Assembly: GCA_963922205.1 (NCBI GenBank)
Contig: CAWUHX010000546.1
Span: 1-64,000, forward strand
Source of the DNA: Romanomermis culicivorax
Taxonomy: Eukaryota > Nematoda > Enoplea > Mermithida > Mermithidae
Length of the DNA: 64,000 bases
Reading direction: 5' to 3'
Shown here one piece after another: positions 1 to 64,000 of the stretch. The position numbers and the translations under genes were made by a program. The notes under the pieces were generated by a model. That model was given only the letters and a program-made list of their open reading frames with translations. It was not told where the DNA came from and did not search any database. Numbering within the stretch: position 1 is the first letter of the stretch; every line of letters starts with the position of its first letter.

Positions 1-766
1 AAAGAAAAGAAAAGAAAAGAAAAGAAAAGAAAAGAAAAGAAAAGAAAAGAAAAGAAAAGAAAAGAAAAGAAAAGAAAAGAAAAGAAAAGAAAAGAAAAGA
101 AAAGAAAAGAAAAGAAAAGAAAAGAAAAGAAAAAGAAAAGAAAAGAAAAGAAAGAAAGAAAAGAAAAGAAAGAAAAGAAAAGAAAAGAAAGAAAAAGAAA
201 AGAAAAGAAAAGAAAAGAAAAGAAAAGAAAGAAAAGAAAAGAAAAGAAAAGAAAGAAAGAAAAGAAAAGAAAAGAAAAGAAAAGAAAAGAAAAGAAAAGA
301 AAAGAAAGAAAAGAAAAGAAAAGAAAAGAAAAGAAAAGAAAAGAAAAGAAAAGAAAAGAAAAGAAAAGAAAAGAAAAGAAAAGAAAAGAAAAGAAAAGAA
401 AAGAAAGAAAAGAAAAGAAAAGAAAAGAAAAGAAAAGAAAAGAAAAGAAAAGAAAAGAAAAGAAAAGAAAAGAAAAGAAAAGAAAAGAAAAGAAAAGAAA
501 AGAAAAGAAAAGAAAAGAAAAGAAAAGAAAAGAAAAGAAAAGAAAAGAAAAGAAAAGAAAAGAAAGAAAGAAAAGAAAAGAAAAGAAAAGAAAAGAAAAG
601 AAAAGAAAAGAAAGAAAAGAAAAGAAAAGAAAAGAAAGAAAGAAAAGAAAAGAAAAGAAAAGAAAAGAAAAGAAAAGAAAAGAAGAAAAGAAAAGAAAAG
701 AAAAGAAAAGAAAAGAAAAGAAAAGAAAAGAAAAGAAAAGAAAGAAAAGAAAAGAAAAAGGAAAAA
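1..766. repeat. AAAAG pentanucleotide microsatellite (homopurine)
   Basis: The window opens inside an almost pure (AAAAG)n array with occasional AAAG, AAAAAG and AAG slips. All purines are on the + strand for about 760 bp. The array continues beyond the left edge of the window, so its true length is unknown. It decays to GGAAAAAGGGAAATG around 760-780. Confidence 0.97.
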
Positions 767-779
767 GGGAAATGTGAAG

Positions 780-2180
780 AAAGGAAAAGAATAGAAAAAA
801 GACGTGGCATTCTTTTTGAAATGATCGATGCTGCTATACTATACAGGTAAGTTCAATACGGAAAAACTAAGAAGCTTATTGCTGTAATCGATAGAGAAAA
901 ATTTTCGTCAGTGAGCGGAGAACAAAACAGCAAATCGACAGTGGATAAGCACGATGTTTTTTCAAGGATTTTGGCCTTTACCATTCTCATGAAAAAATTT
1001 AGCGTTTTTCTACAGTATAAAGTTTTGCGCTGAATAAAAGTTGCGTATCAGATTGAACCTATTTTTTTGACTTTCGCTGCGTCTATTATTTTAAATTAAA
1101 TGGGCTAATAAGCGTAAAACAAAGCAAAACAATAAAAACACTCTGGTAACCGAAAAAAATATACATACATGTGTTTTTTCAACGTGAAAGAAGTATGAAA
1201 ATAACCAGGATGACTCCACCGATTTTGTCACCCTAAGGTTTAATAGTTACTACTAGCAGCGAATTTTGAACTAATGAATTGTTTTCGTACTCGTGAACTA
1301 ATTTAGTGCTCTTATAACTAGGTTCGGTTTCTCTGATCCAATAAATTTTTCTTGTCAAACTGTAGCAACCAAAATGACTTCGAACTCATTCACTATGGTT
1401 TGACGGAGATAGTGAAATAGTGAACCAACCAACTTCATTTAGTCAACTGACATAAGTTTCATTCGAATTATAGTTGAAGTAAAAGTCGGCTTATCTGTCT
1501 ATTTTCTCCTTTTCTAATGAAACTATGAGAATTATTGAAAAAATAAGCGACAGAAACTTCTCAAGAAGATTGAATATGCAACGATTGAATTTTCAGGAAA
1601 TGAAGAAAGTCCTACTTCATTCATTCCTCGTAGTACTCCAGAGTTTTTTGTATTATCTGTACTATTAGATAAAAGTCTCGGGTATGCCGTGCGGAGATTT
1701 AGTGAACCAAAAATTCACCAACTCTTGAAATATGAGACTGAATGAACTTGCATGCATCTACGGCTGTTCAAAATTGAAATGACGACTTTTGAAAGACTGT
1801 CACTGATTTTCAATCACTATCATAGGCACTCCTCATTCTTACCGATACAGGGGTTTTAATACAAGATTTAATTTAAGATTTAATAAGGATCTGATAAGAT
1901 ACATCAGTGCTGATTTCATTTTAATGAATAGAATCACGTAAAAAATCCATACAGAAGAAGTTCAAGAGAGTAAATGTCTTCGGTCTAGTGATTACGCAGC
2001 TTTCACTACGCGAAAAAATTCACTTTGAAGTTCAACACTGTCTACGCTTACTGCAAAATATGGATCACTGAGTTGCGTTGCGTGACTCGTCTACGTAGAT
2101 CTCTAGTTATAAATTTTCGTACTAACTTGATTAGAATGGTACGAAAATAAGCTTAATTTAGTCATTTAAAAGCCTCATTT
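780..2180. other. Intergenic AT-rich DNA, nothing recognised
   Basis: No ORF with sensible composition, no RNA gene and no clear repeat was seen on either strand. Confidence 0.5.
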
Positions 2181-2402
2181 ATTTTTCATAGAAGTAAATG
2201 ACAAAAAATAATTGCAGCCCTAAGAGGTTGTTTAATCAAAGCTTCTACTTAAAACTTTTCTCACACAAATTGTAAGAGTCAGTTAAATAGGAAAATTTCC
2301 AGTCCTATGCGACATATAATTTAACAGGAAATGGTAAAAATATGAAATAGTATTTGTCTTTCAGACTTGACATTTACAGACATTTCAAGGAAAACAGACT
2401 AT
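2180..2402 (-). mobile_element. Tc/mariner-like MITE copy (degraded)
   Basis: This is the reverse-complement relative of the copies at 18990 and 20677. It ends in GAAAACAGACTAT and contains the inverted form of the CATTTCCTGCTAAACAG / CGCATAGGAC interior. The left end is eroded, so the boundary is approximate. No coding capacity. Confidence 0.5.
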
Positions 2403-3360
2403 CACTAAAGTAGAGTCCGTTTTTTTATAAAAATGCGTTGAAGATTGAACAATGATGAAAAATAGTTTGATAATGCTAAAATTTTACTACGTAATTTTTT
2501 ACCCAAACATTATAGAATGCTCATAAAAAATATTAACAGAACGTGCTTTTCAGTTTTATTATTTAGAAGAAAAACAGACTACAGATTAGTTCAAGTTATC
2601 TAGATTAGATGTACTATAAAATATGACCTGGATCTAGTTTTCCAAAACTGAGAACTTGTTAAAGTAGGAATTCTCGAATCACACAACTACGAGTGCAAAG
2701 TCCGATATGGTATTGCTAATTAGTTTCTCTCAATGAAACATGGAAAGTCATAAAGAGCTAGATGGAAAAGGAAGACATGAGTTCCAGGAAATGGACGGAC
2801 GGAAAATCAGAATAACAAATAATAACAGGAAGTGAAAATCATACAAAAAAGGGTACAGAATCGGGGACGGATAATTTAATGAAGCAAATACGGTTTACTA
2901 GACAAGAGAAAAAACTGTTTTTATTTATGCTAATGGTTTTTAAAGTACAATGCGACTTGAGATCGGTTTTTTCAAGAGTTGAGAGTATATAATCACGTGA
3001 ACTTGAGATCAATGACTTACTTTATCAACAGCTTTTCTCGGCCAGAAGTGGCCGTTTTCCGAAATTTCAACTCTAAGATCAGCATCTGAATTTTTAGATA
3101 CTTTATGTAGCTGGTTTTCATAAACGCTAATATAAATCTATTTAAAATACTATAACTTTTTGCAATTTGTTCTTGACCCATCAAGCTTCATTTCCAATAA
3201 ATGAAAAAAATGTATATAAATGCTGAGAAATATAAATATTTTGCTATTGAATATATGCTCCTGAATATTTTGATCCATTAAATCAGCTTCATGACATCTA
3301 TTTTGACAAAAAGTCCACAAATTAGTTGGGAAATACTCCTCTGTTGAGCAGTATGAATCT
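2403..3360. other. Intergenic DNA, nothing recognised
   Basis: AT-rich sequence with no supported gene or repeat. Confidence 0.45.
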
Positions 3361-3545
3361 GGGGCCGATTTCATTAAGGAGACCTAAGCTCCAGCTGAAG
3401 TGTAGGTTAAACTGTAGCTTAACTCTAAATGTTATGAAATTGTCGTTGGTGCAGCTCAGCCGCAGTTTAACTCATACACACGAAACATATTGAGAAAGTT
3501 AAGGTTAACTACACGTTATATATAGCAACAGTTGTTCGATAAAAC
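3361..3545 (+). mobile_element. AGCT-rich MITE family, copy 1
   Basis: It starts GGGCCGATTTCATTAAGGAG and then CTAAGCTCCAGCTGAAG, matching the inverted right end of copy 2 at 18311-18460. Downstream it has TGTAGCTTAACTCTA, GCAGCTCAGC and CGAAACATATTGAGAAAG, shared with copies 2 and 3. It is non-coding and the right boundary is uncertain. Confidence 0.5.
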
Positions 3546-5559
3546 TTCGAAGATAAATTTTTGGTCAAATTACGTATTCCTTTTGTGTTTTTTACGGAGA
3601 CTTAACTGTTCTTATAAATTTTTCGAAAACTACGTTTAACTGAAATTAATTAGGTAAAATTTATGCACCAACATACTAATCACAGCGCTAGGTACATTAC
3701 ATAATTCTATTCAATGAGTCTTGAAACGCAAAAATGCTTGAAGGAATCCTAAGTCGAAATTTTTTTTTCTAGTCCAGGTCGTAAAAAAGGCGGCTTAGTT
3801 ATTTACATGAGCATTTTTTCTTCTCAAGGCACATTTGGGAGAAATGTTTGTTTCAAACTCCACCTGAAAAAGTGGGATCTTATTAACAATTTTGTCGCCA
3901 CGCCACGAGTTTTAATGGAATTAGGCTTAGGCTCAGGCTCAGAAAAAAATAGTTAATAAAATCCAAAAAGTGAAACAAGGTGTTTTTCAAAAGGTGACCA
4001 TTAAGGTTATGACTGTGAACGACCCTAATTTCGTAGTGATCATATGCTAAGAATTTTCCGCAAGTTTTTTCACGAGTTAAGAATTTTGCACTATTTTTAG
4101 AATGTTTTGCGCAACTGTTTTTCACATGCTTTTGTATAATTATTTGTGCAACTAAAACTTTTCGTAATGTGGTATTGCAGCACAGGTACCAAAGCTTAAC
4201 TCCGATACGCTTATATGCATGAACTGATGAACCAGTCACATCGGAAATCTCTAATGCATGAACAAGTATGAAAATGACTTTCGCGTTAAGCTGTGAAGAA
4301 GCATCTGAACTACACAACTGACTTTCAATATGTATCGCCTTTTGAAATATCAGCGTTACAAAAATCTTTTTTTTAAAGGCTATAGTAGAGGATGTATGTA
4401 GATGGCAAAAGTTTCACAGATTTTTGACAAATAAAACTATACACCGGCTTTCCAGAGTACAGTAAGCATCCCTAATGAGAAAATCCTGTGTTTCCAGGCG
4501 ATATACTTGTCGACAGCTCGAAGACTTGAGAGATACTCTTGAAGAGGCTCAAAATACGTCATATGAGTTCGAAGAGTAGAAAGATAAGAAAATGAAAATT
4601 TTCAAGACAGGAATGTGAAAGACCGTGTTCTACAAATACATAAACGTACAAAAGACGTGCAACACTAGAATAGAAGTCCATCTAATGAGCAAATATATAA
4701 CTTTTTTTGCAAAAGGGCAATGGGGAATAAGGTTACTGAGAAAATTTTCTTCATTAAAAAACTGAGCTGAAGCATTTATCCTTTAGGCTCAATAGTATAC
4801 ACTTGTATGAATACAGCTTGCAGAAAATAGTATTAGCCATTTCCGACACCACTATTAATTTTTTGTTGCTTTTCTAAATGCTCTTCTTATTCCCAAATTG
4901 GTAGGATTTTCCAATTTAGCACGTTGAGTTTTTATTGAGAATTTTTTCATTTTATTTGATCGACATTCTAGAAAAAACAATCGCCTTAAAAAGCGTTACT
5001 TAATTGAACATAGAAACTTTCAAGAATTTTATGAAACCTCAAGAAGAAAGTAGACAGAAAAGCAGTTCTTTATTCTTCATAATCTTGTCACCTGAACATC
5101 CAACAGGGTGTCTACTGGCAAAAGCTGTGTGATAAGAATGATGTCCATGATATAAGATATAAGCTGGTTTGTTATTTGGACAGGTATTTCATACTGTAAT
5201 GCAGACTAATGGAAGGTATTTTGGAAAAACAGATCATCCGCACGCGTTTCCACCAAGCTTGAAGATAATATTGAAACGATTGAAGGGCATGATTCTTACT
5301 ATGCTTAGACAGCGAATTCTGGGAGAACAAACCTAAATTTTGGCCAGTCGTAACTCTGTCAAAAACAGACTTTGAGGAAAGCCAGACTCATTAGTTTGTT
5401 GTTTTTTGGGGGACATTTTTTATATGGTTGAAAAAATGGGTCTTCTAAACCTCAATCAGTAATTTTCTCATACATTCGGTACAGAATTACGACATTTTGG
5501 ACATATTTATGTGAGAATAAAACAATATGCGGGGAAGTGAGAGTTCTTTATTTTTAATA
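3546..5559. other. Intergenic DNA with one possible coiled-coil exon
   Basis: Mostly AT-rich with no supported gene. The exception is about 4499-4579. After a TTTCCAG acceptor-like site, a short frame encodes a 26-residue Glu/Leu/Arg-rich helix-like stretch (it includes RQLEDLRDTLEEAQ) that ends at a stop. It could be the last exon or a remnant of a coiled-coil gene, but no upstream exon was found. Confidence 0.3.
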
Positions 5560-5568
5560 TTATAACCG

Positions 5569-6597
5569 GGCGCTATTCCGTTAGGACGCAAGACATTAGG
5601 ACGCAGACATTAGGACGCAGGGACATTAGGACGCAGGACATTGGGACGCAAGACATTAGGACGCAAAGACATTAGGACGCAGAACTTTTAACATCCGAGG
5701 ACGTTAAAACATATAATCGTGTCACAAATGATAGATATGTGTTAATAATGTACTATTTCGTGTTCATGATTTCATTTTTTCTAATGAGAGAAAGTGACAC
5801 TCAAGAAAAATCAAGCCCTTGTCTTTTCGAGATCCAGTGACACACCTGATCCATTTGCATGTCCAAATGCTAACATGAGAGAAACAAATATTAATGAATT
5901 TTTACAATTCTAGCACTTTCTGTTTTTACAATTCTAGCGCTTCGGCCAGCTATCCCCCAGATTTCAGTACCCCACCCAAATTTTTAAAATTTCAACGTAT
6001 TCAAATTTTTCTGGAAATTTTTAAGAAAACAGTAACATTTTTTCGCTGAAATTAAGTAGTTAGAACTTATCCAAAAGTGATCACAATGCTCTAAAACTTC
6101 GTTTTTATAAAATGTTTCTGAGCGTGCTCTTCATTTCCAATGGTTGTGAACATACATGTTCCCGAAGAGAGGGATTTGCTGGAGGTTCTGTCTGACCCCT
6201 TGTAGAACCCTGGCTGACCGTCAACAGAATCTCGGCTGATCGCCCAGAATTTCTACTTTTTTGGAAAATTTCTAACTTTGGTCAAATAAATTTCCCAACA
6301 GCTAAAAGTCATAAAATTGCCCAAAAATTTAGTAGACCGTAAGTACTATTCTATATCTATATACATATATTGTATACAATTGTTTAAATGGGAGGCATTC
6401 AAGACTCTTCAGTTTCTTTGAACCCACTTCTAAGTGAGCCTCCAGAACAGTGAATAGTACCCTTCAGATTGACTTTCGCAAATTCTGGGGTTAAATTTCT
6501 GCGTCCCAATGTCCTGCGTCCTAATGTCTTTGCGTCCTAATGTCCTGCGTCCTAATGTCCTGCGTCCTAATGTCTTGCGTCCTAGTGACGCGTCACG
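5569..6597. mobile_element. Foldback element 1 (GGACGC arms, 9-bp target duplication)
   Basis: The left arm (about 5577-5690) holds seven units of the form ACATTAGGACGCAGG. The right arm (about 6499-6585) holds six units in inverted orientation (CCTGCGTCCTAATGT). An apparently unique loop of about 800 bp lies between. The 9-bp direct repeat TTATAACCG sits immediately outside both ends (5560-5568 and 6598-6606), with mismatches on either side of it. Tandem-repeat arms plus a 9-bp duplication fit Drosophila FB-type elements, whose autonomous partner NOF is Mutator-like. No transposase is present, so it would be non-autonomous. The repeats and TSD are seen directly; the superfamily is inferred. 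Confidence 0.85.
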
Positions 6598-6606
6598 TTA
6601 TAACCG

Positions 6607-9076
6607 CATTTTATAATATTACGTAAAGTTATACTTCACGGGACTAAATTCTTACAGTTTAGTTAAAAGTAATTGTTGAACGGCTTCCTGGGTGGCGCCG
6701 AAGCTGTCTCACCACTGGCCAATGTCGGACTGCGTGTGACCATCCCGACCAGGGCTCTGCGAAAACGGCTGGGTTTGGAACCCGTGGATTGGCTGAAACA
6801 TCAATCCTACGAGTGGAATGTTGTACGTTACCACCAGGGGGTTCTAGGACAATTCGCTCTCGGGCAATTCGCCCTCAGTAATTCGCCCCTGGTACTTACA
6901 TCGTACCTGGGTTTGGATTTAAAAGCAACTCCGTGCCATGTTATGTAATATATTTCCAGACATTGTCCCCATTAACCATATTTTATGTGAAGCATAGAGG
7001 AGATGAAAAGATGATTTTTCACTCCGCCCTATCTCCTCTGTTTTCTTTTCTATTCTTTTTTTACATTGTCTTTTTTGTATTATTTTCTGGTTTCATGCAT
7101 ATTTTCCTTTCCCAGTTCCAATTCTTGTAACTTTTTATCGGGATTTATAGAGAGCAATTAGGAGTATAACAAGGTATCACAATTATTCTACGTGTGACTC
7201 TGTCGTGTTCTTTACTATCATTTTAATGGAAACGTTGCAGTGTATCGAAAGCAAAGAAGAAATAAAAAGATTGAACAGAAAAAAGGCGAAATGAAGATGA
7301 GTAAAAAAGGAATCAAAAACAATATAGACTAAGAAACTAAACAAAAAAGTAGAAAGAGGAAAACAGAGAAATACAAGAAAACGAAAAAAACAAAAAAAAC
7401 AAAAAAAACATATGCAGATCGAAGAACATAAATGACTCGCAATTTTGCTTATGATATCTGTGTTACACATCAAAAAATTCGGTGCAAATTCTCCAGGGTA
7501 TTGACGCCATCAGACTAAAATTTGGCATGGTAACTGGGGATTGGGACACTATCATTACAAACTAAAAAAGTAAGAATTTTTAAATTGCCAGTGTTGACAT
7601 TTTTTACACATTTTTGGTCGAAATTGATCATTTTCAGCCACTTAAACTTTAGCTGCAAGGTTTCATTTTCAACTCGAAGTCGCACATTTTGTTTCAATTG
7701 TAAAAACAACCGGCCTCTTTAATTCCAGGGAACCACTGCTTTAACGCCTGTATTGCTGACTGTACGAGTAAAAAAGGCTTATACGGATATAGTACTAACT
7801 GGACGAGTAAAAAATCTTATATTCAGAGAAAAACGTGAAAATATTAAATGATTTTACCTTTCTCCCTAATTTTATTATTTAAAAGCATGTAGAGAAAAAC
7901 AAACCATAACTACTACAATATGAACTTTACTTTTTGGGCGAAATTTTGTTGAGTTTCGACATGTTAGAATCGAAAAATTCCAAATCGAAAAATCCCCAGG
8001 GTTATATGCAAAAAAGTATATTTGATCCGAAAGGAGTTGCAAGCGAATTTTTTCCTCACAAAGAACAACACCTGCGAAAGTTCGATACAAAACCGACTTT
8101 ACCAGGCTTAAATGCCACGTACAATTCAAAATTGCGCTCCTTATCTGTTTTTTCCGTTGGTAGAATAGATTATGTATGTAAATTATGCAAATTATGCGTT
8201 TTACGTATGTTTTGTCGCGAGAGTTATTAGAAAGACCACTTTTTATAATTAATTTACTCCAGGAAAACAGAAGCTGTAATTATGCGAAGGTCCAATTATG
8301 ATAATATTGTGAAAAGCAACCTGATATACATGCTGAAGTTAAATGTTGAATCATAACCCCATTGGTCAGCATATAATCATCTATGTAAAAATAGACATCC
8401 AATAGTGCTTTACAATTTTTTAACAAATTTACCGTTGCGCCCATTGAAATTATCTCAATTCTTAACATTTTGTGGCCATGGTGGTTCTGCACAACTGTCA
8501 TTTCATCTTCTGGAATATTCTTTTCTGAGGATCACGTACTGTATGTTAAAGCAGAATTCTCAAATTTGATAATTCACTGTCTTATAGACCGCCTTTTATT
8601 AAAGGCTTCTATAGTACATTTACGCCCAGATGCAGCAAGAAGAAAAGCAAGTAGGTTCAAATTGCCATATAATTTTCCTGGAGTGAACGTCTTCATACGG
8701 TAGAAAAATATTATTTTGACGACAAAGGTAAGGCTCTAAAATTCTCAAAGAAACAACATATCGCTTATTCATTTTCGATCTAAACAGAAATGCCACCCAC
8801 ACCCAAGTGTAATTAACCAAGTTGTTCGAGAAAATTATCGGTTGACCTGTCTGTATGTCGCTGAAGATCGGAAAAGTTTTTATCATTCATTACGATAATA
8901 AGCTTACAATTTTTTTCCGAACTTAACTTACTTTCATCGGTTGACGGCATCTGTCATTTCAAAATAAACAGATTATAGATTGAAAAATGGCAAAAGTAAT
9001 TATCATGTCAAAATCAATTATAGTAAGCTTTCACAGCGGAATTTTTTCACACAAAAACTCCTACGAGTAAGTCAAG
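6607..9076. other. Intergenic DNA with a GC-rich gene-like fragment at 6672-6948
   Basis: At 6672-6948 a GC-rich stretch stands out from AT-rich surroundings. On the + strand it has an open frame with balanced codon use (peptide contains TRALRKRLGLEPVDWLKHQ). It starts just after a stop codon and has no ATG at its head. Its 3' half runs into three short repeats of the type GGGCAATTCGCCCTC (about 6848-6888). No family was recognised. It may be a gene remnant, a captured exon or a GC-rich transposon end. The rest (7-9 kb) shows only AT-rich sequence and poly-purine runs. Confidence 0.3.
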
Positions 9077-9079
9077 TTA

Positions 9080-9329
9080 GGGGCGAATTATACTTCGCCG
9101 TACGGTGCCGTACGGCACCACATTGAGCTGCTATAGTTCGCCGTACGGCCCCGTGCGATGCCGTACGGCGCCTGGTGAGTGGCTGCTATACTTCACGCCG
9201 TACGGAGTAAATGATAATAAGTAAATGAAAATGATAAGTAGCTGCTATACTTACGTGCCGCACGGTGCCGTGCAGCGCCGCGGGGCGCTGCTATACTTAC
9301 GTGCCGTACGGCGAAACATAGTTGGCCCC
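9080..9329. mobile_element. PIF/Harbinger-like MITE made of CCGTACGG palindromes
   Basis: This 250-bp element begins GGGGCGAATTATACTTCGCC and ends with the inverse (GGCGAAACATAGTTGGCCCC), giving terminal inverted repeats of about 30 bp that start GGGGC. TTA lies directly outside each end (9077-9079 and 9330-9332). A 3-bp TWA duplication is typical of PIF/Harbinger and Tourist-type MITEs. Inside are several copies of GCTGCTATACTTACGTGCCG and the palindrome CCGTACGG or its variants, so it is CpG-rich compared with its surroundings. No ORF. Confidence 0.75.
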
Positions 9330-9332
9330 TTA

Positions 9333-9647
9333 GTCTCCAAATTCGAAGATTTTCATAGCAAGTAATTTAATCTTAGAAATATAAAACAATACTCGCTTTC
9401 CAGATAAAAACAGGCTAAAATAACTTATGCATTGTGAAATTCAAATTCGGCTTTATTTCCATATGATGAGCTTATATTTGCAGTGCCAAAAAAAGACTTA
9501 TGAGTAATTTTTTCGAATCTTTATTAGACATAACTCAAGTGTAACGATACGGTCAATAACACCATTCTGCGAAACTGTAGACAGTGAAATGACACTACTA
9601 TCCTCAGAGGCCGTTTGAACTTGCAACACAAAAAAACCAAAAAACAT
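9333..9647. other. Spacer, nothing recognised
   Basis: AT-rich sequence between the MITE and foldback element 2; no gene or repeat was identified. Confidence 0.4.
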
Positions 9648-9656
9648 GTTGCAAAG

Positions 9657-10517
9657 AAGCCCGTCTCACTACAGCTACTGTCTTGCTACAGCCACCGTCC
9701 CACAACAGTTATTGTCTCACTACAGCCACCAAACTATCAATAGGCGTCCTTTATAGCCAACTGTCACTTGGCGACTATCTTACTACAGCCACTGCCTCGT
9801 AGCAGCCACCAACGATTTTACGGGTGTTTATATGTGTAGGATGGCGTTACGGATAGACCAAAAGTATATTTGACCAGGAGTCCCTTAGACATTTTGGTCA
9901 ACTTTTGAACCAAGTCTCTGTTTGCTTCCAAGATGAAGCAGAACCTTAAGGACGTTCAAAGAACGCTATCTCGGAGCTAGTACGTTTCATGACTACAGAG
10001 CTGAGTTTTTACGCCTCACCCTCTTGATAGCTCCGGATTTCTGGAGCTTCCTGTATCTGCAATGGACACTCTTCATTATGAGACTTTGTATCACTAGCTA
10101 ACTCAAAAAGCGCATTAGAAAATAACGAACAATCGAGCCTATGTGTGCTATTTTGAGTTCGTTAGAACAGACGCATATCAATTAGGTAAAAGCCTAGAGG
10201 ACTATTTGAAAATTCTTGGATACTGTTATGTGTTTAGATGTATGTATCTGTAGCTTTTAATAGAAACTAACAGAAAAGTCGGGGATTTCAAAAAGAGGGC
10301 GATCTTGAAACTTGTAAGGATGTGGAACTCCTCGTTTATTAATAACAATGACAAGCAAAAAATCATTATCCGTACAATTAGTATTACCGACAGTGGCTAT
10401 AGTAAGACATTAACATATTGTTTAATTAATAGTAATACATACTTCGATGGCTATAGTGAGACATTGGCTAGAGTAGGACGGTGGCTATTGTGGGGCGGTG
10501 GCTGTAGTGAGACAACC
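9657..10517. mobile_element. Foldback element 2 (CTACAGCCACC arms, 9-bp target duplication)
   Basis: The left arm (about 9660-9815) carries repeated CTCACTACAGCCACCGTC-like units. The right arm (about 10385-10515) carries them inverted (GGTGGCTGTAGTGAGAC). The ends match: GTCTCACTACAGC on the left and GGTTGTCTCACTACAGCC on the inverted right. An exact 9-bp direct repeat GTTGCAAAG flanks it at 9648-9656 and 10518-10526. The loop has no gene. The construction is the same as element 1, but the unit is unrelated. Confidence 0.85.
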
Positions 10518-10560
10518 GTTGCAAAGCAGTGCACACATTTAGTATGGCATATTGCGTCAC

Positions 10561-11360
10561 TTGGCACTGATGTTTCTTGGATTGTGTCTCACTTTGGCGT
10601 CCGTCTCACTCTGGCACCCATTTCGCTTTGGCGCCCGCCTCACTTTGTCTGCTTTTCGGCATTCATGCTGATCATTTATTTGGATCAATCCCCATTCCTC
10701 GAAGGTCCTGTTTTCCCGAAATTCCTCTTTCCCCCAAGAATGCTTCAAAGCTTTTTCTTGAAAGTCCCTATTCCTCAAAATTGCCAAATCCCGTTTCCCC
10801 AAAAATAGATGAAGGCTATTTTTAGTTTGCAGTTTGTAAATTGCTAATTTTCCCTGAGAAGATTGTAAATTGTAGGATTTCGCACAAAATTCGCACGGTA
10901 AAAAAATTAGTGAAGAATTGGAAAAAATAATTTCACGTTTGATACGCTTAGCTTCAACTTCGGATCGGGTAAGGCGCACAAAGTGGATTATGACCGTGAT
11001 TCTGATTTGACTCGAACTGTAGCATGACTCAAGGGATTCCGATGATTGTTGCAAGAAACGCTTTCGAAGTACATGACTTCCCCACCGATGGCAAATCGTT
11101 TAACTTTTTTCTTTTGAAAAAATAAAAAAGATCCGAATTAACTGCTTTCACAAACCAACATTGACATTCGACAATACAAAGACAGAATAGAGTTCCTCGA
11201 AATCAGCCATTTTAGTTTCATGAAAAGTGTTTTTGTTGAATGAAGTTTAGGTCAAATTTGTTGTTTATTAGGACATACAATGCGCCAAAGTAGGACGGGC
11301 GCCAAAGTGAGACGAGGCGCCAAAGTGAGACGGGCACCAAAGTGCGACTGTACTGTTCCT
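10561..11360. mobile_element. Foldback-like element 3 (GCGCCAAAGTGAGACG arms)
   Basis: Inverted tandem units occur at about 10585-10655 (TCTCACTTTGGCGTCCG and variants) and about 11281-11348 (GCGCCAAAGTGAGACGGG and variants). I could not find a convincing target duplication, so the ends are approximate. The loop contains a degraded copy, in opposite orientation, of the CCCCGAA/GTCCC array seen at 22722-22890 (about 10685-10805). Long open frames on both strands here follow from the repeat composition and are not called as genes. Confidence 0.6.
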
Positions 11361-12321
11361 TAAAGTTTTTGCGCAAAATTAATCCACAAAAGATCCTTTA
11401 GGCACAGAATATGATTTGAAGGTTCTCCAATTTATGAGTGATGCAGCAATCGATTCGAAAAATTTTGCTAAAAACAAAATCCGTGTCTTCTTATCAGATG
11501 AGGGTTCGAATGGTGCATCTATATTCAATATGGGATAATTTTTTGCAAAAAGCGAAGTCTCGAAAGTCAAAAACAGTGAAAAACCACATTAATTACATTC
11601 AAATCGTGAAAAATTGTCCATCCTATATCATCAAGCCAAACAATTTTTTTGGAACCGGTTACCACGTCGTTGAAGAGAACGGGAGACTTGGGAAATTTGC
11701 ACTCCCTCCATCACAAGCATACATAATACATAAACGGAGGAATAAAGTTAGAAAATTTGGCATAATGGGAAAAGATGTTGCCAAGAGGAACGGAAACAGT
11801 TGTTCAAAAACGTTTTAAAAAACGAGTCACATTGAAAAAAATTATTAATCTCTCTAATATAAGCAACAAACATTTAGAGTCCAAAAATAATTGATAGATT
11901 TTTCGTCTTTGTGATTACTGTGGAAACTTGTGAAAATTGACACTGACACCTATCTACATTATCAAACAGAATATTTGTGTCTCAAAAAGTTCACGGGAAA
12001 ATGTGATCTATACAATCTTTTTCAAGAGCTGCTTTGTAGTGTCCTCAATTTTTCTCTGCTGCAATTTGCAAGATAATCCTGATTATTGGCTTTTTCATTT
12101 TGAATAATCTTGGCTTTATTTGGTGGATATGACTAACTTAATTCAGTATAATAACGGCCCCGATACTGTTACTAAGCTGAAGAAAACGTAATTTTCTATA
12201 GTGATTTTCTGTAATATAATGAAGGTGAGTCACGACGATGATTTAATTAGTAAAATTTACGTAGATTCTACGTAACATACTTCACACTGCTCCTGACATG
12301 TATAAACAGAATATCGGAAGT
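11361..12321. other. Intergenic DNA, nothing recognised
   Basis: A 126-codon frame at 11438-11818 on the + strand starts with ATG. It has no recognisable motif and ordinary AT-rich composition, so I do not call it. Confidence 0.4.
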
Positions 12322-12330
12322 CGAAGATAT

Positions 12331-13944
12331 GGTACCGAGACATTAGAGCGCGGAACAATAGAGCGCGGACATTAGAGCGCGGATATTAGAGCGCAGGGAT
12401 ATTAGAGCGCAGGATGATAGAGCGCATGGACATTAGAACGCAGGATAATAGAGCGCAGGGACAATAAAGAGCATTGTCAACAGACTCACAGGACAAGAGA
12501 ATGCGGACAGAAGAGCGCGGACCTTAGGGCACGGACATTAGAGCGCAGAGACATTAGAGCGCAGAGACATAAGAGCGCAGGACAATACAGCGCAGGACAA
12601 TAGAGCACAAGGACATCAGAGCGCAGGATAATAGAGCGCAGGATAATAGAGCGCAGGACAATAGAGCGTGGACGTTACAGCGTGGACATTAGGGCACGGA
12701 CATTAGAGCGCAGGGACATTAGAGCGCGGACATTAGAACGCAGGACAATAGGGCGCAGGGACAATAGAGCACAAGGACATCAGAGCGCAGGATAATAGAG
12801 CGCAGAGACATTAGAGCGCAGGACAATAGAGCGCAGGACAATAGAGCGTGGATGTTACAGCGTGGACATTATGGCACGGACATTAGAGCGCAGGGACATT
12901 AGAGCACGGACATTAGAACGCAGGACAATAGGGCGCAGGGACAATAGAGCGCGGACATTAGAGACAATACAGTAGGGGATGCAGGGGCGGGGGCGGCCGC
13001 GCCTCCTAAACTCATGGTCTAAAAATAAAAATTAACATAATGGTTAAACGCAAATTATCAAAAATCTACAAAACTTAATTAAATACTGTAGCCAAAATTA
13101 ACTTTTTTCGAATTTTTTTCTCCTTTCGTCTATCCTCCATTTTCTTGTCAATTGCCCCCATTGTTTCGTCCTTTTTTTCGTTTTGTTTTTCTAAAAAAAG
13201 ATTTTAAGGAAAAAAAGAAAAAAATTGTTTGCATATCGAAGCAAATAATTTGCAAAAATAAAAAAATTGTAAATAAAAAAAACCATCCTTCCCCCGAAAA
13301 AATTTTTGCGTCGGCCACTGAGACAATAGAGCGCAGGACAATAACGGGATAGGCGCAATAGAGTACAAGGACATTGAGCGCAGGACGATAGAGCATGGAC
13401 AGTAGAGCACAGAGACATTAAAGCACAGGACAATGGGGCACAGAAAAATTAGATCAAAACAAAATAAAAAATGAAAATAAAATAATGTGAAAAATAACTA
13501 CATTTCAGGCCAAAAATGCTTTCTTTAAATTTTTTCGTGCCTCCGAAAAAGTTCAGGTCAAAGCCAAAGCATTTTTCCGCCATGGAGTATTTTGTCAAAA
13601 GTTGCGAAAGACACAAAAAATCGCAAATATTTGACTTTTGAACCTGGGAATCAAATTGTTTCATTTTGTTATTTTCGAATTAATCTTGAATTTCTAATTC
13701 ACTTTCAGAATCACACACGCAGTTTTTTCTCAGCTTTTGAAATAAAGCTGATTGCTTAGTATTATTTTTTCATGTTCAAAAACAATCCAAAAGTCGCGTT
13801 CATTGCAGATCACGGAAAGTTGGTTAAAATTTTTTCGAACCAATAGATGAGCCCTAATGTCCCTGCGCTCATTGTCCTGCGTTCTAATGTACCTGCGCCC
13901 TAAAGTCCGCTATCTATTGTCCCACGCTCTAATGACCTGTCACG
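12331..13944. mobile_element. Foldback element 4 (GAGCGCAGG arms, 9-10-bp target duplication)
   Basis: It begins GGTACCGAGACATTAGAGCG. A long left arm of about 14-15-bp units (ACATTAGAGCGCAGG, ACAATAGAGCG and variants) runs to 12968 and resumes at 13321-13445 after a nested MITE. The short right arm (about 13853-13935) has inverted units such as CCCTGCGCTCATTGTCC. CGAAGATATG occurs directly outside on the left (12322-12331) and right (13945-13954). This is a 9-10-bp duplication, with one G possibly belonging to the element. The arms are very unequal in length. The non-repeat interior (13446-13750) is shared with element 6 at 21.9-22.5 kb, so the two form a family. Confidence 0.85.
12970..13320. 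mobile_element. hAT-like MITE nested in foldback element 4
   Basis: It starts CAGTAGGGGATGC and ends with the inverse of CAGTGGCCGACGC, giving 13-bp imperfect terminal inverted repeats beginning CAG. AGACAATA lies directly outside both ends (12962-12969 and 13321-13328), an exact 8-bp duplication as made by hAT transposases. The interior has a GC-rich start, poly-T runs and a purine-rich segment. It has no ORF of note. The 8-bp repeat falls inside a tandem array with similar units, so part of the match could be the array itself, but the paired CAG termini support the call. Confidence 0.75.
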
Positions 13945-13954
13945 CGAAGATATG

Positions 13955-14355
13955 CATGAAAAATATAAGTTATCTTTTGTTGTCGAAACGCTTCCTAATA
14001 ATAGAGCTAAAAAGCAAGTTATATTTGATATCTTGATTTTCAGCTGATCTATTTTTCACATAGAATCGAAAGCTTCTGAAGCACATGAAACTAAACTTCA
14101 CTCGGTCTTGGCTCCATTTTTTCAAAAATGAGACCTGAAACGCAAAAATATGCTTGGGCGGAAAGTAAACAATCATTCAATTCGTGCACAACCTTTTTCC
14201 AAAACGGAGGAAAAACATGGTCCATGTGCATTGCAAGTTTTTCATTTTCAGAAAGCAATTTTCCGCGTTCCGTGTACGGAAAAACGAGAACCACCACTTG
14301 AAAAAGAGCTGTATTCTTTTTCAAGTTCGAAAAAAGTGAATAAATTTCGGAAAAA
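13955..14355. other. Spacer, nothing recognised
   Basis: AT-rich sequence between foldback element 4 and the LINE 3' end. Confidence 0.4.
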
Positions 14356-14359
14356 AGTT

Positions 14360-15336
14360 ATGATGATGATGATTTTATTTGGAACGGCACTAAGCAACGT
14401 TAGGAGAATATAATAAAATAAACGAATAAGTTAATTAAATACGGAATAAATATGCAGTACATTTACGAATATGCTGTGCATGGTCAAGAGGGCATATAGC
14501 TCTTACAGTTGACCAAAATTGAACTTATCCAATTTAGACCGAGAAATTTTACTATTTCTAGATGTTATTATCGATTCAGGAAGTTTATTCCAAATAGGAA
14601 TAACTCTATTCGTAAAGAAGTATTCCTTAATATCAGTCCTTGGAATATCTGTTTTTAACTTCCCATTGTGGTTGGACCGGGTCGGAGAATGTGTAATGGT
14701 GCAGAAATCACTCAATTTTACATCTACTTCATGATTTATTATCTTATATAACATAACCAAATCATTCAAACGCCTTCTACTTTCAAGTGTCTCTAACTTT
14801 AATAAAGTTAAACGATGATTATAAGAAACCTTAGGATAGTTGAGAACCCTTTTTGTGAAGTATTTTTGTACTTTTTCAATGGCTCTGATGTTCTTAGTTG
14901 AGTGGGGTGATCAGATGGTAGTTGCATATTCCAGAATAGGTCTGACGTATGTTTTGTATGCATTAGTCAGTAAAAATTTATCTTTGCTTACAAATCGACG
15001 AAATAAAAGACATAATCTGTAGTAAGCATTTTTCATAATATCGCCTATATGTTCATCAAATTTAAAATTTTTTGGTTAAAAAAATACCAAGATCTATAAC
15101 ATAATTGTCAGTATCCTCAATTATTCTATCGTCAATTTTGTGTTTCTTCATTTTTTTATCAAATCCAAAATGCATTACCTCATTTTTGGACGTAGAGGGA
15201 GTTAGTTGAGATCTTTCAGACCATCTGACAATAGATTCTAGAAATTTTTGAAGGTCCCACTGTTTTCAGTACAGCTAAAGATTTTTATATCATCAGCGAA
15301 CAAAAACAGGCTTACTTCAGGTGATCGTGGTTTATC
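14360..15336 (-). pseudogene. Degraded LINE (CR1/jockey-type) reverse transcriptase, 3' part
   Basis: Read on the minus strand, this is the C-terminal part of a non-LTR reverse transcriptase. The catalytic FADD motif lies near 15293-15304, the motif LGIFL follows near 15085, and the typical LINE C-terminal block (RTDIKEYFFTNRVIPIWNKLP) lies near 14580-14650. It ends at a stop near 14503. The copy is dead: an in-frame TGA replaces the expected Trp codon at 14911-14913, and frame changes occur near 15075 and 15255. It ends in a short (ATC)n tract at about 14360-14373, a usual kind of LINE tail. It is interrupted at 15337 by foldback element 5, and about 40 bp of it resumes at 16148 on the far side. 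Confidence 0.85.
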
Positions 15337-16147
15337 GGTTTAGGTCTAAAACAGCGGTTCCTAAAACAGCGTTTCCTAAAACAGCGTTTCCTAAAACACC
15401 GTTTCCTAAAACAGCGGATTCCTAAAACAGCGTTTCCTAAAACAGCGGATTCCTGAAACAGCGTTTCCTAAAACAGCGGATTCCTAAAACAGCGTTTCCT
15501 AAAACAGCGTTTTCCTAAAACAGCGTTTCCTAAAACAGCGTTTTCCTAAAACAGCGGTTCCTAGTATATGATATATGGGCACAATTTGTCATTCAGTTTC
15601 TTTACACTAGATCGCTGTTGAAAAAGTTTATTTTGCTCAGATTGTGCTTTTATAAATGAAGAGTGTCTGTTTTTGTTACATAATAAACGAACATTGACTA
15701 ACCATTAACTTAGTAAATATGTAGTCATTGGCCTAAGCCTAAGCCTAAGCCTAAGCCTAAGCCTAAGCCTAAGCCTAAGCCTAAGCCTAAGCCTAAGCCT
15801 AAGCCTAAGCCTAAGCCTAAGCCTAAGCCACACTTCACTTTACAGCACTTCTGGATGTAGCTTTGCAACGCATACCATGGGAAACACATCATTGTGATTT
15901 AACGCATATCTTTTTAATGTAGGAAAACGCTGTTTTAGGAATCCGCTGTTTTAGGAAACGCTGTTTTAGGAATCCGCTGTTTTAGAAAACGCTGTTTTAG
16001 GAATCCGCTGTTTTAGGAAACGCTGTTTTAGGAATCCGCTGTTTTAGGAACCGCTGTTTTAGGAATCCGCTGTTTTAGGAAACGCTGTTTTAGGAAACGC
16101 TCTTTTAGGAAACGCTGTTTTAGGAAACGCTGTTTTAGGAATACGCC
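15337..16147. mobile_element. Foldback element 5 (CCTAAAACAGCG arms) with telomeric repeat in its loop
   Basis: The left arm (15345-15560) is built of 16-17-bp CCTAAAACAGCGTTTT-type units. The right arm (about 15926-16145) has the same units inverted (CGCTGTTTTAGGAATC). GGTTTATC flanks it at 15329-15336 and 16148-16155 (8 bp, or 9 bp with one mismatch). The target is a LINE. Reading the LINE strand across the junction with one copy of the duplication removed keeps the RT frame open and puts an INDI-like RT motif at normal spacing before FADD, which independently supports these boundaries. The loop contains about 100 bp of telomeric repeat. Confidence 0.88.
15730..15829. repeat. Interstitial telomeric repeat (GCCTAA = TTAGGC on minus strand)
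   Basis: About 16.5 uninterrupted perfect copies of GCCTAA. TTAGGC is the telomere unit of most nematodes. The tract sits inside the loop of foldback element 5 and has ordinary sequence on both sides, so it is not a chromosome end. Confidence 0.97.
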
Positions 16148-16195
16148 GGTTTATCTATATCATTGATATAAAAGGATTATATTATATCAAGATAA
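16148..16195 (-). pseudogene. LINE fragment on the far side of foldback element 5
   Basis: A short continuation of the interrupted LINE at 14360-15336. It encodes the region just upstream of the FADD motif, in frame once the insertion is ignored. Further upstream the similarity fades, so the LINE was 5'-truncated or is covered by other repeats. Confidence 0.6.
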
Positions 16196-16419
16196 AGTTA
16201 TGTTTTTAAAAAATGAACACACTTTTTTTAAAATGTGATTTTGATTAATTAGAATTTTTCGTCACGCGACTTCGTTGAGACTCGGTTCGAAACCAGAAAT
16301 GGGCGTCGTGTCAGACTTCTTTCTTATTATCTAATTGTTTTTTCGCAAGTGTCAGGCTATCGAGGGTAACGAGTCTGAAGGATTGTGTGTCAGACTTCAT
16401 GTAATTTCAATCCATATGT

Positions 16420-17540
16420 CTTATCAGCAGCCGCGTCATTTCAGCCACTGAATCAATTTTGCCAAGATTTTTTTCACATTGAGTATATTTCGAACACTGT
16501 GTTTTTCGGCCATTACGCAATCGACTCATTCACTTTTTTTACATACAGTGTCGATTCGACCTCCGTGATGTTTTGAAGCAATAACTTTTGGAAATATTCT
16601 AAAGCATAAATTGAAAAATTAATTATTTCACAGAGAAATGCAGACGTATGTATATTCAAGTGGATACAAATTCGGAAAAGTTTTCATCGAAATGATATAG
16701 ATATGTTTATAATCAAAAAACACCTCATTGAGAACATTGTTTTTTGCGGAATTTAAATCAAAAGTCAAAAGGTTGCACGTCAACCGAACAGTCAACAAAT
16801 TTCATGGAGACCGTTGATTGTCGAAAGCTACAATGCGATTTTCAAAAAAAACTTGTAATTCTCTCCAACTATTAAACGATTGAAAATTTCAAAAAGTCAG
16901 AATTTATCAAGCGTCAATTGGAACTGGCTAAATTTAACTCAGCTCAAATTACAGTGGAATGATAAGCAAGAGTGAAGAAAACCCAAATTTGACTGTCATT
17001 TGGTGGTGTCGCAATTATCGCCGCTACCATAGTCTATTTTTCTTGAAACGCTTCCAAATACTGGAAAGTACGCACTATTTCATATTTTGAAGATTTTTCT
17101 GAAAAACAATGTTCCACATGGGACTGGAAATTTATGGGCGCACTAAACTGTCCTTCAACAATTTTGTGAATAGCTCCGCATTGTTCATGAGATCTTCACA
17201 TTGATCAGCGATTGCTGATCAATGTGAAGATCTCATGACATCTGTGTTGAATGACGCGCGTTTAGCCACTCAAACTTTTCACATATTGAGTCAATTCAGC
17301 CATCGTTTTTTTCTAATTGATTTTTCTCACAATCCCCCCCTTTTCTAAAAGTCTTATATGGGAATTTGGATTAAAACGGCGTAGTAACTCCATGCAAAAA
17401 AGTGGCTGAAATGGTACAATGACTGAGGAAATGTAGTGGTCGGAATGATATGGTGGGTATCTGGATACTGCATGCCAAAAAGAAATGGCTGAATCGATTC
17501 AGTGGCTGAAATGGCATGATGGCTGAGAATGCATAGTGAA
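16420..17540. mobile_element. Possible foldback-like element (TCAGCCACTGAATC arms)
   Basis: CATTTCAGCCACTGAATC at about 16428-16446 matches the inverse GATTCAGTGGCTGAAATG at about 17497-17514. Related degenerate units (AGTGGCTGAAATG, ATGGCTGA) are repeated at 17400-17525, and inverted ones (TTAGCCACTCA, TTCAGCCATCG) at 17266-17308. A part copy of the Tc/mariner-like MITE (about 17029-17143) and a perfect hairpin lie inside. No target duplication was found. Confidence 0.4.
17186..17237. other. Perfect 24-bp hairpin
   Basis: Two exact 24-bp inverted arms (17186-17209 and 17214-17237) are separated by GATT. The left arm starts CATGAGATCTTCACATTG. The sequence is not part of the tandem arms around it. 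It may be the terminal palindrome of a small element or a pre-miRNA-like stem; nothing here decides between them. Confidence 0.9.
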
Positions 17541-18310
17541 TCGACGTACGATTCTTCGTATGCAACATGTTTTTTAGGTCGAAACTTCCGTAGAGATAAT
17601 GAATTAATCAGGAAACACTCAGACATGACTACTTCTGATTTTGGACTATCGAATCGCAATCACAAGATCCTTTTGAAAAAAATCAAACTTTTTAACGAAA
17701 AATTTGCCATCTTTCTTCATAGCTGCTCAAAAATGGTTCTTTGTCAAGTTACGGTTCGTGTTTCCGTGTCTTGTTTTGAAATACATGGACTATAGTTCAT
17801 TTTTAATTTACAAACATTTCATAAAAAGAGACTAGAAAATTTTCAGGAAGGACAGACTCGTATTTTAACATTTGATGAAGAAGAAAAGTAAACAGTGCAA
17901 TTGGCTACGCATAAAATTATCAATGATGCGACTGTTTTGTGAAATCCAATCAGTGTCATTCCAAATGGCTTTAGTGTTATCATCTAGACTTATCAATTCA
18001 AGGGTAAAAGTCAACAGTGTTTTTTGTGACGTAGAATATTACAGGAACTAAAGACATCAAGAGCGTCAGTTGTGCAGAAAATGACAAAAATGAAGAATCT
18101 GAATCTACCGTAATTATAATATTACTAATCTTGCACCTTGAACGCATCAGAGAGCCCAACGAAATGGCGTCGTCATGAAAAAAGGATAAATCTGAGCGAT
18201 CATTATTGTGAGAAAGGAGTGGGTCGACGTCAGCATGATTCTTACATCGGATCTAACAAAGTAACGAACTTGAGGATGGCTGGCAGGGATAAGACTGTTC
18301 TAGATTATGG
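17541..18310 (+). other. Intergenic DNA with a possible exon cluster near 18050-18310
   Basis: Acceptor-like TATTACAG at about 18040 is followed by a short purine-rich open stretch to a GTAATT donor-like site near 18112. A CATCAG acceptor-like site near 18150 is followed by a 50-residue frame of balanced composition that includes KWRRHEKRINLSDHYCEKG. The short gap would suit a nematode intron. The phases do not join cleanly in the frame that stays open, so this could be a decayed gene. No family was recognised. Confidence 0.25.
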
Positions 18311-18460
18311 GAACTTAAGCTCCAGCTGAGCTGCAGCTTAAGCTGTAGCTTAACTCTATATGTTATACCATTGCCGTTAAGCTGCAGCTCAGCTGTAGCT
18401 TAACTCATGCACACAGCAGCTCAGCTGGAGCTTAAGTCTCTTTGATGAAACCGGCCGCAG
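18311..18460 (+). mobile_element. AGCT-rich MITE family, copy 2
   Basis: It contains a perfect 21-bp inverted pair: 18314-18334 (starting CTTAAGCTCCAGCTGAGC) and 18416-18436. Inside are further palindromic AGCTGCAGCTTAAGC and GCAGCTCAGC words. The right end (AGTCTCTTTGATGAAACCGG) is the inverse of the left end of copy 1 at 3361. Non-coding. Confidence 0.65.
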
Positions 18461-18989
18461 TTGTTTTTATTATTTTCAGATGATGATTATCTGAGATTTG
18501 GATGAGGAAACAACCTGACTATTCTGAAAATAATCTTGAAATTTGCATAATACCGAAAAAAATCCATATGATTCTGCCAATCACAACCCACAATATCCAA
18601 AAAATCTGGTGGAATGGTTAGAAAAAAAGTCATAAGGCGAAAATTGGGGCACTTCTGGTTGATGAATTACATTTTCTAGAGTACCTAAAAGCCTAACGTG
18701 TATAATTTAGTTGAAAATACACAACAATTTGAATTGTGTTCCTGAATGAATAGAATTCGATAAGATTTGTAATCCAATCAACGCTAGCAATAAAAATTTC
18801 TATATTTTATCACCACCACCATCGACATTCGAAAAATTTTCGATTTCAGCTTTGGTTAGGATGTCAAATTCCGAGGATTATGTGAAGCAAACTCTTCATT
18901 TTCGACTTGTGGAGAAAAAAAGCGAGCAGTTTTTTCACGTAAGAGCTTCTAGAGTCAAGAAAAAAAACACGAATGAAGCTTATAAAAAC
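18461..18989. other. Intergenic DNA, nothing recognised
   Basis: AT-rich, with no supported gene. Confidence 0.4.
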
Positions 18990-19240
18990 TATAGTCTGTT
19001 TTTCTTGAAATGCTAGTAAATATTAAGAGTGGAAAGCAAGTAATATTTCGTATTTTTACCATTTCCTGCTAAACAGTACATCGCATAGGACCTGAAATTT
19101 GTCAGCCTACTCAACTAACCCTGTTTATTTTTTTGCGTAACAAAATCCAATAGTAGAAGCTTTGTATTACGACTTTAAAGGCAGTATTTATTTTTGAGCA
19201 TTTTTCACTTTACAGGTATTTTATAAAATGTAGATTACAA
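18990..19240 (+). mobile_element. Tc/mariner-like MITE copy
   Basis: It starts TATAGTCTGTTTTTCTTGAA with TA at the tip, then GGAAAGCAAGTAATATT and CGCATAGGAC, and ends in a degraded TTTTATAAAATGTAG. The same plan is seen at 20677, 26443 and 58432. Confidence 0.65.
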
Positions 19241-20676
19241 CAGTCGTTATTCCGCTTTCGACGTCATTTTCCACGCTTATACATCAATAAAAGATACAGC
19301 TAATCACATACCAATCTTCTAATTTATGAATAACATATGTTCATTCTTTTTTCTCAAATTGGAGAATAAAAACTAGTATCCTCCAAAGCTTTTTACCCCG
19401 CACCAATATGCAAATTGCACGTTTCAGTTCGTATTCGATATATGATATCAATTTTTCGACCAATTAACAAATGGCATGATCAGAAATAATAGCGAAAAAA
19501 GTAGCAAATGATGAGAAACCAAGAAAAGGGACGCTTCCTGGCAAAACGCCAGGAAAGGAAAAATGGAAAATCACCAAGTGCGACATTAACACACGCGTAC
19601 AGGATGACAAAAACTTGTGCGAAAAGGAACTCTTCAAGGCTAACAACGCTTGTTCGAAACGTTTCCAAAGAAAAGGAGAATGAATTTTCAGGAAACATGC
19701 AGATTTTCTCCAAGGAAAGCATTTTTCGATTTTTTACGAATGTCTCTCGGAAATGGGGATTTTGATAGAAGGAGTGAAAAAAAGGAAAATCGGCAAATAG
19801 AGCGGATTTTGAATCGTTGGTGGTCGAAAAAATTGAATGTTCAACGATGGTATTTGATCACGTGCGTACTTGCCACACGTTTTACGGTTGCATATTCCAA
19901 TAAACTTCCCTTTTGAATGATCTGAAACGAGAAGCGTCGCAGTTTTTGTATCTATACTCCATTTTTTCCAAATCAATCTTGAGAAGAAAAAAAGATCCTC
20001 ATGCAAATAATAAACAACCTGCGCAAGTGGCCTCTTTTTTCAGATTGACCATATGGCCAGGCTTATTGCGACAACCCGCCAGGATTTTCCAGTCATACGG
20101 CTATCGTGTAGGGTTAGGGTGTGAGATTGACGCTATATTTTGTTAGAAAATGGATGACCATTTTCGAACGAAATTTATTCAAAAGTGACAGTTTTTCGGT
20201 ATTTCGCGCCATTAATACAAATTCTCGAGCATTTTTAAGGCTAAAAGAATTATTTTTTTGAATCGATTTCCAATTTTTGAGACAAAAATTTCAAATTATT
20301 TTCCTAAATTTTCCGCAATTCATTTCCACCCATAAAAACACTCCGGACCTCCGAGCTTTAGTACATGTATGAGTGAAAAGCTGACGATATGGTTCAATAA
20401 TTGGCTAAGGTGACGATGAACGTGGAAGGAATGAATTGAAACTTTTAAAAACATTCTGTTCTGGGACAAGTTTTCTGATGAACGACTGTAGCAAAATGAA
20501 AGTTTAGATTCCCAGTATTACAGATTACAGTAAAATGTATAAAACTTTATGTTGATCATTCGCCTTGCATGCTGTGATTCCAGAATCACGCATGGGGAAA
20601 TGGTTCACTGTAAATGAAAAAGCCGGAACACCTACTACAGATGTATTGTGTGATTTTTTACAATGCACGATTTAAC
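19241..20676. other. Intergenic DNA, nothing recognised
   Basis: Open frames at 19508-20006 on both strands overlap one another and lack motifs. I see no supported gene. Confidence 0.4.
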
Positions 20677-20921
20677 TATAGTTTGTTTTTATTGAAATAC
20701 TAGTAAATTAAGGTGCGGAGAGCAAGTACTATTTAATACTTTTGTGATTTCGTGCTGAGTCATATGTCGCATAGGACTGAAAATTTGTGAGCCTACTCTA
20801 CTGGCACTTACAATTTTTTGAGTAAAAATCCTACAGTAAAAGCTTTCTGTGAACATTTTTGAAAATGACACTTATTTTTGTCATTTTTCTTTACAAACAT
20901 TTTATGAAAGAACAGACTATA
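20677..20921 (+). mobile_element. Tc/mariner-like MITE copy
   Basis: It starts TATAGTTTGTTTTTATTGAA and ends AAAGAACAGACTATA, giving inverted ends with TA at both tips. The interior GCATAGGACTGAAAATTTG and AGTAAAAGCTTTCTGT is shared with the copy at 18990. Confidence 0.7.
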
Positions 20922-21790
20922 GGAAATTAATCCTGCTTGACTGCCTGTAATACAAAACAGATTTTTATGAGTATTATTTTCTGAAGCATCTGGCGTATGT
21001 TTCATGGATGGGATATTCACGAAACAAGTGGAAACTATATAGAAGTTTACAGGTAAACAAGCACATGGTTATTCTCTAATCGTGTTAATGGTTCAGCCAC
21101 TATCTCAAGAAAAAACGTGGCCTAAAGTGGTCGTTTTACTACATGTTTGCCGTTTTTTGAGTATAGTTGACATTTCTAGATAAATACAATAGTTATACAT
21201 TTATTGTAGTTGACATGAATTGACATGTAGCGTTAAAAATAAGCAATCAGCTCAATGTGATCGGTAGCGTAACATTCAGCACATGGTACTTACGAAGGCA
21301 GGTGTGAATTCAAAATATTTCTGTGTTTATAGTGTATTCAATAGCTTACACAACGTTACACTGACCGTTCTTAAAATAATTTGATTAAACCTGATCTACA
21401 GTGGTAAGTTCGCCAATACCGGATCTCAGCAAAGGGGAAAGCAAGATGCTAAGACATGCATTAGACAGATAATTGTTAGCAGTATAATAACGTCCATTAT
21501 ACTCCGTTAATTTTGAAATGAACGATGCAGCAAGGTCGCAGCCAAACTTTAGTTCAAAATGATGAACGGCTCGTTGACTCTATTCAATAAATTTTTTTCT
21601 CCGCGATACAAACTCCTTGATGATCAGATTAATCATTTCAAGATCGAAATTGAGTTCCTGATCGCGTTCGGCGAAACTCCGACTGTTGCATCGATTATTC
21701 CAAAAAGAATGGAGTATAGAAATAGCGTTCATTACCGTATGACACACATTTCTGAACTCTGATGAAGTTCTAGGGTACAAGTTGAAAATA
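20922..21790. other. Intergenic DNA, nothing recognised
   Basis: AT-rich sequence between a MITE and foldback element 6. Confidence 0.4.
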
Positions 21791-21798
21791 GGGGAAAC

Positions 21799-22727
21799 GG
21801 TACCGAAACATTAGAGCGCGGGACCATAGAGCGCGGACATTAGAGCATCAGTGCAGGTAAATTATGACGCAGGACAATAGAGCATATAAACTTTAGATCA
21901 GGACGAAATAAAAAAGCCGAAAATAAAATAATTCGAAAAATAACTACATTTCAGCTCGAAAATGTCTTTTGCACATTTTATTATGACTCTAGAGAAGTTC
22001 AGGTCGAAGCATTTTTCCACTATTGAGTATTTTTCCCCACTTCCTGTTTTTTTTCTTCCTTTTTCTCTATTTCACTTTTCTTACTTTTTTCCGTCTCCTA
22101 TTTTTTATATGGTATCTTTTTTCTCATAACTTTCGTTTTCTTGCGTTTTTCTCTTTTGTTCTATTTATATCTCATTGTTCGTCCACTCTCTCATGATTCA
22201 TATTCTTTTTTTATTCAGTCACTCATATGGGATTTACCTCTAATCCATGTTAAAAAGTGCTTTGTGAGTAGATAAACGGCGGAATCAATACTTGTTCGAA
22301 TTGTAAGTAAAAAGACGGGGGTATACAAATCTTTCATACAAAAGTTGAAAAAGACACAAAAAATCGCAAATATTTGACCTTTGAACCTGGGAATCAAATT
22401 GTTTCATTTTGCTATTTTCGAATTCATCTTGAATTTCTAACTCGCCTTCAGAATGACGCACGCAGTTTCTTGTCACCTTTCGAAAAAAAGCTGCTTGTTT
22501 AGTATTCTTTTTTCATGTTCCAAAACAATTTAAAATTCGTGTTCATTGCAGACCAGGTATGGTAACGTCGGTCTGAAAAGATAAGTTTTTTTCAAATGCA
22601 CTCTTACGTCCCTGCGCTCTAATGTGCCTGCGCTTTATTGTCCTGCACTCTATTGTCCCTGTGCTCAATTGTCCTTCGCTCAAATGTCTCTGCGCTCTGT
22701 CCCTGCGATGTATTGTCCTTGGCTTTC
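21799..22727. mobile_element. Foldback element 6 (same family as element 4)
   Basis: It starts GGTACCGAAACATTAGAGCG, nearly identical to the start of element 4. The short left arm is at 21808-21890, and the inverted right arm (CCTGCGCTCTAATG-type units) at about 22608-22720. Its interior (21890-22480) matches element 4 at 13446-13750, including a stretch with GAACCTGGGAATCAAATTG. GGGGAAAC lies outside both ends (21791-21798 and 22728-22735). However, the right copy falls at the start of another tandem array, so the duplication is less certain. Confidence 0.75.
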
Positions 22728-22890
22728 GGGGAAACGGGATTCGACACTTTCGGGGAATAGGGACGTTCGGGGAAAAGGGAAAATCAGTGTTTGATTTATA
22801 GCGTTCTACGGGAAAACGGGACTTTCGGGGAAAAGGGACTTTCGGGGAATCGGGACATTCGGGGAAAAGGGACGTTCGGGGAATGGGGAT
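22722..22890. repeat. Single-sided tandem array TTCGGGGAAAAGGGAC
   Basis: About eight 16-18-bp units of the form ACTTTCGGGGAAAAGGG with variants (GGGAATCGGG, GGGAATAGGG). It looks like one arm of a further foldback family. No inverted partner is nearby, but a degraded inverse array is at 10685-10805. Confidence 0.75.
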
Positions 22891-25800
22891 ACACCCGTCT
22901 TTGCAAGGGTTCAAGCTTTTCAGCAAGTCATGGTGGTACGCATACATGTACAGCATGGAATTTCTACTAGGGGTCATCCGGGACGGTGGTGGTGCAGACT
23001 TGTTTTTTATTTCTTGAAAACAAAAAGAAAGGTCTTCTAACATCCAAGCAACACATTCTTTCATCTATATTACCCACATATGTGAAACTTTACACTTGGT
23101 CAGCACTTTTTAAAGTTTTAATGTTATTTTTTTGGAATCAAGTATGCTTTGTCGAAAAAAATCGTTAAACTGCCCTTCGTCGAGACTCCCAAACCCTCTC
23201 TAATCGTGTATATCAGGGAACATTATGGATGCATTCTGAACTTTTTTGGTGACGAAGATCAGGTTCAGGCGTACTTGACAATATCGATCACATTTATGTA
23301 AATTTTGCTTTATCTTCAGAAATTTTCATAAGAAAACGTACGCTCAAAATTATTTTTCCCAAACAGTGGCACAGAACTTCGACATCATAGTCCATAGGTA
23401 TCAGAATTTTAATGCTCAAATATTCTCCAGGACGGAGTATGTAGAGCTTTCTGAAGAAATACCTACAAAATCTACGCAAAATTAGCTGCAGTGGAAAAGG
23501 TATTTGGGCCATTTCTCGTGAAATTGTTTCTTTGAATTCGTTTCTACAGCTACAGTAATGAAGGAATAACGGCAATCACCCTCGGAAATGAAAAAAAGAT
23601 CGAAGTTTTTTGAGTATTCTGTTTCAGAACCACTATTCACATAGTAGAACAAACTTCATCAAGAAAATATGGCCATGTACATAAAATTTTACTTAAGTCC
23701 CAGCAGCGGTTTCACGCGTTAATAATCTTCATATGTGAATTTTGGAATAACACACATTCAGAACCCACTAGCGTCAGATTTAACATTACACCAGCTTTTT
23801 TCTAAATGATTCATTGTTACTTTAAAATTTGTATAAATATTCTAAACAATCGAAACTCGAATCGAAATGCAAAAACCGGCGGTAGATTTTCGAACAAGTC
23901 AGTTGATTTTTGTTAATTTGGTTACTTCCAAAGCCAACTCGAGGGGAGGACAACCAGGCGACCTATCCTCGACATTGCTCAAGCACCGTCTTACAGCTAA
24001 TTTAGCTCACAAGGTCGACTGTCTAAAGGGGTTTGGCAGTCGAAGATCGATTGAAAAACATGAAAACAGTTCATTCGATAAATAATGATATTTCCATATA
24101 TTGGCACCTGGGGTTATTCCCGAGAAAGAACAAAGACCGATAATCCGAATTTCTAATTATAGAAACTACGTAGAGTCGATCTATGCATTCGGGAAAGATT
24201 CAAGAACTAATTAATTAAGGTTGGAATCAAGAAAAAATTCATCGAAACGTCATAGGGAGATATGCAAAAAGGATCATGTGATTTGGCTTAATTAATTTTT
24301 TCGTTTCGGCATTACTCGATTTGCTTCCTATTTCCTTCTTTGCCGTCATGAACATCGACACCTAGTGTATCTTATTTTTGTTTTTACTTTTTTTGTTATA
24401 GTTCAACTCCTTTTTTGTCAGAATGAAATTGGATTCATTCCCCGCATTTGTATTGAACAAACGGCATTTAAGTAAAAAATGGATGCCGGTAAGATCTTAA
24501 TGGAAAACACACAAAGGTTCTAGAAAAATATACTGACGTGTAAATATTAATAGAATATTAGTAAAACCAACGAGAATTGATCGCCAGGTCTTTCCGGGCA
24601 CAGAACCAAAGGGTATAGAGGAATATGAATTTAATTCGAAGCGCAATAATGAGGAGAGGTTTCCAGTAAATCAAGCTGTGCAGAATCCGGCAGCCTTGTA
24701 ATCTTACACAAAAAATTTTGAACCTAACGTATTTACAACGAAATTGACATAACTGCGACAGTGTCACCAATTAAATTGTACAGGAAACAGACGTGGGGAA
24801 AATTGGATGTGGTAGGTTCCACGGGTATGGAAAAAATTATTCGATCTATAGAAACTGTAAGAATATCAAGGAATTTGTGATTTCCCGAAGTAATGGACTC
24901 GAAACTTTAATTGTTTGGATATGATTGGTTGCAACGTAAGTGATTGTTTCGAACTAAAATTTTCATCAACATGTTTATTAATTCTTGCACATGAAATTTG
25001 TAATTAGAAAAGAGAGGGTTGCACTGACAATAAATTCTTCCTCTGTCTTTTACAAAGCAGTGAAATGTTGTACACAAGTGCTGATTATAAAATATTACGC
25101 AATTACTCAAATAGAAAACGAACTGACGTCTATTAGAAAAGAAGAAATAAAGTTTAGTGTCTCATATGAAAGCTGAGCATGTCGAGCAGGTGATAACCCT
25201 AAAAAACACGTTCAGATTCTACTAAGGCGTAGACAATTAAGCCTAATGGACTGACACTTTTAAGATAATGATATAGCACACCTGCTGCACGACTGAAGCT
25301 GTTTTGTGAAGTAAAATCGAGCAAGGTAAAACTGAAAGAAATCAAAGTTCATCCAGAACAATCCAAAATCGTTCGCGAATAGTAAATCAAAAGGTCCATA
25401 ATGGACACGAACAATGCTTTGTTGTTTGATAGAAAATTCACTGAGGTCTTCTGAAATTTTTACCCCGTCCAATTGCGACAAAATTCAATGTGTTACAGAT
25501 GGAAAATAGCTGAATCTGAATAATACTCTAAAATTTGATTGATTAGGACTTATTCGATGATATTCTGGCTGCGTTGAGCTGACATTTTGAAAAATTATTT
25601 CACTATTGATCATTTACGCGTTTAATTTATATTACTATTTCACATAATCATCAAGTCGTCAAGTGACATCATACACTTTATTCGAGAGTCTTCTGGACCT
25701 GAATCTAAAAATCCTGCACCACAGCAGATTATCGGCTGATCCCCACCAAAATCCGAAATTTTTTGAATCTTAAGTTTTTTGGCAAAATAATTAGTAAAAT

Positions 25801-26440
25801 CAATTGAAAATAAGCGAAATTGATAGTTTTGAACTGGCATTTGTTTTGTTGTAGCTTCATTTTTAACGAAAATTTGGACGATCAATGTTTATGTCTGGAT
25901 CATGCACATTTTGGCCGCTGCACATGTATGGTGGCAAAAAATATGAAATGAGTTCTTTAGCAAAGATCCTACTCTGCAATTCAATCTGCTTGATATAACA
26001 AAGAATATTTTGACAGAATCTTTACGAAGTGGGCGATTCATCGTTTTTACAAATACCATTTTCAAAATATACTAAAACTTCATAAACGTAATTAAACTCC
26101 GCCAGGATAAAGAAATGAATTTCAGAATGTTTCAAAAAAGGTTTATAACATTAGTAAAACTATAGTTTATTTGATTTGATCGTAATATACATACAGTACT
26201 ATGCACATTAAATCAATGACATAATGAAATAGTGTAGCAACACATTCGAATTAAAATCCTTACACAAAAGAAGAGATCATAGTCAATCAGTCGTTCACAC
26301 TGTGATTTTCCCAAACGAAATTTATCAAACTGTGACATTAAAACCTTTTTCATATCTTTGTCCATATAGCACTATAGTAGAATATTTCGGAATCGGTTAT
26401 TGACATACTTGCTCAAAAGTGTCTTAGAATGAATAGGGGA
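22891..26440. other. Intergenic DNA, nothing firmly recognised
   Basis: There are no supported genes. A slightly GC-richer frame at 23867-24085 (contains NSRGGQPGDLSSTLLKHRL) has no recognised family and no splice context. Confidence 0.35.
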
Positions 26441-26442
26441 CC

Positions 26443-26690
26443 TATAGTATGTTTTTTATAAAATGTTTCCAAGTAGAAAAGTGACACAAACCAGTACTGT
26501 CATCCAAATCGCTTAGGTGAGCTCTTACTGTAAAATTTTTCACTCGAAAAATTGTTAAAGGTTAGTTCAGTATGCTCGCAAATTTCCATTGCTCTATTGT
26601 ATACTGTTTATCAGAAAATCGTAAAAATCTGAAATGCTACTTGCTTTCCACATTCATAATTTGGAGGCATTTCAAGAAAAACAGACTATA
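26443..26690 (+). mobile_element. Tc/mariner-like MITE copy
   Basis: Its left tip TATAGTATGTTTTTTATAAA and right tip CAAGAAAAACAGACTATA are inverted with TA at both ends. The interior (AAAAGTGACACAAA, GAGCTCTTACTGT, GTTTATCAGAAAATCGT) is shared with the copy at 58432. Confidence 0.75.
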
Positions 26691-27065
26691 GTAAACTACA
26701 GACTATATGTAGAAGATTTTAGTAATTCTGCGAAACACGAATTAATCGTCTCAGAAAAGGAGAGTATAAAACCTACAACAAATTCATAATTGTAGATAAG
26801 CTTTTGAAAAGCAAGTCCTATGAAAAGTTGGTGTATTCGTAGAAATTACAGGAGCACATTCCGGGACTACTAAATTGTAACCTGAACTGCATTCCAAGTC
26901 AGAAGCATTTTTGTTGGATAGAAATATTTTCTGCGAATAATATTTGGGTTCGGGGTACGCAGATTTTCGAATCATTGTGCTAGTACATGTAGAAATCTAC
27001 AAGGTTAAATTTCACATGTTTTTGATCGACCACGATCCATTAAAAATATAGCCCGCTTCCGGTAT

Positions 27066-30000
27066 TCAAAAACGGCAACAACCAACAGAATCGACGACTT
27101 CCACTTTGCTGGCACGTTTATTCTGCGAACTGATATTCATCGCTCCCGAATCGTCACTGTTGTAGAAGCCAATTTCCATTTGTACGACTATAAAACTAGC
27201 CACCATACGCCAGCCGCTGACGGCCACCCGTCTCTGATTGTCACTCAGCGGTCGAGAACTTTCTTTCAACTCCTGCTCCATAACGTAGGAGAGCGATTGT
27301 TCGAAAATGTGCCACATTCTCGGTTCAAATCGGTTTTGAGCTTTCAGAGCTCTATGTCTAAAAGACGAAAGTTGATTAGCAGAGATGGATTCCAAAGCTG
27401 ATGCAAATGTTACAAAATTTAGAGGACTCCGGCGAAAAAAGGTTGAAGAAAAGGGTTTTGACATGGCCTACAAAATTTAATTTCCCTGAGAAATTTTTTT
27501 CTGTGGCATTATGCCCAAAAACAGGTGAATATCAAGATCAGTTGACTGAAAATTTTTTATGATCACTTCTAAGTTTCTAGTTTAACAGACTCTGTTTTAC
27601 GCAGCTCTTGAATGTAGGTAAATTTGAACACAAATCAATGGCTTCATGGTAAGCCCATTCCATAACATCTTTTAAATTAGTTTAGCTCAATTTTTGGCGC
27701 ATGGAAGTAATAGCTTATAAGATTTGGATTGACCCCAAAAACAGTTCTCTACTGCCATTATTTGATCGGCGAAGTTTTGATTCCTGTTTATGTTAAGATT
27801 AAGAATTAAGGGACCATTTGAGTTTGTTGTTTTACATTAAAAGTGGGCGGCCAATTCAGTAATCCTCCAATTCACATCTATTTGTAGTGTATTGACGAAG
27901 AAAAGCGTGAGAAAAATTTAATTTTATCACTGTGAGACAGAATGGCATTTTTATTATTACATTATCTTTCCATCATATTCATACAATAGCTATGATGGTA
28001 CTATTATTGGATTGGTCATTGTTAATTGAATTTTTATATTTTTCAAGAGACCTGTTGTTGCATTCCATATCATCGTTATTCGTATACGTGAAAAGGCGCT
28101 ATTATGAATACTCTTACCGTAGAATTTACGAATTCAAATTTTTATTTTGTTGTTTTGGTAGAAAATTGAAAAAATCGAATAAACCTGAATAGTGGAGTGA
28201 TTAAGTTCTTGGTGTCCGGACGAAATATGCTGGACAAAACATACTGAAAAATATGTACTGAACAAAACATACTGGAGTAAAAATATACTGGGTCAAAATA
28301 TACTGAGCCAAAATACACTATACAAAATATACTAGACAAAACATACTGAACAAAATATGATGAACAAAATACACTAGAGTAAAAATATATTGGGAAAAAA
28401 TAAACTAGTTCAAAAATGTACCGGACAAAATATTCTGGACACATGGTTTTTGTACCATTCTGGTCAGTCATTTTTCCCACAGCATTGCATTTTATCATTA
28501 TTCATAAGAGTAAACTTCAAGGGTTTAGAAACATCTTCAATTATTCTGAAGATTTTGCTAACAGGGATAAATGCTAGATTTGTTCGAATTACCACGAAAT
28601 TCAATGTACTAGAAGATTGAGAACCAATAATCAAAAATCCATTGTGCTACGAGAATCCGGTGATCATAATATTGTCGCAGATTATCCGACTCAATGGTTG
28701 CAAGATGATCACGAACACCTCATTCAGTGCTTGAGAAACATTGCTCACAATTACAATTTCTGAATTGTTTTTTTTCTTACTTTTTATTTGCTTCGTCATA
28801 TTGTTTTTATTTCATTGCGTTATTTTAATTGAGCTGTGACTTGTTTTGACATACATTTCTAATGTTATTTTATTCGTACTGTAATTCGTTTTGACATAAA
28901 ACCCTGAAAATCATTTAGTCCTTTTGTTAAAGTTTCAAGCAATAATGTGCCAAAAAAGTTCCAAGAATGTACTTTGCAGCTAATAAGCACATATCATCTC
29001 AAAAAACTATCAAGTTTGTTCATAATATCAAAATGTCTCAAAAGAATGTTGATGGATACCTTGCACTCTATGATGTTTTTGATTTTGTGTATTTTTTCTC
29101 AAAATATTTTTACCCAAGTGTATATTGCTCAGTATACTTTGTCCGATATGTTTTGTCCAGTATATTTTTTTCAGTATATTTTGGCTCAGTATATTTCGAC
29201 GCAGTATATTTTTACCCCAGTATGTTTTGTCAAATATATTTTGTCCCAGAATCAAATGTCCTTCCTATCTCAATGCGAATCAACTAAAAATCAATTATCG
29301 ATTCACCTTTTGAATTAATTTATTTGCATTTTGAAATGACGTATTGGATACTTGAATACGTCAAATCAATTCAATGTTCTAAAAACTTGCAAAAGCAGTT
29401 ACCTGGTGCAAATGAAAATCTAAATTTTGAATGAATCGAATGAATGTTTCAGAATTAACGTCACCCAAAATGGAAAACAATAGTGTCATATTCCGACTGA
29501 CCTTTCCATAATGACACCATATTATGCTTCTATGGGAATACTTTGATATTAATCTATCTAATTAAGGGAATCGCAATTAGCAAAAAATTATGTTTATCAT
29601 ATGCAATAAGAAGGCTGAATAAGAGAAATCAAAAAATACATCAGTCCGGGGATATGTTTTGGTGATCAAAATAGAATTAATCGTACCATATCCGTTGTTG
29701 TGAAAGTGGCCTGTCTCGTCAAAGAGACTAAAGTTCAAGCTGAGCTGCAGCTGTATATTATATTATTGCCGTTAAGAAGAGCAGCTGAGCTGCAGCCCAA
29801 CTTCTGCTCGAAACATATCGAGAAAGTTAAGCTGTAGCTTAAACTAAGGCTTAATGGCTATGGCACAGTTTGAGGTGCAGCTTAACCTATGCTTATAATT
29901 TTTTTTGCAATTTCAGCAACGTTTATTGTTTGTTCACTTGCTGCAAAGAGAATTTAAGTAGACATCAGGTGTCAAAAAAAGCAAATAATTCACGTAGAGC

Positions 30001-30878
30001 GCCATGAAAGCATTTCGGCCGGCAAAAAAATTTAAGCTGCACATCAAGTTACAGCTTGATCAATGACATGATTTTAATAGAATTTCAATTCCAAGGATAT
30101 GGATCACCGAATAACGACAACTAAAGAAAGTGTCGGCGTCCAATCGCACAACCCTACTCTATAAATCGATTTTGCTATAACTGGAGTTCAGATTGGAATA
30201 AGGAAAATGTCCTAAAAACATTCGAAATGTTTTGAAAAAGTTTTTGAAAAGAAGATGCCTTCATGTATGCCCACTCTTGAATATCAATCTACAGTGCCAA
30301 GAATTATCTCAAATTCATAGACATGAAATCACTAGAAATACCCTAAGAGTGAAGCTATTATTGATGTACAGGGTTTTACAAAATTAGCTTATATCCATGA
30401 ACAAAATATATTTCTATCGCCAGCAAGTATCGTTACAGTAGCTCTGTTTGTAGCAATGTATGAAATTACACTAATAAAGGAAAATAATGATTTGCCTTGT
30501 TGCTCAATAGAAGTTCGTTAAGGAAACGTTGAGTCAGCTTGTTTCTACATCATTTTTCACACCTCACCTATGCCCAATGGACCGCAGTTTCCTCTTCACC
30601 GCGGCCACATCTACTAAATCCGGATTATCGATAATGGACAATATGCCGCTGATGGCTTGTACGAATCTCAAAGCCTGTTTCCTGAAACCTGGACACTCGC
30701 GTATATTGTGGCCGGCTTTTTCGGCTTGCACAACGTAAGGAAATAATTGTTTAGTTTGGGGCGCCAGTTCAAAAATTCGGTCATAAATGGCCATACCGAT
30801 TTTGAACAACCAATCGAAATCGTCCTTCTTCCACGAATAGCCGATTAATTTGATTTGTTCTTTAGTTAAAGCGTTCAT
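27066..30878 (-). CDS. Globin A (two exons)
   Basis: This is a haem-binding globin of nematode type, likely cytosolic because no signal peptide is visible. Exon 1 (30878-30568) begins MNALTKEQIKLIGYSW and covers helices A-E, with the CD1 Phe in LFPYV and a likely distal (E7) Gln in FRKQALRF. Exon 2 (27357-27066) carries the rest, with the proximal His in HRHRALK and the G/H helices (MWHIFEQSLSYVMEQEL, GWRMVASFIVVQMEIGF). The intron is 3210 bp, phase 2. Its donor is AG|GTGAGG and its acceptor TTTTAG|A. The inferred junction aligns with the uninterrupted globin B, which supports it. The total is about 200 aa, a usual single-domain length with a short C-terminal tail. The start is the first Met before the A-helix, in context AAATATG. 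The intron holds a foldback-like element and an AGCT-rich MITE. Ligand role (oxygen storage, sensing, electron transfer) cannot be told. Confidence 0.88.
28222..29249. mobile_element. Foldback-like element in the globin A intron (CAAAACATACTG arms)
   Basis: The left arm (28224-28440) has about fourteen 14-16-bp units such as GGACAAAACATACTG, GAGTAAAAATATACTG and GAGCCAAAATACACT. The right arm (about 29090-29249) has them inverted (CAGTATATTTTGGCTC, CAGTATGTTTTGTC). The order of the unit variants is partly mirrored between arms. No target duplication was found, so the ends are approximate. Several overlapping open frames rich in Tyr/Phe/Val/Ile arise from the repeats and are not genes. Confidence 0.7.
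29250..29707. other. Globin A intron sequence, nothing recognised
   Basis: AT-rich intronic DNA between two repeats. Confidence 0.5.
29708..30025 (+). mobile_element. AGCT-rich MITE family, copy 3 (in the globin A intron)
   Basis: It starts GGCCTGTCTCGTCAAAGAGA then AAGCTGAGCTGCAGC, and contains GAGCAGCTGAGCTGCAGC and CGAAACATATCGAGAAAG as in copy 1. It ends near CATTTCGGCCGGC, the inverse of the start. The boundaries are approximate. Confidence 0.5.
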
Positions 30879-32410
30879 ATTTGTAAGGCCCTATTAAAAA
30901 ATTATGTGCCGTAAAATACGACGATCCTTTTCGAAGGTCGTTTCCTCTTGGATAATCACAAAAACAGATTCTACAGCAGCAAAAGGATTTAATTAGATTC
31001 TATAACGAGAAGGAAGAATCTTAATTTCCTTTATTAGGATTAATCTAAAGATAGATATACACATGGGTTGGTGATTCTAAACAACATCATTAAATTCCCC
31101 TAAGATCTTCTACCAGATTCCTTTTTGTAGCATAATTATGATTCGCCTATACAGGTATAATTATTATGAGGGAGTGAAACTTAAGATCTTGTTCACCCTT
31201 CTACATAAAGTTATTTTTATGACGATAAAAAGTCATCAGATTGGACATTAGCAAAATCCCTTCTACAATGAGACAGTTTTTAGTTTGAATTGTCTAACGA
31301 ATATGTTTGTCGCGAAATACAAATTATGAAATTTTGGGTATTGTATTTGATAGGTCATGAGAATATGAACAGTGTTACATTAATAACTTTTTGCGCTAGA
31401 GTTTGTTTCAAACTCGAATATAAACGTTTGCGAAAAGAAATCGAGACTATATTCTATTAGAAACGCTGAAACGCCTTTCATTTTTACAAGTTGACCAATC
31501 AGCAATTTTTGCATTTTTGAATACATACTATTAGTTTTAAGTTTTTGGAAAGTGTGAACGTTTGAAAACAGTGGAAATTCGAATAGTCTTACTATACAAA
31601 TATTATACCCTAGATAGGAAGGCAATGTCGAATTTTTCAATCATGCTTACAAGATCCAGAATTTCGATTTTGCTTATAATCATTGCTTATAATTCAAAAC
31701 TCAAAAAGAAAATCGAAAATTCAACATAATTTCGTCGATGGCTGAACAATGGACTGATGACACTCAGTCTTTGTTCATGTTTTGATTTACAATCAAAAAC
31801 AGTGTTGCTTGTGCCCTGTTACCTGCTCCTTATCTCCAAATGATGCACTCTCCAGACTATCACGAAAAGTTTAAAGAAGCTAATAGTCAGCTCATGCATA
31901 GGCCAGAAAGTACATAGAATGAGCCCTTACATCAAGCAATTTGGCAAAAATTAGAGTTACTGAGAGTAGATCACAACTACGATGCTAAATCTTGCTAAAA
32001 ATGGTTTCTAGTAAATAATTTCATAGGTTCATTAAAATAGTGACAGGGTGCTTCTCTTACAGGCCGTAGCTGAGTCTGTTGCCGAACCCATTGATGCTTA
32101 TGAATCACGCCGGTTTAAAAAACTATTTCTCGCATCAACAGAAAATTTGATACAGGAAACGCTCGATGCATTCATAGGAGAGAGGTTCAAGCTTTAACAC
32201 ACTCTCGGACGTCCTAAAGTTTCAACTAAAAGTAACTCAGTTAAAAGAATTCATGGACTGTCCAACTGTCTAACTTAAGCTGTCCAACTTGATTACAAAT
32301 AGCGGCGCAGGTGAACGAAAACAACATATTTCAGTAGACTATTGGTTCTAGATTTTAATTGCGAATGACAATGAAAATATGCACAATAAACCCAACGTGC
32401 TTGTTCACAA
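30879..32410. other. Upstream region of globin A; nothing recognised
   Basis: This is the 5' flank of globin A on the minus strand. A TTTTTTAATAG acceptor-like site lies about 16 nt before its ATG and could be a trans-splice or 5'-UTR intron site. No other feature was identified. Confidence 0.35.
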
Positions 32411-32572
32411 CCTGGTGCCGGTTGCAACATTCGGGCTTAAGTCCGAGCTCGCGATTATCTCCAGCAAAATAATCGCGAGCTCGAGCTCGCGATTAGCTAA
32501 TTCTCGGCATTAACAACTTAATACCGAGCTCGCGATGATCCTCAGCATTAGTTATTTCAACCGGCCCCTGGT
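32411..32572. mobile_element. Small palindromic element (GAGCTCGCGATTA), MITE-like
   Basis: The ends GCCGGTTGCAAC and GTTATTTCAACCGGCC are inverted. CCTGGT occurs outside both (32411-32416 and 32567-32572). Inside, GAGCTCGCGAT is repeated in both orientations around a perfect 26-bp palindrome at 32470-32495. Non-coding; the superfamily is not known. Confidence 0.5.
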
Positions 32573-35270
32573 ATATATTTGATGCCATTTTTGAGGCATG
32601 TCATTTTTCCAAACAAGCTGGACACAAGTCAGTTAGATGGAGCAGGATCTCTTGAAAGAAGGGAAATATTCATGATATCCTAGCTAACTATGCTCGCAAA
32701 TTTTTATGTAAATAGCGTGAATATTCGTTTTATCAAGATTTTTCGATTCGTTAAAAAACAGAGAAGTTAGTTGACGTTCGCTCAAGCGGACTAGAGTTAT
32801 TTTAGAAAATGATTTGCTCTGAGTTTATAGAAAATTCATCAAGAATGAATAGCTAAAAAATCGACTGCTTTCTTGCCAACCTATTTGTACGAAATTTCTA
32901 TTAACAAGTTTATGCAAATTTTTTTTGTTTAAGGTGCTCACTACTGTAATATGTATGATTTCAGAATTCAGGGTTATGCACTTATTGTAATGACTATTCA
33001 GTACCTTATTTTCACCTACGCTTCCGAGTGTTAATCTTGAAATTGCGCATATTATGGTGCGTTTACACAAAAATGCGCATAATTCTACAGTATAATAGAA
33101 AATTCTACGGAAATAAAAAAATATATCGTAGGCAGAACACGACCACGCATGGTAAGTCCGCATTTTCTTTTTTCAAGTTGCAATCATAACTGCCACAATT
33201 AATGTGAGAAAGAGGCGACTGCGTACGCAGGTTGTTTATTATTTGCACCAACATCTTTTTTCGTGCCGAGGCTCATTTGGAAATGAAGGAGTATTATCGG
33301 ATTTGATGGAACCAGAGTCAATTTTATCAAAACAGTACCTCATGTGTGGGAAGACTGACTTCACATTGCTGCGGAGCTATTTTAAAACTTCGCTGAAATT
33401 CAGAACCAGATATTTTGGAAACTATTAGAATTCGATGATTAATCATACGAGCATTATTTCAGTTTTCAAATTGATCTATCGAACACATGCTTTGGCATTT
33501 AATAAGCTTCAGTGATAAAGAGAAGTGTAACATTACTTTATACGCAGTCGGCTATCGAACGCACCATAGCATGTCACTTTCAGAACCAACACATAGAACC
33601 GTTTCCTTGTAATTAAATTCATTTTCCAGGAAGTAAAGCGTAGAAAACATCTGCAGATACATATATGATTGGATTACTCCAAAGCGATTAGGCATAATGA
33701 TGAGTCGTCATTTATGGATCAGGGAATTTTCAGCAATATGATTGTTTATAATTTGGAATTTGCGCGCCATACGATCATATACATACGACTTGTCATGTGC
33801 AGCTCAATATTCGCCTCGAGTTAGCCATTATCATGTGAATCATATTAATTAATGATCTCAGCGTACAATGAAACGTTGGAAAGCTACGCATGCACATAGC
33901 AATGAGAGCTCAGCTCCGGAATTCTAGAAACGTGGAGATGGAGAAAAATGCTATCGAGACTAAAGCTAATAGTCGTTAAGCTAACTATCTGCATATAATG
34001 CAGAGTATGGAATATGCAGGTTCTTCATCATTAACTTTGTCAATATTGAAAACGTAAGGAAATGATCGTCGTACCTGTTTTTCTTGTTTGTGGCAAATGA
34101 CCAAACTGAAAAGCTTTATATAGTTCATTTATTTTCAAATGAGCCTTAGGCAGGTGATAAATCTGCGTTATACAGTATGCGAACATTTTTCTTTCTAAAT
34201 TCGTAGTCAAGATTTCTACAATCGATTTGACGAGTGAGAAAAAAGGCGGTTGAGTCAACTGTTTTTTTATTTTTGTGTTCCGAGGTTCACATGATAAAAT
34301 GGACTACAGTACTATTTTAAATTAATTATATTTTCGGTAAAAAATTCTTCGTAAGAAAACGGGGGCATTTTGAGCCGATATTTCGAAATTCTACTTTGTG
34401 TCCGAGCCATCTCACCGTTCCGCAAAGTAAAGAATTCTACATTTTAAGTTTATTGTAAGCAAACAGATTGTGGATACAAACAGACCAGATTTAAAAAGTT
34501 CAAAGGAATACCGATCCTGACTGTTCAATAGCCCGAAGCGAGCTGAGTAATGTTGAGTATTCACACCAAAATTTGCCTAAAACTAGCGCCCTGATCTCTT
34601 TAACGACGGTTCATACAAGATAGCGAAAAATTTCATTTGATAAAGCACACCTAAAAATTACCATGCTCGTGAACCGATCTCTTGTTGCTACCAATCTATA
34701 GTGCTGTTCAAACTACGCTGAAAATCAGCCACATATGTACGGGATAATATTACAGATGGAAAGTATATCAAGAAAACAATGTTACAGTTCCCTGAAATAC
34801 CTTTTTCGATTTCGACCAGGTCTATTTTCCTTCCTTAAATTTTTTTGGTTGTCGAGATCAGGTATAGGTCGGACTTGAAAATATAAGGTACATTTGTGCA
34901 AATTTTAGTGTAAATAATGTCATATGGAAGAACGTCAAACAGATCGTTATTCAGCTCGCTCTGCGCTATGGAATGCACCGTATCGTTGGTGATTTCCGAA
35001 TTCCCACCAGAAAACGTTCGCAATCGAATTTACTGAAATTAGTCAACAAATGAAATTGAAATGGTGAAATAAAATATAGATAAATTATTCTTTTTTTGTG
35101 ATTGACATGATTCCTACAAGGATCAATCATTCAGATCAGAAAAAAGTTTTTGAAACAATGAGTTTTTTCCAGAAGTCTGCGAGAAATAATTTAATCTTTC
35201 AGACTTAAGAAACATGTACTCCGAGAACGTTCCGTGATCAACAATTATGAAGAACTATAAGGGCGATATG
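32573..35270. other. Intergenic DNA, nothing recognised
   Basis: No supported gene. Two copies of a dispersed motif of the form GCAAATTTT-TGTAAATA occur near 32697 and 34893. Confidence 0.35.
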
Positions 35271-36293
35271 TTCGTAGGTCGATTAAAATAATCGCCGATG
35301 ACGTTCAACTGCCGATTATTTAATCGCCGATTGAAATATAATCGGCGGTTAAAATAATTGGTATGCTCGTCGGCCGATTAAAGCACGACGACTTAATCGC
35401 CGATTTATCATATAATCGCGGACTAAAATTACAAAATCCAGGATTAAAAGTTCTGCCGTTGAAAATTTTGCTATATTTCATACAAGAAACATATTTTTAC
35501 AACTTTTCCTACACAACAACTTATTCGTATTGAATTTTTATTCCTGTGATAGCCAGGTTGAAATCGATCGGTCGGAAAAAGCCACCGCTTTCAAGCATCG
35601 CAATTACACTCCATCAATTTTGAAATACACAGGTAAAGGTGCCCGAGGTCCGGGAGGGTCGAATAACTTTATTTGGGGACGGAGAGTCATTGATTGCCCA
35701 AATTTTAGGGGTTCATTAAAAAAGAAAATTTCGACTTTTTCCACCGAAAAAGTCGAAAATGGTTCAAAAACAATAATTTTTGTCTACAAAATTGTACAAA
35801 AATGTATATGTGGCTCGAAGCGCCAAGAAAATTTTGACCGTTTTCTGTTCAAGTCGACGTTTTCAAGTTTTACTCTGGAGTGGGGTTCCCTGTAGCAAAA
35901 ATATCTCTAGCCATATGATTGGCAAATCTTGTGGACGGGGGGTCACCATATGGCAAGCCGTATGGCCGACAATGATTTCTTGCTTCACCCTCGTTTAAAT
36001 CGTCAAAAAATCCATTGGTAGACAGACAACTAAAGAACAATTACGCAATCGCAAAAAATAATTATAGCCTAACTTTTAAACCTGGAGTGGGCAGGATTAA
36101 AAACTCCAATTATCTGAATCACCGATTTTGATAATCTGGCTTCAATCAGCTGATCAGCAAACCGATTGTTTTGATCACCGACTAAATTAATCGGCATTCG
36201 GCCGATGAGCATACAGAAAATCGCGGATCATAACTGGCGTTTAATCTCCGATTAATATAATCGGCCTTAAACCGGCCAATGAGCATACCGGCC
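35271..36293. mobile_element. Inverted-repeat element (AATCGGCGATTAA arms)
   Basis: The left arm (35271-35440) has two related blocks of about 85 bp. Each starts with a form of GGCGATATGTTCGTAGGTCG and is full of TAATCGCCGATTAAA words. The right arm (about 36115-36293) has the same in inverse, ending TGAGCATACCGGCC. The loop has a 121-codon frame (35530-35895) of no known family. No target duplication was found, so the class is unknown. Confidence 0.6.
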
Positions 36294-37191
36294 TGTGCCC
36301 AGAAACACTGTTGCGTGCAAACGATACGAAACAAATATGGATTAGAACGTTTTCTGTTAACACTCGCAGGTATATTGATTGAGGCGTAAATAGAGTCAGA
36401 TTTTTTGAGTGAACATGGAAAGTTAAGAATCTTACAAGTCGACTCAAACAGACCAATTTCGGCGGTAAATGTGAACTTTTGATTACTTGGATGGAAAGCA
36501 GTTCAATTGCACCACTTGTCTAGATATACTCGGATTTTGCACGTTAATATGTGGCGGTACACATTCAAGAATTCGCATAGAAAATAACGGCCAGTATTAG
36601 TTGAATCGTGTTACACTGATCTTTTTTCACCGGATATTATTAAAATTTGCGTCAAAGTGATCAGCAGTGGTGCATTTAACCTCAAATATTTCTTGGTATA
36701 GAGATAAGATTCATTTGATGAGAGCCACTAAAAGGTAAAAAGAATCCTAAGGCCCAACTAGGGATTTCATCCAATTTTCAATGCTGAAAAATTTACAAAT
36801 CAGATTAGCATTTCTTCCGCAGTATAAAAAATGGCCACCCGGTTCGCCAGGCAGGATGACAGGAAGATCATCAGTTTGAATTTGTTGCATTTTCTCAAGT
36901 TCCTTGGTCATTGAGATCATGTGAGGTCAAATTCGTCATTTCTGAATATATTTATGCAAATTTTATTGTAAATACGACACATCGATAAGTGTGATTAATG
37001 AGACATAAGTGCGCCTCGAAAGTTTGCACATACTTTGTAAAGTTCGATTTTCCGAAAAAATGAGCCAACTTTGAATTAAGTTTATTCAATGAATACTTAA
37101 CCGATTGCGATATGCTCAATACCATTCGTTAGCCTATTCATTTTTCTACAAAGTGGTACATGTTTACGGTGAATTTGTTTTACGGGCTTTT
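36294..37191. other. Left flank of the LTR retrotransposon; nothing recognised
   Basis: AT-rich host sequence. Its last four bases (37188-37191, TTTT) match the four bases after the 3' LTR (50844-50847). This is a possible target duplication, but weak because it is a T-run. Confidence 0.45.
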
Positions 37192-38025
37192 TGTCAGAGG
37201 GTCAATTCCTCTGACCTTTGGTCCTCTAATTACATCATTTCATTTTCTAAAGTTTCTTTATTGCTAAAGTGTTTTCATTTATTCTCAGGTAAACAAACCG
37301 ATAAAACGGTTTGTGTCACTCATATTTTTGGTCTAAAATAAACAAATGGTTGGCGTAAATGTTTTGCATATCACTTGCAAGTCGATGTTAGACGCGCGCC
37401 AGCGTTTTTATTCATTCTTAGTTTTTCCTTATTATTATTGTTGTGACAAATATTGGCGTCTGGAGAATCGCCTCTCCCTTGCGTAGTATTGGCGTCTCAC
37501 CGTAGTTTTCGGACGCTGCGTGTTTTTGACGACGGTGACGGAGGAAAGGCTCGTCGTCTTGCTTATTTGTATTTCGTGATACGCGCCGCGGGCGAATTTT
37601 GAGCGATAACGCGGCCTGAGACGTTTTCGACGTTCCATTTTGAGGAAAGGAATCGGTGAGTGGTTGTTTGAGGCAGTTCACTTATTCTTGGTAAAGTTTC
37701 AGCTTAGGCCGTGGCCTGAGAGATCCCATTGGCCCTGTGGCTCGCTGCTCAGGGACAAAGTAGAAGGATCAGTCAACTAGGGAGGTTGTTGGCGTCAGTG
37801 TTTGTATTTTCGGCACTCCGCACCTTTGTTTCGTACTTACGTTCCTCATTGTATTTCACTACCTGTTGTGTTTTGCTCACTAATAAACGTTCACGTACAT
37901 CCAGTCTCAGCTCACTGCAGGAAGAGTGAAATTAGTACCGGGTTAGCGTCAGCGGTCGTACCAGATTGGATCTCCCACGAACCGCAGGCAGGCAGCCGAG
38001 GGCATACGACCACGCTAATACGACA
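37192..38025 (+). repeat. 5' LTR (834 bp)
   Basis: It begins TG and ends CA, and is identical to 50010-50843 except C at 37953 against G at 50771. The first bases form a small hairpin (GTCAGAGG at 37193-37200 and CCTCTGAC at 37208-37215). An AATAAA polyadenylation signal is at 37882-37887, and a donor-like GGTGAGT is near 37652. Confidence 0.97.
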
Positions 38026-38026
38026 T

Positions 38027-38042
38027 TGGTGACTTGTGCAGC
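38027..38042 (+). promoter_or_regulatory. Primer-binding site
   Basis: TGGTGACTTGTGCAGC begins one base after the 5' LTR. The TGG start is the complement of a tRNA CCA tail. Which tRNA primes it cannot be decided here. Confidence 0.7.
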
Positions 38043-38056
38043 TACAAAGGTAAAAG

Positions 38057-41000
38057 ATGAAGAAAGTATCGAAGCCGAAATTAACGATACGGAAGCAACC
38101 TGGACGACGGCCGAAAGTAACATTATCGCAAATGGAATTGAATAAAGAGGATCACGACGAACGGATGGCAAATATGGAAGCAACGATCGAGCAAGTAGCA
38201 AAGAAATTTGCGAATTCACCCGATGACAGCAACAAAGATCAGACTATTGACGCAGAGACATATGATTATGCGGATCAGGGGATACAGACGTCCTCTGGTT
38301 CAGTATCGTCCTTCGAGAAGATTAATGTAACTCCAAAAACGAATGTGGTATCATTTCATAATTCGAAATACACGCCTACAATACCGGAAATCGACGCAAA
38401 AATTGGTATCGAAACGAAACCGAGGAATGAAACCGAAAGACCGATGAAAGGGAATTTGCAGGATGTGGCCACTTTAGCCATCCTGGAATCAATGCAAAGA
38501 GCAGTCGATAAATCAACAAATGCCGTTAATGTGGAAAGAACGAAAGCAGCGCTCCGGGAACAAGAAATATTAGAACAACTTATGCAAGAAAGAGCAGAGA
38601 GAAAATTATTGGAGGAACGGTTACGAGAACAGGATCAACAAAATGCGAGAAAGATAATGGAAGAGGTCGAAAAACAAATGCGGGAGTTGATGAGGAAAAC
38701 GGATAAGAAGTTCGATGAAAGAATATCAAATTATGAAAATACGGAGATACTTCAGTCTGAACCGGTTAAAGACCATTTAGACAGGAGTTTAGAAAGGAAA
38801 TTGAATTGGTTCGAAAATCATCTCGCCCAGGCACAGGCTCAAGGCGCACAATATCGAAGGATGGAAGATGAAATACCAACAACGTCATGGAATCGCGGAA
38901 TGGAACAACCTATATCTGGAAGTGTCCCTCGAAATCAGCATGATTATGGACGATATTGCGAAGATCCTGAGAAAAGAATAAAGATAATTTTGGGTCGAAT
39001 GAAGAACAAGGAAATATCAGATAAAATGGAGGCCGCAGAAATACTCAATTTTTTCGCCTGTTTGGAAGGCACATTCAAGCCTGAAGATACGGAAGATCTT
39101 AGAATTGAAGTACTTTGGCGATGTTGTGATTTTGAAACTTCGACATATGTGGATAAGAATAGTAGCTATGAAGAAGGAAAGGCAAGCGTGATAAGAATGA
39201 TTGCTCCCAAAATGGACACTCCTGCGCTTAGGAGGGAGTTACATGATATGAAAAAACGAAAAGGGGAGACGACAAAGGATTTTTTACGCCGAATAAAAAC
39301 TTATGTTCATTTATTAAATTACGAAAAAACCGAAAATGAACGAAATCATATTGTCATCGAAACATATTTTCACAAAGCTCCAGTTTACGTCCAAACGCGA
39401 ATGGAAGGTCGGCTGCACGAATTCAAAAACATCGCCTCTTTGGCGGAGTTTGTAAACAAATTGAAAGCCGATACGACGGCCTGGAAGGAATTCAGCGAGG
39501 ACCAGGAAGACGGCGAGGATGATCGGTTGAATCGAGTCTATGAAAATAAAAGATTTAATAATTTACAATTTCGTCCGCAGGATAGTAATATAGGTCAACA
39601 GCAACAGATTATACGGCCTCAGCAAATTTTCCCGCCACCACCAGCATTTCAAACCCCTTTGTCTCAACAGGATATTATGAAAATGGTTAACGAAGCAATA
39701 AGGAATCAGGGCCCTCCAGCTCTTAATCGTTGGGGAGCCAATAATAATCCTAATAATGTACCATATAATAGCAATTTACCTGGTAGAATTTTGGGAAATC
39801 CGTATCGTCGACCATATTGTACATACCACAAATCGAATAGTCATTCGTCTGAAAATTGTTTTATCCTTCACCCGGAATTGATCCAACCAACGGATCAAGG
39901 GAGGTCGTGGAATCGCGGCAATAATTTTTATAATCGAAATTTTGACCATCGCGGCGGCTTTGTAAATCGTGGAGGAGCAGGATTTGCTAATTTCGGCCAA
40001 TGGGTGCCATATCACAATAATAACGTCGAACAGAATCCTAATGTGGCATATTATTACCGCCAAAATACCGTCCCACAGCCACCGCCAAATGCTGTACCAG
40101 TAACGCCAACACAACCGGTGAATAACCCTCCGAATAATTCCGTAAATGTTATAAATTCACAAGAGGCTAAAAAGCAAGACAAGCCGGAAATTATAGCATT
40201 AGATGGAGTTTTGATAGAAAACTACGAGTTAGGCTTGGGGAACGTTATCAATTCTACTTCAGAGACGAAGCCTAGACTCGCCAATGATAACGAGCACCTA
40301 TTTTTGGAAAATTTTCGCAAATGTCAACCGTTATTGATACCTGTTAGGATACGCGGAGAAGAATTTAAAGCCCTAATCGATACAGGAGCGCAATCTAGCT
40401 TTATGAGGACAGATACAGCGTCGAGGCTACTGAATACGCCTAAAACAAAATTCCCTATCCTAAATTCAGTCGTAACAGCTGTCGGAAAACGAGTGACAAC
40501 ATATGGTCCTACATTTGTGTACGTTGGAACCGGTTTTGGGAATTTTTTGGCCAGATTCGCGCTACTAGACAACCTAAATGAAGGTTTTATATTGGGTCTA
40601 GATTTTCTAACCCATCCTAGTATACAGGCGTCTATCGATTTTCGAAACGGCCACATACGCCTAGCAAATGTAGAGAAACAAATTATTAGTGAGACATTAT
40701 TCGACGATGCGCAAATACCGTCCCATTTACCGATCCCTACGAATCCAATGGTTCTCGATTACGTACCTCTACAAGAGGAAGTCAAAGAAGAGGACCTACC
40801 TGAATTAGAAAGTGACGAGGATCAAGAACAAGTGATGCGAATTACTGAAATGAACGAAGAAACCTTTATTTGGACAAAAAACGGGGCATATATTCCCCCA
40901 AATACCACTTCTTTTGTGCAAGCTGTGGTTTGGCCACAGAAAGATTGGGCAAAGGGTCCTATAGTGGTGGAAGAAACGGGGAAAGATACCTTATTTGACG

Positions 41001-41332
41001 TCGATGCCTCAATCGTGGACGCTAGAGACAACAATTTTCGTATCTTACTAATAAATGAGACAAACAAAGGAATCAAATTGCGTGGCAACGAGTTAATAGC
41101 CAAGACCAGAACAAGGTTCGTGGGGCCAGAATTTGACGAAAGAGTACATCAACTGCAATCGGAGCCCCAAACTCAATGGCAAACCGAACCAGAATTCGTC
41201 AAAATCGTTACGCAGTTGGTAAAAGAATCAAGTGTCGATAGAGAAGGGCAACAACAGCTCATGAATGTCTTACTCAAGCATAGGCAGGCATTTAGCATGA
41301 AGAGCGATCCTTACCCAGGAAGCGGAGCATAA
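38057..41332 (+). CDS. ORF1: Gag-protease polyprotein
   Basis: 1091 residues. A basic N-terminus is followed by a long coiled coil (about residues 150-235, rich in Glu/Arg/Lys/Gln) and then a helical retrotransposon Gag core (about 310-490). Next is an Asn/Gln/Pro-rich linker, and at 588-601 a zinc knuckle spaced CX2HX4HX4C, with His replacing the usual second Cys (a variant also known in other gypsy Gags). A retropepsin domain follows at about 760-870, with catalytic DTG (D775) and the flap-side motif FILGLDFL. The C-terminus has the short region that normally leads into RT. It ends at TAA 41330-41332 while the pol frame is already open from 41301. The ATG at 38057 is the first in frame after the PBS. 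The product would build the particle and mature the polyproteins. Confidence 0.95.
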
Positions 41333-44081
41333 GATCGATACAGGAGATGCGCTACCTGTTCAAAAACACTACTGGAGAGCTCCAATTATGCAAAGAGATA
41401 TAATTCGAGGACATGTCAAAGATATGATGGACAAAGGTGTCATCGAGCCTTCGAGAAGCCCTTGGGCTGCGCCATTGTTTTTGGTAGGCAAAAAAGATGG
41501 CACATGGAGACCAGTAGTCGACTACAGGGGAATTAATCAAGTGACGAAAGACGACAAATTTCCGATACCTCGAATAGACGATTATTTAGATGCGCTAGGA
41601 GGAGCACGGTACTTTTCTACTTTGGATTTAAAGTCGGGGTATTGGCAGGTACCCATGCACTCCGAATCAAAAGAAAAAACAGCATTTATATGTCAAGAGG
41701 GTTTGTTCCAGTTCAAGGTGATGCCGTTCGGTCTAAAGAATGCTCCCGCGGAATTTCAACGACTCATGGAACGAATTTTGTACCCATACGTATGGAAAAT
41801 ATGCCTAGTATATATCGACGATGTTATAATTTTTTCAAAAACCGTCGAAGAGCATATAGAAAATTTAGAGACAATATTTCGATGTCTAACAAATGCGAAC
41901 CTCACACTAAAACCTGACAAATGTTCCTTTATGCCAGCCAGTGTGAAATTCTTAGGCCACATATTGGACAAGAATGGAATGTCAGTAGATCCACAAAAGA
42001 TAGAAGCGGTAAAAAATTTCGAAGTACCCAAGTCCATCAAGCAGCTGCAAAAGTTCTTGGGATTAGTGCAGTGGTCTAAACGTTTCATTCACAATTTAGC
42101 CTTTATCGCCCAGCCCTTATTTAAAGCCCTCGCAAAGAAAAATAGGAAGGAAAAGTTTGAACTTTCAGAGGAGCAGTTAGCAGCTTTCGAAAGTGTAAAG
42201 AATGCCCTAATGACGGCACCCTTCCTCCGATACCCAGTATTTGACGGGTCGGCAAGATTTGTAATTCAAACAGATGCCTCAGGAACGGCAATAGGGGCAA
42301 TTTTGTATCAAGAAACGGAAAATGATCGATGGACAATAGCCTACTCGAGTCGAGTTTTAAACGACGCGGAAACAAGGTATTCAACGACAGAAAGGGAATG
42401 TTTGGCGGTAGTTTACGGGTTCAAGCAGTATAGGCACTACGTGATGGGGTTTAGGGTCACAATCAGGACAGACCATAAACCACTCACGTGGCTCTCCGCG
42501 GAGAAGCAGCAAAATCAAAGGTTGTTAAAATGGGCTTTATATCTGGGTCAATTCAATTATGCATTCGAATACGTAGCCGGACGTGAAAACGCCTTCGCGG
42601 ATTTCTTATCACGATCCGAGGAAAAGGAAAATATTCGGGATAAAAAACAAAGAACAAAGGAAGAAATCGAAGAGGAGAAATCGACTACGGAACCCGAATG
42701 CATGGCGGTTACGAGAGCCATGACGAGGCAAATGCTTGAACCTGAGACTCAGGAAACATTCATTGATCCCCCACCGCCGACCCAACAAGAAATAGATCAG
42801 ACACCGAAAGAAGTGAAAAAAGATTCCGAATTATTCTCCCTGGAATTAGTCAAGAAGCAACAACAATTGGATCCGAAGTTGGCGGACATTTTTCGGAACG
42901 TTGGTGAAAATAGTTCGAAAAAATACTTTAATAGTTTTCACTTGGAAAACGGAGTATTATACCGTGAAAATGCCCATGGAAAAAGCCAACTAGTGATCCC
43001 ATCAAGACTTAGACACCTCATCTTACATCAATATCACGGCGATACATTAATGGGACACCAGGGAATAGATAGAATTATCGCCGCGATAGGAAACAAGTTT
43101 TGGTGGCCAAATATGGAAAACGACATTATTAAATGGATAAAATCCTGCGTCGTTTGCCAACTGTGCCGCCCCATAGCAAATCCGATCCAACCGCTTAACC
43201 CAACACCCGTCTCGTACTCGTGGGAGATAGTAGCAACCGATGTGGTCAGTATTTCGCCACTTCGAGAAAAAAGACCATACGTTATTGTATTTATGGACTA
43301 TTTCACGAAATGGGTCGAAGCAAAATGCATCCCAGATCAAAAGGCCGACACAATAGTGAAGGCATTTATGGAAAAGGTCATTTATACGCACGGCACACCG
43401 AAACACCTGCTGAGTGACCAAGGCTCAGCATATATGTCCGAGTTAATGCGCAACGTGTGCGATCTCTTAAAAATAAAGAAAATAAATACAACACCATACC
43501 ACCCGCAATGCAATGGTATGGTGGAGAGATTCAATAGAACGTTAATAGAACAAATTAGGAGAGTCGCGATAACCGACCCAGACGATTGGCCACACTATCT
43601 CGAGCAAATTTTATTTGCATATCGGATTACGCCGCACAAAACAACGAAAAATTCCCCCCATAGCCTACTGTACGGGCACGAGGCTAGGTTTCAATTGGAT
43701 AATGAGATAGCGAGGCCAATAATTATCCAGAATAATTACGATACCTACAGATACATGTTAACGGAGCACCTCCTTAACACGTATAAAATCATAAATGAAA
43801 ACCATAAAAAATCCGCGGCTGAAAGAAAACTACAGTACGATAAGAAGGCTCGCGAAAAAACATTCCAAACGGGAGAACTTGTTCTCTACCAAAAGGGAAT
43901 TATCAAAGGAAAGGCCGACACAACAAACGACGGCCCGTACGAAGTAATTGAGACATCGAATTTAGAAAAAAATGTCATTAAAATACGTCGCGCTGGGAAA
44001 CCAGATTCGCGCGTACAAATAGTTTCTGTAAATCGCGTAATGCCTTTTGTTACGCGAACGCCTGATTTTTACTGTAACTAA
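41301..44081 (+). CDS. ORF2: Pol (reverse transcriptase, RNase H, integrase)
   Basis: The frame is open from 41301, with the first ATG at 41388 (numbering below is from it). The conserved pol start (HKIDTGDA) lies upstream of that ATG, so translation most likely enters by frameshift from ORF1 rather than from the ATG. RT has [23 protein letters not shown] and catalytic YIDD at 142-145. RNase H has TDAS (D296), TERECLAV and TDHKPL. Integrase has a zinc domain H550, H557, C587, C590 and the catalytic triad D618, D677, E713 with 35 residues between the last two. A GPY/F-like DGPYEVIE lies near the C-terminus. All catalytic residues are present. The protein copies the element RNA and inserts the DNA. 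Confidence 0.96.
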
Positions 44082-44480
44082 CAATTCATTTTTATCGTTT
44101 TCGTTGTGCGTTTTGTTAGGATTAATTTTATGGGTTTTTTCTAATGCCCTATGTATTATATTTTTTCTAACCTTTTCCCCTTTCTCCTTTTTCAATTTTT
44201 AATTGTACTGACTTATTTTTGGCAACTTTATGGCAAGTTTTAGGCTTTTTCCGAAAAATTACGATGCCGGAAAATTTTTAATGGGCGAAATAATATTTTT
44301 TCACGCGCTCAGTGTGAAAAAATTAACTCTTTATAAGTCCCGGGAAAATCTTCCCCGAATCATTGAAGTCGTGAAGCCGAAGAATTATGGAATTATTTTT
44401 TAGATTTCATTTGCAAAGCGTTAGTGTATTAGTAATTTTCATCGATTGGAAATTTCAAGAAATTCGGATCCAAACGCGAT
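44082..44480 (+). other. Spacer between pol and ORF3
   Basis: AT-rich, non-coding on inspection. It may hold the 5' part of a spliced ORF3 message. Confidence 0.5.
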
Positions 44481-47400
44481 ATGGCAACGTCCACTATCGT
44501 CGAAGTTGATAGCACCTTCGGGCAGCCGCAAGATCGGCAAGATAATACGAATTTTCAACTCAGTAGTAAGTATTGGAAAGGTAGAATGTATGTTGAAATT
44601 TTTCGGAATAGGACTCTAAGTTGACCGGCCGGCAATTTATATGCCGAGGATTTTGGGTGTTTGAGAGCCTGATCAACTCCCCTTCGTCCAAATTTATTCT
44701 TGTGCATTTGAGTCGTTTTTGTTTCGAAATTATTGTTAAAAATTGTAGTTAGAAAATTGTGTGGAAATTTTAAGATTACAATGTTCGAAGATTAGTGCGT
44801 TCAACGGATATTTCAAATTATTTCACGTCGTTGTTCGGTGTGCCTCATGCGGCCATCGAAGAACCATTATTTTTGGCGCCCGAAAATTTGAAAGCATTTA
44901 TTAGAGCGATAAACAATTCGAAGTTTCGAGGACGGATAGTCATAGCGCTGGATACAGAAAGTGGGAGGAAGCCAAAAACCCCAGGATCGAAGCCTAGTGA
45001 CGCATTGCGACTTTTAACAATTTCAACCATGTGCGGGAAAAACTTCATAATCGATTTGAAATTTTGGGACAAAGAACATTTCCACAAAGTATATGGAACA
45101 ATATTTCGCCGCGAAAACATCATCGTCGGTTTTCATATTCGAGAGGATATCACGTTAGTTTTGACCAAATTCGGATATTTGGATCAAGAAAAAGAACTAG
45201 TGCGGAAAAGACGGGACAACATAGATTATATTTTATCGTGCTGCGTTTACGATTTGGAGATTGTGTTGGCAGAAATGAAGGACAAGCCGAAAGCCAGAAT
45301 AGTCGGAATCAGCCCCGAAGGTCTCAATTTGAAAGCCCTCATGACGGAAATTTTGTTTTTATGGGCCGATGCCTTCAAGATTTCGTGGGGACAGTTGAGT
45401 TCCCTGGAGTTTCGACAGCTAATGGAGGCAGATAAGCTAAACATAGAACTTTTGAGGTACGCGACGCTCGACGCGCGCGGGTCGCTTTTATGTTTTCTAG
45501 CGTTACTTCGATATGGATTCGCGAGCGATATTCAAAATTGCTTTCAATTGTACCCACACGACACAATGGAGCCGGAATTGATCTCCGATCTAGCACGAAG
45601 ATTCAGAGATACGTTCGAAGGTAGAATTGCTGATCCAGAGTGGAAAGGAGCATATGGAGTGGAAGAAGTAACGGATAACACCAACGCGTTGTATTTCATG
45701 ATGCGTGGAGAAGCTATCGCGACGTATAAATCGTCGGAAGAAATGGCGCCCGGGACTTTTCATTGTCCTCCGCATTTCTCCAATACCGATATTGAGCCAC
45801 AGCCAGTACCAAACGGTTGGTTCCCGTGGATAGAGAGAAAAGTGAAAGCGTCAAGGAAAAGAAAAGATACTGACGATTCCGAAGAAGCACCGGCAAACGA
45901 TTGGGATTTAGAGGATATCTTGGCTGCACGACAGTTCGGACGGCCAATTGAACCCCGGGAAATGGAAATGAAAAAAGGAAAATGGCCTAAGGATGTGGTC
46001 CAGTTCACTAATGTTATACGAGAACAAGTTTCGGCACTCAAAGACCATTATCACTCCAAAATCAACCGATCAATCGTCCCCATAGTCAAAGAGTTGTACG
46101 AGAAAAACGTAAACCCGATCATTTACTTCTTGTGGCCTCACTCGGCGCAAGAATGGAAATCCTGGGTTCCGGGATTCACGTCTGGTATGTGGGCCTCTGT
46201 GTGGAGAAATGAACAGGAACGGGTTGAATTTATGAAGTGGATGGGCCAGGATCTTTTGAACGACAAAATTACCGATCAGATGGAGCAGATGATGGAACGG
46301 TATCCGAAGATACGTATGCCGAAATCCATCCAGAACACTTTTTGCGTACTACCTATAAGATGGATACCGCGATCCTGCAAAGAACCTATCCAAGAAATAA
46401 AGACCAATTTGCGCGATAATTCTATTTATCATATGAATTGTAACTTTTATAACTTGTTTCATTTTGTGAATATCCATGCCGCGAGTCAGAACCTCATATA
46501 CTGGAATGTTTCCGCGTCCATATTCGAGGCTAAGGACCTATGGGCCCCTAGCACCTCTGCGACTTTTAAATCTGTAGATAAGTGGGACGATTCAGATCTG
46601 TATCCGCAAGTAGAAGTTGTGGTTCCCGCTAGGCAGGGCCCTATGGAAGAAACTTCGAAGGAGCAGACTGTAACAGTACCCTCTACAATAGATAATTCGA
46701 ATGTTTCAGGTACCGAGATGGAGCAAGAGAAACCCGTAGTTGTGGTCATCACGGATCCCCCTATCGCCAGTACACCCGCTGAGGGGAGTACAGGTGTTGA
46801 AGAGGAGGAGAAACTCATGGAAGTAGTCGAAACTGAAAAAGAAACCCAACCCGATTTCGAGAAATTAACCGACCAGATAAAAGAAATGAAAGAAAAAATA
46901 GAAGTTTTGGAAAGAGAAAAGTACGGCAGGGCCGCAATCGAATTGGCAAAGCAATTAGAAGATGTCAATCCCGAGGAAGAAGAAACGAGCGAAGAACCCT
47001 ACGTGGAGGTGGTATCAGAGATTGGTAGCGATGACGAAGAGATTACGGATAACGTTTTGCCCACGCCGCCGGTTTATGCAAAAGCCGGTGGGCAAAATGT
47101 AGAGAATATCAGGAATCCGGACAAATTTGCTAAAGTGATGCAATCGAAGAGACAGGCTACAGAGAAACAGATAGGTCACGAAGAAAATAAAGCCGAACTG
47201 GACAAAGTAAAGAGCGGGCAGTTTCAACAGCCAGCCGGAAACCCGAATGATAAAGTCAAATATCGACGAGGCCTCGGCAAACGGGGGCAAGTTTTGAACA
47301 AAGCGTTGAAAGAAGGAAAGTACGTCGTTGATTTCCAGTATGGAAGAGTATCTCTGTCGAATCCATGTGTCCAAAAATATCTCGCGCACATGGATCCCAC

Positions 47401-48847
47401 TTTAGACGAGGAGGTAGCGTTAATGGCGACGGATTTGATAAACCGTGTGTACGACGAAGCCGGGATCGAAATTGAAACTATACGATATTACAAACTACAG
47501 TTTCACGTTCTACAGGCGAATTTGCCAGAAAAATTGTGGAGTATTTTTGAGCTTCAATTAACGGAATGGAGTACTACACGGTCTGCAGAGAAAGCCTATG
47601 AAGCCGCCGTATGGGCTTGTGCGTGCTTATTTATGAAATTGTCGAGATTGGGTAGGATTCCCCAAAATTTCGCCGGATTCCATTACCAAGCCCATGCGTA
47701 TGTTACAATGAAATTGCGCCGCGAGTTCAACGCTAGGCAAGGAGGAGCAGGGAGCAATTTTCATAGGTTATACTCCTCATGTCAGGCAAAGGCAGCGGGG
47801 TTAGCTTATACGATTGCCAAGGCCGTGCTTCAGGACAAGAAAGACCCCGAACCGAAATATGCGAACATACAAGTTTGGAAGAAGGAAATTGACAATACGG
47901 ACCCCAGAATACAGTTTTGGGAAGTTATCGATCGGAAGAAGGCTCACGATATATTGGAAGTTCAAAAAGCCTTAAAGAAAAGAGTGGGATACCGAGTCAA
48001 GCATGCCCACGCTAGGCCTGCGACCAGTAAGGTATCCAAACGATGGAGTAGAAAAGAAACTGATACGCAAAGAACGGAGAAATCGAAAACGCCCGAAAAC
48101 GACAGAAAAAGAAGGCACGAAAGTCGACACAGAGACAAAAGTCGTCACGAGAAGTCGATGTCGCGGGAAAAGAAACGCAAGGAAGCGGAAGAAGAAAGTT
48201 GGCGCAAGGAGATCGATGACTACGAAAAGAAATACGAAAGGAAGGAAAGAGAAAAAAGAGAAGCGGCAGAACGTAAAGGTAGTAGAGAGTCTCGAAGTAG
48301 GAAAAGAACAGCCGCATATTACCAACACGATGATAGAGTGGACGTGTCCTACTCCAGTCGAAGGACTTCACTGGACAGGTCTAGGGCCACCGAAACAACT
48401 CAGCAAGGAGTGTCAATGGCCGATCCAAACGCGATGATGCAAGCCCAGCAGCAGCAGTTACCTTATTTACCGCCGAATTATCCGGGATTGCCGATGGTGG
48501 GTGTTGATTGTATAAACCGCCCTCTTTTTTCAGGACAATTACTCCCGAATACAATGGTGCCGCCGCCGGCACAGTTTCAAGTCCCGCAGTTTCCGGTCAT
48601 GCAATTCCAGGCCGGGCAACCCCAATTTTACCACCAGTTCTTAGTTCCGCCGGGAATGCAGATGCCTCCGCCTACAATGATTCCGCCGGTGCGTAATGTG
48701 CAAACCGAGGAAAGGATGGACATCCCGGGGACGTCGACGAGTATGAGACCGCCGTCGACTGAAAATCCCGATTATATTTCGCCGCTTAAACGGGAAACCG
48801 GTATTGGTCAACCGGGACGTGACCATAGCGGTCATAGAAGGAAGTAA
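44481..48847 (+). CDS. ORF3: DEDDy 3'-5' exonuclease-like protein, probably spliced
   Basis: The main exon is open from 44774 to 48847 (about 1350 codons; numbering here starts at codon 44795). It has no ATG before residue 79, which lies after the first catalytic motif. A short ATG exon at 44481-44565 ends at donor A|GTAAGT, and acceptor AG at 44773-44774 (TTTTAAG) joins it in frame. AG at 44794-44795 also fits. Exo I is LDTE (D53, E55), Exo II VGFHIRED (D118) and Exo III YATLD (Y222, D226), so all five residues of a DEDDy nuclease of RNase D/WRN/MUT-7 type are present. Then come about 400 residues of no known family, an acidic stretch, a coiled coil (about 687-715), a helical block (about 840-1070), an Arg/Ser/Lys/Glu-rich segment (about 1080-1180) and a Pro/Gln-rich tail. 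No signal peptide or membrane span is seen, so it is not an envelope. The role is unknown; trimming or proofreading of cDNA, or interference with host RNA silencing, are guesses. Confidence 0.85.
44566..44774 (+). other. Predicted intron of ORF3 (209 nt)
   Basis: It starts GTAAGT, a consensus donor, and ends TTTTAAG. The upstream exon ends in phase 1 and the downstream frame accepts it. In-frame stops inside (TGA near 44622, TAA at 44771-44773) mean that without splicing the ATG exon and main ORF cannot be joined. Confidence 0.6.
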
Positions 48848-49996
48848 ATTTTTTATGTTTCAGATGACCCCACTCTCCGTGAGGTCATTATAAAGATAAT
48901 TATTTCGTTCTGTAAAATTTTTTCGATATTTCAAAAGTTACCTATTTCTCTGTTGTGAGCGTCTGTATTACAAAATCGAAACCGGTTGTGCCACCTTTTT
49001 ATGCCTTAAAAGTTGCCTCTTGTACTAATCTCAAATTGTTTCATTTATTTTTTCGTTTGTGTTTTGTTCGAGATCTGCACGGGAATATATCGTATTTCTT
49101 TTTTTTGCGAATCTGGAAATTATTGAGCAATTTTTTGTATTTTCTTAAATCTCGGGTATTTTGTTCCTTTCCGACAAAGTCACCAACTGGCATCGCCCAA
49201 GGATAGCAAGCTTTGCGCTGCCATTTTCATATTTTTTCCATCTTTTTTCCAAAACACATTTTCATTCTAAAATTTTTCTCGTGGCACAGACCGTGTTATG
49301 GGTTTAAGTTTACCTCTTAATAAGGCAAATTCACTTTAGCAATAAATACCTTAAATATTTTTGGTTCAAAATCTAGACAGCCAAAGGGCCAGAGGATTTG
49401 GTTTTCGGGCATCCTTTCTCCCTGGGGGCAGATAATACCAAAGGCGTCGGGGGGGCCAGTGTCCGGCCAAGGGGCCAGAGGAGCAACGGCGGCGGAATTG
49501 GGAAAGTCTTGCGGGCTCTCCACAGCAACAACCCCCCCTCCGGAGAGGACGGAGACGAATGCCACAATCCGTGATGGAGGAGCCGTCGATACAAAATAAA
49601 TCGACGGCAGTGGGGAGCAGCCCACAACCTAACTCGGGCACCGCGGGGGTCGCCGCCGATAAAACATTTTTATTTTTATCTTGGTCAAAATCGGCCCGAG
49701 TGCCGCGAACGCTATTCGTTCGAACATTTTTTATTCTTTTATTCGGGACCACGAGCCCACGGGGCATTTTATTAGCGAACTTTTTAGCGTCGGGTAGCAT
49801 CCGGCGCAATTGGCCCAAAGTTGTAGCGATACCGTTCGATACGGACATTTTATTTTTTATTGTTTATAATTGCGTCAACGGCGCGTAGCGTCGTTGGTTG
49901 GAACAGTTGGAGGCGTCGATCGTCGGCGTCGAGGGTCTGGGGCCCTTGGGGGACCTCCTGACTTTTCCCTTCGCTGGCGGGAAAAGTCTTGCCTTT
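48848..49996 (+). other. Long 3' spacer of the retrotransposon with GC-rich core
   Basis: It is AT-rich to about 49370, then markedly GC-rich with short repeats (GGGGCCAGAGGA twice, near 49385 and 49470) and G/C runs. A 160-codon frame on the minus strand (49366-49848) begins with ATG but is rich in Arg, Pro, Gly and Cys and matches nothing I know. I treat it as a by-product of composition, though antisense frames do exist in some retroelements. Confidence 0.5.
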
Positions 49997-50009
49997 GGGG
50001 GGGGAGGGA
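49997..50009 (+). promoter_or_regulatory. Polypurine tract
   Basis: GGGGGGGGAGGGA abuts the 3' LTR directly, at the position where plus-strand DNA synthesis is primed. Confidence 0.9.
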
Positions 50010-50843
50010 TGTCAGAGGGTCAATTCCTCTGACCTTTGGTCCTCTAATTACATCATTTCATTTTCTAAAGTTTCTTTATTGCTAAAGTGTTTTCATTTAT
50101 TCTCAGGTAAACAAACCGATAAAACGGTTTGTGTCACTCATATTTTTGGTCTAAAATAAACAAATGGTTGGCGTAAATGTTTTGCATATCACTTGCAAGT
50201 CGATGTTAGACGCGCGCCAGCGTTTTTATTCATTCTTAGTTTTTCCTTATTATTATTGTTGTGACAAATATTGGCGTCTGGAGAATCGCCTCTCCCTTGC
50301 GTAGTATTGGCGTCTCACCGTAGTTTTCGGACGCTGCGTGTTTTTGACGACGGTGACGGAGGAAAGGCTCGTCGTCTTGCTTATTTGTATTTCGTGATAC
50401 GCGCCGCGGGCGAATTTTGAGCGATAACGCGGCCTGAGACGTTTTCGACGTTCCATTTTGAGGAAAGGAATCGGTGAGTGGTTGTTTGAGGCAGTTCACT
50501 TATTCTTGGTAAAGTTTCAGCTTAGGCCGTGGCCTGAGAGATCCCATTGGCCCTGTGGCTCGCTGCTCAGGGACAAAGTAGAAGGATCAGTCAACTAGGG
50601 AGGTTGTTGGCGTCAGTGTTTGTATTTTCGGCACTCCGCACCTTTGTTTCGTACTTACGTTCCTCATTGTATTTCACTACCTGTTGTGTTTTGCTCACTA
50701 ATAAACGTTCACGTACATCCAGTCTCAGCTCACTGCAGGAAGAGTGAAATTAGTACCGGGTTAGCGTCAGGGGTCGTACCAGATTGGATCTCCCACGAAC
50801 CGCAGGCAGGCAGCCGAGGGCATACGACCACGCTAATACGACA
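50010..50843 (+). repeat. 3' LTR (834 bp)
   Basis: Same as the 5' LTR except G at 50771. Its AATAAA signal is at 50700-50705. Host sequence follows with TTTTTT. Confidence 0.97.
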
Positions 50844-50847
50844 TTTT

Positions 50848-53062
50848 TTAAAATGAAAGAGTATTACGATACAATCCTCTTTTCTTTTCGTGAGCAATCT
50901 TCGACTGTCTATGACGTATTTCGAAATTTTTTTAATTGAATTTATGGCTTTGACTCACCGATCTTCTTTAGCTTTTTATGCTACTTCGAAATAGTGCAAG
51001 AATTATGATCATAGGTAAAAAATTAAGTGAAGTGCACTTGATTTCGCAAATCCAAGGAAGATTGCTCGTACGACTGGCATGTTCAATGCCTAGTCGTCTA
51101 GACGCCTGTATCAAAAGGCGGTAGAATCCTATTCTAACGCTGGCGAATTGTGACATCAAATTTTAAATATGACAGAAAAATTTCTATTATGCTTAAAATT
51201 CCAAGTTAATCAGCATGCGGCGTAGAAAAATAAGAAAATTTGAAGTTTCAGATTACGGGAAATCGAGTGAATTTCTTTTTTTTAGCCACGATCAAAAGTT
51301 TTTGCATCATCGAAATCAGCATAAAAACTGATTTCGGTCTATGATTCAAAATAAATAAATTATAATAGCAAGAACGTCACTAATTATCGAAAACTACTCA
51401 CAAAAAGATAAAAAAAGTTGCAGCGTACTTAGTCGCCGAGTAGTAGATTTTGCAGTGACAGACGATAGCAAGGTTACCTTGGGGTAAAAACTGAAAAATC
51501 TACCCCGCCAATTTGCGCCTGCTCAGAGCAGGTCTACCTCGTTGGGTAAAGCTGGCGATCGTTGTTTTTAGTGTAGCTTATAAAAGATCTATTCTAGTTC
51601 AAAGCTAATTTGACGACCTATTTATAATGAATATAGTTGAATTGATAGATTTTTTCGATCAGCAAAATCAGATTATCATTGAAGAATTGCGTGATAAGAG
51701 CAAATTTATAGATCGCTCGAATCCGTTTTAAATTTATGATGATCCGATGTAACAGTTATTGTTGTCGGGCAACTGGGGTTATCTTTAAAGATTTGTGCCA
51801 CACGATCTCATGGCGTTCTCTCTGCTTGACTAGAAGCCTGATCCGTCTTCTTATTTTCAGTGATTTCTCGAAATTCCTATGAGCATTCGACCAAAAATTC
51901 GTTTTCAAGTGAAGAAAAGTTCGAATCACGTTTCTTTTTTCAGTCACTATCGTTTTTTCGAAAATGTTAGTCGTACACTACAATGTATAAACCAAAATTA
52001 ACCAAGCCTTACGTACATTGGGTAGAAAAAACTATAAATGAAACTCAGCAAATACACATGACATGAAAAAAACACGAAGTGACGCAACAAATTTGTGTCG
52101 ACTCCTACGAGGCAAAGAATTACCTCGCACTTTACCCCGAGGTACGTACCCTACGTTTACCTTTCCTTCCGTCATACCGGCTCAAATTTACCCCCGTGGG
52201 ATAGCTGCCCAGAGGTAAGTTCTAGTCTTGGGCAAATTTGTCTCGCCTTTCCGAATGTAAAAGACAGAAGGTGAGGTGGGCCGAGTGACGGAGGGAAAAT
52301 GAACAAGGTACCGAATGGCACCAAGTAAATCGTAATCGGTCAAGTATTCATTGGAAAAACTTAATTCAAAGTTGAACCATTTTTCTGAAAATCGAACTTC
52401 AAGTTCGTCTAAACCTTTGAGCTTAACTGTAGCTCATGTGGCTAAGGGCAATCGAATGAACTCTACCTCTAATTGATGTCTGAACATTGGATCGGTCTGA
52501 TAAGATTCTCATTTCTGTATCCATAAATTTTGTCTTGCCAATTACGGGGAGAATATTCCCGATTTAATTACTCAACTAAATTGCTGTGCATAAGCTTCAA
52601 AATAAGATTTTCAGTTCAACAGTAGGTAACTGAGATTATTAGAAGCATATAAACGATTCAATATAAACCGTGAAATATTTGTAAATGCGATTCTCTCTCT
52701 TAGAGTAAACATTAGGCTCCCATGATTAATCAACTTGAAAATCAAAAGCCCCTTGTTTATCACGCACATTAGTTCATTAGCATAGTCAGGTATATCAATG
52801 GATAATTTGTCAAGCGTTATGGATATCGATTTGAGCAACCCACGCTGAAGCACTTCAACATCAACTTGAAAAGCTTTCTAGAAAAGCAATGAAACGTGAT
52901 AAATATTATGCCCTATTTTCATCGCTTCTTTCATCATAATACGAAAAGTCATAGAGGATATATTTTGATCTTTTGATATTAGATGTAATTCTATCTATGA
53001 TATTAAAATTTAAGTTTTTCGTTTGTGTGTGGTTCATAACGCTATAAGTAGATAGCATATTA
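50848..53062. other. Right flank of the retrotransposon; only weak inverted repeats
   Basis: AT-rich. ACCTTGGGGTAAA near 51475-51488 and the inverse TTTACCCCGAGGT near 52131-52143, with neighbouring GGGTAAA/TTTACCC words, may mark a decayed inverted-repeat element of about 750 bp. No genes were recognised. Confidence 0.35.
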
Positions 53063-53968
53063 TAAGATATACCTTTTTAAAAGAATATAAACGACTGAGA
53101 ACCGTATAGTGCAATGTATAAACTTGCTATACATAAAATATACCTACAGTATGACGCAAAATGCTATAAACTAGTTTCATGTTATAACATAGCCCCATGT
53201 TATAACATATAACATACAAAAATTTTTTTTCATTTTTCGACATGTTATATCACATGTCCAATGTCATAACATGTCGCACATCATAACATATCCCACATGG
53301 AGGATATACATGTTATGACATACCCTGTGTTATAACATATCTCACGTTATAACACATTCCATGTTATAACATAACTCATGTTATATTTGTCACAACACAC
53401 AAAATATAGCTGCTTTTTAAAAGGTATACGTTTTGACCTTAGCGCCATATACAGCAATGTATAAACACGCTGTACATTAAATATACCTACAGTATCCCAC
53501 CGTATGTTATAACATGACCTTATGTTATAAAAATGGCCTATGCTATAACAATGACCTATGTCGAAACATAAAAAAAGTTTTTTTTTCAAAAAATGTTCTA
53601 TATCGAAGCCATATGTTATAACACAGCCTTATAATACAACATAGCCCTATGCTATAACATACTGAAATTTTTTTCGAGAAACTTATATATGTTATAACAC
53701 TGGATATGTTATAATGTAGGCTATGATATAACGCGTGATATGCTATAACATAGGATATGTTTCAACATGGGATATGTTATAACATGCAATATGTAATGGC
53801 ACAGGATACATTATAACATGGAATGTGTTATATTGTGGATATACTATAACGTGGTATATATGTTATAACATGGGATATGTTATAATATGGGATATGTTAT
53901 AACATGAGATACGTTAAAACAAGGGATATGTTATAACCTGGGATACGTTATAATATACGTATATCTTA
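53063..53968. mobile_element. TTATAACAT-rich inverted-repeat array, foldback-like
   Basis: The palindromic word GTTATAAC recurs tens of times. In the left half it is mostly followed by CATA-(G/C)CCC spacing, and in the right half preceded by GGGATAT, so the halves are mirrored. TAAGATATAC at 53063-53072 and its inverse at 53959-53968 may be the tips. Inside the left half a block with GCAATGTATAAAC and AAATATACCTACAGTAT is present twice (about 53110 and 53450). No target duplication was seen. Confidence 0.6.
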
Positions 53969-56740
53969 AAAATGCGAGCATCGCGAGCCCGAATATCTGG
54001 TGATACTTTTAATTTTGAACAAATGATGTGTCAGTGCCGCGTCAGTGGCTATCAAGTTGATCGAGTTGAACTGATCCATAATTTGTTCGCCTTTGAAAGA
54101 AAAAAATTAATTCGACTGAATTCTCGGAAAAGTTTTAGGATGAAAAATAGGTATTCATAACACATTCAGAATCAACAAAATCTATTCCTCTCTTTGGCAT
54201 AAAAGGAGATTTCATTCTGAAAATTCCTGTAATGATTTTCTGTGATACTGTTAAAAATAATTATAAGAAAAAGCTTCCCTCAGAACTACTTGTACGCTCA
54301 ATGATAGAAATATTTTTAAAAAATCATAATTTTCATTAAATCTGAGGATTCCAAACTTGCCACGCGGTGTTTGTTTATTTCGATCAACTATGGCATCATA
54401 GGTCGAAAAAACTAAAAGTAAGGAATAATCCTACTTTGGTTTACTTCCATACTGTCAGGAAAACGTTGAATTGAAAGTGCGCTTTGCAGTTTCACCACGT
54501 GAATTGCTTTCCAAGTCAAAAAAGCTAAAAATGGGCTTCGTTTTGGACATTGATTGGGAAATTACACTGATTAGTTAGCCGGGTATTATGCATATCAAAA
54601 AAAACATACACAGGTCGATCACACCTCAAACTTGGAAAAAAATAATGCTGAAATAAATATGCAAATTACGTACGAACCTCATTTTTTCACAGGAAACGTC
54701 ACAGCCCAAAAAACTAGTTCATTTTTTCAACAAGCGATAGATTCCAATTGATATTGTTTCAAAAATTAATGTCCATTTTTTGCAACACAGCGTGAGATAA
54801 TCTCTTTGGGAAAGAGCAAGAAGTGAGAATCTAGGTCACGTGACGACATTTTCAATTATTTCCATTTGCCCATTACCATCAGTCATTTGTTTGTTTTTTT
54901 GATTGCGGTAGTTTTTTCGAAATATAATTATGGAAAGAGAATGAATTTACGGAGGAAATTGGTGAACTTTTTTACCTCTGCAAATTGACTTATTAGTTGA
55001 TAAATATAGAATCGATAATTAAAATAAAAATATTGCAAAAATGATAAAAAACAAACTGGTGTAAAAAATTTTACTATGTTGAACAATTTTCAATTCAGAA
55101 AGATAAGAACATCAGGCGTTATTTTCTTTTTGCAGAAGTTTAAGAGTCCACCTGTGGTTGTGCGTTTTCGTCCGCCAATTAACAATTTCGGAGAAATTGT
55201 GACCATTAAAATAAGAGTTGAATCGGGTTCGTGACACTTGGAATGATTTGTGGTTCGAAATGTGCAGTATAAATTTTAATTCATGGACAAAACTTCGAAT
55301 ATGTAAATTATGTGCAACAAGATCTCAGGATCTGAGCCCATTTGCATCAGCAACTTTTGAATTTTAGAAACGTTCAGAAGTCTTATAGAAGGTTCCACTG
55401 TTAAAAAGGTTTTACTCGCACCAAAATTAATAAGATCAGATCGGTCGAGAAAGGCTTTTGATACACGGCTCATCTATTTTCAGGCGGAAAATGATTGATT
55501 TTCCTCACATAGATGATGGACAGAAATGTTGATCATAAAAGTACCAGTCAATTTTATCCTAAAGGAGACAGTTTTAGCCACAGGACTCAACACACCACTC
55601 ACCTCTGCACTTGTGAACTTCTGAAAGAATAATTTAAACTAAACTTGTTTTTAAGTCTTTGATTTAAGTCGATAATGCTGAACTTGTAAAAGCGTTTTTT
55701 CTAAAAGTCTTTAGTGCAAACGAACAATTCTAAACTCGGAAGAGTAAAATTAAATTTCTGAAGTTCTGAACTTCTAAGTTGGTTTTACTGCCAATTTCAT
55801 AACAAAGAATCATGTGGCGAAAACACGACTGTCGTTATCAAATAAATCATCCGCAGTTCCCAAAAACGTGTCCTTGTTGCACCTTGTTTTACTACTGCAT
55901 TTCACGAGAATAGCTTTACGACCAACTTCTCCTACTAGCTTCTTCAAGAGTAAAAAACATGAGTAACTCGGATTTCTTTCGAGCGCACAGGCGAAGACAA
56001 CATCACAGGCGAAGACGACACTTTTTCTAATGTGAATTTAAAAAAGTTGAAGAAAATTATTAAAAGTGTTATCAAAAATATGAACTGCAGCAAAATGTTA
56101 TGCCCACGAAAAACACAAAAAGTCTCGGGTCTAGAGCATACAGGAAGAAACGAAAGAAATTATTCAATTATAAGCATTTTCTCCAGAACTCACCTCGTTA
56201 TACTTTTTTTCTTCATTAAAGTAGCGTCTATCTACAAGTAATTTCTAAATTCTTAATTAACCTCTAATCGCATTTTTGAAAAAATTTTCATTTTAAACTT
56301 CAATCCTTTCTTTATATTCGTTTGTACAGTGATCGAAAAACTCGAGAGCAAAAATGCACTAACCATTTTTTGAGATATGAACTTAAACATGTACAAGTAT
56401 AACTACAGTAATCGATCAGCAGGGCCATTCATAATAAGGCGTTTTAATCTCTTTGGTTTGACTTCTCTCTTTAAGAAACAAAAATCACCCGAACCCATCA
56501 AAGAATCTTTGATAATTTTCAAGCAATATAGACTGTAGAAATTTATTATTCAATCATATAATGTACACGTGTATAAGAGTAAGATTTTGTAAATTTTTCT
56601 GGCCCTCAACATATTATCCTATCATTTTGAAATGTATAGAGTTCATGAAAAAAACATCAAATCATCTGATCAGCACAAGTTCTATATTATTGCTGACCTT
56701 AAAAAAGCAAAAAAAAGCATCATCATCGAAATTTTCGTTG
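53969..56740. other. Intergenic DNA, nothing recognised
   Basis: No supported gene, RNA or repeat; it forms the 3' flank of globin B. Confidence 0.4.
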
Positions 56741-59700
56741 TTAACTTATAGACGAACGTTTAAACGAAGACAAGAAACATTTGGTCACGTCGACTATGTC
56801 CACCGAACCATTCTTGAAACCGTTTTCCATCTCCCTGATTATAAAATCGGCGACGACGGACCAACCGTCGGCGGCGAACCGCCTCTCCGCCGGCGTCAAT
56901 GCCGGATGACGTTCCAACTCTTCGCGCATCACGTGCACCATCGAAGCGCGGAAGATTTGCCACAGCTCGGGCTTGAAGTTGCGGTCGGCGGCCACGCGCC
57001 TATGACGCCGACCGATATTGTGGAAGTAGCGGGCCAAGTCTTCTTTCCTGGCCTTTTCGCCGTCGGTTTTTTCTTGGCGTCGACAGGCGTGATGACTATT
57101 GTCGCTAGAAACGTCGAGTTTGAAGTTTTCCAAAAAATCTTCTTCATCTTGATCTGTTTCTTCAAGCGCTATGACTACTTGACTCAAGGCTTGAACGAAT
57201 CTTGAAAAGAAAACTATAGGTACACGACGACTACAGTACGACAAGATTCTGTATTTGATGTGAATCCTGTAACTTGACCCCTGATTACAAAATTTGGTCA
57301 CAATACTATGGAAAAATAGAATGAGCTGTACGCACGCTTCTTTCAAGTACTATTCAGTACTAAAGAAGTTGCAAATTTACATAAAATTTCAAAAAATCCT
57401 GTGATGGTTTCTAAGCTGACTTTGAATCAAGGTGAACTCATTCCAAATAAAAATCACATATGTGGCACATTCCAGTTTATTACAAAGGATCTCTACGTCT
57501 AAATTATAAAATGATACGCTTTGTGCAATAGTGAGTAGTGTAACACTGACTTTTTTTGCTCATGAGCCTTACATTGAAAATTGCACGCATGTGCTAAACA
57601 ATCTAAAGCTTACCTATAACTAATCTCGGGAACTATAGTAGATACGTATGAACGAGTCGAAACTTCATGAAAGTCCAGAACTGTGCGTTTTATGGGGTTA
57701 CGAGATGAACAGTTCACCTAACATACTTCATTGTAGTACTTACCGTTTCTGAAAGTTTGCACAATTCTCAGACTCTTGAGAATATACCTCCGTGGACTAC
57801 ATTTTTGCAAATTTTTGTGTAAAATAAATTTTGGAATGTTCTCGACCAGTCGAAAACCTGGCACTCACAGGCTATGACCTACATTTAACAGGTTTTTTAT
57901 CATTTCTTGCAGTGCTATGCTTTTAAAAAGATAAAAGGAGTAACTAATCAACTTGAAGCATTTCTTAAGTCTAATGGTAATTGTTCTAATTTTTGGCTGC
58001 CGCACTAAGAGTTTCGGATTACATGCGCAAGAGCTATGGTCTATCCATTATCAAATGAGCTTGGGGAAGCAAAATAATCCGTAAAAATTGGTGAGCAGAC
58101 AGCAGACTTGCATCGTAGGCCGAAATCTTTTTTTTGAATGTGTTCGCCTTGGCCACTACAGTTAAGTTGAGAAAATACGTGTCCATTTACATAGGTAGTT
58201 TAATTGCGTGAACATTTTTCTGCGCGCCGATACTCATTTAGAAAAAATATACTAAAGCTGATCACTAGTTAAAACTTGATTTGTAAATTGACTAGTACTC
58301 ATGAAGTCTGCCTGATGGACTTGGCATACAAACGGTGCACTAGTGAAGTCTCTTGAGCGAATAAGAAGTTCGGAAGCCGTTGGTTCAGCCGACACCTGAT
58401 CATAGAGAAGTATGCTTTTCGTGAATGATTCTATAGTCTTTTTTTATAAAATGCTTCCAAATAGAAAAGTGACACAAATCAGAATCGTCGTCAAAATCCT
58501 TTACATAGAGCTCTTACTGTGAAATTTTTCCCTCGAAAAATTAAATTGAAATTGAAGGTTAGGTCAGTATGCTCACAAATTACCATTCCTCTGTGATATA
58601 TTGTTTATCAGAAAATCGTGAAAATCTGAAATACTACTTGCTTTCCATTTTCATTATTTAGAAGCATTTAAAAAAAACAGACTGTACGTTGAAAAATGAC
58701 AAACCCTTTTGCTTTTATTATAGAATTTTTTACTCAAAATTTGGTTCAAGTCCCGACTCTGGGACATATAGTTTTTTCGAAAAATTCTTAAAATATAAAA
58801 TTTTACTTTTTTTCAAGTTTTATTATTTTAAAGGGTTTCAAGAACTACGGGATCCTTCAAAATACTGATGTGAGTACAATACCCTCTATAAATAGTCATT
58901 CTAAGTCTTCAGTGTTATTACCAAGATCAATCAACCTCTGAATCTAAAATCGTCGATGCATAACGATCACTGTGTTCGTAGCTGATAGTTCTGTTAACTG
59001 GTATTAAGGTTGTTGCTAGCATATGCAGTGAGTAAAATATGTAATATGAATTAGAATGTTGCATCACATATGCATTAAATTTTCCCCATAATTGTTGGCG
59101 GTGATTCACTCAGGAATCAAATCAGTTTCTAGAATAAAAATGTCAGATCGAAGCGACAAATGCATGAAGAAAGAACGATATAATAAGGAAAAACAACGCA
59201 AAATGGTCTTATCGTACAAAATGAAAAAGCAAATTAAAAACATTAACGTCACTGAACTCTAAAAACGCACCGGAAAACGTAGGACGCTTACATGAAATGC
59301 AAATAAGGCGGATAATGGAAATAACAAAACGGAAATGGGTTTTAGAAATTTTTTCTGTGAATTCTGCAAAAAGACTAAAAAAGTAATAAATCTCACATTC
59401 ACATTTAAAAGCACGTGACCGTGTAAGAACACTAGAGAAACTGCTGACTAAACAGTTTTTATGGCACAGCAGAGGAAAAAGGAATCTATATTGGTCATTG
59501 ATGCATATACTGATCTGATACTGACTGAATATTTACAATCACTTCAAACTCATGAATTGCAGATTGTGCAACCACCGTAAATAATTATACGTAAGATTTC
59601 TCATCTACTTATCAGATCTTGCACAAAGTCGACCTTGCTTATTCTATTAATTATGTTTTTCGCCATTGAATAATTTGCACAAAAGTGTATGTAGTGGTTG

Positions 59701-60842
59701 TTTTCATTATATTTTATGTCTTATTCGCAAAAATTGCAAAATATCGTATCAGATGAAGAATAAACACTATCGTCATGCTGCGATCGTAATTTGGAACTGC
59801 AACCAAGCATCTGGTTAACGCTTAGTTTTTTTCCCAAGTGTTATTAAGTGTTATAGTTGAATTTCGTATAGTTGTACGTAGAAAATGCTTGCTTGGATCT
59901 AAATGCAATAGTTTTTATCAAGAGGCTCTTGTAAACTCAAGTGGTGATTCATAACCGTATCGAAAACTCCTAATAAAGGATTTTGAATTTTTTATTGTGA
60001 CATGGGTCTCAGGAAAAGTGTATGCAAAACTTGTTGCAACAGGAAACGAAATCACAGGCGCTCTCTATCATGAAGACATGTAAGGTATAGATTTGTGACT
60101 ATATATATCAATGAGGTTTGCGACGCCCATTTTCAGCTAGTTTGATTGACACTTTAGCATTTTTCATGAAGTGCTTATAAATTAAAAATGACAAAAATGA
60201 GTAATTTTTCAAAATCCTTCACTCGAGGCATTGTAGAATTGTTCATTCAAGAAAATTTCAATAGTTAGTTGGGTAGACATAAAAATCCTCATCTATGTGC
60301 CCACTTAACTCACACTACAAGGAATGGCTGTGTAAATCGGAGATCGGAATAAGTACCGGTTAACAATTTGTAAGTTTCTGTTCAATATATTGACATTTTT
60401 CTTGATAAGCGACGGCAACATAGATTTGTTTTTCATAAACCTGACCACCCATGTATTCAACTCAGATATTGTTGACATTTGGGATTGTCCCACGATCCTC
60501 AAGCCTTCTACGAATTATGCGTAATCAACTGCTAATTTTCATGTGAGTCAAAAAATGCTAAGTTCACTTCATGGGGAAATAAAATTCTAATTAAACTGAC
60601 AAACGCACTCACCTCAAAGCTTGTCGTCTAAATCCCGTACAGTCACAAAATGGTACGCAGGATTTTTCGGCTTGGATTACGTACGGGAAAAATTTCTTGG
60701 CTTCCGGGGCGATGTTAAAAATTTGGCTATAAATGGCCATGCCGATTTTGAACAGCCAACCGAAGTCGTCTTTGCGCCACGTCCGGACGATCAATATTGC
60801 CTGCTCCTTGGTCACATCCAAACCCAAAGATTTAGGATCCAT
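56741..60842 (-). CDS. Globin B (two exons, long EF insertion)
   Basis: A paralogue of globin A. Exon 1 (60842-60613) begins MDPKSLGLDVTKEQAIL, shares the A-C block (KDDFGWLFKIGMAIY) and CD1 Phe (FFPYV), and ends in helix E. Exon 2 (57200-56741) starts inside helix E (FVQALS). It continues with an acidic then basic insertion of about 45 residues (contains ETDQDEEDFLENFK), the proximal His in IGRRHRRV, and helices G/H (WQIFRASMVHVMREELE, GWSVVADFIIREMENGF). The intron is 3412 bp, phase 2. The donor AG|GTGAGT is consensus and the acceptor is TTTTCAAG|A. The junction reproduces the LRFVQA stretch that is uninterrupted in globin A, which supports it. The total is about 229 aa. Exon 2 is strikingly GC-rich for the region. 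The start is the first Met before helix A. Function beyond haem binding cannot be told. Confidence 0.88.
57201..58431. other. Globin B intron, 3'-side part; nothing recognised
   Basis: AT-rich intron DNA with one copy of the dispersed GCAAATTTT-TGTAAA motif near 57807. Confidence 0.4.
58432..58685 (+). mobile_element. Tc/mariner-like MITE copy in the globin B intron
   Basis: It starts TATAGTCTTTTTTTATAAAA and ends AAAACAGACTGTA. The interior closely follows the copy at 26443 (AAAAGTGACACAAATCAG, GAGCTCTTACTGTGAAATTT, GTTTATCAGAAAATCGTG). Confidence 0.75.
58686..60612. other. Globin B intron, 5'-side part; nothing recognised
   Basis: AT-rich intron DNA. No hidden exon was needed to complete the globin fold. 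Confidence 0.45.
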
Positions 60843-63827
60843 GAGGAATATTGCGCTTTTGATTCGGCGGTTTACGTGCGAATACGAAAAATATAAAAAT
60901 AGTCACACCCAGGTTTCTCAGGATTGATGTTCCGCTTATTTTGATACACGAGCTATCGGAACGATTCGACCTCAGAACATGGAATTGCTAATCAAAATTT
61001 TTTTACTTTTTACCAGTGTCTATCTAAAATAGAAGGAAAAAGTGTGACGTATGCAAACGAGCAAACCTGGTTAATGATTCACGTGGGGTCATTTGCATAT
61101 TTCGTAGTTTTTTGAGATTGCTTGTAAAAAAGCTTTAACTGACGAAAAAGAGAACTATTACAAAAAATAAAGTGAAACATAGCTCTAGTGAATACGACCA
61201 CGCTTAATATGGCTTACAGGTGATCTTTAAAAATTGATGTATATATGCAGATGAGTTGTAGTAAATGGGAAACAACAAAAATATTTTTGAAATTATGAAT
61301 CTGATGAAAATTACTTTTTATGAACTACTTTAACTACTATTATGAGCACATAGCACTTACACGGTTAGAAAAGATCGGAATCATCAGTAATTTTCAGACT
61401 TACTGTAGTCTTTAGTGACAAATTTTACAAACGTAATTGCTGCATGTGCATATCAACAATTAATCACCGATTGTTCATGTCACTTTCAAAATCTTCACCT
61501 GAAAGTCAATATATTTTTAACAAGTTTAAATTGATTGTGCATATATTTTACTTTAGAAAATGTAAAAATGAAATGTCGGTTCCTGAAATATTCATAAGTT
61601 ACGCCTTGTTGAAGAATTTGCTGATGTAATATCTTCTTGTCTAAATTTCCATCCTTCTTGACACTATCCGAAGTTTTATCAAAGTTTTCAAAGTTCGTTT
61701 AATGATATGTGACATATGTCTCTGTTGAAAGTTGAAGAATTGAAATTTTCTCGTCAAGCTATTACAAACAGTTAATGAACGTCAGACACTGATGAAATGT
61801 CGGCACATGAAACTGTTTTCGACATAAATCGTAAGAGACTGTAAGTTTCTATTTGTGTGCTTACTGTAATATATAGTGTGCCCAAAAAAATCATCCAACC
61901 AGACAACTTCGTCAACAATAAAAATTGTTCTGTAATTATTTTTTATGGGAATCAAAGGGTTAGCAAAAAGGTGTGTAAAGTTTCAACCGGACATAAGCTT
62001 TATTTTTCAGTTTACAATAATGTTTCAACAGAATTCAGAAATACATCATATCATTGGATTACTCGGAATTCGAACGACTTATCTATTCTTCGTTCTTCTG
62101 CGAAGTCCGTTCACATTTTTCCATCTTTGTGATCTCATGATTTCAGATTATATTTTAAGGCTATTTTGATTTTTTCCTGCTTTTTTGGACTAAGCTAATA
62201 CGCCTTTAAACTGGTCCCCCCGATTTGAAGCAGTTTTAAAACAAATCACAGAGACAGCGATTTTGAAAATAAAATGATAAACGTGTCAATTAATGCATGT
62301 ATTTTATTTTTTTATGTTCATTCCGCCTGCTTAAGGCTTCATGAAGTGTGCATCGTAAAAGCTACTACAGCACATAATTTACTACACTATCCCGTAATAC
62401 ATTATTTAATTAATAATCAAAATGAATATCATATCACGCGACCGGCTGCGCCAGACATTTTTTATGAGATCAACGGTGACGTGTCCGGCCAGATTCATTC
62501 ATACATGATTTTCTTCATTTCATCAAAACTTGGAACTTTTCACGACGCAAACGAATGGAAACTTCAGTCTTCGTATATGGCAACAATGCTAGCTTCGCTG
62601 CTCAGAATTACTATAGCCCATTTAATAAAATGATAGATGCAGCAAAAACCAAAAAAAGTAATTTCAACTTGACGATACACAATTTTCAATCTGTGCAATA
62701 TTTTATATTGTAGAAAAACGTTAAATTTCTTCATCAGGACGGGAAAGGCCAAAATCATTAAAAAGATATCATGCTAATTTATTGTCGATTTGGATAGAAC
62801 TGCGACGATATTCGGGTGCTACTCGAGAAATTTTGGCCCTTGACCAGGATATTGAAGGAAATTTTCCGATGTTTTGTTTGTCGCTCACTAACGGAAATGT
62901 TTTTCATCCATTAAAGTAATAAGCTTGCTAGTTTTATTGGACTTACTTTTATGGGACCGCAGCATCGATCATTTTAAAATGAGTGGAGCATAATTTGACT
63001 AAAAGGTAGTACAACAGTATCAAAAAAATGTCACGCAAAAAGTAAAAACAATGCCAAATCTGGAAATTTAAAAACTGATCTTCACCATTCCCCGGGCATA
63101 CTAATGAAATGAGTTGCGTCATGGAAATCCGCATTGTACCATGAACACTGCAATCCGCAAATGTACATTAGAAGGCAAGAATTTACTATAGAAAAATCCA
63201 ACTTACAAGTATGACGTCAAAATCTGCGAGAGAATGGAAAGCTAACGTCAGTATGCAGATTTTTATCATTTAAAAACATATTTGGGCATATACATAAATA
63301 CAGAGCAAAAAGTGGGGTATAACTTTAGAGGGTAAAATTTTTTTTCTGATAGAAAGATTTATTTCCAATAACAGAACTTGAGGGGCTCTTTTAAATCTTT
63401 CGAAATTCCTCAACTCTAAATGGCTTGAAGTTGAACTGTATTTGCAACAAAACGAAAATCGGAAGAGACCATCCAATAATCAACGAAAAATATGCGGAGG
63501 GCAATGAACATATCATGAAAATAAATGTCGTTCCCATCTTAGAAAAATATGTAGCAATTCCTTGGGAACCGTTCGGGAAATTTGTTCAATAAAAAGAATG
63601 AAATGAAAGGAGCTTGATGTCACTACTTATTTTGAAAAAGAAGCGTCATCCTTGGGAAACGCAAATGATAGATGGCATAAAACACGTAGACACCTTAATT
63701 TCATCATGTTACTAATTCCGGAAGGTTAATCCCGGAAGGAAAGAGCCATAAAAATTGATGATCGAAGTCGCAAATATTAGTACCGAAAATGGGTATGTAC
63801 CCTCATTTTACATTGAGCAATAATACT
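60843..63827. other. Intergenic DNA upstream of globin B; one weak ORF
   Basis: A 119-codon frame at 62274-62633 (+ strand, ATG) has a hydrophobic start (ILFFYVHSACL) and a GC-richer middle (TRPAAPDIFYEINGDVSG), but no known family and no splice context. A mariner-like terminal word (TATAGTGTGCCCAAAAAAAT) occurs near 61871. Nothing else was supported. Confidence 0.3.
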
Positions 63828-64000
63828 CTATTGTTCTAGAAATGTTTCTAAAGAGTAGGAGTGGAATGCAAGTAATATTCAATACTTCCACGATTTTCTG
63901 TTAAACCGTATGTCACATATAAGACTGACAAATTTGACGACAGCTCTAACATTTTTCATTTTGTAATTCGCAAATATTTAATAAAAAAAAAACTGATATA
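63828..64000 (+). mobile_element. Tc/mariner-like MITE copy, cut by the window end
   Basis: AGAAATGTTTCTAAAGAG, GGAATGCAAGTAATATTC and CCGTATGTCACATATAAGAC follow the order of the copies at 18990 and 20677. The right end lies outside the window. Confidence 0.5.

Follow-up and report, generated by a model that had tools for sequence, protein, structure and literature searches.

Organization of the element and its third open reading frame

A gypsy-type LTR retrotransposon in a nematode genome carries a long open reading frame (ORF3) downstream of its integrase, in the slot typical of an envelope gene, raising the question of what the encoded protein is and what it contributes to the element. 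The window analysed comprises bases 1-64000 of contig C546, while copies were counted over the full 359.1-Mb, 595-contig assembly. The cuticle-collagen domain PF01484, which is not known outside nematodes, has 50 matches in this genome, every one above the cut-off, whereas the 14 control genomes, of which those named are prokaryotic, have none.

The element spans 13,652 bp (37192-50843), and all features described here lie on the plus strand. It is a young retrovirus-like element, and its 5′ LTR (37192..38025) and 3′ LTR (50010..50843), each 834 bp with TG...CA ends, differ at a single one of 834 sites. The LTRs are accompanied by a TTTT target duplication, a likely primer-binding site (TTGGTGACTTGTGCAG, 38026..38041), assigned by its position immediately 3′ of the LTR, and a polypurine tract (GGGGGGGGAGGGA, 49997..50009) preceding the 3′ LTR. 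The first open frame (38057..41332; 1,091 aa) encodes gag and an aspartyl protease (PF13975; E=1.9e-7), with a CX2HX4HX4C knuckle recognized by eye. It overlaps by 32 bp a second open frame in a different reading frame (41301..44081; 926 codons stop to stop), which encodes the reverse transcriptase (RVT_1; 4.2e-41), RNase H (RT_RNaseH; 5.9e-36) and integrase (rve; 4.5e-14). The PR-RT-RNase H-IN order, LTR ends, target duplication and polypurine tract are all those of Ty3/gypsy elements. A dUTPase is absent from the Pfam matches of both frames at E<=1, and Rfam and tRNA scans of the 64-kb window returned nothing.

ORF3 (44774..48847) is free of stops over 1,357 codons and yields 1,350 aa when counted from codon 44795, in agreement with the approximately 1350 residues originally predicted. 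ORF3 had first been placed at 44481-48847; 44774-48847 is indeed a single frame, but 44481-44773 is out of frame with the rest. The latter segment could join ORF3 only by intron removal, made possible by a donor at 44566 (GTAAGT) and by an AG that ends, in frame, at 44774, with a putative first exon (44481..44565) opening with the ATG at 44481. Elsewhere in the window, frames without a stop run to at most 184 codons on the left of the element (from base 781) and 229 on its right. Among 200 mononucleotide-shuffled versions of the ORF3 sequence none exceeded 326 codons, and a chance open reading frame is thus rejected.

Beyond the N-terminal domain discussed below, the protein contains an acidic stretch (46595..47194; residues 601-800; 24 D/E in each 100), a basic stretch (47795..48394; residues 1001-1200; 25 and then 35 K/R per 100), with eight RS/SR dipeptides in residues 1101-1200, and a P/Q-rich stretch (48395..48694; residues 1201-1300; 21 P, 17 Q). 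By hydropathy alone, a crude test, it has no strongly hydrophobic segment (highest 19-residue Kyte-Doolittle mean: 1.29) and thus nothing resembling the transmembrane anchor of a retroviral-type envelope, which makes an envelope role unlikely. That ORF3 is nevertheless a true envelope or cell-entry protein with an incidental likeness to exonucleases is favoured only by its position between the integrase and the 3′ LTR. No envelope family occurs among its Pfam matches, and the ORF3s of sister elements match an exonuclease family, leaving this reading highly improbable.

Exonuclease motifs in ORF3

The five motif residues named in the original prediction, D53, E55, D118, Y222 and D226, are found at exactly those positions in a codon-by-codon check numbered from codon 44795. 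They lie in the contexts IALDTES (D53, E55), IIVGFHIREDI (D118) and RYATLDA (Y222, D226), so that the DxE, D and YxxxD residues defining DEDDy exonucleases follow one another in order within residues 1-268 (44795..45598). None of 20,000 shuffled versions of residues 1-300 matches a regular expression written for these motifs, a result that serves as a rough guide only, the expression having been drawn up once the sequence was known.

The profile search proposed with the original prediction gave a mixed outcome, in that residues 1-268 do match the exonuclease family PF01612, but with an E-value of 0.0082 and 16.4 bits against a cut-off of 23.6. No PF01612 match was obtained with residues 1-218, residues 1-275 or the whole of ORF3. 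A phmmer search of residues 1-268 against PDB sequences gave two chance matches only, while in NCBIfam the exonuclease domain had no match and the C-terminal piece two weak, chance-level ones. Protein database searches of limited sensitivity, with whole ORF3 at E<=0.01 and residues 1-275 at E<=10, returned no matches, nor did scans of viral contigs with ORF3 and pol. AlphaFold2 models built from the single sequence and from a 33-row alignment both have a mean pLDDT of 41 and are unusable; fold searches with the single-sequence model contain no DEDD exonuclease among the matches listed, which is no evidence against the fold. The window sequence on its own thus provides thin evidence of family membership, and it is the relatives in the same genome that make the assignment firm.

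Copies and related families in the genome

Searching all six frames of the genome with residues 1-268 identified at least 143 copies with 87-100% identity, a lower bound since these are the ones scored among 2,692 first-look candidates. Of the 143 scored copies, 47 retain a frame that is open for 1,355 codons or more and have no stop in the match, and in 7/7 other copies the integrase C-terminus lies 5′ of ORF3 at the same spacing. A PF01612 search of the genome furthermore produced 119 matches at E<=10, of which 58 loci were examined and from which additional families could be distinguished.

Family B consists of eight loci (L039-L046), all with a pol upstream that is 41-56% identical to that of the window element. 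Their ORF3s share 22-27% identity with the window ORF3 (E 1.8e-22 to 1.1e-25) and measure 1,342-1,398 codons in six loci, and 1,232 and 617 codons in the other two; in the three loci viewed, the motifs FDVE, D and YAGMD are in place. Family D comprises 11 loci with interrupted ORF3 pieces (24-36% identity to the window ORF3), four of which have a pol upstream. Family C, with 30 loci (L009-L038) that are 74-100% identical to the L016 ORF, encodes a different DEDDy ORF of approximately 608 codons when whole. An integrase with 24-38% identity to that of the window lies just 5′ of it in 26/30 loci, within the 1.5 kb of upstream sequence covered. Further loci matching family C are L047, L049-L052 and L057, and L060 is a diverged relative of it. 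By eye, L048 and L061 resemble host exons, and both are too short for a tree.

While all 30 family C loci exceed the curated PF01612 cut-off, homologues of the window ORF3 that do so include L066 of family D (30.0 bits) and L042 of family B (24 bits with its neighbours); most of the family B matches listed fall below it. Nothing was found in favour of the possibility that ORF3 derives from a piece of a host gene picked up by accident, present in one or a few copies and without function for the element, and this is at odds with the 143 scored copies and with diverged sister elements carrying homologous ORF3s. An accidental host fragment is therefore extremely improbable.

Conservation and profile comparisons

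When 33 ORF3s from families A, B and C are aligned, only ten columns are invariant, and D53, D118, Y222 and D226 are four of them; E55 is kept in at least 90% of the sequences. The sole motif change among these 33 is the replacement of the catalytic E by Q in L033, while altered motif residues also occur in interrupted family D copies (L059, E to K; L064, D to N). At E<=0.1, PF01612 matches 26/33 ORF3s of families A, B and C (best: 3.3e-14) and 14/20 in an alignment of families A, B and D, from which family C was left out (best: 4.5e-7). Taken together, the motifs, the invariant columns and the PF01612 matches in relatives bear out the proposal that the protein in this gypsy envelope slot has an N-terminal DEDDy exonuclease-like domain.

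When compared with PDB sequences, the family C profile matches WRN (9.2e-7), a MUT-7 homologue (5.1e-5) and Rrp6 (0.0036), and the A+B+C profile matches EXD2 (8.4e-6), with the best-matching stretches of both clustering around Exo III. EXD2 is also the top PDB match of the A+B and A+B+D profiles, without significance (E 1.3 and 0.6), so that significance against PDB sequences is reached only when family C is included. The match between the A+B and C profiles is itself weak (E=0.0029; probability: 10.6%), and the window domain matches 0/30 family C loci in pairwise tblastn at E<=1e-3.

Selection on the exonuclease domain

In a set of eight sequences, the window and seven further copies, dN/dS summed over pairs is 0.008 for ORF3 residues 1-240, 0.115 for residues 241-560, 0.279 for residues 561-760 and 0.050 for the integrase C-terminus. 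The exonuclease domain is as such the most constrained of the four stretches compared, and purifying selection on it is strong. A wider set, in which 22 of the 28 loci supplied were aligned, including L005, which is the window itself, gives a median dN/dS of 0.024 for the domain over 208/253 pairs, those with dS <=0.05 or saturated being excluded. The values of 0.008-0.024 further contradict the idea of a functionless host fragment. The five catalytic residues are without exception preserved in 22/22 aligned loci of the window's family, the window included. By eye, they are also retained in L081-L086, which were missed by megablast and lie outside the 22-locus counts, with L084 having two stop codons in the stretch viewed; a single stop is present in each of L070 and L075. 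The concentration of constraint on the catalytic domain speaks for a working enzyme, and ORF3 is probably an active exonuclease.

Integrase phylogeny and the origin of ORF3

In an integrase tree of 159 sequences, rooted at the midpoint, families A, B and D group in one clade (support: 1.0), within which the unnamed database pol P0001 also falls, and family C and L060 lie in a separate clade (support: 1.0). L055, L009 and 3/120 database proteins were too short and were left out. The tree represents a biased sample, since its 117 comparison sequences are the best matches to the window's own pol, and these pols are no evidence for an absence of ORF3. Two integrase clades with correspondingly different ORF3s indicate that DEDDy ORF3s occur in two gypsy lineages of one genome, and the exonucleases of families A/B/D and C/E represent either separate captures or a long-ago divergence. 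The ORF3 exonuclease is an old, inherited component of a gypsy clade in this genome.

Capture by the transposon of a relative of the host protein MUT-7 had been raised as a possibility. The MUT-7, EXD3 and Nibbler proteins do share a DEDDy exonuclease domain, and the family C profile matches chains of a MUT-7 homologue (5.1e-5). In most MUT-7 homologues, a MUT7-C domain follows the exonuclease domain, as described in PMC11347159, while in ORF3 no MUT7-C match was found with Pfam (whole ORF3 at E<=1; pieces at E<=10). As EXD2 or WRN chains furthermore outrank the MUT-7 homologue in the profile searches, an origin from MUT-7 in particular is not supported.

Comparison with known elements

The original prediction regarded such a nuclease as undescribed in gypsy-order elements, which the literature contradicts. 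Rodriguez, Kenefick and Arkhipova (2017; PMC5408684) describe DEDDy ORF3s in the bdelloid Juno and Vesta LTR elements, and in Athena elements, and discuss mut-7. The rotifer ORF3s are also mentioned in PMC5718144 and in a 2019 paper (PMC6338049), where the DnaQ-like exonuclease is placed among the "well-known accessory domains" of LTR transposons. By their description, Juno and Vesta resemble the window element in combining gag-pol with a downstream RNase D-like DEDDy ORF3 in place of the envelope, acquired at least twice in bdelloids (PMC5408684). Their host is a rotifer, whereas that of the window element belongs to the nematode phylum. Furthermore, they carry a dUTPase between the protease and RT, while none was detected in the window element (Pfam, E<=1), and their LTRs measure 159-551 bp, against 834 bp here. 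A change from DEDD to DEED is reported in the same paper, whereas the window ORF3 keeps D118 and D226.

No report of an exonuclease ORF3 in nematodes was found in the open-access literature, a scope that leaves out subscription papers and most preprints. As far as this search reaches, the nematode host, the presence of two such clades in one genome, the large multi-part ORF3 and the lack of a detected dUTPase are new, and the element differs from the published cases in LTR length as well.

Proposed function of the ORF3 protein

On the sequence evidence, ORF3 probably combines a DEDDy-type (RNase D/WRN/EXD2-like) 3′-5′ exonuclease domain with approximately 1,080 residues lacking recognized domains, and would help the element. 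Expression would be from a separate mRNA, probably a spliced one, and the protein would trim 3′ ends, with RNA a likelier target than DNA; RNA is slightly favoured as the main substrate. This trimming may mature or protect the element's own RNA or cDNA, and the processing of these ends is put forward tentatively as the main benefit, at somewhat less than even chances. For the rotifer elements, Rodriguez et al. likewise proposed 3′-end processing of element RNA (PMC5408684).

Alternatively, trimming might remove 3′ ends that feed the small-RNA silencing of the host, although counter-silencing by any route is rather unlikely to be the main benefit. One such route, in which the enzyme would trim 3′ ends, for example of pUG tails or small RNAs, and so starve the RdRP-based amplification of the host, is doubtful. 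If true, the element would oppose its host with the same enzyme class, that of MUT-7, which the host uses in silencing. Rodriguez et al. also mentioned a silencing role, and noted that self-limiting elements should lose out (PMC5408684).

The CERV protein of the C. elegans gypsy element Cer1 offers a further comparison. By its description, it is a non-envelope-like protein in the same slot of a nematode gypsy element, expressed from a spliced mRNA and needed for the export of the unspliced genomic RNA (PMC10309623). Spliced expression is shown for CERV and possible for the window ORF3, and the basic, RS-containing stretch and possible splice sites of the latter would be in keeping with a protein that has an mRNA of its own and works on RNA within or close to the nucleus. 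CERV is 517 aa long and the term "exonuclease" is absent from the main text of PMC10309623, whereas the window ORF3 has 1,350 aa. ORF3 might as such be mainly a nuclear RNA-handling factor like CERV, its exonuclease fold kept for RNA binding as in Maelstrom or EXD1, and inactive DEDD relatives do occur in piRNA pathways (PMC5408684). However, binding alone would not need the five catalytic residues, which are kept throughout the 22 window-family loci and, but for one E-to-Q change, in the 33 ORF3s of families A, B and C. We consider this reading unlikely, and prefer that of an exonuclease which helps the element.

Exonuclease ORF3s are thus not restricted to rotifers: a single nematode genome harbours them in at least two integrase clades, and the exonuclease domain is more tightly constrained than the adjoining integrase C-terminus. 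Since 3′-end tailing and MUT-7-dependent transposon silencing are well studied in nematodes, the question raised in 2017 of what use an exonuclease is to a retroelement becomes testable.

Organization of the LTR element

The open-frame scan revealed that the gag-PR and RT-IN frames of the gypsy-type LTR element overlap by 32 bp (window 41301-41332) and lie in different reading frames, which places the protease in the gag frame and means that a frameshift or other recoding must be required for expression of the reverse transcriptase. In the same scan, a GC-rich stretch (49366-49888) located between ORF3 and the 3′ LTR showed one open frame on each strand, 150 and 165 codons in length. The element is itself situated between a pair of 96-nt inverted repeats (37049-37144 and 52296-52391; 79% identity), which perhaps represent the termini of a pre-existing repeat that served as its insertion site.

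Additional features of the window

An AAAAG-type microsatellite, somewhat shorter than 780 bp, is found within positions 1-780. The region 53095-53973 contains repeats with a step of ~17-18 bp, in both direct and inverted orientation, some of which contain TATGTTATAACA. A minus-strand open frame at 14503-14910 resembles, by eye, the C-terminus of a non-LTR retrotransposon, and was without support in the Pfam scan. Two further minus-strand frames are globin-like. The first (56741-57349) matches PF00042 with an E-value of 0.0011, below the cut-off; the second (27066-27467), similar by eye, showed no match in the Pfam scan. Duplicated stretches sharing 83% identity (58431-58683 and 26442-26687) are located near these two frames.

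Other DEDDy exonuclease loci in the genome

Loci L009-L038 constitute a second, multi-copy gypsy lineage with DEDDy ORF3s of ~608 codons, whose PF01612 matches in a profile search of the genome score up to 50 bits. No similarity between these ORF3s and the ORF3 domain of the window was detectable by tblastn. At two other loci, L048 and L061, no pol match was found within the stretch examined at each; these are probably exons of host DEDDy exonucleases, by eye MUT-7-like and EXD2-like, respectively.
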